A stretch of 53,648 nt of DNA from the NCBI RefSeq assembly GCF_014646055.1, contig NZ_BMMS01000039.1, positions 2,869-56,516 on the forward strand. The letters are read 5' to 3'. A model generated the notes under the pieces. That model was given only the letters and a program-made list of their open reading frames with translations, was not told the origin of the DNA and made no database searches. Position 1 is the stretch's first letter; each line of letters starts with the position of its first letter. The DNA comes from Wenjunlia tyrosinilytica. Lineage in GTDB: Bacteria; Actinomycetota; Actinomycetes; Streptomycetales; Streptomycetaceae. The position numbers were made by a program, and so were the translations under genes. Shown here one piece after another: positions 1 to 53,648 of the stretch.

Positions 1-159
1 GTAGAAGCCGGGGAAGTGCCGCTGCCCGGGGTAGGACGCGAAATGCCGCACCGGGTGCACGGATTCGAAGCGAACCCGGGACACCGTCTCCAGCACGGAC
101 TTCCGCAGCCCGCCGCCCTCACCGTCAGCCCCCTCGACATCGACCAGACCAAGATCCAT
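1..159 (-). CDS. TnsA-like transposon endonuclease subunit, N-terminal fragment (runs off window)
   Basis: The first 53 codons of a minus-strand gene are visible and the rest lies left of the window. The start is ATG at 159, preceded by a GGGGG-type ribosome site; an in-frame GTG at 165 is an alternative. The segment VRFESVHPVRHFASYPGQR, followed by HFPGFY, resembles the opening of actinobacterial TnsA-like proteins. Those are restriction-endonuclease-fold subunits that cut the 5' ends of Tn7-like transposons together with a DDE transposase. The nuclease residues would lie further in and cannot be seen. The assignment rests on recalled family sequence only. If it is right, a Tn7-like element begins about 13 kb from the CRISPR locus. 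Confidence 0.5.
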   Translation of the reverse strand, partial: MDLGLVDVEGADGEGGGLRKSVLETVSRVRFESVHPVRHFASYPGQRHFPGFY

Positions 160-299
160 CGTCACCCCCGGCTCCGCGTACTACGCCATAACTGCCAAGT
201 TGAGTCCCTAGAGTCCCTGAGCAGAGGGGTAGACGGCACTGACCTGCCAAAAAGCCAAGGGACTGGAGACAGTGACCGAAGACTGACTCCCTGGGGGCC

Positions 300-1037
300 T
301 CAGCGATGGAGTAGCTGTCTGCGAAGTGCCATCACGAGGTCGTCGTCAACAGCGAGTTGTTCGGCGGCGTAGCCGCGCACCGATCCGTATCGCGCGATCA
401 GTTCGGCCAAGAAAACGCGCATGATCTCAGCGGGGGCGCGGCCGTAGGCAGGCCACCTGAGGGTCAGGTCGGGGTAGGCGGCGTGCCACTCGGTGACCAG
501 GCGTTCAGTGGCTAGCTCGGTCAGGGCGAAATCGGCGACGATGTCGTCCTCGTGCACCCCGACCAGGGCGAGGACCAGCATGGCCAGTAGGCCGGTGCGG
601 TCCTTGCCGGAGTGGCAGTGGAACACCAGCGGGGCGGCTTCGTCGGCGACAATCTCCAGGGCGCGACGGAGCTCCTTGACGCCGTCGTGGATGACCTCGG
701 TGTACCTGTCGGCCAGGAAGCGCGCGGGCTCGACGTCCGGGTCCAGCCCCGCCTGGTCGTACGGCCGGTGCTCAATGCTCAGATTGTGGTAGCCCAGCCC
801 CTGGTGGCGCGGGACACGTCCGCTGCGCTCGATCTCCCAGGGATGACGAAGGTCGATCACGGTGCGGATGCCCAGGGCAAGGAAGCGATCCCAGTCCTGG
901 CCCTGCAGCTTGCCCAGCGAGTCGGAGCGAAACAGCCGACCCCAACGCACCGTGCGGCCATCGGCGGCCCGATAGCCGCCCAGATCCCGGAAGTTGTGCA
1001 GACACTCGAATGCGATATGTCTCCTCACGCGAGTCAC
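300..1037 (-). CDS. Tyrosine/dual-specificity protein phosphatase family protein
   Basis: A 245-residue cytoplasmic protein with the protein-tyrosine-phosphatase signature HCHSGKDRTGL at about residues 140-150: C141 is the nucleophile and R147 the phosphate-binding arginine (C-x5-R). The N-terminal FRDLGGY motif near residue 16 is typical of the bacterial Y_phosphatase3/SIW14-like family, which dephosphorylates phosphotyrosine, inositol phosphates or phosphoinositides. The GTG start at 1037 gives the usual family length; GTG at 1028 is also possible. It is a single gene with no close co-directional partner, so its substrate cannot be inferred from context. Confidence 0.9.
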   Translation of the reverse strand: MTRVRRHIAFECLHNFRDLGGYRAADGRTVRWGRLFRSDSLGKLQGQDWDRFLALGIRTVIDLRHPWEIERSGRVPRHQGLGYHNLSIEHRPYDQAGLDPDVEPARFLADRYTEVIHDGVKELRRALEIVADEAAPLVFHCHSGKDRTGLLAMLVLALVGVHEDDIVADFALTELATERLVTEWHAAYPDLTLRWPAYGRAPAEIMRVFLAELIARYGSVRGYAAEQLAVDDDLVMALRRQLLHR

Positions 1038-1640
1038 CCTACAACCCGCACCAACGTCGACAACAACTCAGAGTGACAGCACAACTGGCCGTCGTCCGCC
1101 CATCTGGTGCCATGCACTGAGATCGAGGTCTGCGAGCCGGCGCCGGATCTCGTGCGGGGCGCAGCATCGACTCGACGGGCACTGACGGCCGCCTCAGCCG
1201 ACGGTGGTCTGCACTGAGGAGCCGTTGTCTTTCCGAGTGCGATCGCCCACATTTCGGCTGGTCAGGCATAGTGCGGCTGTCGTGTGGAGTGATGGCATGT
1301 CGTGTTGTCTCCTGGGAGGAGGTGCCGACAGGGACGAGCTTGAGCTGGATGAGTTGCTACCTGATTCCGACCGAAGCGATGACAGGGCCCGAGCTTCAGA
1401 GGACTACGAGTGGACGAGCTGAGACGGAGCCTCGCCCGCTGCTGGCTGTACGCTCGAAGCCCAGACTCCGAAAGCCATTTCCTGGAGCAGGGCATGTGAT
1501 CAAATGAGGCAGCGCAACCAGAGCTCAGCCGAGGCCCATCTTCCAAGAGATGATTCAGGTCGTCGGGACGTTCTTGGCCTGCGCCCCCAAGCGGACACCA
1601 GCCACACCTGCCCACAAGGCTGAAGAAGGGACCCTTCGCC
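1038..1640. other. Intergenic stretch without a recognisable gene
   Basis: Only short overlapping open frames on both strands are seen, none with a recognisable motif or consistent ribosome site. It separates a leftward gene and a rightward gene, so it should contain promoters for both, but no convincing -35/-10 pair stands out. Confidence 0.5.
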
Positions 1641-2210
1641 ATGCTCTGGCCCGCACTCCAGGTGTTCGCTCGGGGACAGCTGACACCCGAACAGTTGCAG
1701 CGCCTGCTCGGCACGCTCCGGCTCGAAGAGACCCCCCGCACCGAGGGTCCCGGGGCGGCCAAGAGCATTGCGCACCGCTCCTTCTCCGACGACACGGACA
1801 CCCGCCTTGTCCTGGACCTCGCGCGCACCGGCGAGTCCGGCTGGCTGCTCACCCTGTTCTTCGACGGGGAACCGCCCTCAACCGACACCGTCGAAGGCCA
1901 CCGGGTGCTGCTGCGCGACGCCGTCGAACGGCTCGGCCTCAAGCTCATCGAGATCACCCCAGCTGCCAGCGCCGACGAGGTCTACGTCATGCCCCCGCCG
2001 CCGCCCGGAACCCCCGAGCCCACCATCGGCGTCTCCTGGGACCTTCCCTACGACGACCTGGAGCAGATGTGGCCACACATCGGCTTGCGCAAGGACGCCC
2101 CCCGGGATGTCAAGGAGGTCAAGCTACGCGAGGTGATGCGCACCCCGGCCTGGTCCGCCGCCCCTGCGACCCTGCGCCGCCAGGCCGAGGACTTCCTCCG
2201 CAACATGTGA
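1641..2210 (+). CDS. Hypothetical protein, 189 aa
   Basis: Family not recognised. The product is soluble, without signal peptide or membrane segment. It has an N-terminal helical segment, a central LVLDLARTGESGWLLTLFF stretch that looks like paired beta strands, a proline run (PPPPPG) near residue 118 and a basic C-terminus. The ATG at 1641 follows a purine-rich AAGAAGGG site. Codon use is typical of the host. It is convergent with the next gene. Confidence 0.65.
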   Translation: MLWPALQVFARGQLTPEQLQRLLGTLRLEETPRTEGPGAAKSIAHRSFSDDTDTRLVLDLARTGESGWLLTLFFDGEPPSTDTVEGHRVLLRDAVERLGLKLIEITPAASADEVYVMPPPPPGTPEPTIGVSWDLPYDDLEQMWPHIGLRKDAPRDVKEVKLREVMRTPAWSAAPATLRRQAEDFLRNM

Positions 2211-2309
2211 GCCCCTCCCCGAGCGGAACCGGCCTGGTCAAGCACGCCTGGAGCGGGGATAGGACGGGGTGCGGGACAGAGAAGAGTCCAGCAAGACCGG
2301 GATTCGCCG

Positions 2310-2870
2310 CTACTCACCGACGAACGTCTGGTCCAGCAACTCCTTGGCCAGGTCCGCGGCCACGCGCGCCAACTCCTCACCGCTCCGGCCAGGACCGAAC
2401 GCGACCCCCGGTGAAAGCCGGGCGGCCAGCTCCTCCAGCAGGCCTGCGACGATCATCGCGCGTAGCTCGGTGATCACCACGTTGCGGGAAGGCTCGCCGA
2501 GCCGGCGCTCATCCAGGCCCCGGTCTCTGTCAAGCCGCCGCCGCAGGTCCGCCGCCCGCTGCGGAAGAGGAATCGGCTCTCCCCTCCGGTCCACATATAG
2601 CCTCGCCGCGAGCGAGTACTCGAACGGATCAAGCACTCCGCGCATGTCAGGCTGCCGCAGCGTGTCACCCATCAACGCGGCACGCAGATTCCGGAGCGCG
2701 ACATCGACCTGTGCAGACGAGTTCTCCACCTCCGGCATCGTGTCGAGCACCCCGATCACGGCGTCCCGCAGCCGTCCGTACTTTGCCCGGTCCACGTCAT
2801 CCTGCAAGATCGCTCCGCCCTGCCCGGGCCTCCATCGGCGCCCACCTGCGGCCCCGATGCCCCGTGCCAC
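2310..2870 (-). CDS. Hypothetical protein, 186 aa
   Basis: Family not recognised. The protein is soluble, mostly helical and charged, with a central RRRLDRDRGLDERRLGEP segment and no catalytic motif seen. A GTG start at 2870 was used, with a weak GAAGAG ribosome site; an internal start is possible because the first 20 residues are Gly/Arg-rich. It faces the 1641-2210 gene and is divergent from the broken giant gene to its right. Confidence 0.55.
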   Translation of the reverse strand: MARGIGAAGGRRWRPGQGGAILQDDVDRAKYGRLRDAVIGVLDTMPEVENSSAQVDVALRNLRAALMGDTLRQPDMRGVLDPFEYSLAARLYVDRRGEPIPLPQRAADLRRRLDRDRGLDERRLGEPSRNVVITELRAMIVAGLLEELAARLSPGVAFGPGRSGEELARVAADLAKELLDQTFVGE

Positions 2871-3132
2871 TCTTCAAACCCTTCAACGACACGAAAACGG
2901 CAGAACTACCAACTGCCATACACCGTCAGCCAATCACCCTACCTATTCAGATGATCTTTCTAATATGATGCCGCAACAGTCGGATCCCCGTGATCCCCCA
3001 TGGCGTCTCCCCCATCGGGGCACGATGGCCTGACCACCCGCAGCCGACAGGGAGGACGCTCGTGCCTTCGCAGTTACGCGCCCCAGAGACGAGGCCCACC
3101 TCAACCTCGTCCCCCGCGTCGGATGCGGCGCC
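2871..3132. promoter_or_regulatory. AT-richer divergent intergenic region
   Basis: This 260-base gap is clearly less GC-rich than its surroundings, notably 2880-2975. A TAATAT/TATGAT stretch near 2959-2966 could be a -10 element for the rightward giant gene; no good -35 was identified. It lies between two diverging genes, so it probably carries promoters in both directions. This is inference from base composition and position. Confidence 0.35.
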
Positions 3133-3625
3133 GTGAGGGAGTTCCTGTTCGGTCTGCTTGCCTACCCCGTTGTATCCGCGGCACGTCCCACCTTTGGTGG
3201 GTGGAGGGTCACCCCGCACCGCGGCAGCCGCTGCGTCACACTGGGCACCCTGCCATCCCGTGCCGGCGGCGGCCGTGACACCGGCCTCGGGAGCGGCCGT
3301 CGGCCCGGCCGCTGGCCAAGGACGACCGTCACCTCTCCCGAGATCACTGGCACCGCGTACGTCGTCAACGACCCCCGGCCGGTGTCCCTGTCGACCGCCC
3401 GGGCCGGCACCGAGGAAGACCTGCGCCCGTCGGACTTCGGCGAGAACGTGTCCGCCCTCGATTGGGTAGCAGGGGGCAGGGTGCTGCGGGTGGAGACTCG
3501 GGCGCTCGGGCCACAGCACTTCCGTCCCATCGAGGAGGCCCCTGCACCCGGCTACATGGGCGAGACAGAGGTCCGCTCCGGCACTGCCGAGGACCCGCAC
3601 CTCGTACGGCTGGACGCGGACGGAC
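3133..3625 (+). pseudogene. N-terminal fragment of the broken giant multidomain gene
   Basis: The frame opening with GTG at 3133 becomes convincingly coding at about 3310-3615, with peptides such as TGTAYVVNDPRPVSL and APAPGYMGETEVRSG. That section resembles linker regions of giant Streptomyces polymorphic-toxin-like proteins (recalled, not searched). Near 3615 the sense shifts one frame, and the sequence continues as MLARTWLHEITDTLQEL in the next fragment. Upstream of 3310 the frame looks less like protein, so the true 5' end may be lost. It is probably not translated as one product unless the shift is a sequencing error. Confidence 0.5.
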
Positions 3626-4885
3626 ATGCTCGCGCGCACTTGGCTCCACGAAATCACGGACACGCTTCAGGAGCTCACCACCGTACGGGACGGCTCGGAG
3701 CAGGGCGTCGTGCGCGAGCACTTGGCCTCGCAGGGGGACCCCAAGGGGAACCAGTGCGTGCTTGCCCGCATGCGCGAGTACGCGTGGCTGTCGCGCAAGT
3801 GGGAGGCGGCCCGTTCCGATGAGGAGCGGTCCCGCTGGGAGGTCGAGCTCGCGGGCACCGCCAGGGACATCGAGCTGTGGGGACGCCCCCAGCCCTCACT
3901 GCCCTGGGCGGGCACTGCCAGGCAACCTGGTGCCGACGCGCAGCCCGACCCCACGAATAGCGAGTCGCTGCGCGTACGGTACGCCGCCGCTGCGGACGAA
4001 GAGTTGCGGGCCGTCTACGTTCAGGAGCGCGAGCAGCAGCTCCACGACTACCGGCAACGCCTGGCCGAGGCGCACCCCGCCGACCGCGAGGCGATCCGGC
4101 AGGAGTTCGCCAAGGAGTGGGCGCACCTGGTCCGTCGGCACGACGCCGGACGATTCAGCCTGCGCATCCTCGCCTACTGCACCGAATGGGACCCCCAAAA
4201 GGGCGGAATCGCGGCCGTAAACCAGAACCTCGTCGAAGGGCTCGCGGCCGTCGGCCACGAGGTCTTCGTCCGCGTCGGGCACGAGGTGCCGCCGGACGCC
4301 TCCGGTGACCGTATCCACCTCATCGGGCCCCGGCGGTACGACTCCAACCGTGGCGAACAGGAACAGCTGGTGTACGACGGCGAGGACCTCCCGTCCGACG
4401 TGGACGCCATCATCGGGCACAGTCGCTACTCCGGCCCACAGGCACTGCAGGTCCGCAACCAGCTGTACCCGGACACGCCGTTCGTCCAGGTGATCCACAT
4501 GGTGACCGGCGCCCTCGCCCGGGTGGCGAACCGGCCGGACCTAGAGGCGGAGTTCGAGGGCATCGAACGCCGTATGGTCGCCGCTGCCGACATGGTTGCC
4601 GGGGTTGGACCGGTGCTGGAGAACGAGGCCCGGCGACTGGCCGCCACCAACCCGGGCGATCACTTCCCTGCTGTCCACCAGATCATCCCCGGAGTTCCCT
4701 TCGAGGAGCAGCAGCTCCTGCCCTGGGACGGGGAGCGGACGCGCCACTTGCTCCTTGTAGGTCGCGCCGACGCCCCGCAAAAGGGGCCCAGCACGCCGCG
4801 CTCATGGTCCGCCGACTGCTGGGAGAAGGTATCGACGTCCAGCTCACCGTGCGCGGTGCCGCTCAGGAGACCGTGGAGGAAGTGA
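3626..4885 (+). pseudogene. GT4-type glycosyltransferase N-terminal half (frameshifted giant gene)
   Basis: Residues 1-175 are charged and helical. From about residue 178 a GT-B glycosyltransferase N-terminal domain begins (LRILAYCTEWDPQKGGIAA), with the glycine-rich acceptor/donor loop of family GT4. The sense holds to about 4787, where AAAAGGGGCCC appears one base short. Beyond it this frame is nonsense and ends at 4885, while the matching C-terminal Rossmann half continues in the frame of the next entry. The reading HLLLVGRADAPQKG followed by AQHAALMVRRLLGEG across the junction restores an ordinary GT4 donor-domain start. Confidence 0.7.
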
Positions 4886-7800
4886 AGGAACGGCTCTCCA
4901 ACATCGCCGGGCGGGAGGTTGTGGTAAAGCCATTCTCGATCGATCGGAATGAGATCCTGACCGACATGCGGCAGGCCGACGTGATGGTCATGCCCTCGCA
5001 GGCAGAGGGCTTTGGACTCGTCGGGCTGGAGGCTGCAGGCCTCGGACTGCCCGTCCTGCTGCCCACCACGAGCGGCGTTGGGGCCTTCTTCGGCGACCCG
5101 GGCCGCTTCCCCCCCCCCCCCCCCCCCGAGGTAACCCGGCTCAGCCTGGTCGAGCAGGGCTTCGAAGACCATGTGAACATCCCGCGCTGGACCGAGAAGC
5201 TGCGGGAGATCCTGCTCGACATTCCCGAGGCGCGGAAGAACGCGCTCTCTTTGCAACGCCTCCTGCGCGAGGCCAACACGACGTGGGTGGGCGCAGCCGA
5301 GTCCCTGGCCGCCGCTCTCCAAGCGATCCCGGATCGCAGCGCGCCGCGTCCCCAGGCGCCCGCGCTACCGCAGATGTCGGGGGACGGCTGGGCGAACTGC
5401 GCCCACGCGCACTGGGGCCGGTTCGGCGCCGCCGGGCTGCTGCCCGTCCACCGCGCCACGGACGGCAGGGTGTCCGTGCTCATGCACCATCGGGGCGCGG
5501 ATACCGACGAGGGGGGAACCTGGGCGCTGCTCGAAGGCGCCCGCGACAGCCACGAATCCGCGGCGGCCAACGCAATCCGTCAGGCCGTCAAAGGGAATGA
5601 CCTCGATCCCGCCCACGTCCATGTCGAGCGCGTCATCCGGGACGACCACGGCGGCTGGTCTTACGACACCGTGATCGTCTCTGTCGACCGGCAGGCGCCG
5701 GTCCGGCCGGTCGAGGGCGAGTCCGTGGCGCTGGCCTGGGTCCCGCTCTCCGAGGTCCACAAACTGAACCTTCACCCCGGCTTCGCCACGAGCTGGCCGA
5801 GCGTCCAGGCCGAACTCGACGCGGTGCTGAACGGCGAGTCGTCCACCACCGACGTCGCGGCCGCCTCCACACCCCGCACCAGCGCACTCCCGCTCCCCGC
5901 GCACCCGGTCACCGGCGCGCGCGTGGTCACGAGGGAGGTGCTCGGCCATGGCGATGGCATCGCGAACAGGGAGCTAGCCACATTCGACGACGGCACCCGG
6001 GCCGTCTACGAGAAGTACGCGCGGACCGAGGATGCAAGGATCAAGGTGCTCGACGCCCACGTCGGCCGGGCGGTGGGCGCCCGCGTCCCGCTGTCGCACC
6101 CGGTGGGCCTCCGCGAGGTCTACACCGACCACATGCCTGGTGAACCGATCTCCGCTCGCTACCAGAACCTGACCGAACTGGCGAACCAGAGGATGCCCGC
6201 AACCCGTGACGGCGTGTTCCTCGGCCTGCATTATGCGCTGACCGCCACCCACGGCGTCGCTGTCGACCAACTCGTCCTCGGGGGACAGCAGAGCCTGATA
6301 GCGATCGGCGACGGCGCCGCGTCGCACAGTCCCGTCCCGGACACCGCAAACCCCTTCGTCCGTACCTTCTACCAGCAGGTCGAGCCGCACGTGTTCTCCT
6401 GGGTGAACAACCCGATCGCCCCGGGCGACATCGAGATCATGCGGCGACAGCTCGACGGCCTGCGCCCGCTCTTCGGACAGCTCGGTCGTCCCGAACTGCA
6501 CACCGCGGTCATGGATCGGTTCGGCCAGGTGGCGAAGCACGCGACCGGAACCGATCCACTCCTGCCCAGACCACCTGGCAAAGACGTCACACTGCCCGAC
6601 CCGACGCCCGACCGGCACCCCCCTCTGCCCCCACCGCCGGGCTCGCAGGAACGGATTGACCATCAGCGGATCGCCGAGGCGCTGCTGACCGACGACGGCC
6701 GCATCACCGATACCAGCCAGGCCAAGACCATCGCCATCCAGGCCATCGCCGAGCGGATGCAGTCTTCGACGCCCGAGCTCGTCCTCGCGGCGTTCGGCCT
6801 GGTCGTCGGCACCGACATGGGGCACCGCTTGGGCGACGCCCGCTACGTCCTCGTGCCGCACCAGGAGCAGTACCCCTCGATCGGGGCCGACGTCCTCCAC
6901 GTCAACGAGCTCGACCCCGCCAACCCCCGGCACGCCCCGAGCAAGGTGGTGCGCATGGACGACCCACGCGCCGAAAACCTGATCCGCTGGATCGCGGTCA
7001 GTGAGCTGATGGGTTCCTGGGCGTACGGCTCGAACAACAACGTGCGCGCCCTGGCGCTGCAGGAGGCCACCAAGGAGGAGTTCGGCCTCACCAGGGTGCT
7101 GCAGTGGCAGATGGATCCGGACTCGCGCGACGGCGTGGACCGGGAACTCGACTACAGCCGCGACGCACTGCGGGACTTCGTACGCACCCAGTACGAGATG
7201 ACCCAGGCGGTCCTCGCCCGCCGCGGCATCACCGAAGTGATCGCTTATCGGGCGCTGACCTGGCAGGAGGGAGCGGCGCAGCCAGACTGGGCCAGCCTGA
7301 ACATCGGCGACACCTTCGAGGCGCGCCAGCGGCCGCTGGCAAGCTGGTCGGCGGACCGCCAGATCGTCGCCGACTGGCTTCACAAGCGCGGCGGACGCGC
7401 CGTAATCCTGGCCGCCCGAAAGCCCGCGCGGGACGTCCTGTCCATCCCTACGACGGGCATCGGCTTCTTCGCACAGAGGGAGTGGGTCACGGTGCCGGGC
7501 GACAGCCTGGTCACACTGGATGGTGTCTTCACCGGCAATGCCGCGGCAGCCACCGCGGAGCAGACCGCAGCGAGCAGCGTCACCCTCGGCGCCCCCGACC
7601 TGGACCACCCCGCGCAAACCCCGGCCAACGACTCGGCGGAGAGGCCGACAGCCCTCCGGGAAGCCGACGGACCGCCCCTCACGGTCACGACCCAACTCGA
7701 CCCCGCGGACCCGCTCGACAACCGGATCATCCGGGTCCTCGACGGCGAGGAGGAGTTCCCACGCTGGTGGCCGCGCCACGACTCCGACTACGCCATCACC

Positions 7801-9138
7801 AAACGTGACCTGGACTTCCTCGGGATCAACCCGGTCCAGGTCAAGTGGATGCTCACCGGCGAGGCGCCCATGGGCATGACTCCGGCGCACTACCAGCGGT
7901 TCTGCACGGAGATGCTCGACGCGCTGCAGCACGACGGCATCGAACCGTCCCAGGTCGACATCCGCCTGAAGGGGACCGGCGCCAGCTTCTTCTCCGGGAT
8001 ACACAAGACGCTGCCGCGCGAGGAGGACCTGGTCGGCAATCCGGCGGCAGCGGAGCTCCTCCAGGAGTGGTTCGGCGACAGCCAGGACCGTCCCCTGCGC
8101 CGCCCGTACGATGCCATGTGGCGACTCGGCCTGGATCCGGAGCCCAGCGACTTCGACCTCGACATCAACAGCACCGCCATGGTCCGGGCCGCCCGCGCGC
8201 ACTGGCGAGCCCACCACTTCAACCGGTACGCGAGCGAATTCATGGGCGGCCACGGTTACCTTGACAAGCAGACCGTGCGGGGCACTCTTCCCGCGCTGGC
8301 CGAATGGGCGAACAGGTGGGAAAGGACACTGGGCAGGCCGCTGTCCCTGGGCGTCTTCGAGTCCAGCGGACCATTCGATGCCACCGTGCTCGGCCGCCCC
8401 CTCTCCTCCCATTTCCGCGACACCGACTGGATCATCCACAGCCCCGAGACCCCCGTGGCCTGGCGCACCCCCAGATCCAAGATCACCGACCGCCTCAATT
8501 CACAAAGCCAGGCACCGCAGCCGGGCCCCGCTGCCCAGCCAGAAGGCAAGCTGCGGAAGGAGCCAACCCCAGGGCAGCAGAAGACCGACCCGGTCGAGGC
8601 ACAGGCAGCCGCAGCCGCCGAGCAGCCCCAGGCAGCGGCGCCCGCCGCACTGCCGGAGACCGTCTGTTCGGGCGAACCATTGCCCTACGGCTCGCGGGAC
8701 GACGCGACCGCGGCCTCCCGCAACGTCGCCCTGTCCTTCCAGGAATGGATACGCACCCCCATGGGCGAGCATCTGGCCAACTCGGAGCACCCCCGGGTCG
8801 CCGCCTTCCGTGATGCCTGGCAGCAATTGCCCCCCGCAGACCTTCCAGCCGGGCCTGGATCCGCAGCTGGCCCGTACCGCGAGGTCGCCGAACGAGCCAA
8901 GGCCGTCGCCGAAGCCAGTGTTGCGGGAGGCCGGTTCGACGCCGACGACATCGCAGCCCTGCGCGCCGTCGCCGAAAACGCCGAGACCCACGCCGCCCGG
9001 CTCTCGGTGAGCCTGCCGCCCAGCGGTACGACCTCCACCCCAACCCCCGCTGCCTCTCAGCAGGTACGGGCATCCCGACCAGGCGTCGCTGCGCCCGCCC
9101 CGCCCGCGGCCCCACGGGGCCCGCGTAGAGGTGTGTGA
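4804..9138 (+). CDS. Multidomain protein: GT4 C-half, degenerate NUDIX, kinase-like, ADP-ribosyltransferase, nucleotidyltransferase
   Basis: This 1,444-codon frame continues the gene above. Residues 1-175 are the GT4 donor domain with the E-x7-E motif at E68 and E76. Residues 195-345 resemble a NUDIX fold, but the REx2EE box is replaced by IRQAVKGN, so it is probably inactive. Residues 355-590 resemble PI3/4-kinase or HipA-like folds without clear catalytic residues. Residues 790-905 look like an R-S-E ADP-ribosyltransferase: R816, S847-W-S849 and Q891-R-E893 (QxE). Residues 1050-1125 match a Pol-beta-type nucleotidyltransferase: GTGAS at 1057-1061 and D1116-F-D-L-D1120. The C-terminus is helical and Pro-rich. 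ATG 4804 is only the first ATG after the frameshift, not a natural start. Poly-C (5109-5127) encodes P103-P108. Domain calls are by motif, the kinase-like one weakest. Confidence 0.7.
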   Translation: MVRRLLGEGIDVQLTVRGAAQETVEEVKERLSNIAGREVVVKPFSIDRNEILTDMRQADVMVMPSQAEGFGLVGLEAAGLGLPVLLPTTSGVGAFFGDPGRFPPPPPPEVTRLSLVEQGFEDHVNIPRWTEKLREILLDIPEARKNALSLQRLLREANTTWVGAAESLAAALQAIPDRSAPRPQAPALPQMSGDGWANCAHAHWGRFGAAGLLPVHRATDGRVSVLMHHRGADTDEGGTWALLEGARDSHESAAANAIRQAVKGNDLDPAHVHVERVIRDDHGGWSYDTVIVSVDRQAPVRPVEGESVALAWVPLSEVHKLNLHPGFATSWPSVQAELDAVLNGESSTTDVAAASTPRTSALPLPAHPVTGARVVTREVLGHGDGIANRELATFDDGTRAVYEKYARTEDARIKVLDAHVGRAVGARVPLSHPVGLREVYTDHMPGEPISARYQNLTELANQRMPATRDGVFLGLHYALTATHGVAVDQLVLGGQQSLIAIGDGAASHSPVPDTANPFVRTFYQQVEPHVFSWVNNPIAPGDIEIMRRQLDGLRPLFGQLGRPELHTAVMDRFGQVAKHATGTDPLLPRPPGKDVTLPDPTPDRHPPLPPPPGSQERIDHQRIAEALLTDDGRITDTSQAKTIAIQAIAERMQSSTPELVLAAFGLVVGTDMGHRLGDARYVLVPHQEQYPSIGADVLHVNELDPANPRHAPSKVVRMDDPRAENLIRWIAVSELMGSWAYGSNNNVRALALQEATKEEFGLTRVLQWQMDPDSRDGVDRELDYSRDALRDFVRTQYEMTQAVLARRGITEVIAYRALTWQEGAAQPDWASLNIGDTFEARQRPLASWSADRQIVADWLHKRGGRAVILAARKPARDVLSIPTTGIGFFAQREWVTVPGDSLVTLDGVFTGNAAAATAEQTAASSVTLGAPDLDHPAQTPANDSAERPTALREADGPPLTVTTQLDPADPLDNRIIRVLDGEEEFPRWWPRHDSDYAITKRDLDFLGINPVQVKWMLTGEAPMGMTPAHYQRFCTEMLDALQHDGIEPSQVDIRLKGTGASFFSGIHKTLPREEDLVGNPAAAELLQEWFGDSQDRPLRRPYDAMWRLGLDPEPSDFDLDINSTAMVRAARAHWRAHHFNRYASEFMGGHGYLDKQTVRGTLPALAEWANRWERTLGRPLSLGVFESSGPFDATVLGRPLSSHFRDTDWIIHSPETPVAWRTPRSKITDRLNSQSQAPQPGPAAQPEGKLRKEPTPGQQKTDPVEAQAAAAAEQPQAAAPAALPETVCSGEPLPYGSRDDATAASRNVALSFQEWIRTPMGEHLANSEHPRVAAFRDAWQQLPPADLPAGPGSAAGPYREVAERAKAVAEASVAGGRFDADDIAALRAVAENAETHAARLSVSLPPSGTTSTPTPAASQQVRASRPGVAAPAPPAAPRGPRRGV
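5109..5127 (+). repeat. 19-base poly-C homopolymer inside the GT4 domain
   Basis: An uninterrupted run of 19 C residues encodes the last base of a Phe codon plus six prolines between the GT4 domain core and the EVTRLSLVEQGF segment. A change in length by one or two bases would switch the downstream 1,300 codons out of frame. Such tracts mediate slipped-strand phase variation in some bacteria, but are also classic assembly or basecalling error sites. Confidence 0.9.
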
Positions 9139-9479
9139 CCTGAAAAACACATCCGGCCGCTACGAAACTTGGGGCAGCGCCGTCACAGGGGCAGGGTTTA
9201 TCCCCATCTCCTGCATGGCCGAGGAGGGCGGGCCGCCTTCGGAGCGTTCGGTCTTGCGGCCCTTGCTGCCCGCGGCCAGAGTGCGCGGTCGACGGCCTCG
9301 GTAGGGGCGCCGGTTGCGTACAGGCACTCGGGGTGGGTGGCGCGGTTGTGGGGCAGCAGCCAGGAGACGCGGCGGCGGAAGGTGCCGGGTGGGCGGGAGG
9401 TTTGGCCTGCGGGCGAGCTGGGGGCGTGGCCGACCATGCGTTTGTCGCGGTGGTAGGCGATTCTACCGCGGCGGGTGGG
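9139..9479. other. Stretch without a recognisable gene
   Basis: Short open frames exist on both strands (one on minus, 9198-9482, contains several Arg/Pro-rich segments), but none has a recognised motif. It lies between the end of the giant gene and an IS481 remnant. An Hsp70 gene, expected beside the GrpE and J-like genes that follow, is not present here. Confidence 0.4.
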
Positions 9480-9595
9480 CAACTGCGCGTGTGGGACGAC
9501 TACTGCAACTACATCGCCCCCATGGCGGCCGGACCCCTTGCGAACGCCTCAAGCGGAAGCCCACGACCCGGGCGTAATCGGTGATCATCAGTGGC
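9480..9595 (+). mobile_element. IS481-family remnant (3' end only)
   Basis: The plus strand here is a near copy of the 3' end of the intact IS481 transposase at 12151-13098, which lies on the minus strand. Both read WxDYxNY in the coding part, then CGCCTCAAGC, then AAGCCCACGACCC or AAGACCACGACCC, and finish with TAATCGGTGATCATCAGT. The remnant lacks everything upstream and carries at least one frame change. It is in inverted orientation relative to the intact copy. Confidence 0.8.
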
Positions 9596-9625
9596 ACGGT
9601 TCCGGGCTCTGGCCCTTGCCTTCAC

Positions 9626-10203
9626 TCACTGGGCGGTGAAGACACGGACCTGCTGGGGCCGGACTATCCGCTCCTGCATGCGGTATCCGTGCCGTACCAC
9701 CTCGGCGACTCCCCCGTTTTGCTCGGGAGACAGCGCGGCAACGGCCCCCACCGCCTCTTGGACGGCAGGGTTGAAGGAGCCGGGAGCCACCGGTATCCGG
9801 GTCATGCCGTACTTCTCCAAAATCGTAAGCAGCTCTGCGGCCACCGAGCCGGCGAAGCCGCCGTCACGTTCGAGGTGCCGCTCCACACGGTCCATCAGGA
9901 GCACAAGGTCGTAGAGCAGGGGTTGTACGGTGCGCCCCTCGGCGCTGTTACGGGCGTGGACGAGCTCGGCGCGCAGCTCGTCCAGACCGCGGCGGGCCTC
10001 TCGGTCGTTCAGCAACCGGCGGCGGAACTGGTCGTTAGCGAGGCCAGCTCCTCCCGCATGCCATCGACCGCGTCGGCGACCACAGCGAACGGGTCGGAGT
10101 GCGGCGCGGCGGCTTCGGGGGCCGGCTCGGCTTCAAGCCTGCGCTGGGGATCCAGCCGAGGGTCGGGCTCTGCGGGGTGGGGGCCTGCGGACGCAGTATT
10201 CAT
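9626..10203 (-). pseudogene. GrpE-like co-chaperone, frameshifted
   Basis: The start is ATG at 10203 with an AGGAG site eight bases upstream. Residues 1-60 form a Pro/Ala/Glu-rich tail ending DAVDGMREELASL. At about 10046 one base seems missing; the other frame continues NDQFRRRLLNDREARRGLDEL. The C-terminal part, with ILEKYGMTRIPVAPGSFNP, EVVRHGYRMQERIVRP and QQVRVF, is the beta-wing domain of GrpE, the nucleotide-exchange factor of Hsp70. The start overlaps the stop of the upstream J/TPR gene (TGATG), implying translational coupling. Such GrpE and J-protein pairs normally sit next to an Hsp70-family gene, which is absent here. Confidence 0.75.
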
Positions 10204-11181
10204 CAAGGTCTCCTCATCGGCGGCCTGGCGCGGACCGGTAGTTCGTGGAAGGTGTGCTGCCACCGGGGTCTGAGACCCATCGCCACCACCAGCGCGACCG
10301 CGGCCGCCATGGCCAGGATCTTCAGCAGGGACGGCAGCGTCAGCACGAGGATGAAGAAGAGGATCACTACTGGGATCATGCCTTTGCGCCAGCGCCAGGT
10401 CTTGGTGACCGCCCGGACTGCAGCCATGCGGTACGCCATCAGCTGGTTGACGAGCCGGACGTCCGCGATGCCGACGGCCATTGCCTGGTCCACGCAGTGC
10501 GTGACCTGGTCGACACTCAGCGCCGAGGCGATGACGTACCGCCTGCGGAAGGGATGCCAGGTCATGGCGCCTTCGGCACGCAGCGACCAGATTCGGCCGA
10601 TCTGGTCGCGCACGCCTGCGTGCCCGGCGTGCATCTGCAACGCCTGCTCGTACTCCTGCAAGGCCTGGTCATAACGCCGGGTCCGATACAGGCTGTCCGC
10701 TGCGGTGATCTTCAGATCGAGGTCCTGGAGCGCCAGTTGCGCGACCCTGGTGTGCCAGTTGGCGGCACCGACGTGATCCCCGCGTAGCGCGTGCACTTCG
10801 GCGATGGCCGAATGAGTGAGCGGGTCCTTCGGATCAAGGGCGCGTGCTCGCTCGTACTCCTGCAGGGCGTCCGCGTACTGCCCCTGCTTGGCATGGATGG
10901 CGCCGAGCAGCCGCCACGCGCCCCCGTTGCGGTCCTCGTGGTGCACGGCCTGCCGCAGTTCGGAGCGCGCCCTCCTCGTCGCCCTGATCCAGCAGTGCAA
11001 GGGCATGGGCGACCCAGTCCCGGGCGGCGGCGGATGCTGGTTGCGGGTCGGGCGGCGGTTGCGGAACTTGTTGCCGGGCCCGGGCGAGCCGACGGTCGTA
11101 GGCGCTTCGTCTGGCCCGGTCGAGCAGTTCCTTTCGGGCCTCGCTGATCAAGGACGGGTGCAGCACCCGTGCGGAGGTCAT
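10203..11181 (-). pseudogene. J-domain-like fragment plus TPR and C-terminal membrane anchor, frameshifted
   Basis: The first section (about 11181-10985) reads MTSARVLHPSLISEARK and then RRSAYDRRLARA, like the end of a J domain, with HPS in place of HPD. The frame then shifts near 10960 and the remaining 267-codon frame (10203-11006) continues. It has TPR-type repeats (GGAWRLLGAIHAKQGQYADA, LQEYERARALDPKDP, then YDQALQEYEQAL) and a C-terminal hydrophobic pair around GMIPVVILFFILVLTLPSLL, likely one or two membrane helices. It is coupled to the GrpE-like gene. The N-terminus appears truncated at about 11180, exactly where a rightward HNH gene is also truncated. Confidence 0.65.
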
Positions 11182-11614
11182 GATCGCCGAGGCGGTCGGC
11201 GCGCCGGTGCAGGGGGCGGGCTGCGCGCTGACCGGCGGCACCTGGTACTCGGTCTACGACGACACCTACATCACCGACGCGAAGGGGCTGGATGTGGACC
11301 ACCGTGTCCCGCTGGCGGAGGCCTGGGACTCGGGCGCCTCGGAGTGGACGGCCGCGCGCCGCCAGGCCTACGCCAACGACCTGGACGACGACCGCGCGCT
11401 GATCGCGGTCACCGCGAAGTCCAACCGGTCCAAGGCCGACCAGGACCCGGCCACCTGGATGCCCCCCTCCGCAGGCGACGCCTGCGACTACATCACCCAC
11501 TGGGTCGCCATCAAGACCCGCTGGTCACTCACGGCCGACCCGACCGAACACGCCACCCTGACCCACTGGGCGAGCCAGTGCCCCAACGCCCCGGTACAAG
11601 CCGAGCGAACCTGA
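11180..11614 (+). pseudogene. HNH nuclease (DUF1524/GmrSD C-terminal-like), N-terminally truncated
   Basis: The frame contains the His-Me nuclease motif GLDVDHRVPLAEAWDSGAS near residue 36, followed by AYANDLDDDRALIAVTAKSN and RSKADQDPATWMPP. The C-terminal CDYITHWVAIKTRW is the usual ending of secreted DUF1524 nucleases in Streptomyces. Family members are about 200-240 residues with a signal peptide; this copy has 144 and lacks the leader and first beta strands. The apparent ATG at 11180 overlaps the junction with the truncated J-like gene, so it is unlikely to be a native start. The catalytic His is retained. Confidence 0.75.
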
Positions 11615-12150
11615 CCCCGAACCGCACAGCCGCCCGCAGGGCCGACCGAGGAACCGTCCACAGCAGCAGGAAAGGGCGCCAAGCCAGCCCGGCCGCCCAC
11701 AAAAGGCGGCCAGGGCGACGCCCCCCGCGTTCGGCGTGCGACCAGCCGTGGAACCTTGCATGTGGGCTGCGCCGCCGCGGCTGCAGGCAGCAGCGTGCAG
11801 CGTTGTAAGGGGTGGCAGACCGTGGACGGGGTGCTGCTCGGTCGGGGCCGGCCTACTGCACGAGCAGCAGCCGTGGCCGACCGGAGGCATGTGTCCTTGC
11901 CTGTGCCTGGTGGGCAAACCGTGTAGCTGCCCCCTTGTAGCCCCGGCATGTATTTCGCCCCCTGCGGGCGCGGGCGGCGCGCTGTGCGCTGCCCCTTTTC
12001 GAACGACGTGAGAAGACTGATCAGTCCTTGAGGTGCCGGGAATCGTCGGGTGGCCCTTCCGCCGGTCTATGTACTCTTCCCCCCTGGGCTCCGCCCGGCT
12101 GGCGCGAGCGGAGCGAGCACTTGAGGCTGTGTGCAACTGATGATCACCGA
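11615..12150. other. Intergenic stretch left of the IS481 element
   Basis: No open frame has a recognised motif. The sequence is GC-rich with many short runs of C and G. It separates the truncated HNH gene from the IS481 3' end, which begins near 12130 with TGCAACTGATGATCACCGA. Confidence 0.5.
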
Positions 12151-13150
12151 TTACGCCTGGGTCGTGGTCTTCTGCTTGAGGCGTTCGTAGGGGGTTTGGC
12201 CGCCGAGGCCGCCGTGGGGGCGATGGTAGTTGTAGTAGTCCTCCCATTCGCGCAGCTTGTTGTTGAAGACCTCGGCGTCGTCGATGATGACGCCGTCGAG
12301 GAGCCGGTAGAACTCCTCGGCGTCGATGCGGTGGGAGCGTTCGACCTTGCCGTTCAGTCGCGGTGTTCGCGGCTTGATGTAGGTGTGGGCGATGCCTTTG
12401 TCGAGCACGTGCCAGTGGAAGGCGGACTGGAACTCGGCACCGTTATCGGTCTGGATGACCTCGACCTGGAACGGCAGGCGTTGGATGACGTAGTCGAGGA
12501 ACTGGATCGCGGTGGCCTGGTTCAGCGTCGGATAGATCCGCAGCACCCGCAGCCGTGTGCAGTCGTCGATCGCGGTGAACTGGAAGTACTTGTTGCGCCC
12601 GCCGGGGCGCCCTCGGGGCGTGGAGGCGAGCGGCTCGATGAATTTCACGTCGATCTGCACGCGGTGGCCGGGCAGTTGCTTCTCGTACCGCTTCCACCGG
12701 CGGTCGTGGCGCTTGTACCGCTGGGAGGCCGGCAGGCGGCCCATGTCCAGACGGTTGAGGATCCGCCAGACGCCGGACTTGCTGATGGTGACGTCGTGGT
12801 ACCGCTTGAGGTACATGGCGATCTTCTCTGGGCCGAAGTGGTAGTTCTGACGCAGGTAGATGATCTTCCCGACCACCTCGACGTGTGTCGCGTTGGGGCT
12901 GTGCTTGGGTGCCTTGGAGCGGGTGCGCAGCCCCTCGACGCCCTCGGCCTGATAGCGGCGGTACCAGGTGTAGTACTGCCGGCTGATCCCGAAGTACCGG
13001 CAGGACATTGCGACGTTTCCGGTGACCTCTTCGACGTGACGTATGACCGCCAGGCGTCGCTTGGCCTCGCGGTCGAGCGGAGGGTTGGACTTCGACATGT
13101 GGATCTCCGTAGTGATCGGAGACCCAGGTGTCAACGATGAACGTCAGTTT
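12130..13150 (-). mobile_element. IS481-family insertion sequence
   Basis: This is the approximate extent of an insertion sequence carrying one transposase. The left boundary is set by TGCAACTGATGATCACCGA, which recurs at the end of the remnant at 9480-9595. The right boundary lies near TGTCAACGATGAACGTCAG at about 13132-13150. I could not define clean terminal inverted repeats or a target duplication. The element abuts the leader-distal end of CRISPR array 1. Confidence 0.7.
12151..13098 (-). CDS. IS481-family transposase
   Basis: A 315-residue DDE transposase, full length for the family. An N-terminal helix-turn-helix (NVAMSCRYFGISRQYYTWYRR, about 28-48) binds the ends. The RNase-H-like core carries D150 (VQIDVKF), D218 (QTDNGAEF) and E253 (LNGKVERSHR), so it appears catalytically intact. 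The start is ATG 13098 with GGAG seven bases upstream; an upstream in-frame extension to 13134 is unlikely. The C-terminal YYNYHRPHGGLGGQTPYERL is typical. Its 3' end matches the remnant at 9480-9595. Confidence 0.93.
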   Translation of the reverse strand: MSKSNPPLDREAKRRLAVIRHVEEVTGNVAMSCRYFGISRQYYTWYRRYQAEGVEGLRTRSKAPKHSPNATHVEVVGKIIYLRQNYHFGPEKIAMYLKRYHDVTISKSGVWRILNRLDMGRLPASQRYKRHDRRWKRYEKQLPGHRVQIDVKFIEPLASTPRGRPGGRNKYFQFTAIDDCTRLRVLRIYPTLNQATAIQFLDYVIQRLPFQVEVIQTDNGAEFQSAFHWHVLDKGIAHTYIKPRTPRLNGKVERSHRIDAEEFYRLLDGVIIDDAEVFNNKLREWEDYYNYHRPHGGLGGQTPYERLKQKTTTQA

Positions 13151-13185
13151 TAGACCGACAATCGCCCGCGCTGGCCGTCCAGCGC

Positions 13186-15043
13186 GGAACATCCCCGCAG
13201 GCGCGGGGCCGACTTGTGAGGTCAGTCCCGGCGCGCCCCGCCCCGTGGAACATCCCCGCAGGCGCGGGGCCGACGCCCGTGCGCGCGGCGTAGGCAGCCT
13301 CCACGCCGGAACATCCCCGCAGGCGCGGGGCCGACCAGTTCGGCCCGGTGCGGTACGCGTTTTACGGGGGAACATCCCCGCAGGCGCGGGGCCGACCGGG
13401 CCGCGCGGCGCCCGTTCGTCTCCGGCGCTGGAACATCCCCGCAGGCGCGGGGCCGACCGACTGGGGACGCGGTGCCGCGGCTCCCAGAAGGGAACATCCC
13501 CGCAGGCGCGGGGCCGACGCTGGGGCGGGCTTGGTGCGTCCGAACACGGGGGGAACATCCCCGCAGGCGCGGGGCCGACATCACCCGGGGAGATGATCTT
13601 CCCCCAAGATCAGGAACATCCCCGCAGGCGCGGGGCCGACGCGAGATTGCGCGTCGAGGACTTGAGACAGAGGGGAACATCCCCGCAGGCGCGGGGCCGA
13701 CCGGGCGCGCGCGTCTCCGTCCTGATCCTGCTCGGGAACATCCCCGCAGGCGCGGGGCCGACCGCAGCATCCTGCGCGTCACCCAGCCGCGCGGCGGAAC
13801 ATCCCCGCAGGCGCGGGGCCGACCGCCCGTCAAAAAGCCCGGCCTTATGGTCACCGGGAACATCCCCGCAGGCGCGGGGCCGACTCTGCCGCGCGCATTC
13901 GTGGAGCGCCAAATCCGGGAACATCCCCGCAGGCGCGGGGCCGACCGCTCCGTCGTGCGGATCTCTCTCCGCCACTGGGGAACATCCCCGCAGGCGCGGG
14001 GCCGACTCGTTGATGGTGCTGGACGTGGTGCGCTCGGGCGGAACATCCCCGCAGGCGCGGGGCCGACCGCCAGCCCTCGGCATTCGCCATCGCCGAAGGC
14101 GGAACATCCCCGCAGGCGCGGGGCCGACGGGGCGGGGGCGTCTGAGGGCGCTCACGCGTTCGGAACATCCCCGCAGGCGCGGGGCCGACTTCTTCTCGGC
14201 TCCGGCCGTCGTCGGCTCCGGCGGAACATCCCCGCAGGCGCGGGGCCGACAGCCCGGAGGAGCTGATGTCCGGCTCGGGGACCGGAACATCCCCGCAGGC
14301 GCGGGGCCGACTCGAAGAGGCGGTCAAGCACCACCGCAACGAACGGAACATCCCCGCAGGCGCGGGGCCGACATGAGCGCACTGAACTCTTCCAACTGCG
14401 AGATCGGAACATCCCCGCAGGCGCGGGGCCGACTCGCCCTTCTTCCGCGGCTGATGCCACCCCGCCGGAACATCCCCGCAGGCGCGGGGCCGACCGATCA
14501 CTTCGCCCTCCGCGTCCCGCAGGACGTGGAACATCCCCGCAGGCGCGGGGCCGACGGGTGGCGCCACCGCTTCGTGCCCTCCATCGCCGGAACATCCCCG
14601 CAGGCGCGGGGCCGACCTCAGCCGCCACATCAAGCTGCACGGCATGGGAGGAACATCCCCGCAGGCGCGGGGCCGACAGGTACAGGTGGGTTCCGTCGGG
14701 GGCGGTGGTGGGAACATCCCCGCAGGCGCGGGGCCGACCGGGACGCCAGGGCGTCCGTCCAGTCCTCGGGCGGAACATCCCCGCAGGCGCGGGGCCGACT
14801 TCAACGAAGAGCACGGACTGAACTACAACAAGGGAACATCCCCGCAGGCGCGGGGCCGACGTCCTGCTTGCTGCGGCTGCCGGTCATGTCTGCGGAACAT
14901 CCCCGCAGGCGCGGGGCCGACCGCACACGGCCACGTCGGGGACCATGACCCCGAGGAACATCCCCGCAGGCGCGGGGCCGACACCCGGGCCGTCAGGCGG
15001 TCGTACGGGCAGGAAGGAACATCCCCGCAGGCGCGGGGCCGAC
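13186..15043 (-). CRISPR. CRISPR array 1 (type I-E): 31 repeats, 30 spacers
   Basis: Thirty-one identical 28-base repeats start every 61 bases from 13186 to 15016, so all 30 spacers are exactly 33 bases. On the plus strand the repeat begins GGAACATCCCC and ends GCGGGGCCGAC. The functional strand is minus, where it begins GTCGGCCCCGC, has loop GCCT, and ends GCGGGGATGTTCC, as in type I-E crRNAs with a 3' stem and 5' handle from the last eight bases. The leader is therefore on the right, next to cas2, and the newest spacer is at about 14983-15015. The distal repeat at 13186 is not decayed and is followed within 40-50 bases by an IS481 end. Confidence 0.99.
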
Positions 15044-15209
15044 ACTAGATGACCTGCGCCTTTGCCTGCAGTCGATGGTGATTTCATTCAGTTGGATGTC
15101 GAGACCACGGGCTGCGGTGGGGCCCCAGTGCGTCCGTGGCCAAGAAGCTGTAGGGGTCTTACTTATTCCAGTTTCCTGCGCATCCATACGATGATCCCGG
15201 CGGAAACGA
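15044..15209 (-). promoter_or_regulatory. Leader of CRISPR array 1
   Basis: This 166-base segment lies between the cas2 stop and the first repeat and is noticeably AT-richer than the flanks on the repeat-distal side (15155-15180). In type I-E systems this region carries the pre-crRNA promoter and the integration signals read by Cas1-Cas2. A minus-strand run GGAATAAGTAAG near 15160-15171 could be part of a promoter. No IHF site is expected in actinobacteria. Function is inferred from position. Confidence 0.75.
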
Positions 15210-15488
15210 TCAACGCCTGCTCCGTGCGGAGAGAATGAGGCCGTCGTAGTCCACGGGCCGCCAGCGGTCGTGGCCTGCGGTGCGGACTGCCCAGCCCTGT
15301 TCGTTGGATGCAGGCTCTACAAGGACCGCCTGGCCGTCGCCGATGCGGGTGGCGATGAGTTCCCAGAGGCGGTCGCGGATACGGCGGCCGGGGTTGCCGA
15401 CGAAGACCCCGGCGTTGACTTCCACCATCCACCGGGTGAGGTGGCCGCGCAGGCCCTCGGGGGCGGCAATCAGGACAATGACGGTCAT
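15210..15488 (-). CDS. cas2: Cas2e, CRISPR adaptation endonuclease subunit
   Basis: A 92-residue protein opening MTVIVLIAAPEGLRGHLTRW, the beta-alpha-beta ferredoxin-like start of type I-E Cas2. The typical middle GVFVGNPGRRIRDRLWELI follows. It forms the central dimer of the Cas1-Cas2 integrase that inserts protospacers at the leader. The ATG at 15488 overlaps the cas1 stop by four bases (ATGA), so the two are translationally coupled. The length is normal for Cas2e (about 90-100). The array leader begins immediately after the stop. Confidence 0.97.
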   Translation of the reverse strand: MTVIVLIAAPEGLRGHLTRWMVEVNAGVFVGNPGRRIRDRLWELIATRIGDGQAVLVEPASNEQGWAVRTAGHDRWRPVDYDGLILSARSRR

Positions 15489-16576
15489 CCGGAGGGTTCC
15501 GAGGATGCGGGGTCATCGAACTCAGGTCCGATGATCGTGATGTGCTCTTGCCCCATATCGGCCGGAGCGAAGGGGGCAGGAGTGCCGCGGTCGGCCTCCG
15601 CGTCGTTGTCGGGCGCTGCGGAGGCAGAGGCAGTTGCCGGATCAGCCGGTGCGTGGGTGGCCCAGTTGACGCCTCCGGGAACCGCGCCGAGGCGCTCGTC
15701 CCACAGTTCGCTGGTCTCGGGGGTATCGAAGTCGGTTCCTGTCGGCGTGAGGAGCGTTTTGACCTCCTGGACGATGCGGCCGAGGAGCTTGGTTTCGGCA
15801 ATCCTGTCGCGGAGGCCGATGCGGGCGTCACGTTCCTCGGTGAGGCCCTTCGCCGTGAGGTCGAAGGCGAGTGGGATGGTGTATTCGGCCTTGTACAGGT
15901 CGGCGATGTCGAGAACGAAGGAGACGGCGGAGCCGGTGTGGACGAAGCCGAGTCCGGCACTGGCGCCAAGTCCGACGACTACGGCATGGCAGATGCCATA
16001 GAGGGCGGCGTTGGCCGCGGACAGCAGGCGGTTGAGGTCGTCGCCCGCAGCGAACGCGTCACCTGCCTTGTAGACACGGCCGTCCCAGCGGACGTCGGTG
16101 CGCCGGGAGTGCTCTTGGTAGAGCTTGCGGAAGCGGGCACCCTCGCGGCCGCGGAGTTGTTGCATCGTCGCCTTGGAGACGTCTTCACCGGGAAACCGGA
16201 GGCCGTACATAGCGCGGGCGACACCGAGGCGTTCCTTGGGTCGGGTGACCAGCCACGCCTGCCGGTGCAGCAGACCCGCGCCCCGGCTGGGCCCGAGGCC
16301 GGCCGCGTACATGCGGACGCCTTGCTCCCCGACCCAGCACACAGCGGTGCCGGAGTCTGCCAACAGCCGTATCGCGCCGTGGGTGACGCGGGTGCCGGGA
16401 CCCAGCAACAGGACGGCGATCATGGCGGCCGGTACGCGGACCGTCTCCCGCTTGTTGATGATGACGACGGCGTTCTCGTCACGGTCGAGGTGGCTGCGCT
16501 CGACGTAGACGCTGGAGACGCGATCAACGATGCGGTGCAGGTCGTGCGGATCGGCCTTCCACCAGATGTCTGCCAC
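15485..16576 (-). CDS. cas1: Cas1e, CRISPR integrase
   Basis: The catalytic subunit of the spacer integrase, a metal-dependent nuclease/integrase. Metal ligands are visible: E145 in QLRGREGARFR, H213 in GFVHTGSAVSF and D223/D226 in VLDIADLYK. The 363 residues exceed the usual 300-330 of Cas1e; the extra length is a C-terminal tail of about 50 residues after VNWATHAP, rich in Ala, Asp, Glu and Pro. The start is ATG at 16576, four bases after the cas6e stop. The tail ends in the coupling overlap with cas2. Confidence 0.97.
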   Translation of the reverse strand: MADIWWKADPHDLHRIVDRVSSVYVERSHLDRDENAVVIINKRETVRVPAAMIAVLLLGPGTRVTHGAIRLLADSGTAVCWVGEQGVRMYAAGLGPSRGAGLLHRQAWLVTRPKERLGVARAMYGLRFPGEDVSKATMQQLRGREGARFRKLYQEHSRRTDVRWDGRVYKAGDAFAAGDDLNRLLSAANAALYGICHAVVVGLGASAGLGFVHTGSAVSFVLDIADLYKAEYTIPLAFDLTAKGLTEERDARIGLRDRIAETKLLGRIVQEVKTLLTPTGTDFDTPETSELWDERLGAVPGGVNWATHAPADPATASASAAPDNDAEADRGTPAPFAPADMGQEHITIIGPEFDDPASSEPSG

Positions 16577-16579
16577 GCC

Positions 16580-17389
16580 TCAGCCCTTTCGTCCCGGGAG
16601 CGGAGCGAGGGTGAGCAGACCGCAGCCGTATGCCTTCGAGGGACCGATCCCTTCCAGGAGGCGGGAGGTGAAGACGGCTGGGTCCGTAACGCGGAGACGG
16701 CCTTCGAAGGTGGCGCTGTGGAAGGTCACGTGGCGCCGCGCCTCGCCGCTCTTGGCAAAGGAATGCCGACGGCGGTCGGTGATACGCACCTCCCGCGCGG
16801 GGTTGCGTTCCCAACGCGCCGCATCCGCCGTCGGGGGATCCTGCGCGGCCGACTGGTCGAGCCCGGGGGCAGGGTGGTCGGTGCGGGATGCGGGGACGGT
16901 GAACCCCCATCGTTCGGTACGGACCAGGAACCAGTCGAGCTGAGCGGCTGCGGTGCGATGGCCCATCCTGAAGCCGCGTACCCGTTTGGCATCGGTGTTG
17001 GCGGCGAGGTGAGCGGCCTGTGCAGGGGTGGGGTCGGCCGGGGACTGCGTGTTCTGGACGGGGCTGGCGGTCAGGCGGAACGCGAACTCTCGTCCGGCTG
17101 CGATTTGCGCGAGGAGAGGGGCGTAGTCACGGACGGCGGCGTGCTCTCCTTCGGCATCGGGCCAGCCGGCCTGTTCGACGACATGGGTCCAGTCGGGCTT
17201 GGAACGGGTGAGGACGAACAGGTGCGGACGGTGCGGGTTGTCCGCGTCCAGCCGCCACAGGACGCGTCCGCCGCCCGGGGCCCCGGGGATGCCTCCCATG
17301 GCGGCGCCGTGCATGGCGCGTGGGCTGGCGAGCAGTCGGCGGCTCTCGGCGCGCAGGGGGTTGATGCGGATGCGGGACAGGTAGGTCAT
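16580..17389 (-). CDS. cas6e: Cas6e (CasE/Cse3), crRNA-processing endoribonuclease
   Basis: A 269-residue protein starting MTYLSRIRINPLRAESRRLL, the N-terminal ferredoxin fold of Cas6e. The C-terminal GIGPSKAYGCGLLTLAPL is the glycine-rich loop of RAMP RNases. It cleaves the pre-crRNA at the base of the repeat hairpin and stays bound as the head of Cascade. The likely catalytic His lies in the N-terminal part (the AMHGAAM segment, about residue 27). ATG 17389 was chosen because homologues begin M-Y-L/T; GTG 17398, overlapping the cas5 stop, is an in-frame alternative giving three extra residues. Confidence 0.95.
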   Translation of the reverse strand: MTYLSRIRINPLRAESRRLLASPRAMHGAAMGGIPGAPGGGRVLWRLDADNPHRPHLFVLTRSKPDWTHVVEQAGWPDAEGEHAAVRDYAPLLAQIAAGREFAFRLTASPVQNTQSPADPTPAQAAHLAANTDAKRVRGFRMGHRTAAAQLDWFLVRTERWGFTVPASRTDHPAPGLDQSAAQDPPTADAARWERNPAREVRITDRRRHSFAKSGEARRHVTFHSATFEGRLRVTDPAVFTSRLLEGIGPSKAYGCGLLTLAPLPGRKG

Positions 17390-17394
17390 GGAGG

Positions 17395-18264
17395 TCACCA
17401 GCCCAGCAGGGCGAAGGGATCGTGTCCGGCGTCGTCGTGGTCGTGGTCGTCGACGGTGGGGTCGTCGGGAGGAGGGAAGTCCGTGGGGATGCTCAGCCAG
17501 CCGTGCCGCACTCGTCGGCTGGTGAAGCTGCGGGCGTGCGGGTCGAAGGAGAGGGGGGCGTCGTGGAGGACGTCGTCGCCTTCCGGATCTTCCAGGGTGA
17601 CGGAGCGGTCGATGCGCGCCGGGTACAGGGGGCGGCCGAGGCCTCGTTCGCGGCCGCGTTGGGCGGCATAGAGCTCGTGGGTTCGGCGGGATGCCTGCCA
17701 GCGCTTCTCGCGCAGCATCTCTTCGAGGCCTCCCTCGTGCACGCCCAGGAAGAGCGGCTGGGTGGGCGGGCAGGATCGTCGGCCCAGCGCGAGCGGGAAC
17801 GCGGGGGCCCGGACTGCCTGCCCCAGGGTGGTCAGCAGTGCGCGAGGGCCCGCGAGGGCGGCGACGAACACCGCGTCCTGGAGGTAGTAGCGGGTCGTCA
17901 CGTGGGTGTGCTTCGCGGGGGAGGTCGGCTTCTGGATGCCCTTGCCGGACACACCGGTTTGGGGCAGTGGACGGCCCCGGTAGTCGCTGACGGTGTGGTA
18001 GTCCCGCAGAAGAGTCCCCGGCTGATCGACGCGGATGCCCAGGCGCAGCGGCAGCAATTCGTCGAGTGGATCCTCGCGGGCGAGTCCGGCGGCGGCGGCG
18101 AGCAGGCCGATCACTCCGGATTTGGTGGGCTCCGGGCGGGTTTCGCGACGGTTGAAGGCGCTGCGTGAGCCCCATGACTGCAGTGGCCCGGCCAGGCGGA
18201 GCAGCAGTACCGCCTGGCCGTCGTCGCGTCCATGGGGCGATGGGGCCGGTGCGGGGCGGGTCAT
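17395..18264 (-). CDS. cas5: Cas5e (CasD), Cascade subunit
   Basis: A 289-residue RAMP protein. The family signature is LLRLAGPLQSWGSRSAF near residues 20-36, followed by PTKSGVIGLLAAAAG. It caps the 5' handle of the crRNA in Cascade. An N-terminal extension of about 17 Pro/Arg-rich residues precedes the fold, and a C-terminal Asp/His-rich tail follows. The ATG start overlaps the cas7 stop by four bases. The gene end overlaps or abuts cas6e, consistent with one operon. Confidence 0.96.
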   Translation of the reverse strand: MTRPAPAPSPHGRDDGQAVLLLRLAGPLQSWGSRSAFNRRETRPEPTKSGVIGLLAAAAGLAREDPLDELLPLRLGIRVDQPGTLLRDYHTVSDYRGRPLPQTGVSGKGIQKPTSPAKHTHVTTRYYLQDAVFVAALAGPRALLTTLGQAVRAPAFPLALGRRSCPPTQPLFLGVHEGGLEEMLREKRWQASRRTHELYAAQRGRERGLGRPLYPARIDRSVTLEDPEGDDVLHDAPLSFDPHARSFTSRRVRHGWLSIPTDFPPPDDPTVDDHDHDDAGHDPFALLGW

Positions 18265-19415
18265 CGGGCAGCCTGCTTGGCGGCATCGGTGAGGTGGCCG
18301 CGCAGACTGGTCAGGAGCTCCGGGAAGGCGACCGCCGGTCCGAAGGTGGCCTCCAGCAGCTCCGCGGTCTGTCCGTCATCGGCGAAGGTGTGGCACAGGG
18401 AGGTGAAGGTCGGGGTGTCGCCCCAGGCACCGGTGGCTTTGGCGTGCTCACGTGCCAGGCGGCGGGCGGACTGCGCGGCGATGCCCGCGGTGCCGGTAAC
18501 CGGCTCCTCGAAGGCTGAGGCGAGGTTGACCGGCTGGTCGGCGCGCACCACGACGGCGACCAGGCTGGGCAGGGTGCGGTGCGCGAAGGAGTTGCCGTAG
18601 CCGGTGGGCATGGAGCGGGCGAAGGAGGTCACGAACTCCTCGACGGCGGTGACGGCCGCCTCCTCGTCCGTGAGGTTGTGCAGGAGTTGGTGCACGCCGA
18701 CCGTTGCGTAGCGGTAGAGGGTGGCGGAGTTGAAGCCGATGGTGCCGATCATTCCGGCGCCGGTCTCCTGTCCCTTCTTGGCCTCGTCGTCGACGGCCGT
18801 GAAGTAGTCGAACTCGAGCTCGACAGCGTGGGTGGACAGGGCGTGGGCGACCTGCGTGGCGGCGTCGACGTTCAGGGCGGGAATGTCGGCCACCATGCGC
18901 CCGAACAGGGCGACGTCCATGGGGTGGCCAGTGCTGAACTTCTCCTGCACGGCCAGCTTCTTGACCTCGGCGGCCAGCTCTGCGTCATCCAGAGCGGCGA
19001 GCTGCGCTGCTTTGCCGTGGACGAGAGCGGCTACCTGGTCGAGCTGACGGCGGCCGTAGAAGAACAGGTACGCGGTGTCACCTTCCTTCTTTCCGGCGCT
19101 GATCCCCAGCGGTGCCAGCAGGGCGCTCGCCAGGCGGGCCGACGGCTCGGAGTCCAGGCCGGTGCGCTCGGCGATCCGGTCGGTGAGCGCGGCGTTCATG
19201 CGCCGGGTGCGCGTCGCCAGATCCTGCTCGGGCACCCGCTCGGTGAAGTGGATGCGAGTGGCGCGCTTCCATGCCTGGGAGGAGACCCGGGAACGGCGTA
19301 CGCCGCCGAAGTATGCCTCCTTGGGATTGCCCTGGTCGTCGCGGTTGACGTTGGCCGGGGGCACGGTCTGCAGGATGTGAACATCGACGTAGGTGCGGGG
19401 CACGGTGATCGCCAT
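18261..19415 (-). CDS. cas7: Cas7e (CasC/Cse4), Cascade backbone
   Basis: A 384-residue backbone subunit, present in six copies along the crRNA in type I-E Cascade. Diagnostic segments are YVDVHILQTVPPANVNRDDQ at the start, SRVSSQAWKRATRIHF near residue 43 and NGNSFAHRTLPSL-type residues (GYGNSFAHRTLPSLVAVV) near 283. The ATG at 19415 has GGAGGATCCC immediately upstream. A 140-base gap with a small hairpin separates it from cse2, the largest gap between Cascade genes after that between cas3 and cse1. Confidence 0.97.
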   Translation of the reverse strand: MAITVPRTYVDVHILQTVPPANVNRDDQGNPKEAYFGGVRRSRVSSQAWKRATRIHFTERVPEQDLATRTRRMNAALTDRIAERTGLDSEPSARLASALLAPLGISAGKKEGDTAYLFFYGRRQLDQVAALVHGKAAQLAALDDAELAAEVKKLAVQEKFSTGHPMDVALFGRMVADIPALNVDAATQVAHALSTHAVELEFDYFTAVDDEAKKGQETGAGMIGTIGFNSATLYRYATVGVHQLLHNLTDEEAAVTAVEEFVTSFARSMPTGYGNSFAHRTLPSLVAVVVRADQPVNLASAFEEPVTGTAGIAAQSARRLAREHAKATGAWGDTPTFTSLCHTFADDGQTAELLEATFGPAVAFPELLTSLRGHLTDAAKQAAR

Positions 19416-19527
19416 GGGATCCTCCGGGTTCGGGCGGCGGGTGCGGTGGTTGGGCGGTCCTCAGCGGGACCACGGGTGCGAGGCGACCGTCTGCGTGTCG
19501 CCGTCAGCGTGTGGGTGCGTCCACGGG

Positions 19528-19548
19528 GGAGACCTCATGGGGGTCTCC
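19528..19548 (-). other. Small hairpin between cse2 and cas7
   Basis: GGAGACC (19528-19534) pairs with GGTCTCC (19542-19548) around a seven-base loop in the 140-base cse2-cas7 gap. It could be an attenuator or processing site that sets the high Cas7 stoichiometry, but there is no T tract and the stem is short. Confidence 0.35.
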
Positions 19549-19555
19549 GGCACCT

Positions 19556-20167
19556 CTAGTCGGCTTTCGGGGCAGGTTTGTTGTCCGCCGACGAAGCCCA
19601 GGAGTGGTACGACAGGCCCCAGGCGCGACGGACACGTCTGCGCGACTCGGGGTGGTGCCAGTCCTTGATGTCCCTCAGCAGCTGGTCGTAGTCCAACGGC
19701 TGCCCGATGGAGCGCAGCTGGGCGATTAGGCCACGCAACCGGTACACCAGTGACGGCACAGAGGTGGTGTTCACGGCGGCCGCGACCCGGCGGTCCACGG
19801 CCTCTTCGCTGAAGCGTTCGCTGCGGTGCAGGGCGCGCAGGGCCGCCCCCACCCGCACACCGCGCTTGTGCATGGGCCGGCGCTCGCTCTGCTGGTGCAG
19901 ACCGTACAGCGACAGGGCCGCGTGTTCGGCCTCGAGCTCCGGCGTGACCCGCCCGTCGGTCACGCTGGTGTAGAACGGCCACAGCGCGGGCACGGTCCCG
20001 GCGCTCTGCCCCAGGCCCGAGCGCAAAGCGGCCAGGTCTTCCCCGGGGGCCTCCATCTGCCTTCCGTTCCTGCTGTCGATACGCCAGGTGCCGTCGTCCT
20101 TGACGCGTTGACCCCAGTAACGGCGCACGGGGGCAGCGGTGTTGTCGGGCTGAGGGATGGTGGGCAC
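19556..20167 (-). CDS. cse2: Cse2 (CasB), Cascade small subunit
   Basis: A 203-residue all-helical small subunit of Cascade, present as a dimer that stabilises the R-loop. Typical segments are YWGQRVKDDGTW near residue 16, LRRLGQ-like ALRSGLGQSAG near 46 and the C-terminal YDQLLRDIKDWHHPESRRRV. The GTG start at 20167 has GAAGGG about ten bases upstream. It lies 67 bases downstream of cse1. Confidence 0.95.
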   Translation of the reverse strand: MPTIPQPDNTAAPVRRYWGQRVKDDGTWRIDSRNGRQMEAPGEDLAALRSGLGQSAGTVPALWPFYTSVTDGRVTPELEAEHAALSLYGLHQQSERRPMHKRGVRVGAALRALHRSERFSEEAVDRRVAAAVNTTSVPSLVYRLRGLIAQLRSIGQPLDYDQLLRDIKDWHHPESRRRVRRAWGLSYHSWASSADNKPAPKAD

Positions 20168-20234
20168 AGCGTTTCACCCTTCCGGTGGAAGGCCATCGGT
20201 CTTTGGAGTCGTTGGCAGCCGCTGCGGCGAGCGG

Positions 20235-21968
20235 TCAGGCCGTTTTACGCCGGGCCGCGCGGCGGGTGAGGATCGCATCCATGCGGTCGCGGAAGCCGCG
20301 CTCGGCCGTGCTGAGCCGGTAGACGTGCTCCTTGCCGTCCTTGGTCATTTTCCGGCCCGTGAACAGGCCCGGCGCTGCGGTGGAGAAGACCTGCTCAGCC
20401 ACCTGCCACGTCTCCTGGCCAGCCTTGTCCTCCCACGCCGCAAGACCCCGCTCGGACTCGTCGAAGTCCTCGCCCACTTTCCGCAGCCCCGCCAGCAGAC
20501 GCCGCATCAACGGATCAAGAGCATGCAAGAGGGTGTCGCCCGGACGCTGCCCCTTGTCCCAGGGGATCGGTTCGCTACCGGCCGCCCGCCGCAGATCCGC
20601 CGAGAGGTTGTTCACCGCGCCGGCGAGCTTCTCCGCCTGATCCACCGCCTCCACGAGGGAGCCGTAGACGATGCCGTCCGGGTCCAGCGCAGTCAGCGGC
20701 AGCGGAAGCTCGTCGAAGAAGACGTCCTCGATCACAGCGGACTGGTTGCCGTAGGCGATACCGGTCAGCTCCACCTGCAGCGGATACCCCTGCGGCATCT
20801 GATCCCTCACCGCACTGAGCCGACTGAGCAGGACGCTGGTGTGGAAACCGGAGCGGGTGGAAGTCGCCTCCCGCTGGTCGGCGACCCGCTCCAGGGACAG
20901 CAGCGCCTCGAGACCGCGCCAGGCGGCCCGCCCGGGCTGGTGCCGACGAGGCCGGGCCGGAGGCGCTGCTGCGCTCTTCCCGGACTTCTTGCCGGTCTTC
21001 TTGGCGCGCGAGGCAGGACTGTCAATGATCCACGCGGTGTGCGGTTCGTCATCGGGCGTGGAGTGCAGCCGGTCACCGGCAGCGACGATGACCCGTGTCA
21101 CCCGCACCCCAGCCGAGGTCTGCTCAGGGACGAGCCGGACGCGCCGCGACTGCCAGGTCCACAGGTCCAGCAGTCCCCGGGAGGCGCGAGTCTGCCAGAC
21201 GGGCGTGGCACACGAGAGCGTGTCCTCGACCTTTCCCTGCGTCGCACGCCGCCGCCACTGCGGCAGATCGTCCGAGAGCAATGCCTGCCCGAAGGGGATG
21301 TTCAGCAGCAGGGTCTCGAAGACAGTGCGCCCCACGGGCATGACGACGCCCAACTGGCCCAAGGGACCAACCGGGTTCCCCGTCGTCTTGCCGGCCTTGA
21401 CCAGCGGGTCCCCCACTGCCCCGGTCTTGATGGCAGCCGTGTCCCAGCAGTGGGTGTGCAGCAGCCATCGCGCGGCCTGCGCCGGGGTCAGTTCCAGCGG
21501 ATCGCCCTCGGTACGGGAGGAGAACAGCGGCACATTGTTGCCCGTGGCGGCGGTGGCCACCAGCAGGGCTGATCCCTTGGTCTCCTTCTTCGCGGTGTGC
21601 AGACCCGAAACCTGCGCGAAGGGGTTCACGGAGTCGAACAGGTCAAAGAGATGACGATGCTCGTCCATGTAGTCCGACAGGGCTTGGCACTGGCCGACGG
21701 AGAAGGCTCCGGCCCTGAACATCGCCGCCCACTCCTCGGCGTTCGCAGGCCGTCCCAGAGCGTCCACGACGATGGGCAGCAGCAGCTGGCGGAAGATCGC
21801 CGGCTTCTGAGTGGGGAGGTCAACCACGAGATCCTGGAACTTGTCGGCGTCCAGAAGGAGCTGCCGTACACCCACTTCCGCCACCGCACCGAACCCGCTG
21901 GGGCCCGTCCCCAAGACGCCGTCCACCACGCTCGCCGACAGCCACGCTTCATCCAATAAATTGCACAA
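20235..21968 (-). CDS. cse1: Cse1 (Cas8e/CasA), Cascade large subunit
   Basis: A 577-residue PAM-recognising large subunit that recruits Cas3. The N-terminus NLLDEAWLSA matches the F-N-L-x-D-E-P-W-I opening of the family, which supports the TTG start at 21968; an in-frame stop lies just four codons upstream. A Lys/Pro/Arg-rich insert (SRAKKTGKKSGKSAAAPPAR) near residue 328 is unlike the rest. The C-terminal four-helix bundle is represented by GDTLLHALDPLMRRLLAGL and later helices. A GAGGGG sequence precedes the TTG. The gene opens the Cascade/adaptation operon. Confidence 0.95.
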   Translation of the reverse strand: MCNLLDEAWLSASVVDGVLGTGPSGFGAVAEVGVRQLLLDADKFQDLVVDLPTQKPAIFRQLLLPIVVDALGRPANAEEWAAMFRAGAFSVGQCQALSDYMDEHRHLFDLFDSVNPFAQVSGLHTAKKETKGSALLVATAATGNNVPLFSSRTEGDPLELTPAQAARWLLHTHCWDTAAIKTGAVGDPLVKAGKTTGNPVGPLGQLGVVMPVGRTVFETLLLNIPFGQALLSDDLPQWRRRATQGKVEDTLSCATPVWQTRASRGLLDLWTWQSRRVRLVPEQTSAGVRVTRVIVAAGDRLHSTPDDEPHTAWIIDSPASRAKKTGKKSGKSAAAPPARPRRHQPGRAAWRGLEALLSLERVADQREATSTRSGFHTSVLLSRLSAVRDQMPQGYPLQVELTGIAYGNQSAVIEDVFFDELPLPLTALDPDGIVYGSLVEAVDQAEKLAGAVNNLSADLRRAAGSEPIPWDKGQRPGDTLLHALDPLMRRLLAGLRKVGEDFDESERGLAAWEDKAGQETWQVAEQVFSTAAPGLFTGRKMTKDGKEHVYRLSTAERGFRDRMDAILTRRAARRKTA

Positions 21969-22205
21969 CTCGGCTTCCCCTCAAGCTTCTCCGTCTCCCG
22001 AAGCGGCAGCAGCTTTGCACGACCGGCCACGCCGAGGAGGACAAATGCGAGAATTGACAACGGCCCCGGACGACGCCCACCCGCAGTGCGGGTGGGCACC
22101 GGGGATCTTCCGCTTCTACGTCTTGCGTGGCGGATCGGCCCCGCACGCGCGGGGACGCGGGGCGGTCGCGGAATCTCGCACCGCCCCGCGACCACTCCCC
22201 CACGC
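21969..22205. promoter_or_regulatory. cas3-cse1 intergenic region with hairpin and repeat-like sequences
   Basis: This 237-base gap separates cas3 from cse1. It holds a 10-bp perfect hairpin at 22075-22097, a repeat-like sequence at 22132-22159 (about 20 of 28 positions like the CRISPR repeat) and a CGGGGATCTTCC segment ending at 22111 that mimics the repeat 3' half. A plus-strand AGGAGG followed by ATG at 22045 opens a short frame that runs to 22251 into cas3; it is probably fortuitous. The region presumably carries the cse1 promoter on the minus strand, but no clear hexamers were found. Confidence 0.5.
22075..22097 (-). terminator. Hairpin downstream of cas3
   Basis: GCCCACCCGC (22075-22084) and GCGGGTGGGC (22088-22097) form a perfect 10-bp stem with a three-base loop, about 110 bases past the cas3 stop. 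It lacks a T tract, as is common for Streptomyces terminators, and would separate cas3 from Cascade transcription. Confidence 0.6.
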
Positions 22206-25166
22206 TCAGCCGGCCACGCCGTCCTCCACCAGACCGAGATCGTCGTCGTAGCGCAGACAGCGTCCCGCAAGGACAGCACCCCGCCGCCAGTCCAGGACCA
22301 GGGCCCGGCTGTAACGCAGCCGTGGATGACCGAGCCAGCCAGGCAGCGGAACAAGCTCCCTGGACGCCTCCGCCGTGTAACGCGCAGGAAGCCTCACCGT
22401 CCCACCCAGAACCTCCTCCAACAGGTCCTCGGCCACATCGCCATTCACCGTCAAAGCGCGTCCCGACAGCGTCCGGTACACCCCACCCTCCTGCACCACA
22501 ACGACAACCTCCACACTTCGATCACCGTCCCGTACCACCGCATCCAAGCCAGCATCACCACCCGCACCCGCCACGGCAGCAAAATGCAGACCGGACAACG
22601 TCGCGCCCTCCCTGTCACCACGCCGGGTCAGCACGTAGGAAGCAGCCCTGGCGGCCCGGTCACGCTGCTCGCCCTCCCACCGCCGACGCGCCGACCCCAC
22701 ATCCTCCAGCCAAGCCGCCGGAACGCCCTCAACGCTGCCGCCGTAACCGGCCGCGACGAGCTCGGGCACCTGCCCTGGAACCCTCCAACGACTCTCACCA
22801 CCTACGATTTCGGGCAGCAGAGCGGCTGCACGCAACAGCAGGTACCGCCCGTAGATGAACTCGGACGCACCCAGGAACCGCGGCACGGCACCGCCGAACC
22901 CCGCCGTGACCCCTTCTCCGCCATCCGGCTCCACCGCTCCCTCCCCTCCGGAAAAACCCGTGATGACCACACGCGGCACACCCAACCGGCCAGGACGACG
23001 CACATCCGCGTGCCGGTGCAGACGACCGATCCTCTGAAGCAGCAGGTCGATCGGAGCCAGATCAGTAACCAAAAGATCCGCGTCCACATCGAAGGACTGC
23101 TCAGCAAGCTGAGTGGCGACCACGACCAGCCGCGACGGCCGCTCCACCCCCTCCTCACCACCAGGTGCACCGAGCAGTCGCAGGCACTCCTCCGCCCGCT
23201 CGGCCCGCGGCCCCACAGCCATCCGCCCGTGCAGCAACATCACCTCCTCACCGAACCACCCACGCAGCTCGGTAAAGAGGGACTGCGCCCGGTCGACAGT
23301 GTTCCGGATGACCAGCGCACACCCCCCGTCCGCCAGCTCCCGGCCCAGATATGCAACGACCATGCTGTTGGCCGCCGCCTGCAGTGCCCGCCGCTGCTCG
23401 CGGGCAGCATGGCGAGCGGGAATCCGCTCCGGCATGAGCTCGACTTCGACATCCAGGTCCTTACGCCAGCTGTCGCAGTCCTCGACAACGAAACGCGGGC
23501 CGCTACCGTCCGGCGCCATCCACGCCGCAGTGACCGAGGGATACCCCTGCGGATCGCAGAGATCCTCAGCCATGAACTCCTCACAGCCGACGGCCCCCGA
23601 CAGATACGCGTCGACCAGATCCCGACGCTGCCGGGGCGGCAGTGTCGCAGACAGCAGCACCACCGGAACCCCCGCCTGACCCAGCCAGCGCAACCCTTCC
23701 TTCAGGAACTGCGACATGTAGACGTCCGCAGCGTGCACCTCATCGAGGACCACAACCTTGCCCGCCAGCCCCGCCATACGCAGCATCACATGCTTGGTAC
23801 GGGTCGCAGCGAACAGCAACTGATCGATCGTTCCCACCACAAACGGACACAGCAGCCCACGCTTGGCACCGAGGAACCACTCCGCAGGCCCCCGCGACGC
23901 CGACTGCGCCGAACTCCCCCGTACCTCAGCCACCCCAGCGCCGTACGGATCGTCGTCACAGCAGTCCCCGTACTCATCCACCCCACCGAACCGCGCCTCT
24001 GAGTCCCGCGCCCCCTCCACAAGACCGCGCCACTCCTTGTTGAACATCCGCTTGCCGTGCAGCAGAGCGACCTGCGACGCCAACTCCCCGCCAATGCCGC
24101 CCGCCCACTTCCTGACCTGCCCGAACATCGGATCGCTCGTGGCCTGCGTCGGCATCCCCACGAACACACCGTCCGCGCCGAACCGCGCCGCCAGGATCTC
24201 CGCCGCCAACAAAGCGGCCTTCGTCTTCCCCTCCCCCATCGGCGCCTCGACCACCAGCAAACCCGGACCCGCCATCTGCCGCGCCGTCTCCATCACTAGC
24301 GTCTGTGAAGCACGCGGATCCTGACCGAACCGGTCCTTGAACGCCTCCGGCCCCGGCTCGACGAGACGCCCCCAGCCCCCACGCAGGCCAAGCGCAGCCC
24401 AAGCCCGGCCGGCCCGCTTCCGCGCGCCCTCCAGCGACACCTTCGACAACTCGTCGAGACCATCGAAGTGCTCCTCATCGCTGGCAATCCAGTCCGCCAT
24501 CACGATGAGCCCGCTCAAATGCAATTGGGTAGCCCGCGACGGAACCAGCACGGGGGCCGCCGCCGCGAGACTGCTGAAGCCGAGCTCCGACGTGTAGCGC
24601 TCCACCAAGGCCCGCTGCACCAGTGCCCAGCGACTGTCACCGGCCAACCGGCCCCTGGCCTTAGCACTCGGCTTCAGGGCCCCTTCGTCCGGAAACACGC
24701 CGTGATGCCCCGCCACCAGCGGCCAAATCCAGGCCACATGCTCATCACGCCACCCGACCTCCGGGAGGAGCGCACGCAGCAGATACCCGCCCGCCCGGTC
24801 ATGCCGCCACCGGTGCCGCGCAACCGTCGGCTCATGCCAGTCCAGCCCCGCCGCACGAACCGCCGCAGCACCCTTCGGCCACATCCGCTGAAAGGCCGGC
24901 GTCGCCTTCCCGCAGTCATGCACCCCACAAAGCCAAGCAAAGAATCTGCGCCCTCTGCCCATCCCGCCGGCCACGTCGTCCAACATGCGCTTCGTGGACG
25001 GAGCCAGGAAACCGTCCCACATCCGCTCGGCCACTGCGGCAGTATCCAGCAGATGCGACATCAGCAGATTCTTCGTCCCGCCGGCCTTCTCCTCGGACTT
25101 CCCCCACAGAACGCCGAGGGCCCTCAGGATGTCCGAACCGCTATCGGGCGCGGGGCTTTGTAACAT
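22206..25166 (-). CDS. cas3: Cas3, type I helicase-nuclease
   Basis: A 986-residue protein that nicks and degrades target DNA after Cascade binding. The N-terminal HD nuclease has H38 (MSHLLDTA), H83-D84 (GVHDCGKATPAF), H122 (RHDRAGGYLL) and H154/H155 (AGHHG). The SF2 helicase has the Walker A motif GEGKTK at 311-316 (EAPMGEGKTKAALL), the DEVH box near residue 473 (VVLDEVHAADVY) and motif III LLSATLP soon after; motif VI is seen in QRIGRLHRH. All appear intact. ATG 25166 faces array 2. The length is normal (about 890-1000). Confidence 0.97.
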   Translation of the reverse strand: MLQSPAPDSGSDILRALGVLWGKSEEKAGGTKNLLMSHLLDTAAVAERMWDGFLAPSTKRMLDDVAGGMGRGRRFFAWLCGVHDCGKATPAFQRMWPKGAAAVRAAGLDWHEPTVARHRWRHDRAGGYLLRALLPEVGWRDEHVAWIWPLVAGHHGVFPDEGALKPSAKARGRLAGDSRWALVQRALVERYTSELGFSSLAAAAPVLVPSRATQLHLSGLIVMADWIASDEEHFDGLDELSKVSLEGARKRAGRAWAALGLRGGWGRLVEPGPEAFKDRFGQDPRASQTLVMETARQMAGPGLLVVEAPMGEGKTKAALLAAEILAARFGADGVFVGMPTQATSDPMFGQVRKWAGGIGGELASQVALLHGKRMFNKEWRGLVEGARDSEARFGGVDEYGDCCDDDPYGAGVAEVRGSSAQSASRGPAEWFLGAKRGLLCPFVVGTIDQLLFAATRTKHVMLRMAGLAGKVVVLDEVHAADVYMSQFLKEGLRWLGQAGVPVVLLSATLPPRQRRDLVDAYLSGAVGCEEFMAEDLCDPQGYPSVTAAWMAPDGSGPRFVVEDCDSWRKDLDVEVELMPERIPARHAAREQRRALQAAANSMVVAYLGRELADGGCALVIRNTVDRAQSLFTELRGWFGEEVMLLHGRMAVGPRAERAEECLRLLGAPGGEEGVERPSRLVVVATQLAEQSFDVDADLLVTDLAPIDLLLQRIGRLHRHADVRRPGRLGVPRVVITGFSGGEGAVEPDGGEGVTAGFGGAVPRFLGASEFIYGRYLLLRAAALLPEIVGGESRWRVPGQVPELVAAGYGGSVEGVPAAWLEDVGSARRRWEGEQRDRAARAASYVLTRRGDREGATLSGLHFAAVAGAGGDAGLDAVVRDGDRSVEVVVVVQEGGVYRTLSGRALTVNGDVAEDLLEEVLGGTVRLPARYTAEASRELVPLPGWLGHPRLRYSRALVLDWRRGAVLAGRCLRYDDDLGLVEDGVAG

Positions 25167-25302
25167 GTCTCTCCCTAGCTCTGTACGCTAGTTGGGCACC
25201 CTAGACCTCACCACTGACAATGCCTCCCACCTCACCGGCAAGCGGGGATGGTTGCTGAATGAGATCGGCGCTGGTCGCGTATAGAAGGGCAGGTCAGCAA
25301 GT
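25167..25302 (+). promoter_or_regulatory. Leader of CRISPR array 2 / divergent cas3 promoter region
   Basis: The 136 bases between the cas3 start and the first array-2 repeat. The array's repeat orientation and distal decay place its leader here, so this segment should hold a rightward pre-crRNA promoter and a leftward cas3 promoter. A TATAGA hexamer at about 25279-25284, some 20 bases before the first repeat, is a possible -10 element; the -35 is unclear. It is AT-richer than its flanks. Confidence 0.65.
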
Positions 25303-25818
25303 GTCGGCCCCGCGCGTGCGGGGATGTTCCCCGAATCGCCGTGCCCGAGCTGACGTACATGTAGTCGGCCCCGCGCGTGCGGGGATGTTCCGGGGCCGGA
25401 GGGCGCGCCGATCCTGGACCCGGGGTCGGCCCCGCGCGTGCGGGGATGTTCCGCAACGACGTTCGGCAGCACAAAGGTCACGACCCGTCGGCCCCGCGCG
25501 TGCGGGGATGTTCCGAAATTCCGCGGCAGCACCCTGCGCACCAGCAGGTCGGCCCCGCGCGTGCGGGGATGTTCCTTCCTCGCCTGTGTCGAGGGCCCAT
25601 TGGAGGCAGTCAGCCCCGCGCGTGCGGGGATGTTCCGCGGTGTCCCCGACTAGGAGATTGCCGAACTCCGTCGGCCCCGCGCGTGCGGGGATGGTCCCAG
25701 CAGCGACCGTCTCAGGCCCGGTCCTTGTACGTCGTCCCCGAGCCAGCCAGGATGGTCCGCCATGCACCACGGACCGCGGCGCCGCGTCGGATCGGCCCCG
25801 CGCCTGCGGGGATGGTCC
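25303..25818 (+). CRISPR. CRISPR array 2 (type I-E): 9 repeats, 8 spacers, decaying at the right end
   Basis: Repeats start at 25303, 25364, 25425, 25487, 25548, 25609, 25670, 25731 and 25791. The consensus begins GTCGGCCCCGC and ends GCGGGGATGTTCC with loop GCGT, one base different from array 1 (GCCT). Spacers are 33 bases except the third (34) and eighth (32). The first five repeats are identical. Position 4 is mutated at 25609 (GTCAG), the sixth-last base at 25670 (ATGGTCC), 25731 is heavily mutated (GTCGTCCCCGAGCC) and 25791 begins ATCGG. A further remnant may start at 25847. Decay on the right puts the leader on the left. Confidence 0.97.
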
Positions 25819-26037
25819 GAGCGTCCGGGTCCTCCCGTTCTTCCCTGTCGGTCCCACGCCAGCGGGAAGCAGAGGGCGATGATGCCAGGCGAGCCGGGGC
25901 TGGGTCGCGTAGGCGGGCGAGTCCGGGTGCAGGGCCAGCTGTCTGGTCTTCCGCTGGAAGGCAATGGCCAGCCGGGGCGACGCCGGACTGCGTCGGTGCA
26001 GGCTGCTCGTTGGTGGTGGCGCTCGTGGACTTGGTCA
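25819..26037. other. Array 2 trailer region
   Basis: It contains a possible tenth, strongly decayed repeat at 25847-25874 (begins GTCGGTCCCACGCC). The rest, to the stop of the HTH gene at 26038, holds no recognisable gene. Confidence 0.45.
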
Positions 26038-27483
26038 TCATTGCCTCCTATCCGCGTATCCGACGGTCATCATCGAGCTGCTGTTCGCCAGCTTGAGAAC
26101 GCGCTGAACCAGGTCAGCGCCGTAGATGTGTACAGCGGCGGCGCGTCCGAGGGTGTCGAGGGTGGTCGTGACAAGCGTGGTATCGCCCGCCATGAACTCG
26201 CCGAGCGCCGTTGCCCGCATTTCCGCCAGGTCCTGCGGGCTCAGGTCCTCGATACTGGCGAGCTCGGGCAGCGCCGGTCCCTGGTCGTGAGGCTGTGCCA
26301 GGGGGGCGAGCGCCTCGGCCACCAGGCGACGGACGGCCATGCAGCGGGGAGCTTCCCAGTCGCCCTCCCACTCCTGGTGGCGGGCCTGCTCCGCGCGGCG
26401 AGAGTCCCGGTACGCCTGGACGGCCCGGGTGCGGCCGTCGGCGTCCGGCCACAGTGCCACCGCGCCGTTCAGCCGCTGGGCGAGGAACCCCGACGGGCGG
26501 TCCACCCGGGCAGGGACGTCGCGGCAGTCCAGGAACGCGATGACCTCCTCCGCCGTCCATCCGGCGTCCGAGACCTCCCGCAGGATCCAGGCGATCCGGG
26601 GCACCGAGGCACGGCCCATCCACGGCACCTGGCGGATCAGTTCGGAAGCCAGCTGGAAACGGCGCCCCACTGAAGTGAGCTTCCGGCCACGCTTGCCCCT
26701 CTTCGGGATGGGGGACTTGCTTCGCCCGCTCGCGCGCTTGCTCTCAGGGGGCAACACAGTAGTACCGGCAGTGGAAAGGCTTGCTGGAATACCCTCCATT
26801 AGGGTGCAACGCGATGTTGCCGAAACACTAGTCACAACAGCCCTGCCAGTCCCCTTCCGGGCGCCCTTCGCGGGGGCCTTCGAGGACGTCTTCGAGCGCG
26901 GCCTACGGACCTTCCGGGCCGCCTTGTTCGCCAGCTTCGCCATCAACTCCCGGCCCGCCTCCGCGATCCCAGTCATCCGCCGCGTCGTTCCCTCACCCAC
27001 CGTACGCACGCCCAGGGCGACGTCGAACTCCATCGGGGTCATCCGCGCGAACTCCGACGCCCGCGCGGCTTCGCCGCGTACCCGGGTCCCACGCACCACA
27101 TAGGCGAGCAGTCCTGTCTCCCGCAGCATCGCCAGGTGGTACTCCACTGCCCGCTCGGACAGGCCCGTACGGCGCTTCAGGTACTCGATGCCCGGGCGGC
27201 ACGGGGACAGCTCCGCGAGCTCCTGGGCGACGCGCACCGTCGTCGGCCCGAAGCTACGCGGCCCGTGCGACCGATGCCGGCGCGGCTCGTACAGACCCGA
27301 CCCGGCCACCCAGTGGACTGCCTGTATCCATGAGTAGGCATCCACCGCGATCCGTCCGGACGTCGTCGACACCCACTGAGCCGACTCCGGCACCCACAAC
27401 CCGGGCAGCACGCCGACCGCCCCTGCCTCGGAGCGTAGGGATGGCACCTGCCCCAACGCGGCCTGCACCGCCACGGCACTCAT
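26038..27483 (-). CDS. Winged-helix/HTH protein, 481 aa, actinomycete plasmid/ICE-type
   Basis: The N-terminal part (MSAVAVQAALGQVPSL to SFGPTTVRVAQELAEL) precedes a winged-helix domain: YLKRRTGLSERAVEYHLAMLRETGLLAYVVRGTRV, about residues 145-180. A Lys/Arg/Ser-rich linker with KAARKVRRPRSK follows (about 230-320). A C-terminal helical domain contains RRFQLASELIRQVPWM and ARIAWILREVSDAGW-type segments. I recall this architecture as common in Streptomyces accessory regions as a helix-turn-helix protein of unknown role, possibly a replication or regulatory factor. ATG 27483 was preferred over upstream codons because homologous sequence begins there. Its function is not established. Confidence 0.75.
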   Translation of the reverse strand: MSAVAVQAALGQVPSLRSEAGAVGVLPGLWVPESAQWVSTTSGRIAVDAYSWIQAVHWVAGSGLYEPRRHRSHGPRSFGPTTVRVAQELAELSPCRPGIEYLKRRTGLSERAVEYHLAMLRETGLLAYVVRGTRVRGEAARASEFARMTPMEFDVALGVRTVGEGTTRRMTGIAEAGRELMAKLANKAARKVRRPRSKTSSKAPAKGARKGTGRAVVTSVSATSRCTLMEGIPASLSTAGTTVLPPESKRASGRSKSPIPKRGKRGRKLTSVGRRFQLASELIRQVPWMGRASVPRIAWILREVSDAGWTAEEVIAFLDCRDVPARVDRPSGFLAQRLNGAVALWPDADGRTRAVQAYRDSRRAEQARHQEWEGDWEAPRCMAVRRLVAEALAPLAQPHDQGPALPELASIEDLSPQDLAEMRATALGEFMAGDTTLVTTTLDTLGRAAAVHIYGADLVQRVLKLANSSSMMTVGYADRRQ

Positions 27484-28367
27484 CGGCCCGCCCCGGTCGA
27501 CGGCAGGCCATTCGCCCTCGACATGTCTGTCCGGGGCCCCGAACAGACACTCAAACCTTGTGCGACGAGCTGTCGAACGCTCGATGGCACGAGGGCCGCC
27601 AAGGGCTCGATTGTCAGCTGGCACCAAAAGCGACGGATCTGGGTGAATCGGCCGTGCCGGGCCTCACTGTGAGGCTTGGGCGCCTGTACACGTGACTGAT
27701 CCGACAGCGAAAGGTCAACCATCCGGCCATGCCAAAGCTGGCGGACGGCAGCAACGTCATGCAAAATGAGGACCGCCGTTCTTTCCGGAAACTGGACGGC
27801 AAGGAGCCCCCTCTCGGAGCTCCGTGGTTCAGGGAGAACCAAAGCGAACTGTTCGAAGCCGGTTCGCCGGGTCGAACAGAACCTCCAAGGCCCTGGCAGG
27901 CCGAAGGAGAGCACGGGCGCGGCGCTGGTGACTGGCATCACCAGCGGCCAAGCCCGGGCGGCAAGAAGACCTGTATTTGTGCAGGCGCCGCCCGAGAAGA
28001 ACTACGTCATTCCCGCCCCCTCAGCACCAGGGGCGCCCACTGCGGCGCAGCACGTCAAAGCACCCGACCGGAGCGACGATCGCGTCGCTGCTACGGCGGA
28101 CGCCTGGTATGTCCTTGGGCAGGTACGGGTACCCTGCATCATGTCGAGACCTTTCCTACAGGTCGTCGGCCGCCACCCCCGGAGAGCCACCTCGCGGGGG
28201 TCAAGCTTGTCTGTATCGATCTTTGCGGGGGCTACATTACTCCCCTCGCGCCACACACAGGTGTACGGTCTGGCAACGGGTCGCACCCTTCGCAAGCAGC
28301 CCTGACGTACCGTCTGAACACCTAGAGGCAGCGGTGCCAGCCGCTTCTGCCACCTGTACGAGGCATC
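27484..28367. other. 884-base stretch without a recognisable gene
   Basis: Several open frames of 100-200 codons exist on both strands, but none shows a motif, good ribosome site or coherent codon bias. It lies between two diverging genes and probably holds promoters for both. The 28200-28330 part is AT-richer. Confidence 0.4.
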
Positions 28368-29009
28368 ATGACCCTCATGAATGCGACCGAGGCTCTGCCC
28401 AATGACAGCTACGCCCCGCCTGCCCGGCGACGCGGATATGTCCAGGCGATGCGCAAGATCGCTGAAATGCGGCCGGCCGACACGCTGGTGCGCGTCTACA
28501 TCAGTGCGCCCCCCTCGGTCATTGAGCGCCCCAACTGGGGGCGCCGCCTCGAAGCCGTCCGCGATGCCCTGCCTGGCGGTGTGGAGCTGCTCTACTTCAA
28601 CACCGTCTTCCCTGCCGACATCGACATGGCCAAGGCCTGGCCGGAGTTCGCGGAGACACTCGATGGACTCGTGGTCATCGGCAAGAGGAAAAAGGCCGGC
28701 AGCCTCGGCCGGACGCTGCAACTCGGCCCCGTGGCCCGCACCGAACTCCTCACCCTCGTGGCGCAAGGCAAGCCGGTGCTGCTTCACACCCTCGAGTACG
28801 GTCTCGTCCCAGTACTGGACTGCGCGCCCAATCGCACCGGGCCCAAAGGCCGTGAGCGCCTGAAGCTGAAGATCCCCGATGGGTGGAGTTCCGAAGCCCC
28901 GACTCTGAGAGCAGCCCTTACTGCGCTGGCGCCACCCCGCAGGGAAGGAGACGCGGTACAGGCCGACCAGTCGGCTCACCTGGTGCATCCTTCCGGGCCT
29001 CCTCACTAA
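28368..29009 (+). CDS. Hypothetical protein, 213 aa
   Basis: Family not recognised. The central part alternates strands and helices (TLVRVYISAPPSVIER, VELLYFNTVFPADIDMA, DGLVVIGKRKKAGSLGRTL, KPVLLHTLEYGLVPVLDC). This looks like a Rossmann-like alpha/beta domain, perhaps nucleotide or nucleoside related, with a basic GKRKKAGSLGRT loop. No catalytic signature was identified. ATG 28368 has GAGG five bases upstream; ATG 28377 is an alternative. It converges with the DUF89 gene across a hairpin at 29121-29141. Confidence 0.6.
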   Translation: MTLMNATEALPNDSYAPPARRRGYVQAMRKIAEMRPADTLVRVYISAPPSVIERPNWGRRLEAVRDALPGGVELLYFNTVFPADIDMAKAWPEFAETLDGLVVIGKRKKAGSLGRTLQLGPVARTELLTLVAQGKPVLLHTLEYGLVPVLDCAPNRTGPKGRERLKLKIPDGWSSEAPTLRAALTALAPPRREGDAVQADQSAHLVHPSGPPH

Positions 29010-29120
29010 TCCGTTGCCTGGCACCGCTTGCCCCCGGCTCCGAACGGATTTCGCCAGCGCAGCCAAGGCGGTTGGGGCAGTTGCCTTCAGATACCCGCCA
29101 GGCGGGCAATCGCTTGCTGG

Positions 29121-29141
29121 GTTTCCCGTGAGGCGGGAAAC
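29121..29141. terminator. Bidirectional hairpin between convergent genes
   Basis: GTTTCCCG (29121-29128) and CGGGAAAC (29134-29141) form an 8-bp stem with a five-base loop between the convergent genes ending at 29009 and 29263. Confidence 0.55.
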
Positions 29142-29262
29142 GCGCCGCCACGGAGCTCGTGAAACGGGGCCCGTGCGGTCACGTCACCTCGCCCCCGCCC
29201 GGCTGGAGTGCGATGGCGAAGCAGTGCGGATTTTCCTGCCGGAACGCCGACGCCGTAAACGC

Positions 29263-30474
29263 TCACCGCGTGACCTCCGGCGCCTGCACGAGGGCGTGGG
29301 TGCCGCTGGTGCGCCACTCTTGGTTGGATGCTTCGAGGGTGACCAGTTGTTGCTGGCTCAGTCCGACGATCACGTCGGACTTTAAGGTGCGCAACGCCGC
29401 GACGGGGCTGGGGAAGTAACCCGTCAGGTCCTCGTAGGGCGTGGTTGCGTCCCAATGCCGGTCGCCGACGAGGCGACGGTAGTTGAGATCGCCCTTGACG
29501 ATCGTCACTGAGGAGGCCCCGAACTCGTCTCGCAGATCCTCCGGCATCGCGCTGTACGGCAGCGGGGCACAGAAGAAGGGGTGCGAGCGCACATCCAGGC
29601 GACCGGTGCCCATCGCGTCCCACAGGCGCCGGCCGATCTCGCCGGCCTGGCCGGGAGCGTGGACCAGGCGGCGCAGGCTGTCGATGACATCGGACATCGT
29701 CGCGTCGGAGACGTAGTACGGATAGGGCTTGACGTGCAGCACGGCGGCCGCCGCGTAGCCGCGCTGGAGCAAGTGGTCGATGAGGACCAGGTCGGGGATG
29801 AGTTCGCGGCCGGAGTTGTCTGCCACCACCGCGACGGTCCCGGGCGTTACCTCGGTGAGGCGTGACCACAGCGACGTGCTGTCGTCGACGACCAGGTTCG
29901 TCGCGATGGCTCCCGGTGCCGCGTTCTCGATGCGGAACCCCAAATCGGCGCGGTTCCCCCACAGCGACGACTGCAGGAGCATCTCGGCCTGCTCGGGCGC
30001 CGAGCGAGACGGGAGCGCATCGAGGGCCCGGAGTTCCTCGTCCACCACGGAGCTGTGCAGCTCTGCCCGTTTGGCCGGGGCGAAGGGGTCAATGCCCTGC
30101 CATGGACCGGTCTCGAAGTAGCTGGTGGCGGCGAGTAGCTTGCGGTAGAAGAAGCTCTCCGCCCAGAGGAAGGGCACGTCGAGCCAGGAGCGGCCGAAGT
30201 AGTCGCTCCCCCAGGCCGCCCACGCCTCGTGGTCGAACGCGTTGGTGTCCAGGGGCGTGATGCTGCCGTCGGTGATCTCTTCCAGCAGGTTGTCCAGAGC
30301 CCGGCGCTGCTGCGGACTGTACGGGTAGGCGCTGCGGACCTGCTGAATCAGCGCCGGGTGGCGCTTTTCCAGGACACCGTGGGCGAACGAGCCCGGGAGG
30401 TTGCTCAGGATCACCGGTGCGCCGGCATGGTTTGAGCCCTGGCCGGTCCGGCCGCGGGGTGCTTGCGCGGTCAT
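29263..30474 (-). CDS. ARMT1/DUF89-family metal-dependent phosphatase
   Basis: A 403-residue protein with the family's hallmark C-terminal motif VTIVKGDLNYRRLVGDRHW near residue 320 and the metal-site segment VAVVADNSGRELIPDLVLID near residue 214. DUF89 enzymes are Mn/Co-dependent damage-control phosphatases acting on phospho-sugars and related phosphometabolites. The N-terminal helical domain (RRALDNLLEEITDG, then NAFDHEAWAAWGSDYFGRSW) is typical. The start is ATG 30474. It points toward the 28368 gene and is followed upstream by a GNAT gene in the same direction after a 120-base gap. Confidence 0.88.
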   Translation of the reverse strand: MTAQAPRGRTGQGSNHAGAPVILSNLPGSFAHGVLEKRHPALIQQVRSAYPYSPQQRRALDNLLEEITDGSITPLDTNAFDHEAWAAWGSDYFGRSWLDVPFLWAESFFYRKLLAATSYFETGPWQGIDPFAPAKRAELHSSVVDEELRALDALPSRSAPEQAEMLLQSSLWGNRADLGFRIENAAPGAIATNLVVDDSTSLWSRLTEVTPGTVAVVADNSGRELIPDLVLIDHLLQRGYAAAAVLHVKPYPYYVSDATMSDVIDSLRRLVHAPGQAGEIGRRLWDAMGTGRLDVRSHPFFCAPLPYSAMPEDLRDEFGASSVTIVKGDLNYRRLVGDRHWDATTPYEDLTGYFPSPVAALRTLKSDVIVGLSQQQLVTLEASNQEWRTSGTHALVQAPEVTR

Positions 30475-30595
30475 CGCTGATCAGCCCTTCGTGTCCTGCG
30501 CACTGCCTCGCTTCGTACGTACACATCAGCAGGTGGATACGGGTCGTGCCCCGCGAGCCCAGGAGTGACCCACGATGGGCAGACGTCACGATGGT

Positions 30596-31150
30596 TCATG
30601 GTGAGAACGGTCGCTCCCATTCGTGTGCGAGGACGGAGTACAGGACGCTGTCCCGCCAAGAGCTGTTGGTGAACACGTGATCCCGCAAAACGCCTTCCCG
30701 TACGAAGCCAAGCTTTTCCACAATGGCGATCGAGGCCGCGTTCTCCGGCCCGATGGCCGCACTGATTCGGTGCAGACCGAGCTCGGCGAAGGCATAGGTG
30801 GTCAGAGCGCGGGCCGCGTCCGTGGCGTAGCCGCGGCCCCATTCCTCTGCTGCGATGGCGTAGCCCAGCTTTCCGGCCTTGACCCCGGCGAAGCCGATCC
30901 GCGCGAAGCCGATGACGCGGTCGTCATCCTGCTTGGTCACCGCCAGGTAGTACTCAGTCCGCGGCTCTTGCTGAGCGCGTTCGAGAGTTCCATCGATCAT
31001 GTCGATGGCCTGGTCGCGGCTACGGCTGTCGAAGGACAGCCAGGTGGTGACCTTGTCGTCGCCGACGATCGCCAGGACGTCGTCGATGTCCTGCATGGAG
31101 AACTCCCGCAGGACGACGCTGACGCCGGTGACGCGGATCGGATACGGCAA
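30596..31150 (-). CDS. GNAT-family N-acetyltransferase
   Basis: A 184-residue RimJ/RimL-type acetyltransferase using acetyl-CoA. The core is LGYAIAAEEWGRGYATDAARALTTYAF, where the R/Q-x-x-G-x-G/A pyrophosphate loop appears as EEWGRGYATDA at about residues 105-115; it is followed by LGLHRISAAIGPENAASIAIVEKLGF. The start is assigned to TTG 31150 because AGGAG lies five bases upstream and the fold begins directly after; a much longer open frame upstream is not protein-like. The substrate is unknown. Confidence 0.88.
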   Translation of the reverse strand: MPYPIRVTGVSVVLREFSMQDIDDVLAIVGDDKVTTWLSFDSRSRDQAIDMIDGTLERAQQEPRTEYYLAVTKQDDDRVIGFARIGFAGVKAGKLGYAIAAEEWGRGYATDAARALTTYAFAELGLHRISAAIGPENAASIAIVEKLGFVREGVLRDHVFTNSSWRDSVLYSVLAHEWERPFSP

Positions 31151-31408
31151 CGGGACTCCTAACGAGGCAGGGACTTCAGTGGCGTGCGGGCGAAGATCTC
31201 GATCTGCTCGTGCAGGTCGCCACCGGCGTCGGCGAGTGGCGAGTCCCGCAGAAGGGTCACCGGAAGTGCGGCGAGCGATCATCTGCCCCGGATCCAGCAT
31301 GACGACCGCTGTACGAGCGGAGAAGGTCTGGCTGTAGCAGCGGCGTAGCAGTGGCGTGGAACCATCGTGGAATTCCGCGGCGTCAGCAGCACGGATAGGG
31401 TCGCCGAC

Positions 31409-32056
31409 GTGAACCTCGCCCTCTTTGACTTGGACGGCACACTGGTCGACCGGCAAGCTGCCTTCACTGGCGCCGTCGCCGACCTGTGCCGGGCGTACAG
31501 CTTCGGGCCCGAGGTCGAAACCTGGATGCTTACCGAACTCGCCGACCGGGCCAACGCCGCGGACTTCGTCCGGCTGCGCGAGGCCTTCGCGCTCACCGAG
31601 CCTGCGGCGCAGCTGTGGCAGGCGTACGTCGACCAGGTGGCAGCTGCCGTCTCCTGCCGCCCCGCCGTCCTCAATGGCCTGGCCCGGCTCCGCGAGAGCG
31701 GCTGGACGATCGGCATCGTCACCAATGGCGCCTCCGATATCCAGCGCGCCAAGCTCACCGCGACTGGCCTCGCCGACCTGGTCGACGGCGTCGCGGTCTC
31801 CGGCGACATCGAGGTCCGCAAGCCCGACCCGCAGCTGTTCCAGCTCGCGGCTGCCCGCTGCCATACGGTGCTGTCCCGCGACGTCTGGATGACCGGCGAC
31901 AACCCGGCCTGCGACATCGGCGGCGGTCACCAGGTCGGCCTGCGCACCATCTGGCTGCGCGGACGCCCTTGGCCCGACGGCGTCCAGGCTCCGCACCATG
32001 CCGTCGACGACGTCACCGATGCCTTCGCCGTCCTGCTCAACGACCGCCCGGAGTAG
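31409..32056 (+). CDS. HAD-superfamily hydrolase
   Basis: A 215-residue phosphatase-type HAD protein. Motif I is FDLDGTLVD at about residues 5-13 (two catalytic Asp). Motif II is TNGASDIQRAK, the conserved Lys is in VRKPDPQLF and motif IV is TGDNPACDIGGGHQVG. The GTG start at 31409 puts motif I at the usual distance; an upstream GTG at 31367 adds 14 residues of doubtful sequence. It is only four bases ahead of the DUF1932 gene and probably cotranscribed with it. The substrate is unknown, likely a small phosphometabolite. Confidence 0.9.
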   Translation: MNLALFDLDGTLVDRQAAFTGAVADLCRAYSFGPEVETWMLTELADRANAADFVRLREAFALTEPAAQLWQAYVDQVAAAVSCRPAVLNGLARLRESGWTIGIVTNGASDIQRAKLTATGLADLVDGVAVSGDIEVRKPDPQLFQLAAARCHTVLSRDVWMTGDNPACDIGGGHQVGLRTIWLRGRPWPDGVQAPHHAVDDVTDAFAVLLNDRPE

Positions 32057-32060
32057 ACCC

Positions 32061-32903
32061 GTGGACCAGCAGACCGTCGGCATTCTCCACCCCGGCAGCA
32101 TGGGCGCGGCTGTCGCTGCATGCGCCGCGACCAACGCCGACGCGGTGCTGTGGTGCCCGGCAGGCCGGAGCCCGGGGAGCATCGTCCGTGCGCAGCGGCA
32201 CGGTCTCGAGCCGGTCGCCACACTCCACGAGCTCTTGGACCGGGCCGACACGGTGATCAGCTTGTGCCCGCCCGCTGCCGCAGAAGATCTGGCACGCGAG
32301 GTAGCCGAGCACGGCTTCGAAGACGGTGTGTACGTGGAGGCGAACGCGATCAATGCCGAACGGGCCGCGCGCATCGCGGCGCTGCTTCCACAGACCCGGG
32401 CAGTTGTCGACGCCGGTGTCGTGGGGTCACCGCCGGTCGGCGGCAAGACTCCCACGTTGTACCTGGCGGGCCCGGCTGCCGGTACCGAGTGGGTGGAGGC
32501 GCTGTTCGCTGGCACCGCGATGCGGACAAAGGTGCTGGGCAGCGCGATCGGGCAGGCTTCTGCTCTAAAGCTTGCGTACGCCACCTTCCAGAAGACTTCC
32601 CGGGTGCTCGTGGCTTTGTCGATCGGGTTGGCCCGCGCGCACGGCGTCGACCAGGAGCTCATCGGCATCGCCTCTCGACGCGCAGACTCGTACCTCGCCG
32701 AACCGGAGTACGTCGCCAAGACGGCGGCCAGGGCGTGGCGGTGGGGCCCGGAGCTGGAGGAAGCCGCCGACATGCTCGCGGCCGCCGGCCTGCCTCCGGA
32801 GATGCTGCGCGCGGCCGCGGCCACGCTGGCACGGTGGGACGACACCAAGGACGACGGCGATCTCACACTCACCGACGCCCTCAACCGTCTGGCCCAGCCG
32901 TAG
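32061..32903 (+). CDS. NAD(P)-binding 3-hydroxyisobutyrate dehydrogenase-like protein with DUF1932
   Basis: A 280-residue protein with an N-terminal Rossmann fold (TVGILHPGSMGAAVAACAA, residues 4-22). It has the beta-hydroxyacid dehydrogenase signature region AGVVGSPPVGGKTPTLYLAGP, and the LKLAYATFQKTSRVLVALS helix carrying the conserved Lys, followed by the C-terminal DUF1932 domain. GTG 32061 immediately follows the HAD stop. The family oxidises or reduces small hydroxy acids; this subfamily is poorly characterised. It converges with the kinase gene at 32911-33480. Confidence 0.87.
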   Translation: MDQQTVGILHPGSMGAAVAACAATNADAVLWCPAGRSPGSIVRAQRHGLEPVATLHELLDRADTVISLCPPAAAEDLAREVAEHGFEDGVYVEANAINAERAARIAALLPQTRAVVDAGVVGSPPVGGKTPTLYLAGPAAGTEWVEALFAGTAMRTKVLGSAIGQASALKLAYATFQKTSRVLVALSIGLARAHGVDQELIGIASRRADSYLAEPEYVAKTAARAWRWGPELEEAADMLAAAGLPPEMLRAAAATLARWDDTKDDGDLTLTDALNRLAQP

Positions 32904-32910
32904 CCCATCG

Positions 32911-33480
32911 TCATGCCGTCGCCGCTCCCGTCCACGCGTGCAGCAGCTCGTCAATGAGTCGCGCCGACCGCTCCGGCTTGGTCGCCACGGTCTCCACCTT
33001 CAGGTCCCAGAAATAGTCCGGGTGCGCGTCCATGTCCTCGCGGGTCGCCTTCCACGCCGCCAGCCGGTCGGCGGTGTCGATGTCCCCGCGCTGCTCGGAC
33101 CGCTTCGAAGTTACGACCTGCGGGCACCACAGCAGCACCCGCATCCAGGTGGCCGGATAGCCCTCCACCAGGGCGCGGATGCCGTCGATCTGCCCGAGGT
33201 GCACCACGGGCACGCCGACTGCGAACGCCTGGTCCAGGCCCGGCCGGTCGATCGCATAGACGTTGCCGTACCGGCTGTTCGCGTAGATGACGTCGCCAGC
33301 AGTCTCCAGCTCCTGCAGCTGCTCGGTCGTGCCCATCCGGTAGCCGACGCTCTTGCCCGAGCCGACCTTCAACCGGGCGAACTGCTGGTACCGCCCATCG
33401 AGCGCGGCCAACGCCGCGGTGACGGAGTCCTTCCCCGAGGCTGGCGGCCCGTACAGGATGAGGCCCTGGGGGCGGCTCAT
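32911..33480 (-). CDS. Guanylate-kinase-like P-loop protein
   Basis: A 189-residue protein with Walker A motif GPPASGKDS at residues 11-19 and a second part YANSRYGNVYAIDRPGL, then VVHLGQIDGIRAL, similar to the lid and core of guanylate kinases. It may phosphorylate a nucleotide or a similar small molecule, or act on another substrate; the specificity loop was not resolved. The ATG at 33480 overlaps the stop of the upstream XRE-kinase gene by four bases, so the two are expressed together. Confidence 0.8.
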   Translation of the reverse strand: MSRPQGLILYGPPASGKDSVTAALAALDGRYQQFARLKVGSGKSVGYRMGTTEQLQELETAGDVIYANSRYGNVYAIDRPGLDQAFAVGVPVVHLGQIDGIRALVEGYPATWMRVLLWCPQVVTSKRSEQRGDIDTADRLAAWKATREDMDAHPDYFWDLKVETVATKPERSARLIDELLHAWTGAATA

Positions 33481-34511
33481 ACGTGCACCGCCCCGATCGC
33501 CTGCCGGGCCTGGTCGGCCAGGGACACCGCTGCCCCGAGCCGGTTGTCGACGACCATGTGCTGGACGACCGGGCGCAGCTGCAGGTCGATCGTCGTCAGG
33601 TACTCATCCCAGCGCGCCAACTTCCAGGCATCGCGGGCCGCCGACCGGAACGAGATGTACTCGCGCATCGACTCCGCGTCGCACTGCACCCAGATAGGCG
33701 CAACATCAACCCCCATCGAGCTGCACCGATGCGTCAGCCGCGCCATCCAGTCCGTGTCCGTCAGCTCCGCGATGAACGGCGCGGTGAGCACCGTGCTGAT
33801 CCCACAGCGCACGTTCGCCATCGCCGACTGCATCAGGCAGTCGTACTCCACCGGTCGCACCTGCGTGCGGTAGAGGTCGGTGTGCCGGTCGTTCGGGTCC
33901 CCGCCCAGCGCCTTCAGCAGCCGCTCCACCAGCGGGCGGGTCAGCGGGTCCTTGTCCAGCAGCGGCCAGCCGGTCAACTGCACGAAGAAGCGCGCGAGCT
34001 CGGTCTTCCCGCTGCCGGCGAAGCCGCCGACCAGCAGAAGCGTAGGTCGATGCGGGTCTCCGCCGGTGTGCCGACGCTTCCACGCGTCGATGATCCGCTG
34101 CTGAAGCCCCATGTGGTCCGCGGCATCCGTGCCGGGAGTAATGCGGTTGATCGCCCGTTCCACGGCAAGGACGTGCGCGCCATTGCTCCTATCGTCAAGA
34201 GGCGTCAGCTTGAACTGGGTCTCCTCGCCGGGCAGGGGATTGCGGAATCCCAGCTCCGGCTCGGTCGCCCGGTACAGCAGGCAGTACGCACGCCGATAGT
34301 GCGGACCCGGGTAGACCTCGCCCTGTTCGTGCTGCCACAGCGTCTGCGGATTCGCCGCCGGCACTCCCTTGAGCTTGGCGCGCTCTGCCACCTCCCGAAG
34401 GCGCTCACCGGCCTTTTCCAGCGTCAGGCCATGGGCCTCGCGCTGCTCACGCAGCTTGTCGGGTCTCCAGCCCACGTGGTTCCTACCCACCCGCTGAGCC
34501 TCCGTCGTCAT
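33477..34511 (-). CDS. XRE-like HTH plus P-loop (zeta-toxin-like) kinase fusion
   Basis: Residues 15-80 form an HTH-like region (LREQREAHGLTLEKAGERLR to NPQTLWQHEQGEVYPG), as in XRE regulators. Residues 155-340 form a P-loop kinase domain with Walker A GFAGSGKT at 163-170, a DKDPLTRPL segment and MREYISFRSAARDAWKL, resembling zeta toxins or chloramphenicol phosphotransferase-like kinases. A DNA-binding domain fused to a small-molecule kinase suggests a ligand-sensing or self-regulating enzyme. It is coupled by a four-base overlap to the guanylate-kinase-like gene. The start is ATG 34511. Confidence 0.75.
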   Translation of the reverse strand: MTTEAQRVGRNHVGWRPDKLREQREAHGLTLEKAGERLREVAERAKLKGVPAANPQTLWQHEQGEVYPGPHYRRAYCLLYRATEPELGFRNPLPGEETQFKLTPLDDRSNGAHVLAVERAINRITPGTDAADHMGLQQRIIDAWKRRHTGGDPHRPTLLLVGGFAGSGKTELARFFVQLTGWPLLDKDPLTRPLVERLLKALGGDPNDRHTDLYRTQVRPVEYDCLMQSAMANVRCGISTVLTAPFIAELTDTDWMARLTHRCSSMGVDVAPIWVQCDAESMREYISFRSAARDAWKLARWDEYLTTIDLQLRPVVQHMVVDNRLGAAVSLADQARQAIGAVHV

Positions 34512-34564
34512 GATCGGGAGCCTAAGACCAGACCCCGAAATCCCATGTGTACGCGGATGTTGAA

Positions 34565-34594
34565 AGCCCGTGTACGAGCAGGTGCACGGGCTTC
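34565..34594 (-). terminator. Terminator after GntR gene
   Basis: AAGCCCGTG (34565-34573) pairs with CACGGGCTT (34586-34594) across a 12-base loop. It lies about 100 bases beyond the stop of the minus-strand GntR gene and ahead of the XRE-kinase start. Confidence 0.6.
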
Positions 34595-34691
34595 GACAAC
34601 CCTCCGTGATGTTGCGCTGACGCTACGGCCGGTGAGATGGGCCCACAAGGTGTGCTGGCAGTTAGGAGTCACAGTGCGCGAGTTGAGACGC

Positions 34692-35444
34692 TCAGGCATC
34701 GAACGCATATTCGAGAACGTACGCGGCGCTGTCGAGGGTCATCTCGTTCACCTCGACTGCACGGCCGTCGGCATCGAAGGCCGTGCGGCACAGTTTGATC
34801 ACTGGGCGCTCCAGGGGCATCTCCAGGCCTTCGGCTTCCTCGGCTGTGGGAAGGCGGCAGCGGACTTCCTCGCGGAAATGGGCCGGCCCGTGGCCGATCT
34901 CTGCGAGGCGGGCATAGGCGCCCCCCTCCCCGGTGTCGACGCGAGTGATGGCGGTGCCGTCGACCAGCTCGAACGGCAGGTACGAGGTGGCGAGCATGAC
35001 GGGCCGCCCGTCCAGGACGAAGCGCCGCGACCGGGCGCACACCGAGCCACCGTCTTCGATATCGAGCATGCGCGCGATGTGCTCCGGAGCTGCGAGGGCG
35101 TCAACTCTGACATCGATCGTCACGGGCCGTTCTTCGTCCGCCGACCAAATGGACTTGCCCGCACCCCACTGCGTGCGCGCCAGCCGCTGAATGCCGTGGC
35201 GGCGGATCGGGCGGAACGAAAGGACGCGGGCGCCAGCCCCTCTCTTCGTCTCCACCAGCCCTTCGGTCCGCAGGATCTTCAGTGCTTGCCGTGCGGTCAG
35301 CACGGCAACGCTGTACTGCTCGGCCAGAGCCGACTCGCCGGGCAGGCGGTCTCCGGGGCCATATCGACCCGACTCGATCGCCGCCTTCAAGTCGTCGGCA
35401 ATCCGCTGGTACTTCGGCCGCCGCGGGCCCGCCTCACTCGCCAT
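34692..35444 (-). CDS. GntR-family regulator with UTRA domain
   Basis: A 250-residue transcription regulator. The N-terminal winged helix has IADDLKAAIESGRYGPGDRL, then SALAEQYSVAVLTARQALKI and EGLVETKRGAGARV (about residues 10-75). The C-terminal UTRA ligand-binding domain includes RRFVLDGRPVMLATSYLPFE and ending segments typical of HutC/FadR-UTRA regulators. ATG 35444 has GGGAGACGT just upstream. Two direct repeats at 35459-35483, directly before the start, probably form its operator, implying autoregulation. Regulators of this type (Kor proteins) control transfer genes in Streptomyces plasmids. Confidence 0.93.
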   Translation of the reverse strand: MASEAGPRRPKYQRIADDLKAAIESGRYGPGDRLPGESALAEQYSVAVLTARQALKILRTEGLVETKRGAGARVLSFRPIRRHGIQRLARTQWGAGKSIWSADEERPVTIDVRVDALAAPEHIARMLDIEDGGSVCARSRRFVLDGRPVMLATSYLPFELVDGTAITRVDTGEGGAYARLAEIGHGPAHFREEVRCRLPTAEEAEGLEMPLERPVIKLCRTAFDADGRAVEVNEMTLDSAAYVLEYAFDA

Positions 35445-35458
35445 ACGTCTCCCTACCT

Positions 35459-35483
35459 CGTTAGCGATCCTACGGCCGTTAGC
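35459..35483 (-). promoter_or_regulatory. Direct-repeat operator candidate upstream of GntR gene
   Basis: CGTTAGCGATC (from 35459) and CGTTAGCTATC (from 35477) are direct repeats 18 bases apart, 15-45 bases before the GntR start. Their position and spacing fit an autoregulatory operator; binding is not shown. Confidence 0.55.
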
Positions 35484-35711
35484 TATCGAGGCATCGGAAG
35501 GGGCGCCTTGATCCACACGGGAGCTGCGCTCGCCGAGCGGGAGCACCACCCCTACTGCGACGCCGTGTCCATGTGCTCAGGGCCGTGCCGTTCCCTGAGC
35601 TGCGGAGACCGTACCCAACTGCCCCTGTAGGCCTCATCCGCGGGAGTTCACTTGAAGCCCGACACCACGTGCCCCCCACAAAGCGAACCGTTGGAAGCAG
35701 GAAGAGGTGGG

Positions 35712-36029
35712 TCAATGGGCGCGGCCATCCGCTTCACAAGGAATGAGCGCGGCGGCCGCAGCGCGAGCGGACACGTACGGCCCGTGCTTCTTGGTGGCTC
35801 CCCCGGGTCTGGCGTAACAGTCCTGGAAGGGGCCCGGGCTGGTGGTGTGGATCTCGCCGACGACGTGGCCTTCATCCGCCACCAGGTGTGGCCCGGTCCG
35901 CTGCTCGCCGATGGCGTAATGCAGGCCCGACCGCTTGCAGATAGCGGTGGTCACGTCCTGGCGGTGGAGCTCTCGGAGTGCGGCTTCTGCGGTGGTCAGC
36001 GCTTCAGGCGTGCCGTCCTGGTCGCTCAT
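35712..36029 (-). CDS. Small hypothetical protein, 105 aa
   Basis: Not recognised. It is a soluble acidic/histidine-containing protein with helical N-terminus TTAEAALRELHRQDVTTAI and a beta-rich middle GLHYAIGEQRTGPHLVADEG. The ATG at 36029 overlaps the stop of the upstream GntR gene by four bases (ATGA), so it is probably cotranslated with that regulator. Confidence 0.65.
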   Translation of the reverse strand: MSDQDGTPEALTTAEAALRELHRQDVTTAICKRSGLHYAIGEQRTGPHLVADEGHVVGEIHTTSPGPFQDCYARPGGATKKHGPYVSARAAAAALIPCEADGRAH

Positions 36030-36787
36030 GATTGCCCTTGCTCAAGTGGAAGATCGTCGTATGTGAGCTGGATGCGGTCTGCCGGTGCCGTGGTGCGGAG
36101 AACTTCCAGGACGCGGCCTTCCGGGCCCTTGGTGACGCGCTCGACAGCTATGACGGGGACCTTGCCGCTGATCTTGAGCTGGGCTGCCTCGCTCAGGGTG
36201 GGCATGCGGGAATCGACCTGCTCGCTTGCTGTCACGGGAGGATGGCCAGCTGCGGTGAGCGCACCGAAGACGCCGCCCACGACCTTGCCCTCGCCGGAGA
36301 TGCCAGCTTCGTCAGCCAGGTCGGCCGGATACCAAACGTGTTGGACCTGGACGATGTCGTCGGACCCGATCATGGCGTACCGGCGACGGTGTAGCAGTTC
36401 CGTATCGGCAGGCACGCCCAGGAGTGCTGCAATGTCTTCCGGCCCCTGGCCCCGGGAGACGTGCACGACCTTCATTTGCCCATCGAGCCCCTGCTCGGCG
36501 CAGGCCGTCTCCCAGGGTCCCTTGTTTCCGCCCGGTCGGAGGACCCGGCTGTACCGGTTCAAGGGGATGCGGACGCGGGTGCGGTTCCGTACTTGCGTTC
36601 CACCTTTGCCCATGGTGACTACCAGGCCTTCGTCGGCGAGTTCCCCGATCGCGTCCCGGACCGTCTGCCGGGAGAGGCTGTAGATCTCCATGAGGTCGAT
36701 GATCCGAGGCAGGGTCGTACCCGAGGGGTACTCCCCGCTGTTGATACGCCGACGCAGATCGTCGGCCAGCTGTCGATAACCGCGCAC
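36026..36787 (-). CDS. GntR-family regulator with UTRA domain (KorSA-like)
   Basis: A 253-residue regulator. The winged helix is YRQLADDLRRRINSGEYPSG, then LMEIYSLSRQTVRDAIGELA and EGLVVTMGKGGTQVR, followed by a UTRA domain (RRRYAMIGSDDIVQVQHVWYP and downstream). The GTG start at 36787 has GGGAGG eight bases upstream. A 14-bp imperfect inverted repeat at 36812-36866 just upstream is a plausible operator controlling this gene and the divergent 37117 gene. Regulators of this class in Streptomyces integrative elements repress transfer or replication genes. Confidence 0.9.
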   Translation of the reverse strand: MRGYRQLADDLRRRINSGEYPSGTTLPRIIDLMEIYSLSRQTVRDAIGELADEGLVVTMGKGGTQVRNRTRVRIPLNRYSRVLRPGGNKGPWETACAEQGLDGQMKVVHVSRGQGPEDIAALLGVPADTELLHRRRYAMIGSDDIVQVQHVWYPADLADEAGISGEGKVVGGVFGALTAAGHPPVTASEQVDSRMPTLSEAAQLKISGKVPVIAVERVTKGPEGRVLEVLRTTAPADRIQLTYDDLPLEQGQS

Positions 36788-36811
36788 CGCAACCTCCCTC
36801 CTACAGATAAA

Positions 36812-36866
36812 GGCTATCCCCTATTGACACGTCAGAGGTAGGGGGTCATCCTAATAGGGGCTAGCC
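36812..36866. promoter_or_regulatory. Inverted-repeat operator and divergent promoter candidate
   Basis: GGCTATCCCCTATT (36812-36825) and AATAGGGGCTAGCC (36853-36866) are inverted repeats with one mismatch, 41 bp centre to centre. A perfect -35 hexamer TTGACA at 36824-36829 on the plus strand overlaps the left arm; a clear -10 was not found. The AT-rich block between the GntR gene and the rightward 37117 gene suggests divergent promoters repressed together. Confidence 0.6.
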
Positions 36867-37116
36867 CTTACCTAGGGTAGTTGGCTGGCTCCGCTTCAAC
36901 GACACCACCGCAAGACTGCAGGAGTCGTCCGCCCCTCACGGGCGGCCGGGGTCGATGGCACCACCAAATCCCCCGGGTCTCTCGACTGATCTGCGTGCAC
37001 GTCGCAGCGCTGATGCGCTGTCCGTCCATCAGGACGCCGGATTCGCTGTGTGACCTGGTGGGCGGAGAGAGCACCGCGACGCATCCCCTCCCCTTTCGCT
37101 CGCGAGGAGATCCACC

Positions 37117-37725
37117 ATGACCATCACGTCCGCGATGCCCACGGCCAAGAAGCGGCCGACTCGGACCCGTACGAAGCGGGTCAGCAACCGCCCCGCCATC
37201 AAGCTCTCCCAGCTCCTGCCCTCGCACATCGACCTGCGGGAACCGGTGAAGGCGGTCCTCGTCTGCGAGGACTGCGGGACCTGGTGCCCCATCACCGGCA
37301 TGCAGAGCCGGGTCCAGAAGCTGGTCCCGCACCACACCGGCAAAGCCGATGAAGTCGACGCGAACCGCTGCCGCGGCAGCAACCGCCGCGTGGAGTTCGA
37401 CATGACGATCCCCGAGTGGCGCCAGGCCCTGGCCGACGCCGACAAGGAGACGTCGTCCCGTCGCCCGACCACCGTGCTGCGCAAGCCCAAGGTTGCGCCC
37501 GCGCCGGCCGTCAGCCAGATCGCCGCGCAGAAGCAGACGACGGCGGAGGAAGAGCCGGGCGACGGCCGGGCCCTGTGGCTGCTGCGGGAGATGAAGTGGG
37601 CGTCGACGGAGTCGGCGGTTCGCGAGACCGACACCAGGCGCGCGCAGCGACCCACCGGTGACGCCCCGCTGGACAGCCTCACAGTCCCGCTGACCACGCT
37701 CCGCCCCAAGCGCCCCGAGCACTGA
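37117..37725 (+). CDS. Hypothetical protein with zinc-ribbon-like segment, 202 aa
   Basis: A basic N-terminus (TAKKRPTRTRTKRVSNRP) is followed by a cysteine-containing segment CEDCGTWCPITGMQSRV near residue 50 and HHTGKADEVDANRCRG near 73, resembling a zinc ribbon. The C-terminal half is charged and disordered-looking. ATG 37117 has GAGGAGATCC upstream. It may be a small DNA-binding or plasmid maintenance protein. It is probably controlled by the operator region at 36812-36866. No family name is recognised. Confidence 0.65.
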   Translation: MTITSAMPTAKKRPTRTRTKRVSNRPAIKLSQLLPSHIDLREPVKAVLVCEDCGTWCPITGMQSRVQKLVPHHTGKADEVDANRCRGSNRRVEFDMTIPEWRQALADADKETSSRRPTTVLRKPKVAPAPAVSQIAAQKQTTAEEEPGDGRALWLLREMKWASTESAVRETDTRRAQRPTGDAPLDSLTVPLTTLRPKRPEH

Positions 37726-37745
37726 CCCGCACCCGCACGGACGAT

Positions 37746-37788
37746 CACGGCCCGGCCGTCCCGAGCGATCGGGGAGGCCGGGGCCGTG
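37746..37788 (+). terminator. Hairpin after the 37117 gene
   Basis: CACGGCCCGGCC (37746-37757) pairs imperfectly (one bulge) with GGCCGGGGCCGTG (37776-37788) 20 bases after the stop. Confidence 0.55.
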
Positions 37789-38020
37789 GCTGCTCGACGA
37801 GCCCGCCAGCGCCAATCGCCGTGCCCGTCGGCGCAGGACCGCGACCGGGAGGCCGGCCGCACGGTGGCCTACTACCCGCAGCAGGGCTGGGGATTTGTGT
37901 GCAATGTCGTCCTGGTCTTCGAGGTTATGTCGATCTCCGAGCTCCAGGGACTGGTTTGACGTGCTGCCTTGCGAGGTGGACATGTCGTTTCAGCGCCTCT
38001 TGGCGAGGGGCTGTGCGAGC

Positions 38021-38680
38021 TTAGGGGGTGGTGGTCGCCAGCAGTTCGGGCAGGATCCGCATGTCGTCGAACACGACGGTGCCTGGTCCCTCCAGCCGCG
38101 AGGACGGGGTGAGGCCGCCGCAGTAGCCGAAGGCCCGCATGCCGGCGGCCCGAGCTGCCTGCACTCCGTATGCGCTGTCCTCGATCACCGCGCACCGCTC
38201 GGGTTGTACCCCCATGGAGCGTGCAGCGTGCTGGAAGAGGTCGGGTGCAGGCTTGCCTCGACGGACGTCGGCCGCACTGAAGATGCGGTTCTCGAAGTGG
38301 TCCATCAGATCGGCGAGCTCCAGGCTTCGTCGGACGCCGGTGTGGTCACCGTTCGAAGCGACGCAGACGACCGTGGTGAGGCGATTCAGGACTTCTGCGA
38401 TGCCGTCGACAGAGGTCAGTTCGGCCTCGAAGGCTGCCTCATACAGATGCTGGTATTGCTGCTGCCAGCCCTTTTCCAGGCGCCGTCCGAGCCGTTCCTC
38501 CACGGCTGCGGTGTAGATCTCGGTCGACGAGCCCACAAACCGCTCGATGATCTCAGCTTCGGTGAACGTGCACCCCAGGTCGGCCATGATCATCGCGTCT
38601 ACTTTGACGCATATCTTCTCGCTGTCCACCAGCACGCCGTCACAGTCGAAGATCACCAGTTCAACAGGGCTCTGCGTCAT
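38021..38680 (-). CDS. HAD-superfamily hydrolase, beta-phosphoglucomutase/GPH type
   Basis: A 219-residue HAD protein with motif I VIFDCDGVLVDS at residues 8-19, the substrate cap domain, SNGDHTGVRRSL, Lys in RRGKPAPDLFQHAA and motif IV VIEDSAYGVQAARAAGM. Such enzymes dephosphorylate sugar phosphates, phosphoglycolate or nucleotides. ATG 38680 is used. In the same frame and directly upstream lies a recombinase fragment (next entry), so the gene begins right at a recombination scar. It is isolated on the minus strand. Confidence 0.9.
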   Translation of the reverse strand: MTQSPVELVIFDCDGVLVDSEKICVKVDAMIMADLGCTFTEAEIIERFVGSSTEIYTAAVEERLGRRLEKGWQQQYQHLYEAAFEAELTSVDGIAEVLNRLTTVVCVASNGDHTGVRRSLELADLMDHFENRIFSAADVRRGKPAPDLFQHAARSMGVQPERCAVIEDSAYGVQAARAAGMRAFGYCGGLTPSSRLEGPGTVVFDDMRILPELLATTTP

Positions 38681-38869
38681 GATCAGCAGCGTAGAGGGGG
38701 CGTGCAGGCCCCGCACCGCGTAGGGCAAGCCCATCTGCTCCAGCCAGCCGAAGAAGTCGCGCAAGTCGTAGGCGTAGCCCCGCACCGTGTTCGGCGATGT
38801 GCCCCTCGCCGCCAGGTACACGAGGAAGTCCTCCACGGCATCGACGGGCAAGCCGTCGTCCCTCACCAC
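38681..38869 (-). pseudogene. Tyrosine recombinase N-terminal fragment
   Basis: In frame with and upstream of the HAD gene, this frame reads GLPVDAVEDFLVYLAARG, then TSPNTVRGYAYDLRDFFGWL and EQMG. This is the SAM-like core-binding domain of phage/plasmid integrases of the XerC/D type. It is cut off after about 60 residues and lacks the catalytic domain with R, H and Y. A GTG at 38869 would be its start. It marks a past integration or deletion event and cannot act as an integrase. Confidence 0.7.
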
Positions 38870-39170
38870 GGTGTCAAGACCGAATCGCCCTCGGACAACC
38901 GCAGTCTCTGCACTGCGAACGACACACCACACCCCAGATCGACATGGACAGGCGAACAGAACCCGTCCATGTAGCACCGAAAAGCCCACCTGTGACAGCG
39001 GGTTGGACATCAAAGACACCCACAAGACTGATCGGCATAGTCGAGGACACCGGTGACCTGCTGCCCGACGGTCGGATCATCGCCCCGCGCCGCCCGCTCG
39101 CGATCACCCCGAACCCGCCCTGTCGGCCAACACACCCACATCTGCACGTGAGACCACGACGGAGGAAGAC

Positions 39171-39428
39171 ATGGACTGGAGAGATCACGCCGGCTGCAAG
39201 GACGAGGACCCCGAGCTGTTCTTCCCGGTCGGGAACACCGGCCCTGCCCTGCTGCAGATCGAGGAGGCCAAGGCCGTCTGCCGTCTGCGCTGCCCAGTGA
39301 TGAAGCAGTGCCTGCAGTGGGCGCTCGAGATCGGCGAGAACGCCGGTGTGGGGGGCGGGCTCAGCGAGGACGAGCGCCGCGCCATGAAACGTCGCCGCGC
39401 CCGGCGCCGTGCTCGCCAAGGGGCCTGA
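39171..39428 (+). CDS. WhiB-like iron-sulfur transcription factor
   Basis: An 85-residue protein with the four cysteines of the WhiB family, which hold a 4Fe-4S cluster: C9 in HAGCKDEDPELFFP, C37, C41 and C47 (C-x3-C-x5-C). The usual G-V-W-G-G turn is GVGGG here. The basic tail MKRRRARRRAR binds DNA. WhiB proteins partner sigma factor RpoV/HrdB to regulate development or stress genes. ATG 39171 has GGAGG upstream. It opens the co-directional transfer block and is followed by a 20-bp hairpin. Confidence 0.92.
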   Translation: MDWRDHAGCKDEDPELFFPVGNTGPALLQIEEAKAVCRLRCPVMKQCLQWALEIGENAGVGGGLSEDERRAMKRRRARRRARQGA

Positions 39429-39503
39429 CCGGCCACCGCCGCTGCCGCGCCCGCACCGCTGATGGTGCGGGGCGCGGCCCGGTATCAGGAACGACACCAG
39501 CCA

Positions 39504-39551
39504 CCAGGGGCCGTCACCCGCCCCGGACCCCGGGCGGGTGACGGCCCCTGG
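39504..39551 (+). terminator. Perfect 20-bp stem-loop after whiB-like gene
   Basis: Bases 39504-39523 (starting CCAGGGGCCG) are perfectly complementary to 39532-39551 (ending CGGCCCCTGG), with loop CGGACCCC. It is exceptionally long and stable, 75 bases past the stop, and may be a terminator or a protein-binding palindrome. Confidence 0.75.
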
Positions 39552-39642
39552 CCGCTCGTGGAGAGGCCAGAACGACAGCGGGGCCCAGGGACGCACCCCC
39601 GGGCCCCGCCTACAGGACCCACCTGATCGAGAGGTAGACCTG

Positions 39643-39825
39643 ATGGCGAACATCATGGCATCGCCGCCGGAGCAGCCCGATGAGGGGCTGCGCCGGTCCC
39701 GTGAGACCGACACCCGGCTCACCCGCCCCCGCACCACCCACCGCACCGACCCGGTCACCGCGGCCGACAGCGCCCGCATCTGGAGCGCCGTCACCGCTTC
39801 GCGCCGGACGGGCGGTGCCCAGTGA
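39643..39825 (+). CDS. Small hypothetical protein, 60 aa
   Basis: The ATG at 39643 follows GAGAGGTAGACCTG. The product (MANIMASPPEQPDEGLRR and onward) is charged, with many Thr/Arg residues, and has no recognised domain. The next gene starts inside its stop (GTGA overlap), giving the first link in a chain of four coupled tiny genes. Confidence 0.55.
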   Translation: MANIMASPPEQPDEGLRRSRETDTRLTRPRTTHRTDPVTAADSARIWSAVTASRRTGGAQ

Positions 39826-39986
39826 GCAGTCCCAAGCCCAAGCCCACGGCTCAGCTGCTGGCGGACTGCCGCCGGGACTACGAGCAGGCGCGCAGCCCCG
39901 AGGCCCGCGCCGCGGTCCAGGCCCAGGCCGACCGGGCGCAGGCCCGCCTCGACCACGGATTCGCCCGGCCGGACGGTGCCCGATGA
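39822..39986 (+). CDS. Small hypothetical protein, 54 aa
   Basis: A GTG start overlaps the preceding stop by four bases. The product is helical (QLLADCRRDYEQARSPEARA) and resembles short coiled-coil plasmid proteins. It overlaps the next gene by four bases (ATGA). Function unknown. Confidence 0.55.
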   Translation: MSSPKPKPTAQLLADCRRDYEQARSPEARAAVQAQADRAQARLDHGFARPDGAR

Positions 39987-40114
39987 GCGATGACACAAAC
40001 CGGCGTATCGAGCGGATCCGCAAGGCCAAGGAGGCTGCCGACCGCGCGGAGGCTCAGCGCCGCGCCCAGCAGCGGGGCGGATCCCAGCAGCAGGGTGGAG
40101 AGTCTCGTGGCTGA
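39983..40114 (+). CDS. Small hypothetical protein, 43 aa
   Basis: ATG 39983 overlaps the stop before it. The product MSDDTNRRIERIRKAKEA and onward is a single charged helix followed by a Gln/Gly-rich tail. It overlaps the next gene by eight bases. Function unknown. Confidence 0.5.
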   Translation: MSDDTNRRIERIRKAKEAADRAEAQRRAQQRGGSQQQGGESRG

Positions 40115-40217
40115 TCACAACGTCAACGGCGGCTACGGCCACGAGCCGCAGCCGACACCGCCTCCGCCTGCGCCTGCGGGCGGTGAGCAGCCCAACGGCA
40201 CCGGCCGGGGCTGCTGA
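40107..40217 (+). CDS. Small proline-rich protein, 36 aa
   Basis: A GTG start at 40107 lies inside the end of the preceding gene. The product MADHNVNGGYGHEPQP and onward is Pro/Gly-rich and ends in a C-terminal Cys (GRGC). Similar tiny Gly/Pro peptides occur upstream of Spd-type genes in Streptomyces plasmids. Function unknown. Confidence 0.45.
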   Translation: MADHNVNGGYGHEPQPTPPPPAPAGGEQPNGTGRGC

Positions 40218-40264
40218 CCGCCCGGCTGTGCTCACACGCCGCACATCGCCTGTCGGTTGCCTCC

Positions 40265-40301
40265 CCCGCCCGTCCCGGCCGCGTGCCGGTACGGGCGGGG
40301 C
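40265..40301 (+). terminator. Hairpin between small-gene cluster and DUF2637 gene
   Basis: CCCCGCCCGT (40265-40274) pairs with ACGGGCGGGG (40292-40301) over a 17-base loop, in the 267-base gap before the DUF2637 gene. The remainder of the gap holds no gene. Confidence 0.55.
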
Positions 40302-40484
40302 GAGGGGAGCCGGACAGCCCGAACTGCCGTGCCGCTCCCGCCCACCGGGATCGGCACGCGACTTCCCGCCCGCCCCTGCACCACTTCCACGGCCGGTCGC
40401 CCGTACGGCGGGAGGCCGGTTTTCTGCACCCCCCAGGTCCCGGGAAGAGCCCGGACTGTGCTGATAGCTGAAGGGAGTACGACC

Positions 40485-42254
40485 ATGACGAGTCCTGCGG
40501 GACTGGCCCGTCCTGCCGCCCCGCCGGTGGCTGAACGTCCTACCGGCTCCGGGCCGCTGCGTGCGCCGCGTGCCGAGTCGGCGGACGTACCGCGGCCCAG
40601 GGGCATTGACGGCCGGGAGGAGCCCGGCCTGGCGGCCGAAGACCGCCAGGACACGGAGCGTGCCCCGCGTGAGTACGCCCGGTGGGAGCTGTGGCTCGCG
40701 GTCTTCGGAGTGCTGCTGGGCACCGGCGTGGCCACCATCGGCCTCTACAGCTCCTTCGGCGCCCTGTACGACAAGGCCGCGCTGCCGGCCGCGGTGGGGG
40801 GCTGGGGCTGGTCGGACCCGTGGATGCTGCCGGTCGGCGTCGACTCCAGCATCCTCGCCTTCGGCATCGTCAACCTGCTGCTCATCCGCACCCGCCGCCG
40901 GCTGTGGTGGGTCAAGTGGGTGCCGCGCGGCGGCACTGTCATCACGATCTACCTGAACTGGGAGGCCGCCAACACCGTGCCCGCCCAGCTCGGGCACGCC
41001 GCCCTCGCGGCCTTGTGGGTCGTCTTCTCCGAGATCGCCGCGCACCTGTACGCCGCGCACATCGGCGAGGCCCACGGCGAGCAGCGCATGGGCAGGATCC
41101 GGCTGTCGCGGTGGCTGCTCAACCCGTTCGCCACCTTCCGGATCTGGCGGCTGATGCGCCTGGAGGAGATGACCTCCTACGAGGACGCGCTCGCCCACCA
41201 CAAGCGCTGGATGGTCTACAAGCAGCGGCTCGCCGCGAAGTACGAGTCCCGCCGCTGGCACCGCAAGGCCGCTCAGGAGGAACTCGCTCCCTTTCAGCTG
41301 GCCAAGGTCGGGCTTTCGGTCGAGGAGGCTCTGGCCGAGCCGCTGCTGGAGGAAGTCAGGGAGCAGCAGAGGCTGGCGGCGGCGGCCTTTCAGCGGGCCG
41401 AGGCCGAGATTCAGAAGGTCGACGCCGACGTTCAGATCCGCACCGCGCAGATTCAGGCGGAGGTGAAGCGGATCCGGGCGGAGGGCGAACTGGAGATCGC
41501 CAAGGCTGCTGCCGAGAGGGCTGCCCGGGCCGGGATTCAAAAGGCCGAGGCCGCGTTTCAACTGGCCGAGGCCGAGCGTCGGGCGGACATCGCGCTCGTT
41601 CAGGAGCGCACTCGGGCCCGCGCCCAGCAACTCGCGGTGGAGGCCGAGCAGCGCCGTACGCAGGCCCGGATCGACGCGGAAAAGGCGCAGGTCTCCTGGC
41701 GTCTGGAGCAGCAGCGGCTGAACGCCTCGGCCATGGAGGAGGAGCGGCGGGCGCTGGCGGATGCCGCCCTGCGGGCCGCGCAGGAGGAGGCCGACCTCAA
41801 GGCGGCTACCGCCCGCCAGGAGCGGCAGGCTGCCGAGGACGAAGCCGCCCGCATGAAAGCGGTGGAGGAGGTCGCTGAAAGCGCCGCGCGTGCGGCTGAA
41901 CACCGCGCCCGGGAGCTGAAAGCGGCTGAGGAGCAGCAGCACGCCCGTGAGGAAGCCGCCGCCTCGCAGGAGCGCGAGGCCGCCTCGCTGGAAGCTGCGG
42001 CTGAATACCGCGCCCGCGTCGCTGAATGCGAGGCACGTGCGGTTGAAGCTGCGGCCATGGCCCGGATGACCCAGGTCGACTGGGACGTCCAGCGGGTCGC
42101 CGCGATGATCCGCGCGCGGGGTTCGGAAGCGGTCACGACCAAGGTCATCGAAGACGAACTGGGCGTGTCCGCCGGCACCGCGCACGACCGAAAGCAGCGC
42201 GCCGTGCAGCTGCTGAACGAGATGGACGACACACCCCAGCAGCAGGCGGTCTGA
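40485..42254 (+). CDS. DUF2637/Spd-type membrane protein with long coiled coil and C-terminal HTH
   Basis: A 589-residue protein. ATG 40485 follows AAGGGAG. Residues 65-185 contain about four membrane helices (WLAVFGVLLGTGVATIGLYS, PVGVDSSILAFGIVNLLL, then VITIYLNW and HAALAALWVVFSEIAAHLYA), the DUF2637 pattern of Streptomyces spread/transfer proteins. Residues 230-540 form an Ala/Glu/Arg-rich coiled coil with repeated AEA and RAEAE units. Residues 535-585 look like a winged HTH (VAAMIRARGSEAVTTKVIED, then ELGVSAGTAHDRKQRAVQLL). It may tether DNA or a transfer apparatus at the membrane. The next transfer genes follow on the same strand. Confidence 0.85.
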   Translation: MTSPAGLARPAAPPVAERPTGSGPLRAPRAESADVPRPRGIDGREEPGLAAEDRQDTERAPREYARWELWLAVFGVLLGTGVATIGLYSSFGALYDKAALPAAVGGWGWSDPWMLPVGVDSSILAFGIVNLLLIRTRRRLWWVKWVPRGGTVITIYLNWEAANTVPAQLGHAALAALWVVFSEIAAHLYAAHIGEAHGEQRMGRIRLSRWLLNPFATFRIWRLMRLEEMTSYEDALAHHKRWMVYKQRLAAKYESRRWHRKAAQEELAPFQLAKVGLSVEEALAEPLLEEVREQQRLAAAAFQRAEAEIQKVDADVQIRTAQIQAEVKRIRAEGELEIAKAAAERAARAGIQKAEAAFQLAEAERRADIALVQERTRARAQQLAVEAEQRRTQARIDAEKAQVSWRLEQQRLNASAMEEERRALADAALRAAQEEADLKAATARQERQAAEDEAARMKAVEEVAESAARAAEHRARELKAAEEQQHAREEAAASQEREAASLEAAAEYRARVAECEARAVEAAAMARMTQVDWDVQRVAAMIRARGSEAVTTKVIEDELGVSAGTAHDRKQRAVQLLNEMDDTPQQQAV

Positions 42255-42404
42255 CCTGCACGGACCGCCGTTTCGACGGTTCCACCGGCCCCCGAGACGA
42301 AGACAGCGCCTCGGGAGCTCGGTGAAGGCGCCGAAACGCCATCTCGCAGCCTTCCATCACGGCTGTCCTCGCACACCCCCAACACCCGGACCCGGAGGTC
42401 TTCT

Positions 42405-42878
42405 GTGAGCAGTAACCCGAACCCCGCACCTCTGCGCGACGTGGCGCAGAACCCGGAGGCAACCGCCCGGTACCTCGCCGACATCCAGCGGGTGCTGCTG
42501 GACATCGGCAAGAACCTGGAGACGCTCGCGATCGAGACCCGCGTGCACCTGCGCAAGACACACGTGGAGGGCGACCGCTGGTACCACGCCCGGCTGCGCG
42601 CCCTGCCCGTCGAAAAGGCCCTCAAGGACGTGCTTGCGAACCTCAACGGCCTGACCGAGGGGCTGGAAAAGAGCGCCTATAAGCGCCGTGCTCACGACGA
42701 GGTGGTCGTGAATACTGCACGAAGCCGCAAGGAAAAGGAGCTGGAAAAGCAGCGGAAGAAGAACCCGCAGCCACTCCAAGCTGCCCCGGAAAGCCCGCAG
42801 CAGGGTGCATTGGGCAGTAATCCGGGATATGGTGGCCCCACGTCGATTTACGGCCTGGGTGGCAGGGAGTCGGCGTGA
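42405..42878 (+). CDS. Hypothetical plasmid protein, 157 aa
   Basis: Not recognised by family. The N-terminal two-thirds is helical (PEATARYLADIQRVLLDIGK, then NLETLAIETRVHLRKTHVEG), with LPVEKALKDVLANLNGLTEG in the middle. A Lys/Gln-rich linker and a Gly/Tyr-rich tail (GYGGPTSIYGLGG) complete it. GTG 42405 is the start and the stop overlaps the next gene. Its shape resembles the 45559 gene product, so the two may be a related pair of transfer accessory proteins. Confidence 0.6.
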   Translation: MSSNPNPAPLRDVAQNPEATARYLADIQRVLLDIGKNLETLAIETRVHLRKTHVEGDRWYHARLRALPVEKALKDVLANLNGLTEGLEKSAYKRRAHDEVVVNTARSRKEKELEKQRKKNPQPLQAAPESPQQGALGSNPGYGGPTSIYGLGGRESA

Positions 42879-43183
42879 TGCGCCCCCTCAGCAGTGTCGA
42901 ACGCGCAGCAGGAAAGCGGCGCACCTGGCTGGTGGAAGAGGAGCGCAAAGCCCGCGAATCTCGCGGCGAGCAGGGCGCGATGGAATTCTGGCTCCGCCTC
43001 ACTCGATCCCGGATTGCCAAGGACATCAAAGCGGGACGCGGCGATGTCTACGCCGGATTCACCCTCGTCTGCCGCCTGTTCACGGCGGCGATGGACAAGC
43101 GGGCGGCGGGCGACCGGCGGCTGTGGGACGACCTGCTCACGTACGCGCAGCAGGTCGTGGACCACAAGCCCCCGCGTAGCTGA
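42875..43183 (+). CDS. Hypothetical helical protein, 102 aa
   Basis: The start is GTG 42875 or ATG 42878, overlapping the preceding stop. It is basic and helical (SSVERAAGKRRTWLVEEERK), followed by a WLRLTRSRIAKDIKAGRGDV segment. No catalytic motif. It is followed by a GC-rich hairpin at 43194-43224 and a 125-base gap. Confidence 0.55.
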   Translation: MMRPLSSVERAAGKRRTWLVEEERKARESRGEQGAMEFWLRLTRSRIAKDIKAGRGDVYAGFTLVCRLFTAAMDKRAAGDRRLWDDLLTYAQQVVDHKPPRS

Positions 43184-43193
43184 GCGCCACCGG

Positions 43194-43224
43194 CGAGGCC
43201 CCTTCGGACTCCGGCGGGGCCTCG
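43194..43224 (+). terminator. Hairpin after the 42875 gene
   Basis: CGAGGCCCC (43194-43202) and GGGGCCTCG (43216-43224) form a 9-bp stem, 10 bases after the stop. Confidence 0.65.
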
Positions 43225-43307
43225 CGCGCGTAAAGCGTGCACACGTGCCCGTGCACGCGCGCACACAAGGCTCACGGTCTGTCAAGTCCCCTGGAAGGAG
43301 GTGCACC

Positions 43308-45542
43308 GTGTCCGAAGACGAAGACAGCGGGACCCTGGTCCGAGGTCCCTGGGGCGGTGATCCCTCGTACGTGCCGCCGCCGATCCCGGCCTACTCCGAC
43401 ACCATCCCGCCGCCGGAGGACATTCCCGAGGCGCCGCCGGAATCACCGGAAGAGACGACCATGGAATTGCCGCCCGTTCCGCGTCCCATGGACCCGGCGG
43501 CGGCGCTCGCCTCGGAAGGAATTCCGGCACCGCAGCCGGACGGTGAATACGACGAGGAAGAGGGCCGCGAATACATCCAGCCGCGCTCTCTCGCTGACCG
43601 CCTCGGTGACTGGCTGGAATTCCGGCTGGAAGTGGCGCGTGACCGGCACGCCGGAGAAGCGTCGTTCCGGGAGGCGGAAATAGCACGCAAGGCCGCCCTG
43701 ATGGGGGCCCGCACCGCTCAGGAAGTCGCGATGATGGAGCAGAACGGAAAGCTCCGCCGGGCGATGATGAAAGCGAAGGGCGACAAGGCGGCGGCGCAGG
43801 GAAAGGCCGACGCGGACCGCACGCGGTCCTCCGGCTCCGGCCCGGGCTCCGGCAAGGGACGCCCGAAGGCCGGCGCCGGGGGCGGTTCCTCGCGCGGCGG
43901 CGGCACCAACTCCGGTGGCTCCGGCCGCGGTACCGGCGCGAACGGGTCCACCGGCGGCTCCGGCCGCAGCTCTGGCGGCGGCAACTCCCCCAAGGGCACT
44001 GGAAAGGGCTCTGATCGCTCCGCAGGCGGCCGCAACAGCGGCGCCAAGGGCAATGCGGCCGGTGGCTCCAAAGGCCGCCAGAACGGCGCCGACGGCTCCG
44101 GGTCCGGCAGGGGCTCCGGCTCGGGCAAGGGCAGTTCAGGCAAGGGATCCGGCTCATCCGGCTCCGGCAAGGGCGGCTCGAAGGGTGACGCAGGCAAGCC
44201 ACCGACCTCACCGGCCTCCAGTCCGGCGGCGGAGCGAGCCCGCGGCCGCCAGGAACGGGCCGCCGCCCGCCAGGCGGCACGCCAGCAACGGCGCAGCGCC
44301 GACCAGAACGCAGGCCTCGCCGACCGCAGCAAGGACCGCGACCAGGACCGCGCCAACAGGCAGGCCCTGCGGGAGCGCCGGAAGGCGAAAGCCGAACGGG
44401 CAGCTGCGGGGAAGGTGAAGCGGGAGGCTGCGGCCGACACGGACCGCACCACCTTGGGCGCGGCCGTTGCGGAGGAGGCGCAGCGCCGCTGGGACAAGCG
44501 CCGCACAGACGCCAAGGACAAGGCCGACAAGGCTGAGAAGGAAGGCGAGGCGTCGCAGCCGGACACCGAGGCCAAGGACGCCGACGTCACGACGGAGAAG
44601 ATGCCCGAGGACGGCCCTGGACCGGCCGCAGGCGGCCCGAAAGGTGCATCCGCGACCAAGGAGCCGGAGGACGGCAAGAAGAGCAGCGAGAAGCCGTCTG
44701 ACGGCTCCGACGAGAAGGACCCTTCGGGTGCCGCCGGGCCGGACGACGTGAAGGACCCGCCGGGCGCTGGCGACAGCGTCGGCGGGCGCTCGTTCGGAGA
44801 GCGGGTCAAGGACTGGTTCAACAAGTCCGGCGATGACGCGAAGGGCACCGCCGCCCCGGAGCCGGAGGAGCCGCCCAGGACGGTCCGGCCCGAAGGCCTC
44901 GGGGTCACGGTGGACAGCCCCGGTCGGCCGAACCGGCCCCCGCAGCCGGACTCCCCGGACGGGGAGGACATCCCGGACGCGGTCGTCGTCGACGACCCGG
45001 CCGACCCCTTCCGGGTGCATGTCGCCAGCCCGGCGGGCTTGCCTCCCGCACCCGAGCCGCACACCCGGCGTCCCGGCACCACCCGCCCCGATCCCCATAC
45101 CCAGGAGAACCCCGTGACCTCGCAGGTCAACAAAACCGCGTCGGGCCAGGCCGACATGGAGGCCAAGCACCGCACCGACATCACCTTCGGCGAGTACCTG
45201 ATGGAGATCGTGAACATCGCGATCGCCGCCGCACTGGACAAGGACCGCGCCCAGGACCTGGCCGTAGCGCTCGGCAACGTCGCCGACGCCCTGCGGGAGA
45301 TGGCGGCCGATCTGATCGGTGACCACAACATCGCCACCGAGGTCACCGAGCAGGTCTGCGGCCTCGCCGACGCTGCCACCGGCATGAAGCTGCTGGCGGA
45401 GCGGTGCGCCACCGAGTGCGAAGTCGCCTGCGAAGCCGCCCGGATCGCCGCGGTCGCGGTCGGCCGAACCTACGGCGAGGACATCAAGGCCATGGACGAC
45501 GCGGGCCTCGCGCAGGCCTCCGCCGCCGCCCACCACGACTAG
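43308..45542 (+). CDS. Low-complexity Gly/Ser/Lys-rich transfer-block protein, 744 aa
   Basis: GTG 43308 has a strong GGAAGGAGG site. Residues 1-80 are Pro/Glu-rich; 85-165 form a helical domain (LADRLGDWLEFRLEVARDRH, then MMEQNGKLRRAMMKAKGDK). Residues 165-310 are a long GSGKG-type linker, followed by an Arg/Ala/Lys-rich charged coil and another acidic, disordered segment (310-600). The C-terminal 150 residues (TDITFGEYLMEIVNIAIAAA onward) form a conserved-looking helical domain with Cys residues (ERCATECEVACEAARIA). No enzymatic motif. Such proteins flank the TraB-like ATPase in Streptomyces transfer regions; the linker may bind nucleic acid or cell wall. Function unknown. Confidence 0.65.
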   Translation: MSEDEDSGTLVRGPWGGDPSYVPPPIPAYSDTIPPPEDIPEAPPESPEETTMELPPVPRPMDPAAALASEGIPAPQPDGEYDEEEGREYIQPRSLADRLGDWLEFRLEVARDRHAGEASFREAEIARKAALMGARTAQEVAMMEQNGKLRRAMMKAKGDKAAAQGKADADRTRSSGSGPGSGKGRPKAGAGGGSSRGGGTNSGGSGRGTGANGSTGGSGRSSGGGNSPKGTGKGSDRSAGGRNSGAKGNAAGGSKGRQNGADGSGSGRGSGSGKGSSGKGSGSSGSGKGGSKGDAGKPPTSPASSPAAERARGRQERAAARQAARQQRRSADQNAGLADRSKDRDQDRANRQALRERRKAKAERAAAGKVKREAAADTDRTTLGAAVAEEAQRRWDKRRTDAKDKADKAEKEGEASQPDTEAKDADVTTEKMPEDGPGPAAGGPKGASATKEPEDGKKSSEKPSDGSDEKDPSGAAGPDDVKDPPGAGDSVGGRSFGERVKDWFNKSGDDAKGTAAPEPEEPPRTVRPEGLGVTVDSPGRPNRPPQPDSPDGEDIPDAVVVDDPADPFRVHVASPAGLPPAPEPHTRRPGTTRPDPHTQENPVTSQVNKTASGQADMEAKHRTDITFGEYLMEIVNIAIAAALDKDRAQDLAVALGNVADALREMAADLIGDHNIATEVTEQVCGLADAATGMKLLAERCATECEVACEAARIAAVAVGRTYGEDIKAMDDAGLAQASAAAHHD

Positions 45543-45558
45543 GAAGAAGGACCTGCTG

Positions 45559-45981
45559 ATGAGCAGCAACCTCGCGCCCCGCCCGGGCGGCGGCGCTGCC
45601 GCCGCGCCGACGGACGGCGACAACCGGTACAAGGCCGTTCAGCACAAGCTCAGGACGCTGGGCCAGGCCATGGACACGGCCGGGAACGAGCTCGAAGCGC
45701 TGCTGCGTGGCATGCGCTTGAACGCCCAGCGCGCCGAGGGCCTGGCCACGGACATCGCCAACGCGGAGCTCGACCGCAAGTTCGTGGAGATGACGAACCA
45801 GGTGTCCGTCGCCCTGGGCGGCGCCGCCGTGGAGGTCCAAAAGCTCCACGCCACGGCCCAGGAAGTCGGCGGCCTCGCCCACGACGCGCGGCGCACGCAC
45901 GCGCGGCTGTACGAGGGACTGGACGACATCCGCTCCAGCCGCAAGGAGCGCACCCCCAAGCCGGGCTTCTTCGCCCACTGA
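45559..45981 (+). CDS. Hypothetical helical protein, 140 aa
   Basis: Helical throughout (YKAVQHKLRTLGQAMDTAGN, then AELDRKFVEMTNQVSVALGG), with a long coil ending KPGFFAH. ATG 45559 follows AAGAAGGACC. Sixteen bases after the 43308 gene and just before the translocase gene, it is probably part of the same transfer operon. Resembles the 42405 product in size and layout. No family recognised. Confidence 0.6.
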   Translation: MSSNLAPRPGGGAAAAPTDGDNRYKAVQHKLRTLGQAMDTAGNELEALLRGMRLNAQRAEGLATDIANAELDRKFVEMTNQVSVALGGAAVEVQKLHATAQEVGGLAHDARRTHARLYEGLDDIRSSRKERTPKPGFFAH

Positions 45982-46002
45982 TCCGACCCACCGAACCCCC
46001 TG

Positions 46003-46035
46003 ATGGGCGGCCCCGCCACCGGCGGGGCCGCCCAT
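46003..46035 (+). terminator. Perfect hairpin before the TraB-like gene
   Basis: ATGGGCGGCCCCGCC (46003-46017) pairs with GGCGGGGCCGCCCAT (46021-46035), 15 bp with a three-base loop. It lies 21 bases after the preceding stop and 27 bases before the translocase start. Confidence 0.75.
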
Positions 46036-46061
46036 TGCCACTTCCGAAGGAGAAACCACCG

Positions 46062-48168
46062 GTGTCCGTGCCGCGCAGCGTCGCCCTGGAGCGCACCCTC
46101 TACACCCTGGCCGCGCCGGTCCTCGCCGCGGCCCCGAACCTCTACCCCGACAGCCCGGTGAACACGGTCGTCCAGCTGGCGGGCGCCGCCGGAATCGGCG
46201 GCTGGGTCCTGGCCGCCAGGAGCGAGGCGTCCGGCGCCGGACGCAAGATCCTGCGCTGGTCCCCGCTCGTCCTCGCGGCCGCGGTCGACGTCGCCGCCAA
46301 GCACACCCCCGGCTGGGGCCCGTGGTGGCTGGACGGGCTGCTCGCCGCCGGATGGGCGGCGGCCGGCCACCTGGTGCTGCCGTACTCCCGGCACGCCCGC
46401 CGCCACCACCGGCCCGCCCTCGCCACCCCGACTGCGCAGCTCCAGCCCGCCCCCGAGCCGGAGCTGTCCCCGGCGCCGGACGAAGGCGCCGACCGGTTCA
46501 CCCGCCAGGTCCGCCGACTGTGGGAGAACCGCGGCATGCCCGGCCGCACCATCGTCGTGACGGCCACCCCCCACCCCGGCATGCGACACGACCTGTCGCT
46601 GCTGCTGCGCGCCTGCGAGGCCGGGCGGCCGATCTCCGGCCTGACGCAGGAGGCCGTCGCGGCCGCGTTCGGTGTCGACGTGGCGGATGTGCGTATCGAC
46701 GACGTGGCCCGGCAGTACGGGCGCGAGGGCGGCCCCGGCTGGAAGGAGGTGCACATAACCCCCGACAGGTCCGAGCGGCTCCGCAAGGACCCCACCGACC
46801 ACGAGTGGTGGGCCGACCGCGTCGGGGCCGACGGAGGTCCCGTCCCCGGCTCGGTGCTCGTCCGCAAGGTCCGCAACAACGACCGCAAGGTGACGTACTG
46901 GACGGCGCACATGCCCGACTCCATGGGCGAGCCGCGCATCAACCTGCCCGCCCTGTGCAAGGCGCTCGGTGCCTCGTTCGACGACGGCCGGGTCTTCGTC
47001 ACCATGGACGGGGCGGACATCCTCGTGTCGGTGTGGGACACCTCGCCGCTCGCGAAGGTCTATCCGGCCACCCGCGAGCTGCTGACCCCGGACGCCGAAG
47101 GGCGCTGGGTCGTCGGCTTCCTCGCCAACGGCCAGCCCGCCCGCAACCGCGTCCACACCGACCGGGGTGCCGCGCACGGTCTGTACGTCGCGCCGTCCGG
47201 CGGCGGCAAGACGCAGCTGATGGCCCTGTCCGTGTGCGCCGACGCGAACTACGGCGCGGTCGTGTGGATCGCCTCGGAGGCCGCCGACCAGAAGACCAGC
47301 GAGCTCGGTGCGCACGTTCACCGGCAGGGCGTCGGCGCCCTGTACATGATCCGCGCCCTGCGGGCCGCCGCCGCGCTGATGGAAATCCGCGCAGCGATGG
47401 AGTGGGCCGACGGCCAGCGCCACGACTGGAGCCCGGGCGCGCAAGGCTGCCCCTACGCCCCGCTCAGCCTCTACCTGGACGAGTTCCTCTCCGCAGCCCG
47501 CAACGGCGAGCACGGCACGCAGATCATGGAGCTTGCCGAGATCGTCTCGGTCAAGGGCCGCAAGTACGCGGTGGGCGAGAAGGTCGCCGGCCAAAGCGTC
47601 TACGTCCAGGACGGCTTCACGCAGCTGCTCTGCGAGAACCTGCGGGAGCTGTCCATCCCGGTCGTGCTCCGGGTCGCACCGAAGAAGATCTCGGACATGT
47701 TCAAGGCGCTGGGAGTCCCCCCGGAGGACACCCCCGACCCGCTGCCGCGTTTCCTTCGCCCCGGCGGAGAAGGGACGCATCGAGCGCGTCATGAACGGCG
47801 AGCCCGAGCCCCCGGCCGCCGCCAACACCGGCGGCGTCGGCTGGATCATCGAGGGCAAGCGGCCCGAGACCCTGCGCACGCTCTACATGGACTTCGACGC
47901 CGGCATCGCCGACCTGTTCCCCGAAGAAATCACCCAGCTCACCGACCACGAGACCCGCGAGCTCGAAGCGCGGGACCTGTGGTTCGACTGGACCGAGCCC
48001 CCCAGGCCCGGCGAGTTCGGCCCCGAGCCCGGCGAAGACGAGGACGACGACGCACCCACGAAGGGCGGCGGCAAGCGCCGCAGCGGCGGGAAGCCCGCGC
48101 CGCGACGCGACGCGGTCACCTCGCCCCGCCAGGCGCTGGAGGCCATCAAGAGCCTCAACAACGCCTGA
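46062..48168 (+). pseudogene. FtsK/TraB-like DNA translocase, frameshifted near its C-terminus
   Basis: An N-terminal membrane-associated region (about residues 15-110) is followed by a FtsK/HerA ATPase core: Walker A APSGGGKTQLMA near residues 377-388 and Walker B PLSLYLDEFLS near residue 468. In Streptomyces plasmids, TraB-type ATPases pump double-stranded DNA between mycelial cells. GTG 46062 follows GAAGGAG. Near 47750 the frame shifts by one base; the continuation SFAPAEKGRIERVMNGEPEP runs to 48168 in another frame. The C-terminal third, including any DNA-recognition wing, is therefore out of frame. The combined length would be about 700 residues, usual for the family. Confidence 0.8.
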
Positions 48169-48234
48169 ACACCCACACCCCATCCCCCAGGGGCCGGCCT
48201 GCCCGAGCACGGCCGGCCGCTGCACGACGCCCAA

Positions 48235-48266
48235 GGGCGCCGCCGGACGCGATCCCGGCGGCGCCC
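48235..48266 (+). terminator. Hairpin after translocase gene
   Basis: GGGCGCCGCCGG (48235-48246) and CCGGCGGCGCCC (48255-48266) form a 12-bp stem, 67 bases after the stop. Confidence 0.7.
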
Positions 48267-48293
48267 CTTCGGCGTTGCCTGCCAGGAGCCCCG

Positions 48294-48854
48294 ATGTCCC
48301 ACACCCCGCTCTCCCCCGCCATGGACCACCCCACCCCGGCCACCCCGGCCAGCGCGGCCGCCGTGCCGTCGGCGGAACCGACCCTCGAGGAACGCCTCGC
48401 CCTCATCGACGCGGTGATGACCGTGCGGCTGGACGAAGCGGCCGTCGCCTACGAGGTCAACACCGCCCACATCCCCACCACCCCCGTCGACCCGGCCGAC
48501 GTCGTCACCGTCCCGGCCGCCCCTGCCGTCCAGCCGCTGCCGGACCTGTACCCGACGCCGGTCGCCGCGCTGCTGCAGCGCGCGCACCACCGGCTGGCCA
48601 CCGGCGGCTGGTGCAAGGACGTCCTGGTCGACGAACAAGGCGCCCGCTGCTCGTACGGCGCCATCCACGCCGAAGCCCGCGGCGACCAAGGCATGGAAGG
48701 CCAAGCCATGGACGTACTCCTGGACGCCATCCGGCGCGCGTTCGGCGAGCACGTGGACTCCGTGCCCGCCTTCAACGACTCCTGGGGCAACGGCCGCATC
48801 CCGATGCGCATGCTCGACCAGGCCGCCGGCCTCGCCGACGCCCGCGGCCTGTAA
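48294..48854 (+). CDS. DUF6197-like protein, 186 aa
   Basis: ATG 48294 with AGGAG upstream. The N-terminal 70 residues are Pro/Ala-rich. The C-terminal domain (LLQRAHHRLATGGWCKDVLV, then RCSYGAIHAEA and FNDSWGNGRIPMRMLDQAAG) matches the GWC...CxxGA and N-D pattern of DUF6197 as I recall it, a small helical domain frequent on actinomycete plasmids. Role unknown. Confidence 0.7.
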   Translation: MSHTPLSPAMDHPTPATPASAAAVPSAEPTLEERLALIDAVMTVRLDEAAVAYEVNTAHIPTTPVDPADVVTVPAAPAVQPLPDLYPTPVAALLQRAHHRLATGGWCKDVLVDEQGARCSYGAIHAEARGDQGMEGQAMDVLLDAIRRAFGEHVDSVPAFNDSWGNGRIPMRMLDQAAGLADARGL

Positions 48855-48979
48855 CCCCGCCTTCCGGACCATCTGCCTCGCACCCGAACCCCCGCACACG
48901 GGTCGGGCGCGGGACAGGCCGCCCGGCCGGCACACCACCCGATCGCGACCAACATCCAGACGAAGGAGCTGAACTGCAC

Positions 48980-49474
48980 ATGACCGAGACCCTCACCCCG
49001 CCCACCGCCGCCGTTGCCGGTGCGGACTCTCCGCTGGCCCTCCTCTTCGACATCGCCCGCGAGATCGGCACCGTGTCCGAGGACGACCAGCGCGAGGACG
49101 CCAAGACGGCCGCCCTGGACCACGTGTGGAACGCCTACCCCGACACCCTCGGCAAGGCCCTGGACGAAGACGACTGGAGCGGCAGGGCCGCCCTGGCCGG
49201 GGCCGCTCTGGAGCCGAGCGCCGTCGCCTACCGGACGGCGGCTGGAGGCTGCACCACTGCACCGACGGCGACCAGGACCGCGACGTCCTCACCCTGATCG
49301 CACCCTGCACCTGCGGCCACGGCTACGTCGACCGCGTGCTGGACAGCGAGTCCGACTTACTGCAGATCCTCACCGACCTGCGCTCCACCGACGGCCGCTT
49401 CCCGCACGACAGCGACCGGCCCGACTGCACCAGCATCCGCCGCCTGCGCGCCTGGGGCGACGGCCGGGCGGTAA
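48980..49474 (+). pseudogene. Hypothetical protein, frameshifted
   Basis: ATG 48980 follows GAAGGAGC. The frame is clear to about 49232 (PLALLFDIAREIGTVSEDDQ and onward). There a base seems lost, and sense continues one frame over as GGWRLHHCTDGDQDRDVLTL, with a conserved-looking CTCGHGYVDRVL and LLQILTDLRSTDGRFPHDSD. The end is uncertain: a TAA at 49472 in the first frame lies just before a strong hairpin at 49483. No family recognised; the CTCGHGY segment could be a metal site. Confidence 0.6.
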
Positions 49475-49482
49475 CAGCCCGA

Positions 49483-49517
49483 GGGCGGCCGGCGCGCTCA
49501 CACCGCGCCGGCCGCCC
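49483..49517 (+). terminator. Perfect hairpin, 14-bp stem
   Basis: GGGCGGCCGGCGCG (49483-49496) pairs with CGCGCCGGCCGCCC (49504-49517) around a seven-base loop. It probably terminates the preceding frameshifted gene. Confidence 0.75.
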
Positions 49518-49579
49518 ACCGGAACGACCCGTGCAGCCAGACCCGCGCCGACGACGGCCACTTCGAGCTGCAGCTACGC

Positions 49580-49624
49580 CCCGGGACAGCCGCTCTGCTT
49601 GGCGGCTTCGACGGCTGTCCCGGG
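49580..49624 (+). other. Inverted repeat upstream of the diguanylate cyclase
   Basis: CCCGGGACAGCCG (49580-49592) and CGGCTGTCCCGGG (49612-49624) form a 13-bp stem with a 19-base loop, ending about 38 bases before the cyclase start. It could be a second terminator, a 5' UTR structure or an operator. Confidence 0.6.
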
Positions 49625-49662
49625 CCCATCCATCCCGTACGAGACGAGACGGAGAGATCAGT

Positions 49663-50340
49663 ATGGCGTCCACCCTGCGCGTACAGGCCCCGATCGGGCA
49701 GCGCGCTCTCCTACTGACCACGGCAGCGATCCCGTTGACCGGCTGGACCGTCCACGCCCTGGCGCTGCACAGGCGTCTCGCCGCCGCGAAGAAGGACCCT
49801 CTCACCGGGCTCCTGCGGCGCGACGCCTACACCGCCAAGGCCCGCCAGATCCTCGCCCGCCACGGCGACAGCGCGGCCCTAGTGATGGTCGACGCCGACC
49901 ACTTCAAGGCCGTGAACGACACCTTGGGCCACGCGGCCGGCGACTCCGTTCTCGTGGCAACCGCGGCCCGGCTCACCGCATGGGCCGGGCCCCGGGCGGC
50001 CGTCGGCCGCCTCGGCGGAGACGAGTTCGCGATCCTGCTGCCCCTGCCCCGGGACCGCCGCGAGGTCCGCCTCGCGCAGCTGGTGCGGATGCTGCACACA
50101 CCGGTCGCCCTCGACAACGGCCAGGCCGTGGCCGTCGCCGCATCGGTCGGCGCCGCTGCCCCGGACGTGCTCGGTACCCGCGACCTGGCGCAGCTCCAGC
50201 GCGCCGCCGACGCCGCCCTCTACGACGGCAAGCACACCGGCCGCGCGCACCTCGCCACGGCGGAGCACACCACCGTGCCGTCCATCAACGGACGCCGGGC
50301 AGGCCGCCCCGGCACCGCCGCCTGGGGACGCGCCGCATGA
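49663..50340 (+). CDS. Diguanylate cyclase (GGDEF domain)
   Basis: A 225-residue protein. One membrane or hydrophobic segment lies near residues 13-36. The GGDEF domain (about 45-200) opens with KKDPLTGLLRRDAY, carries the metal Asp D77 in VDADHFKAVNDTLGHAAGD, and has an intact GGDEF motif at 118-122. Intact residues suggest it makes cyclic di-GMP, a signal that controls development in Streptomyces through BldD and WhiG. No RxxD inhibitory site precedes GGDEF. ATG 49663 follows GGAGAGA. Its stop overlaps the next gene. Confidence 0.92.
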   Translation: MASTLRVQAPIGQRALLLTTAAIPLTGWTVHALALHRRLAAAKKDPLTGLLRRDAYTAKARQILARHGDSAALVMVDADHFKAVNDTLGHAAGDSVLVATAARLTAWAGPRAAVGRLGGDEFAILLPLPRDRREVRLAQLVRMLHTPVALDNGQAVAVAASVGAAAPDVLGTRDLAQLQRAADAALYDGKHTGRAHLATAEHTTVPSINGRRAGRPGTAAWGRAA

Positions 50341-50583
50341 ACCGGCCTCCCGCGCCCGAGCCGCCCGCCGTACCCGTCCAGCTCCTGGACTGGCGCGACG
50401 GAGCGCACTTCTGCAACTGGGGCGACGAACCCTGCGCTGTGCCGCACCCCCACACCGCTGCGCTCCCACCAGGGCGAGCCCGTTCACAAAACGTGCGCGG
50501 AGCTCTGGATCGCCCAGCACCCCGGCGAGGTCCGCTTCGTCTCCGGCGCGCCCAGGCGCAGGCGCGACGACGGCCACGCCTGA
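50337..50583 (+). pseudogene. Small hypothetical protein, frameshifted
   Basis: ATG 50337 overlaps the cyclase stop (ATGA). The first 45 residues read clearly (VPVQLLDWRDGAHFCNWGDE, then PCAVPHPHT). Near 50447 the frame shifts and sense continues as LRSHQGEPVHKTCAELWIAQ, then HPGEVRFVSG, ending at 50583 with a TGA. With the shift repaired it would be about 81 residues. It has Cys and His residues in a possible metal-binding layout. Function unknown. Confidence 0.6.
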
Positions 50584-50630
50584 CCTCGCGGCACTCCCCT
50601 ATTCGATCACTCCGCAAGGAGGGCTCTGCC

Positions 50631-51161
50631 ATGAGCCGCACCGGTAGCCCCAACACCTCCGCGCTCCAGGAGGCCGACCCGCGCGTCCCCTTCCCCCGCT
50701 CCCAGCCCCCGACCAGCTGCCAGGACAAGCCCGACCTGTTCGCCCACGAACACGGCGACAACGGCCCCGAGGCACACAAGCGCATCGAGCAGGCCCGCAC
50801 CCTGTGCGCCGCCTGCCCGCTCGCGAAGCACTGCCTGAAATGGGCACTGGCCAATCCCTCCCTGGTGCCGACCGGGATCTGGGCAGGCACCACCGCCCGG
50901 CAGCGCACCGTGCTGCGCCGGCGGCTGGTCGACCGGCTCGGGAAGAACTGGGTCGCCGTCGTCGCCGAAACCGACCGCAACCGGCGCGAGCGCGCCACCG
51001 CGGCCCGGCACACCCCGCTGACCGTCCGCGACGCCAGGCTCGTGCGCCTGGACCGCGAGCTGAACGGGCCGATGCCCCGGATCCGACTGCCGCTCACACA
51101 TGAGCAACAGGAACACAATCGCGCGCGGCTCACAGCCGGCCTCACCGGCAAGACCGTGTAG
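50631..51161 (+). CDS. WhiB-like iron-sulfur transcription factor with long C-terminal extension
   Basis: A 176-residue WhiB-family protein. Cluster cysteines are C30, C59, C62 and C68 (C-x2-C-x5-C), in TLCAACPLAKHCLKWAL. The turn PTGIWAGTTARQR replaces the usual G-V-W-G-G. The C-terminal 80 residues form a longer basic region than in the whiB1-like gene at 39171 (RRRLVDRLGKNWVAVVAETD). ATG 50631 follows AAGGAGGG. It is 10 bases upstream of an Lsr2-like gene. Confidence 0.88.
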   Translation: MSRTGSPNTSALQEADPRVPFPRSQPPTSCQDKPDLFAHEHGDNGPEAHKRIEQARTLCAACPLAKHCLKWALANPSLVPTGIWAGTTARQRTVLRRRLVDRLGKNWVAVVAETDRNRRERATAARHTPLTVRDARLVRLDRELNGPMPRIRLPLTHEQQEHNRARLTAGLTGKTV

Positions 51162-51171
51162 GAGGCGCCCC

Positions 51172-52044
51172 ATGCCCGCCGACTCGACGAAGGCCCTCGA
51201 ACCCGAAGGCCTTCCCCTCGAACCGAACTCCAACTACCAGTTCGGCCTCGCGGCCCGCGTCACCGCGCGCCACGCACACGGCAAGGACGACCTGGCCCAC
51301 CTCCTCGGCGTCCTGGGGCTGCCCCGCACCGAGGACGACCTCGTGCGGCTGCTGCCCCTCCTCAACTCCCCCACCGACGAACCCGACCAGACGGAAGATG
51401 CGATGACTACCTCCACCCCCGCGACCAACGCCTACACCGCGGTGGCGGTCTCGATGCTCAACGAGGGAACCGACCCCGACAGCGTCCGCACCACGCTCGG
51501 GCTCTCCGAGGAGGAACTCACCGACGCCCTGGAGCATGTCGGCACCGCCGACGCCGACGCGGACGCCTTGCAGGCGGCCGGACTCGAGCCCGTCAGTGCG
51601 ACGGACCCCGGCGCCGCCGCCCACCGCCCCGCGGCCTACTCCGGCATCGAAGCCCTGCTCACCTGGGGCGAGCAACACCGAACAAAGGGCGTTCAGGCGC
51701 TCACCGCCCGGGCCCGCACCGCCCGGGCCCGCACAGCCCTGGCCGAACTCGCCCAGCGCCGCGACACCGAACATGCCGTCGCCGACGCCGAAGCCAAGGT
51801 CGGCCAGCTGGAGAGCGAGCTCGCACTCGCCCGGGAGGCGCTGCGGCGAGTGAAGAACGGTAAGCCCACCGCCCCGGCCGCCCCCGCCCCGGTCCTCAAG
51901 CGGCGGACCAAGCAGGAACTCGCCGCGATCCGGACGTGGGCCCGCGCAGGCGGCCACCAGGTCGCCGACCGCGGCCTGCCCGCCCAGGCTGTGCTGGACG
52001 CGCACGATGCCGCCCACCCCACCACCCCCGCGCAGGCCCGCTGA
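51172..52044 (+). CDS. Protein with Lsr2-like C-terminal DNA-binding domain, 290 aa
   Basis: ATG 51172 with AGGAGG eight bases upstream. Residues 1-70 form an N-terminal helical segment; 75-130 include MLNEGTDPDSVRTTLGLSEE, possibly an HTH-like motif. Residues 170-240 form a coiled coil. The C-terminal segment (KRRTKQELAAIRTWARAGGH, then QVADRGLPAQAVLDAHDAAH) matches the Lsr2 DNA-binding domain, which recognises AT-rich minor grooves. Lsr2 proteins silence foreign genes in actinobacteria. The stop overlaps the next gene (TGATG). Confidence 0.78.
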   Translation: MPADSTKALEPEGLPLEPNSNYQFGLAARVTARHAHGKDDLAHLLGVLGLPRTEDDLVRLLPLLNSPTDEPDQTEDAMTTSTPATNAYTAVAVSMLNEGTDPDSVRTTLGLSEEELTDALEHVGTADADADALQAAGLEPVSATDPGAAAHRPAAYSGIEALLTWGEQHRTKGVQALTARARTARARTALAELAQRRDTEHAVADAEAKVGQLESELALAREALRRVKNGKPTAPAAPAPVLKRRTKQELAAIRTWARAGGHQVADRGLPAQAVLDAHDAAHPTTPAQAR

Positions 52045-52508
52045 TGGACACCAAGCACCTCGCGGTCGACGGCTACCTCTACGCCGTCCCCACCCCCGGC
52101 GCCCGCTGCGGAACCGCCCGGTTCGAGCTGATCTGCTCCCCCACCGACGACGCCGCGGACGACACGGTGCTCTCCTGCACCACCGCAGACCCCCGCATCG
52201 CATACGCGCTGCTCACCGAGATCCACCCCGGGGACCTGCTGCGAGTCACCGGCACCCTGGTCCAGCCCGGCGACACCGGCGAGCCCGCCCGGGCCACCGT
52301 CGACGCCCTGGAGGTCCTGGCCGCCGCCCCGCTTCGGACGCTGCGCGAGATGGTCCTCGACCGGTACGGGCCCTACCTCGTGGTCTTCGACGCCGACACC
52401 GGCACCGTCCCGGTCTTCACCGAGAACGGCGCCTGGGTCGGCGAGGCCGCGAGCCCCGACACCATCGGCGACCTGATCGACGCCCACGAGAACGGCGGTG
52501 ACAACTGA
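52044..52508 (+). CDS. Hypothetical protein, possible OB-fold, 154 aa
   Basis: ATG 52044 overlaps the preceding stop. The product has a beta-rich N-terminus (GYLYAVPTPGARCGTARFEL, then LLRVTGTLVQPGDTGEP) that looks like an OB-fold nucleic-acid binding domain. A helical middle and a beta-strand segment (YGPYLVVFDADTGTVPVF) follow. No family assigned. It is coupled by overlap to the next gene. Confidence 0.6.
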   Translation: MDTKHLAVDGYLYAVPTPGARCGTARFELICSPTDDAADDTVLSCTTADPRIAYALLTEIHPGDLLRVTGTLVQPGDTGEPARATVDALEVLAAAPLRTLREMVLDRYGPYLVVFDADTGTVPVFTENGAWVGEAASPDTIGDLIDAHENGGDN

Positions 52509-52804
52509 TGTCCACCACCGCGCAGCGCACCGTGCTGGAGCGCTTCCCACCTGGTCGCCCTCGCGGCGCGTGGCCGGCGGAGGAGTACGCCGCCCAGCAG
52601 CGCGCCCAGGACCAGGACACCTGCGTCGTCATGGACCTGCGCACCGACCAGTCCCTCTCGGTCACCGACTCCCACCCACTGACACCGCCCACCCAGAGCG
52701 CCGTGCCCGCCTCCCGCGCACGGCGCTCCGTCGTCATCCCCTTTCGAGAACAGGAGCCCTCGATGGCCCGCATCACCGTCGGAATCGAACCGGCACGCCG
52801 ATAA
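52508..52804 (+). CDS. Hypothetical protein, 98 aa, likely ends early or frameshifted
   Basis: ATG 52508 overlaps the stop before it. The N-terminal half (TVLERFPPGRPRGAWPAEEY, then QDTCVVMDLRTDQ) looks coding. The second half runs across a strong hairpin (GAGCGCCGTG 52696-52705 with CACGGCGCTC 52719-52728) and is unlikely as protein, so the natural stop may be near 52680. A separate 13-codon frame at 52763, with an AGGAG site, encodes MARITVGIEPARR and could be the stub of a further gene. Confidence 0.4.
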   Translation: MSTTAQRTVLERFPPGRPRGAWPAEEYAAQQRAQDQDTCVVMDLRTDQSLSVTDSHPLTPPTQSAVPASRARRSVVIPFREQEPSMARITVGIEPARR

Positions 52805-53173
52805 CAGCCGCTGCGACCACGCGGTGAAGCCGTCCGGCAAGCCCCGTGACCCTGCGGCAACACGCCTTCAGAGGCGAGGCAGGGTGCGGGATCCGAACCG
52901 CATGGGGTCCGAACCTGCGCAGGTCCTCCGGTCAAGGGAACTCTTCGATCGGCGCCGAGAGGCCGTGGCGATCGAGAACGGCGGACACGCCCGACTTCCC
53001 CTCTGCCGTTGAGCCGATTCGTGAGCCAGGTCTTCGCCGGTTCTGAATCGGTCGCCGGTCTGCGGGCCCTGCACGCACCGCGGTCGCCAACTCCGGCGCA
53101 GAGGAGGGTGCCGACGGCCACCGGCAGTACAACTGCCCGACCACCTGCCCTCGGCAGCAGTTCTGCACAGACC

Positions 53174-53217
53174 AAGGCCTCCGTCCTCCGGATCACATTC
53201 CGGGAGGCGGAGGCCTT
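53174..53217 (+). terminator. Long hairpin near the right end
   Basis: AAGGCCTCCG (53174-53183) pairs with CGGAGGCCTT (53208-53217), with partial pairing extending inward to a loop around 53191-53200. It is a strong candidate terminator at the end of the transfer block. Confidence 0.65.
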
Positions 53218-53254
53218 CTGTGTTTCTGGATGCGCTGCGCCCTGGCCGAAGGCC

Positions 53255-53581
53255 TCATCTGGTTGAGACGTGCTCCAGCAAGAGCTGTGCAACCTCGGCC
53301 ACCTGCTCCTGGGTGAGGTGCCGCGCGAGGTCCCTGGCGATCTGCTCGGGCTCCTCCAGAGTGATCTTCGGTGAGGCGGAGCCGGCCTTCGCCTTCTTCG
53401 GCGCTCTGTGTTCATCTGACTGGCTGGCTATCCTGCAGGTGTGTTGCAACCAGTGGCAAGTTCTGCGCACACTGCGCCCGCTGCCGGGCCGTCCGGGTTC
53501 GGCCGTCACGGAGCTCTCTTTTCGCAATCCCGGAGCCTCCGCGGTTGATCCTCTCGCGATGCGCGACCTGGACCGGCGCAT
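53255..53581 (-). CDS. Possible small protein, C-terminal region coding-like
   Basis: The last 45 codons (KAKAGSASPKITLEEPEQIA, then RDLARHLTQEQVAEVAQLLL) look like a genuine amphipathic helical protein end. The upstream part of the frame is Arg/Ser-rich and doubtful, so the true start is uncertain. No family recognised. It runs against the partial gene at the right edge. Confidence 0.35.
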   Translation of the reverse strand: MRRSRSRIARGSTAEAPGLRKESSVTAEPGRPGSGRSVRRTCHWLQHTCRIASQSDEHRAPKKAKAGSASPKITLEEPEQIARDLARHLTQEQVAEVAQLLLEHVSTR

Positions 53582-53648
53582 GGTGGAGATCCGCGACGCC
53601 CAGCGCGAACTGCGGCGATGGATGAGCCCGAAGACCGAGCAGCACGTA
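53559..53648 (+). CDS. Partial gene at right edge, N-terminus only
   Basis: ATG 53559 opens a frame that runs off the window after 30 codons, MRDLDRRMVEIRDAQRELRR and so on, which looks helical and coding. The frame is also open upstream, so the start could be earlier (for example GTG 53439). No family can be assigned from this length. Confidence 0.35.
   Translation, partial: MRDLDRRMVEIRDAQRELRRWMSPKTEQHV

What the first reader, a model, noticed from the sequence alone, without database searches (positions are those of the whole stretch)
29263..34511. Cluster of phosphatases and kinases of unknown substrate
An ARMT1/DUF89 phosphatase, a GNAT acetyltransferase, a HAD phosphatase, a DUF1932 dehydrogenase and two P-loop kinases, one fused to an HTH domain, sit within 5.3 kb with tight coupling (4-base overlap for the kinase pair; 4-base gap for HAD-DUF1932). 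Opposing kinase and phosphatase activities suggest a metabolite repair, antimetabolite or stress-response module rather than random cargo.
Basis: inference. Interest (0 to 1): 0.55.

Follow-up and report, generated by a model that had tools for sequence, protein, structure and literature searches.

The report
Plasmid-borne kinase–phosphatase–dehydrogenase gene cassette
Four of the six genes pointed out form a real set of small-molecule enzymes, led by a kinase with its own DNA-binding head, that recurs on plasmids and mobile elements of Streptomyces and its relatives; the other two genes are unrelated neighbours, and what the set does is not yet known.

Summary
Of 74 relatives with enough downstream sequence, all have HTH-kinase, second kinase and DUF1932 dehydrogenase together and 72 also the HAD phosphatase; DUF89 is nearby in 1, the GNAT in 0. 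The cassette lies on plasmids (61 of the 65 plasmid records with the second kinase are Streptomyces); the kinase pair also lies in pSAM2-like elements of other actinobacteria; further copies lie in chromosomal islands that often hold an aminoacyl-tRNA synthetase gene. The DNA-binding head varies (two XRE types, GntR, none), or a Nudix hydrolase replaces the protein. A 23-bp promoter box stands upstream of the HTH-kinase in 75 of 80 loci and occurs once in the host genome. Loci with other heads match it no better than shuffled DNA, but so do two with a diverged window-type head. Best reading: an autoregulated mobile-element cassette that makes or turns over a phosphorylated, perhaps nucleotide-like, metabolite, plausibly tied to control of conjugation; in 36 of 45 plasmid-type loci the gene directly upstream is a GntR regulator. 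Substrate and phenotype are not shown. 'Metabolite repair' is not specifically supported; an antimetabolite is not excluded.

The parts
33477..34511 (-). DNA-binding kinase (HTHKIN, 344 aa): N-terminal XRE-type HTH, C-terminal AAA_33 P-loop kinase with GGFAGSGKTE P-loop
   Evidence: Pfam AAA_33 45.2 bits, HTH_31 28.4 bits; 23-row alignment with invariant P-loop residues; model pLDDT 79.9, kinase part aligns to small-molecule and polynucleotide kinases, best Z 12.6
32911..33480 (-). second kinase (KIN1, 189 aa), guanylate-kinase fold with a changed acceptor site; overlaps HTHKIN by 4 bases
   Evidence: CPT PF07931 28 bits; model pLDDT 94.4; 49 of the 50 Foldseek rows shown are guanylate kinases, best E 3.3e-12; alignment to the own genome's Gmk
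32061..32903 (+). 6PGDH/3-hydroxyisobutyrate-dehydrogenase-like oxidoreductase with DUF1932 C-terminus (280 aa)
   Evidence: PF09130 61 bits; profile matches 1i36, 4ezb, 3qsg in PDB; within 4 kb of KIN1 in 49 of 49 strong places
31367..32056 (+). HAD phosphatase, FDLDGTLVD motif kept (229 aa); start may be GTG 31409
   Evidence: PF13419 83 bits; invariant F-D-L-D-x-T-L in 18 rows; present in 72 of 74 loci
34544..34566 (-). conserved promoter box CTTTCAACATCCGCGTACACATG upstream of HTHKIN, candidate operator for its HTH
   Evidence: upstream alignments; at up to 3 mismatches in 75 of 80 genome-contig loci and 25 of 29 family loci L003-L031; only site in the 8.49 Mb own genome for its first 21 positions at up to 3 mismatches, reversed-pattern control 0
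34519..34524 (-). -10-like TAGGCT 13 nt before the HTHKIN ATG, suggesting a leaderless transcript
   Evidence: read from the upstream alignment; inference, no transcript mapped
34692..35549 (-). UTRA-domain GntR regulator directly upstream of HTHKIN (start may be 35444)
   Evidence: PF07702 89.8 bits, PF00392 68.1 bits; a GntR-cluster gene stands directly upstream in 36 of 45 plasmid-type loci
36026..36787 (-). second UTRA-domain GntR regulator; association with the cassette not established
   Evidence: PF07702 60.5 bits
29263..30474 (-). DUF89/ARMT1 gene: neighbour, NOT part of the cassette
   Evidence: 1 of 74 loci; one match in the plasmid collection
30596..31150 (-). GNAT gene: neighbour, NOT part of the cassette
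   Evidence: 0 of 74 loci within about 4.5 kb; one close relative 5.5 kb away in L094 and one distant one 8 kb away in L061

Best explanation
A mobile-element metabolic-regulatory cassette. Shown by sequence: a kernel of two kinases (one with a DNA-binding head, one of guanylate-kinase fold), joined in Streptomycetaceae by a HAD phosphatase and a DUF1932 dehydrogenase, kept together on plasmids and in some chromosomal islands, the kernel also on integrative conjugative elements. Inferred mechanism: HTHKIN phosphorylates a small acceptor, KIN1 adds a second phosphate to a phosphorylated (perhaps nucleotide-like) compound, the dehydrogenase and HAD reduce or oxidise it and remove phosphate, so the four set the level of one phosphorylated metabolite. 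Through its HTH and the promoter box, HTHKIN controls its own operon, coupling enzyme supply to that metabolite (it works like the DNA-binding kinase NadR). On plasmids and integrative elements the metabolite would act as a signal, for example the unknown ligand of the adjacent GntR repressor, to control transfer, copy state or exclusion. The signal role and the target are inference.
For: Co-occurrence: all four genes in 72 of 74 loci; 49 of 49 strong KIN1 places with DUF1932 and 45 of 49 with HTHKIN in 249 family genomes. Mobile context: KIN1 in 65 plasmid records (61 Streptomyces, 2 Rhodococcus, 1 Kitasatospora, 1 Pseudonocardia). On pSV2, pSGRIFU3, pSITFR-16b and the NBC_00637 plasmid it lies between a regulator gene and a DciA-family gene. 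Outside the family the kinase pair lies, in the two loci scanned with Pfam, in elements with RepSA and FtsK/SpoIIIE (gene order). A relative of the HTHKIN kinase domain is next to KIN1 in 17 of 17 loci fetched outside the family. Head exchange: window-type XRE, another XRE type, GntR, no head (L135, L136; open frames of only 221-222 aa). Nudix in place of HTHKIN in L117-L120 (Pfam for L117). Box: 75 of 80 loci, 25 of 29 family loci, unique in the own genome. Best match in loci with other heads (L163-L169, L177) is 9-11 mismatches, as in shuffled DNA (mostly 9-11); the other-XRE group has a conserved block of its own. Catalytic motifs intact. Kinase::phosphatase fusion.
Against: No substrate, product or phenotype is known. 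Chromosomal-type loci have no GntR directly upstream (0 of 34) and lie in biosynthesis-like islands, which fits a biosynthetic role as well as a signal. The box does not follow the head strictly: L134 and L171, with diverged window-type heads, match at only 9 and 7 mismatches; among six integrative-element loci with that head L173, L176, L178 match at 5-6 and L172, L174, L175 at 7-10; L069, L080 and L107 have no site at up to 5 mismatches. The loci are related and the other-head ones are distant, so conservation and absence both partly reflect descent. HAD-DUF1932 have no such box, so not the whole cassette is under one operator. Outside Streptomycetaceae DUF1932 was matched in only 2 of 17 loci, so the four-gene pathway is not universal. 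DUF1932 has other lives: 18 of 67 strong places lack KIN1.
Confidence: 0.42

Rival explanations
1. Biosynthetic sub-cluster: the four enzymes make the phosphorylated or nucleotide part of a family of small antibiotics aimed at aminoacyl-tRNA synthetases; the synthetases in the chromosomal islands are self-resistance copies or amide-forming enzymes, and the plasmid form makes a plasmid-borne antimetabolite.
For: 25 of 35 chromosomal-type loci have an aaRS or aaRS-like gene within the locus held (20 of 35 if loci with only the short Trp/Tyr-type protein are left out): Met, Ser, Trp, Glu, Asp/Asx, Arg, Pro types; 0 of 45 plasmid-type loci. Pfam confirmed the aaRS domain for SerRS, TrpRS and the short protein; the other specificities were assigned by eye. 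The linked SerRS is one of two SerRS in 4 of 4 genomes searched and the linked TrpRS one of two or three in 5 of 5. Neighbours include radical SAM, AdoMet synthetase, APH-like kinase, Glycos_transf_3 and FAD oxidoreductase genes.
Against: A second copy is not special: both genomes searched as outsiders also have two SerRS and both outsiders have two TrpRS; a close relative of the linked MetRS is the only strong MetRS match in three other genomes. So some linked synthetases may be ordinary genes beside an insertion point. No aaRS, and none of the four tailoring clusters looked for, near plasmid-type cassettes. The aaRS queries were chosen because they were seen there, loci of one type are related, and no null was computed. 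A DNA-binding head on a plain biosynthetic enzyme is unusual.
Confidence: 0.25
2. A plasmid-encoded defence or toxin-antitoxin-like system: a zeta/PezT-like kinase restrained by its HTH head, with accessory nucleotide enzymes.
For: The HTH plus P-loop kinase layout recalls PezAT (recalled); Zeta_toxin is a weak secondary Pfam match for the window protein (18.2 bits) and passes its cut-off in L177 and L183 (25 and 24.2 bits); the window also carries type I-E cas genes.
Against: No PADLOC model matches any of the six proteins at E up to 0.01. Zeta_toxin is below its cut-off of 22.3 bits in the window protein, where AAA_33 scores far better. The constant partners are metabolic enzymes, not an antitoxin. 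Only 2 phage records match, both weakly and in part.
Confidence: 0.1
3. Metabolite repair or housekeeping module that removes damaged phospho-metabolites.
For: HAD and Nudix families include house-cleaning enzymes (recalled); both occur here.
Against: The repair-type gene DUF89 is not part of the cassette (1 of 74). The cassette is accessory: KIN1 was found in 47 of 249 family genomes, so it is no core housekeeping set.
Confidence: 0.06
4. Chance cargo: unrelated genes that happen to be neighbours.
For: True for DUF89 and GNAT.
Against: For the four core genes: 72 of 74, recurrent 4-base overlap, fusion, and a co-directional gene order in 4 of the 74 that keeps the same genes.
Confidence: 0.01

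Closest known systems
NadR (HTH - NMN adenylyltransferase - ribosylnicotinamide kinase), recalled
   Same: An XRE-type HTH fused to a small-molecule kinase that can couple metabolite flux to transcription
   Different: No NMNAT domain; kinase is AAA_33; paired with a guanylate-kinase-fold partner, a dehydrogenase and a HAD; on mobile elements; head exchangeable
AICE nucleotide-enzyme modules: Pif (Nudix) of pSAM2 and the mdp-nud-xre cluster (PMC3218068, passages read)
   Same: Nucleotide-type enzymes and XRE regulators on actinobacterial conjugative elements; a Nudix stands in place of HTHKIN in four cassette loci, and one of these (L119) also has an HD hydrolase (Pfam) and a second Nudix (by eye) nearby
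   Different: Kinases, HAD and dehydrogenase instead of HD and Nudix; conjugal immunity not shown for the cassette
Guanylate kinase (TIGR03263) and chloramphenicol phosphotransferase-like CPT (PF07931)
   Same: Fold (guanylate kinase), P-loop, overall length; CPT Pfam cut-off passed
   Different: Only marginal matches to the guanylate kinase model, far from its cut-off; an HLGQ motif and Asn68 are invariant where Gmk has its guanine-site acids (their role is recalled; positions from one weak alignment)
T4 / bacterial polynucleotide kinase-phosphatase
   Same: Kinase fold shared by HTHKIN (Z about 12 and 11) and kinase::HAD fusion in the co-directional cassettes
   Different: The HAD is fused to KIN1, not to the AAA_33 kinase; no ligase or nuclease partner seen; dehydrogenase present
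DUF1932 oxidoreductases (PDB 1i36, 4ezb, 3qsg)
   Same: Profile match over most of the protein; NAD-binding fold and DUF1932 C-terminal domain
   Different: Named there as uncharacterised or conserved hypothetical proteins; here the gene is tied to two kinases and a HAD

Membership tests
NadR | XRE-type HTH at the N-terminus | tested here: met
   HTH_31 28.4 bits against cut-off 27
NadR | central NMN adenylyltransferase domain | tested here: not met
   Pfam scan at E up to 0.01 lists only HTH_31 and P-loop domains
NadR | represses transcription by binding promoter DNA | not testable with these tools
   box conserved in 75 of 80 loci, binding not tested
Guanylate kinase TIGR03263 | score above the curated cut-off (160.45 bits) | tested here: not met
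   window KIN1 does not list the model at E up to 1 and the best of 37 members has E 7.9e-4; the own genome's Gmk scores 233.9 bits
Guanylate kinase | fold | tested here: met
   Foldseek best E 3.3e-12, TM 0.76; 49 of 50 rows shown are guanylate kinases
Guanylate kinase | guanine-specifying acidic residues | tested here: inconclusive
   not kept in the hhalign alignment, which is weak in that region; which residues matter is recalled
CPT (PF07931) | Pfam gathering score (22 bits) | tested here: met
   28.0 bits; 37 of 37 members match at E up to 0.1
Zeta toxin / PezAT | Zeta_toxin domain above cut-off | tested here: not met
   18.2 against 22.3 bits for the window protein; relatives L177, L183 score 25 and 24.2
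Zeta toxin / PezAT | toxicity neutralised by a partner | not testable with these tools
   no assay
Known anti-phage systems (PADLOC 2.0.0) | match to a PADLOC model at E up to 0.01 | tested here: not met
   0 families for each of the six proteins
AICE conjugal-immunity module (Pif type) | located on a RepSA/FtsK-type conjugative element | tested here: inconclusive
   relatives L164 and L172: RepSA and FtsK_SpoIIIE by Pfam; not shown for the window element, whose ten scanned proteins gave no RepSA or FtsK match
AICE conjugal-immunity module (Pif type) | Nudix hydrolase as effector | tested here: not met
   none among the cassette proteins of the window; Nudix stands in place of HTHKIN only in L117-L120
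ARMT1/DUF89 (29263-30474) | PF01937 above cut-off | tested here: met
   214.1 bits

The most novel reading that the evidence does not exclude
A metabolic self-recognition circuit for conjugative elements: the DNA-binding kinase is at once the first enzyme and the sensor of a pathway that makes a phosphorylated nucleotide-like signal; the neighbouring GntR/UTRA (KorSA-type) repressor reads that signal to set transfer and exclusion; and the same chemistry was taken over (or given) by chromosomal islands that make aminoacyl-tRNA-synthetase-directed compounds, with a dedicated resistant synthetase beside them.
Probability: 0.15. Interest if true: 0.82.

Novelty: new variant of a known kind. Interest (0 to 1): 0.52.

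Why it matters
The ligand of the KorSA repressor is reported as unidentified (PMC8584621, passages read) and the mechanism of Nudix-based conjugal immunity as unknown (PMC3218068, passages read). A conserved enzyme cassette beside such a GntR gene, with an operator-like box and an exchangeable DNA-binding head, gives concrete genes for asking whether actinobacterial conjugative elements use a small-molecule signal. The chromosomal copies beside aminoacyl-tRNA synthetase genes are candidates for genome mining of synthetase inhibitors.

Tried and rejected
DUF89 and GNAT as cassette members: rejected. KIN1 as an ordinary guanylate kinase or PhnN: only marginal matches; 12 of 37 members match PhnN weakly. 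A known defence system: no PADLOC hit. Phage origin: 2 weak partial matches in the phage collection and one weak relative in viral contigs. A shared promoter box at HAD-DUF1932: none seen in the upstream alignments. Literature: seven searches listed no title or abstract start about this gene set; of the listed papers I saw passages of PMC7159879, PMC3218068, PMC11706625 and PMC8584621 only. Structure rows not listed exclude nothing. 'Extra synthetase' as proof of self-resistance: not carried by the controls.

Limits of the counts: one search scored only 8 candidates per genome (searches scored 10 and 13), so genes can be missed; before the tally I dropped 18 weaker rows, 17 and 1. One of the 18 genomes with KIN1 outside the family (G464, a fragment) was not fetched, so 17 of 18 were examined. 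Gene calls in loci come from my own codon-usage caller, not from a standard annotator. 'Plasmid-type' and 'chromosomal-type' are my labels from gene context; many 'plasmid-type' loci are draft contigs. I computed no null for the aaRS count; the expectation of about 0.05 per locus (two dozen aaRS genes per genome) is recalled.

Full report
WHAT IS THERE. The window is 53,648 bases of contig C39 of an 8.49 Mb genome, very likely of the Streptomycetaceae (inferred from the named closest relatives). The window backbone is plasmid-like: a Rep-like winged-helix protein at 26038-27483 (weak matches to phage replication initiators), WhiB at 39171-39428 and DUF2637 at 40527-42254. Relatives of its Rep-like gene and of the gene at 37117-37725 recur around other cassette copies. 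Whether C39 is a free plasmid or an integrated element was not tested.

THE REAL UNIT. I searched genome contigs with the HTH-kinase; 89 stretches encode a relative and the best 80 loci were kept. In the 74 with at least 2.6 kb downstream, KIN1 is present in 74, DUF1932 in 74, HAD in 72 and all four genes in 72; DUF89 is near in 1, the GNAT in 0, a Nudix in 2, and a relative of the 213-aa gene of 28368-29009 in 2. In 70 of 74 the two pairs converge as in the window; in 4 all genes point the same way. In the five co-directional loci of this set (one of them too short for the 74) KIN1 and HAD are one open frame of about 400 aa; an annotated example is WP_327071882 on a Kitasatospora plasmid. In a second sample, 249 genomes of the family, I took 49 strong KIN1 places: 49 of 49 have DUF1932 within 4 kb and 45 of 49 have HTHKIN within 2 kb. 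The four exceptions (L117-L120) have a Nudix-type gene instead (Pfam NUDIX for L117). One strong HTHKIN (G028) has no KIN1 found, and 18 of 67 strong DUF1932 places have no KIN1, one of them in the window's own genome.

WHERE IT LIVES. In the plasmid collection KIN1 matches 65 records, 61 of them Streptomyces, and HTHKIN 94 records, 63 of them over at least 80% of its length. On pSV2, pSGRIFU3, pSITFR-16b and the NBC_00637 plasmid the cassette lies between a regulator gene and a DciA-family gene; on pSV2 an ATP-binding-protein gene stands between the GntR and HTHKIN, and on pSCO1 no DciA gene is annotated in the stretch seen. A class-wide sample of 394 genomes gave KIN1 in 25, seven of them of the same family. 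I fetched 17 of the 18 places outside the family. In 17 of 17 a relative of the HTHKIN kinase domain is next to KIN1 (in L170 only its 187-aa kinase part was called), but DUF1932 was matched in only 2. Two of these loci were scanned with Pfam and are integrative conjugative elements of the pSAM2 kind: RepSA and FtsK/SpoIIIE in both, and in L172 also DUF2637, GntR and an integrase. A third habitat is the chromosomal-type locus. The kinase tree clusters my labels (34 rows in 5 groups; 6 changes, the least possible 4, shuffled mean 17.6). Streptomyces griseofuscus DSM 40191 carries both a plasmid copy (L032) and a chromosomal copy (L090).

EXCHANGEABLE HEAD AND PARTNERS. The kinase domain carries the window-type XRE head, another XRE-type head (L163-L169; Pfam on L163 only, HTH_31 21.9 bits, under its cut-off of 27), a GntR head (L177; Pseudonocardia pPaSha3; a Rhodococcus plasmid) or no head (L135, L136). 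The kinase parts of the two GntR-headed plasmid proteins are 48% and 41% identical to that of the window, and the pPaSha3 KIN1 is 43% identical. On pPaSha3 a D-2-hydroxyacid dehydrogenase stands where DUF1932 would be. The constant kernel is therefore the kinase pair; dehydrogenase and HAD are the usual extension in Streptomycetaceae.

THE PROMOTER BOX. Upstream of HTHKIN both plasmid- and chromosomal-type loci share a 23-bp block, consensus TTTTCAACATCYGCNTACACAYG, followed by a -10-like TAGGCT-type hexamer close to the ATG. It is within 400 bp upstream of HTHKIN at up to 3 mismatches in 75 of 80 loci; of the other five, two have a site at 4-5 mismatches and three none at up to 5; two further sites occur elsewhere in those loci (L079, L088). 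It is there in 25 of 29 family loci L003-L031 (these samples overlap in species). In the own genome its first 21 positions occur once at up to 3 mismatches, at this promoter, and the reversed pattern does not occur. In loci with another XRE head or a GntR head (L163-L169, L177) the best match upstream of the kinase is 9-11 mismatches, as in 300 shuffles of one such region (277 of them 9-11, the rest 6-8 or 12); the headless loci L135, L136 and the Nudix loci L117-L120 showed no site near the cassette at up to 6. Against a strict rule, L134 and L171 have diverged window-type heads and match at only 9 and 7, and of the six integrative-element loci with that head L178, L173, L176 match at 5, 6, 6 and L172, L174, L175 at 7, 8, 10. 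The other-XRE group has its own conserved block (GGAATGTCG...CGGCAT) in seven loci, several of one genus. Upstream of HAD no such block is seen. I read the box as an operator bound by the HTH head. Binding was not tested, and relatedness of the loci contributes to both conservation and absence.

ENZYMES. Motifs are intact: P-loops in both kinases, F-D-L-D-x-T-L in HAD, and invariant Lys170, Gln177, Lys178 of the dehydrogenase. The KIN1 model (pLDDT 94.4) matches guanylate kinases, but its sequence gives only marginal matches to the guanylate kinase models, and positions that in Gmk carry the guanine-site acids (recalled) are replaced by invariant Asn68 and His-Leu-Gly-Gln 94-97 in the alignment. 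The acceptor is thus probably a phosphorylated compound other than GMP (inference). The kinase part of HTHKIN aligns with small-molecule and polynucleotide kinases at Z 10.4-12.6, which does not name a substrate.

SURROUNDINGS THAT BEAR ON FUNCTION. In 36 of 45 plasmid-type loci the gene directly upstream on the same strand belongs to a GntR cluster (26 of the cluster that includes UTRA-type GntR, 10 short); in chromosomal-type loci 0 of 34. KorSA, the GntR repressor of pSAM2, represses replication and transfer (PMC3218068, passages); its effector is unidentified, and a KorSA homologue in S. coelicolor also acts on antibiotic genes (PMC8584621, passages). Pif of pSAM2 is a Nudix protein that blocks redundant transfer by an unknown mechanism, and several AICEs share an mdp-nud-xre cluster (PMC3218068, passages). 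L119 has an HD hydrolase (Pfam) and a second Nudix (by eye) near the cassette. On the other side, 25 of 35 chromosomal-type loci hold an aaRS or aaRS-like gene, of at least seven specificities by my reading, and 0 of 45 plasmid-type loci do (Pfam for three of the proteins). The linked SerRS is one of two in 4 of 4 genomes searched, but the two outsiders also have two; the linked TrpRS is one of two or three in 5 of 5, but both outsiders also have two. The linked MetRS type is the only strong MetRS match in three other genomes. The islands also hold AdoMet synthetase, radical SAM, Glycos_transf_3, APH-like and FAD oxidoreductase genes.

READING. The strongest statement the data carry is that a four-gene, kinase-led small-molecule cassette with a conserved promoter box is a recurrent accessory module of Streptomyces plasmids and of some biosynthesis-like islands, and that its kinase kernel also travels on integrative conjugative elements. 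That it controls conjugation through a metabolite is the reading I prefer for the plasmid form (GntR neighbour, Nudix exchange, AICE position, DNA-binding heads). A biosynthetic antimetabolite role is the main rival and may be the truth for the chromosomal form. Repair, defence and chance are less likely for the reasons listed under the rivals. The seven paper searches made listed nothing that describes the gene set; subscription literature was not searchable, so it may be in print.

Noticed in passing
window 15210-25900: Type I-E cas genes (PADLOC Cas3e 22206-25166, Cas7e 18261-19415) lie on the same plasmid-like stretch; repeat-like translated peptides near 25.3-25.9 kb suggest a CRISPR array (seen by eye, not run through a finder).
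   Followed up: no
window 38021-38869: A second HAD phosphatase frame begins with a short N-terminal integrase SAM-like segment (Phage_int_SAM_1, 25.7 bits), as if a HAD gene had been joined to an integrase remnant.
   Followed up: no
window 4804-9138: 1444-aa protein with a GT4-conflict glycosyltransferase part (PF20706, 148 bits; named by Pfam for conflict systems).
   Followed up: no
window 28368-29009; L046, L061: 213-aa protein without Pfam or NCBIfam family; relatives lie beside HAD in two other cassette loci. Looks deoxyribosyltransferase/SLOG-like by eye.
   Followed up: partly
L074-L110 (chromosomal-type loci): Biosynthesis-like islands with aminoacyl-tRNA synthetase genes of several specificities beside the cassette; possible synthetase-inhibitor clusters.
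   Followed up: partly
L135 8591-10093, L136 5825-7267: Roughly 500-aa proteins, repeat-rich with C-terminal hydrophobic segments by eye; no Pfam match for the L135 one; beside headless kinase pairs.
   Followed up: no
L163-L170, e.g. L163 9118-9852: About 244-aa protein next to the kinase pair in eight loci, without Pfam match in the two scanned; aldolase-like by eye.
   Followed up: no
L079 3542, L088 3546: A second copy of the promoter box about 4.4 kb upstream of HTHKIN, hinting at another target of the regulator.
   Followed up: no
G000:C43:20140-20964 (L121): A DUF1932 paralogue (46% identical) in the host genome without KIN1 found nearby.
   Followed up: partly
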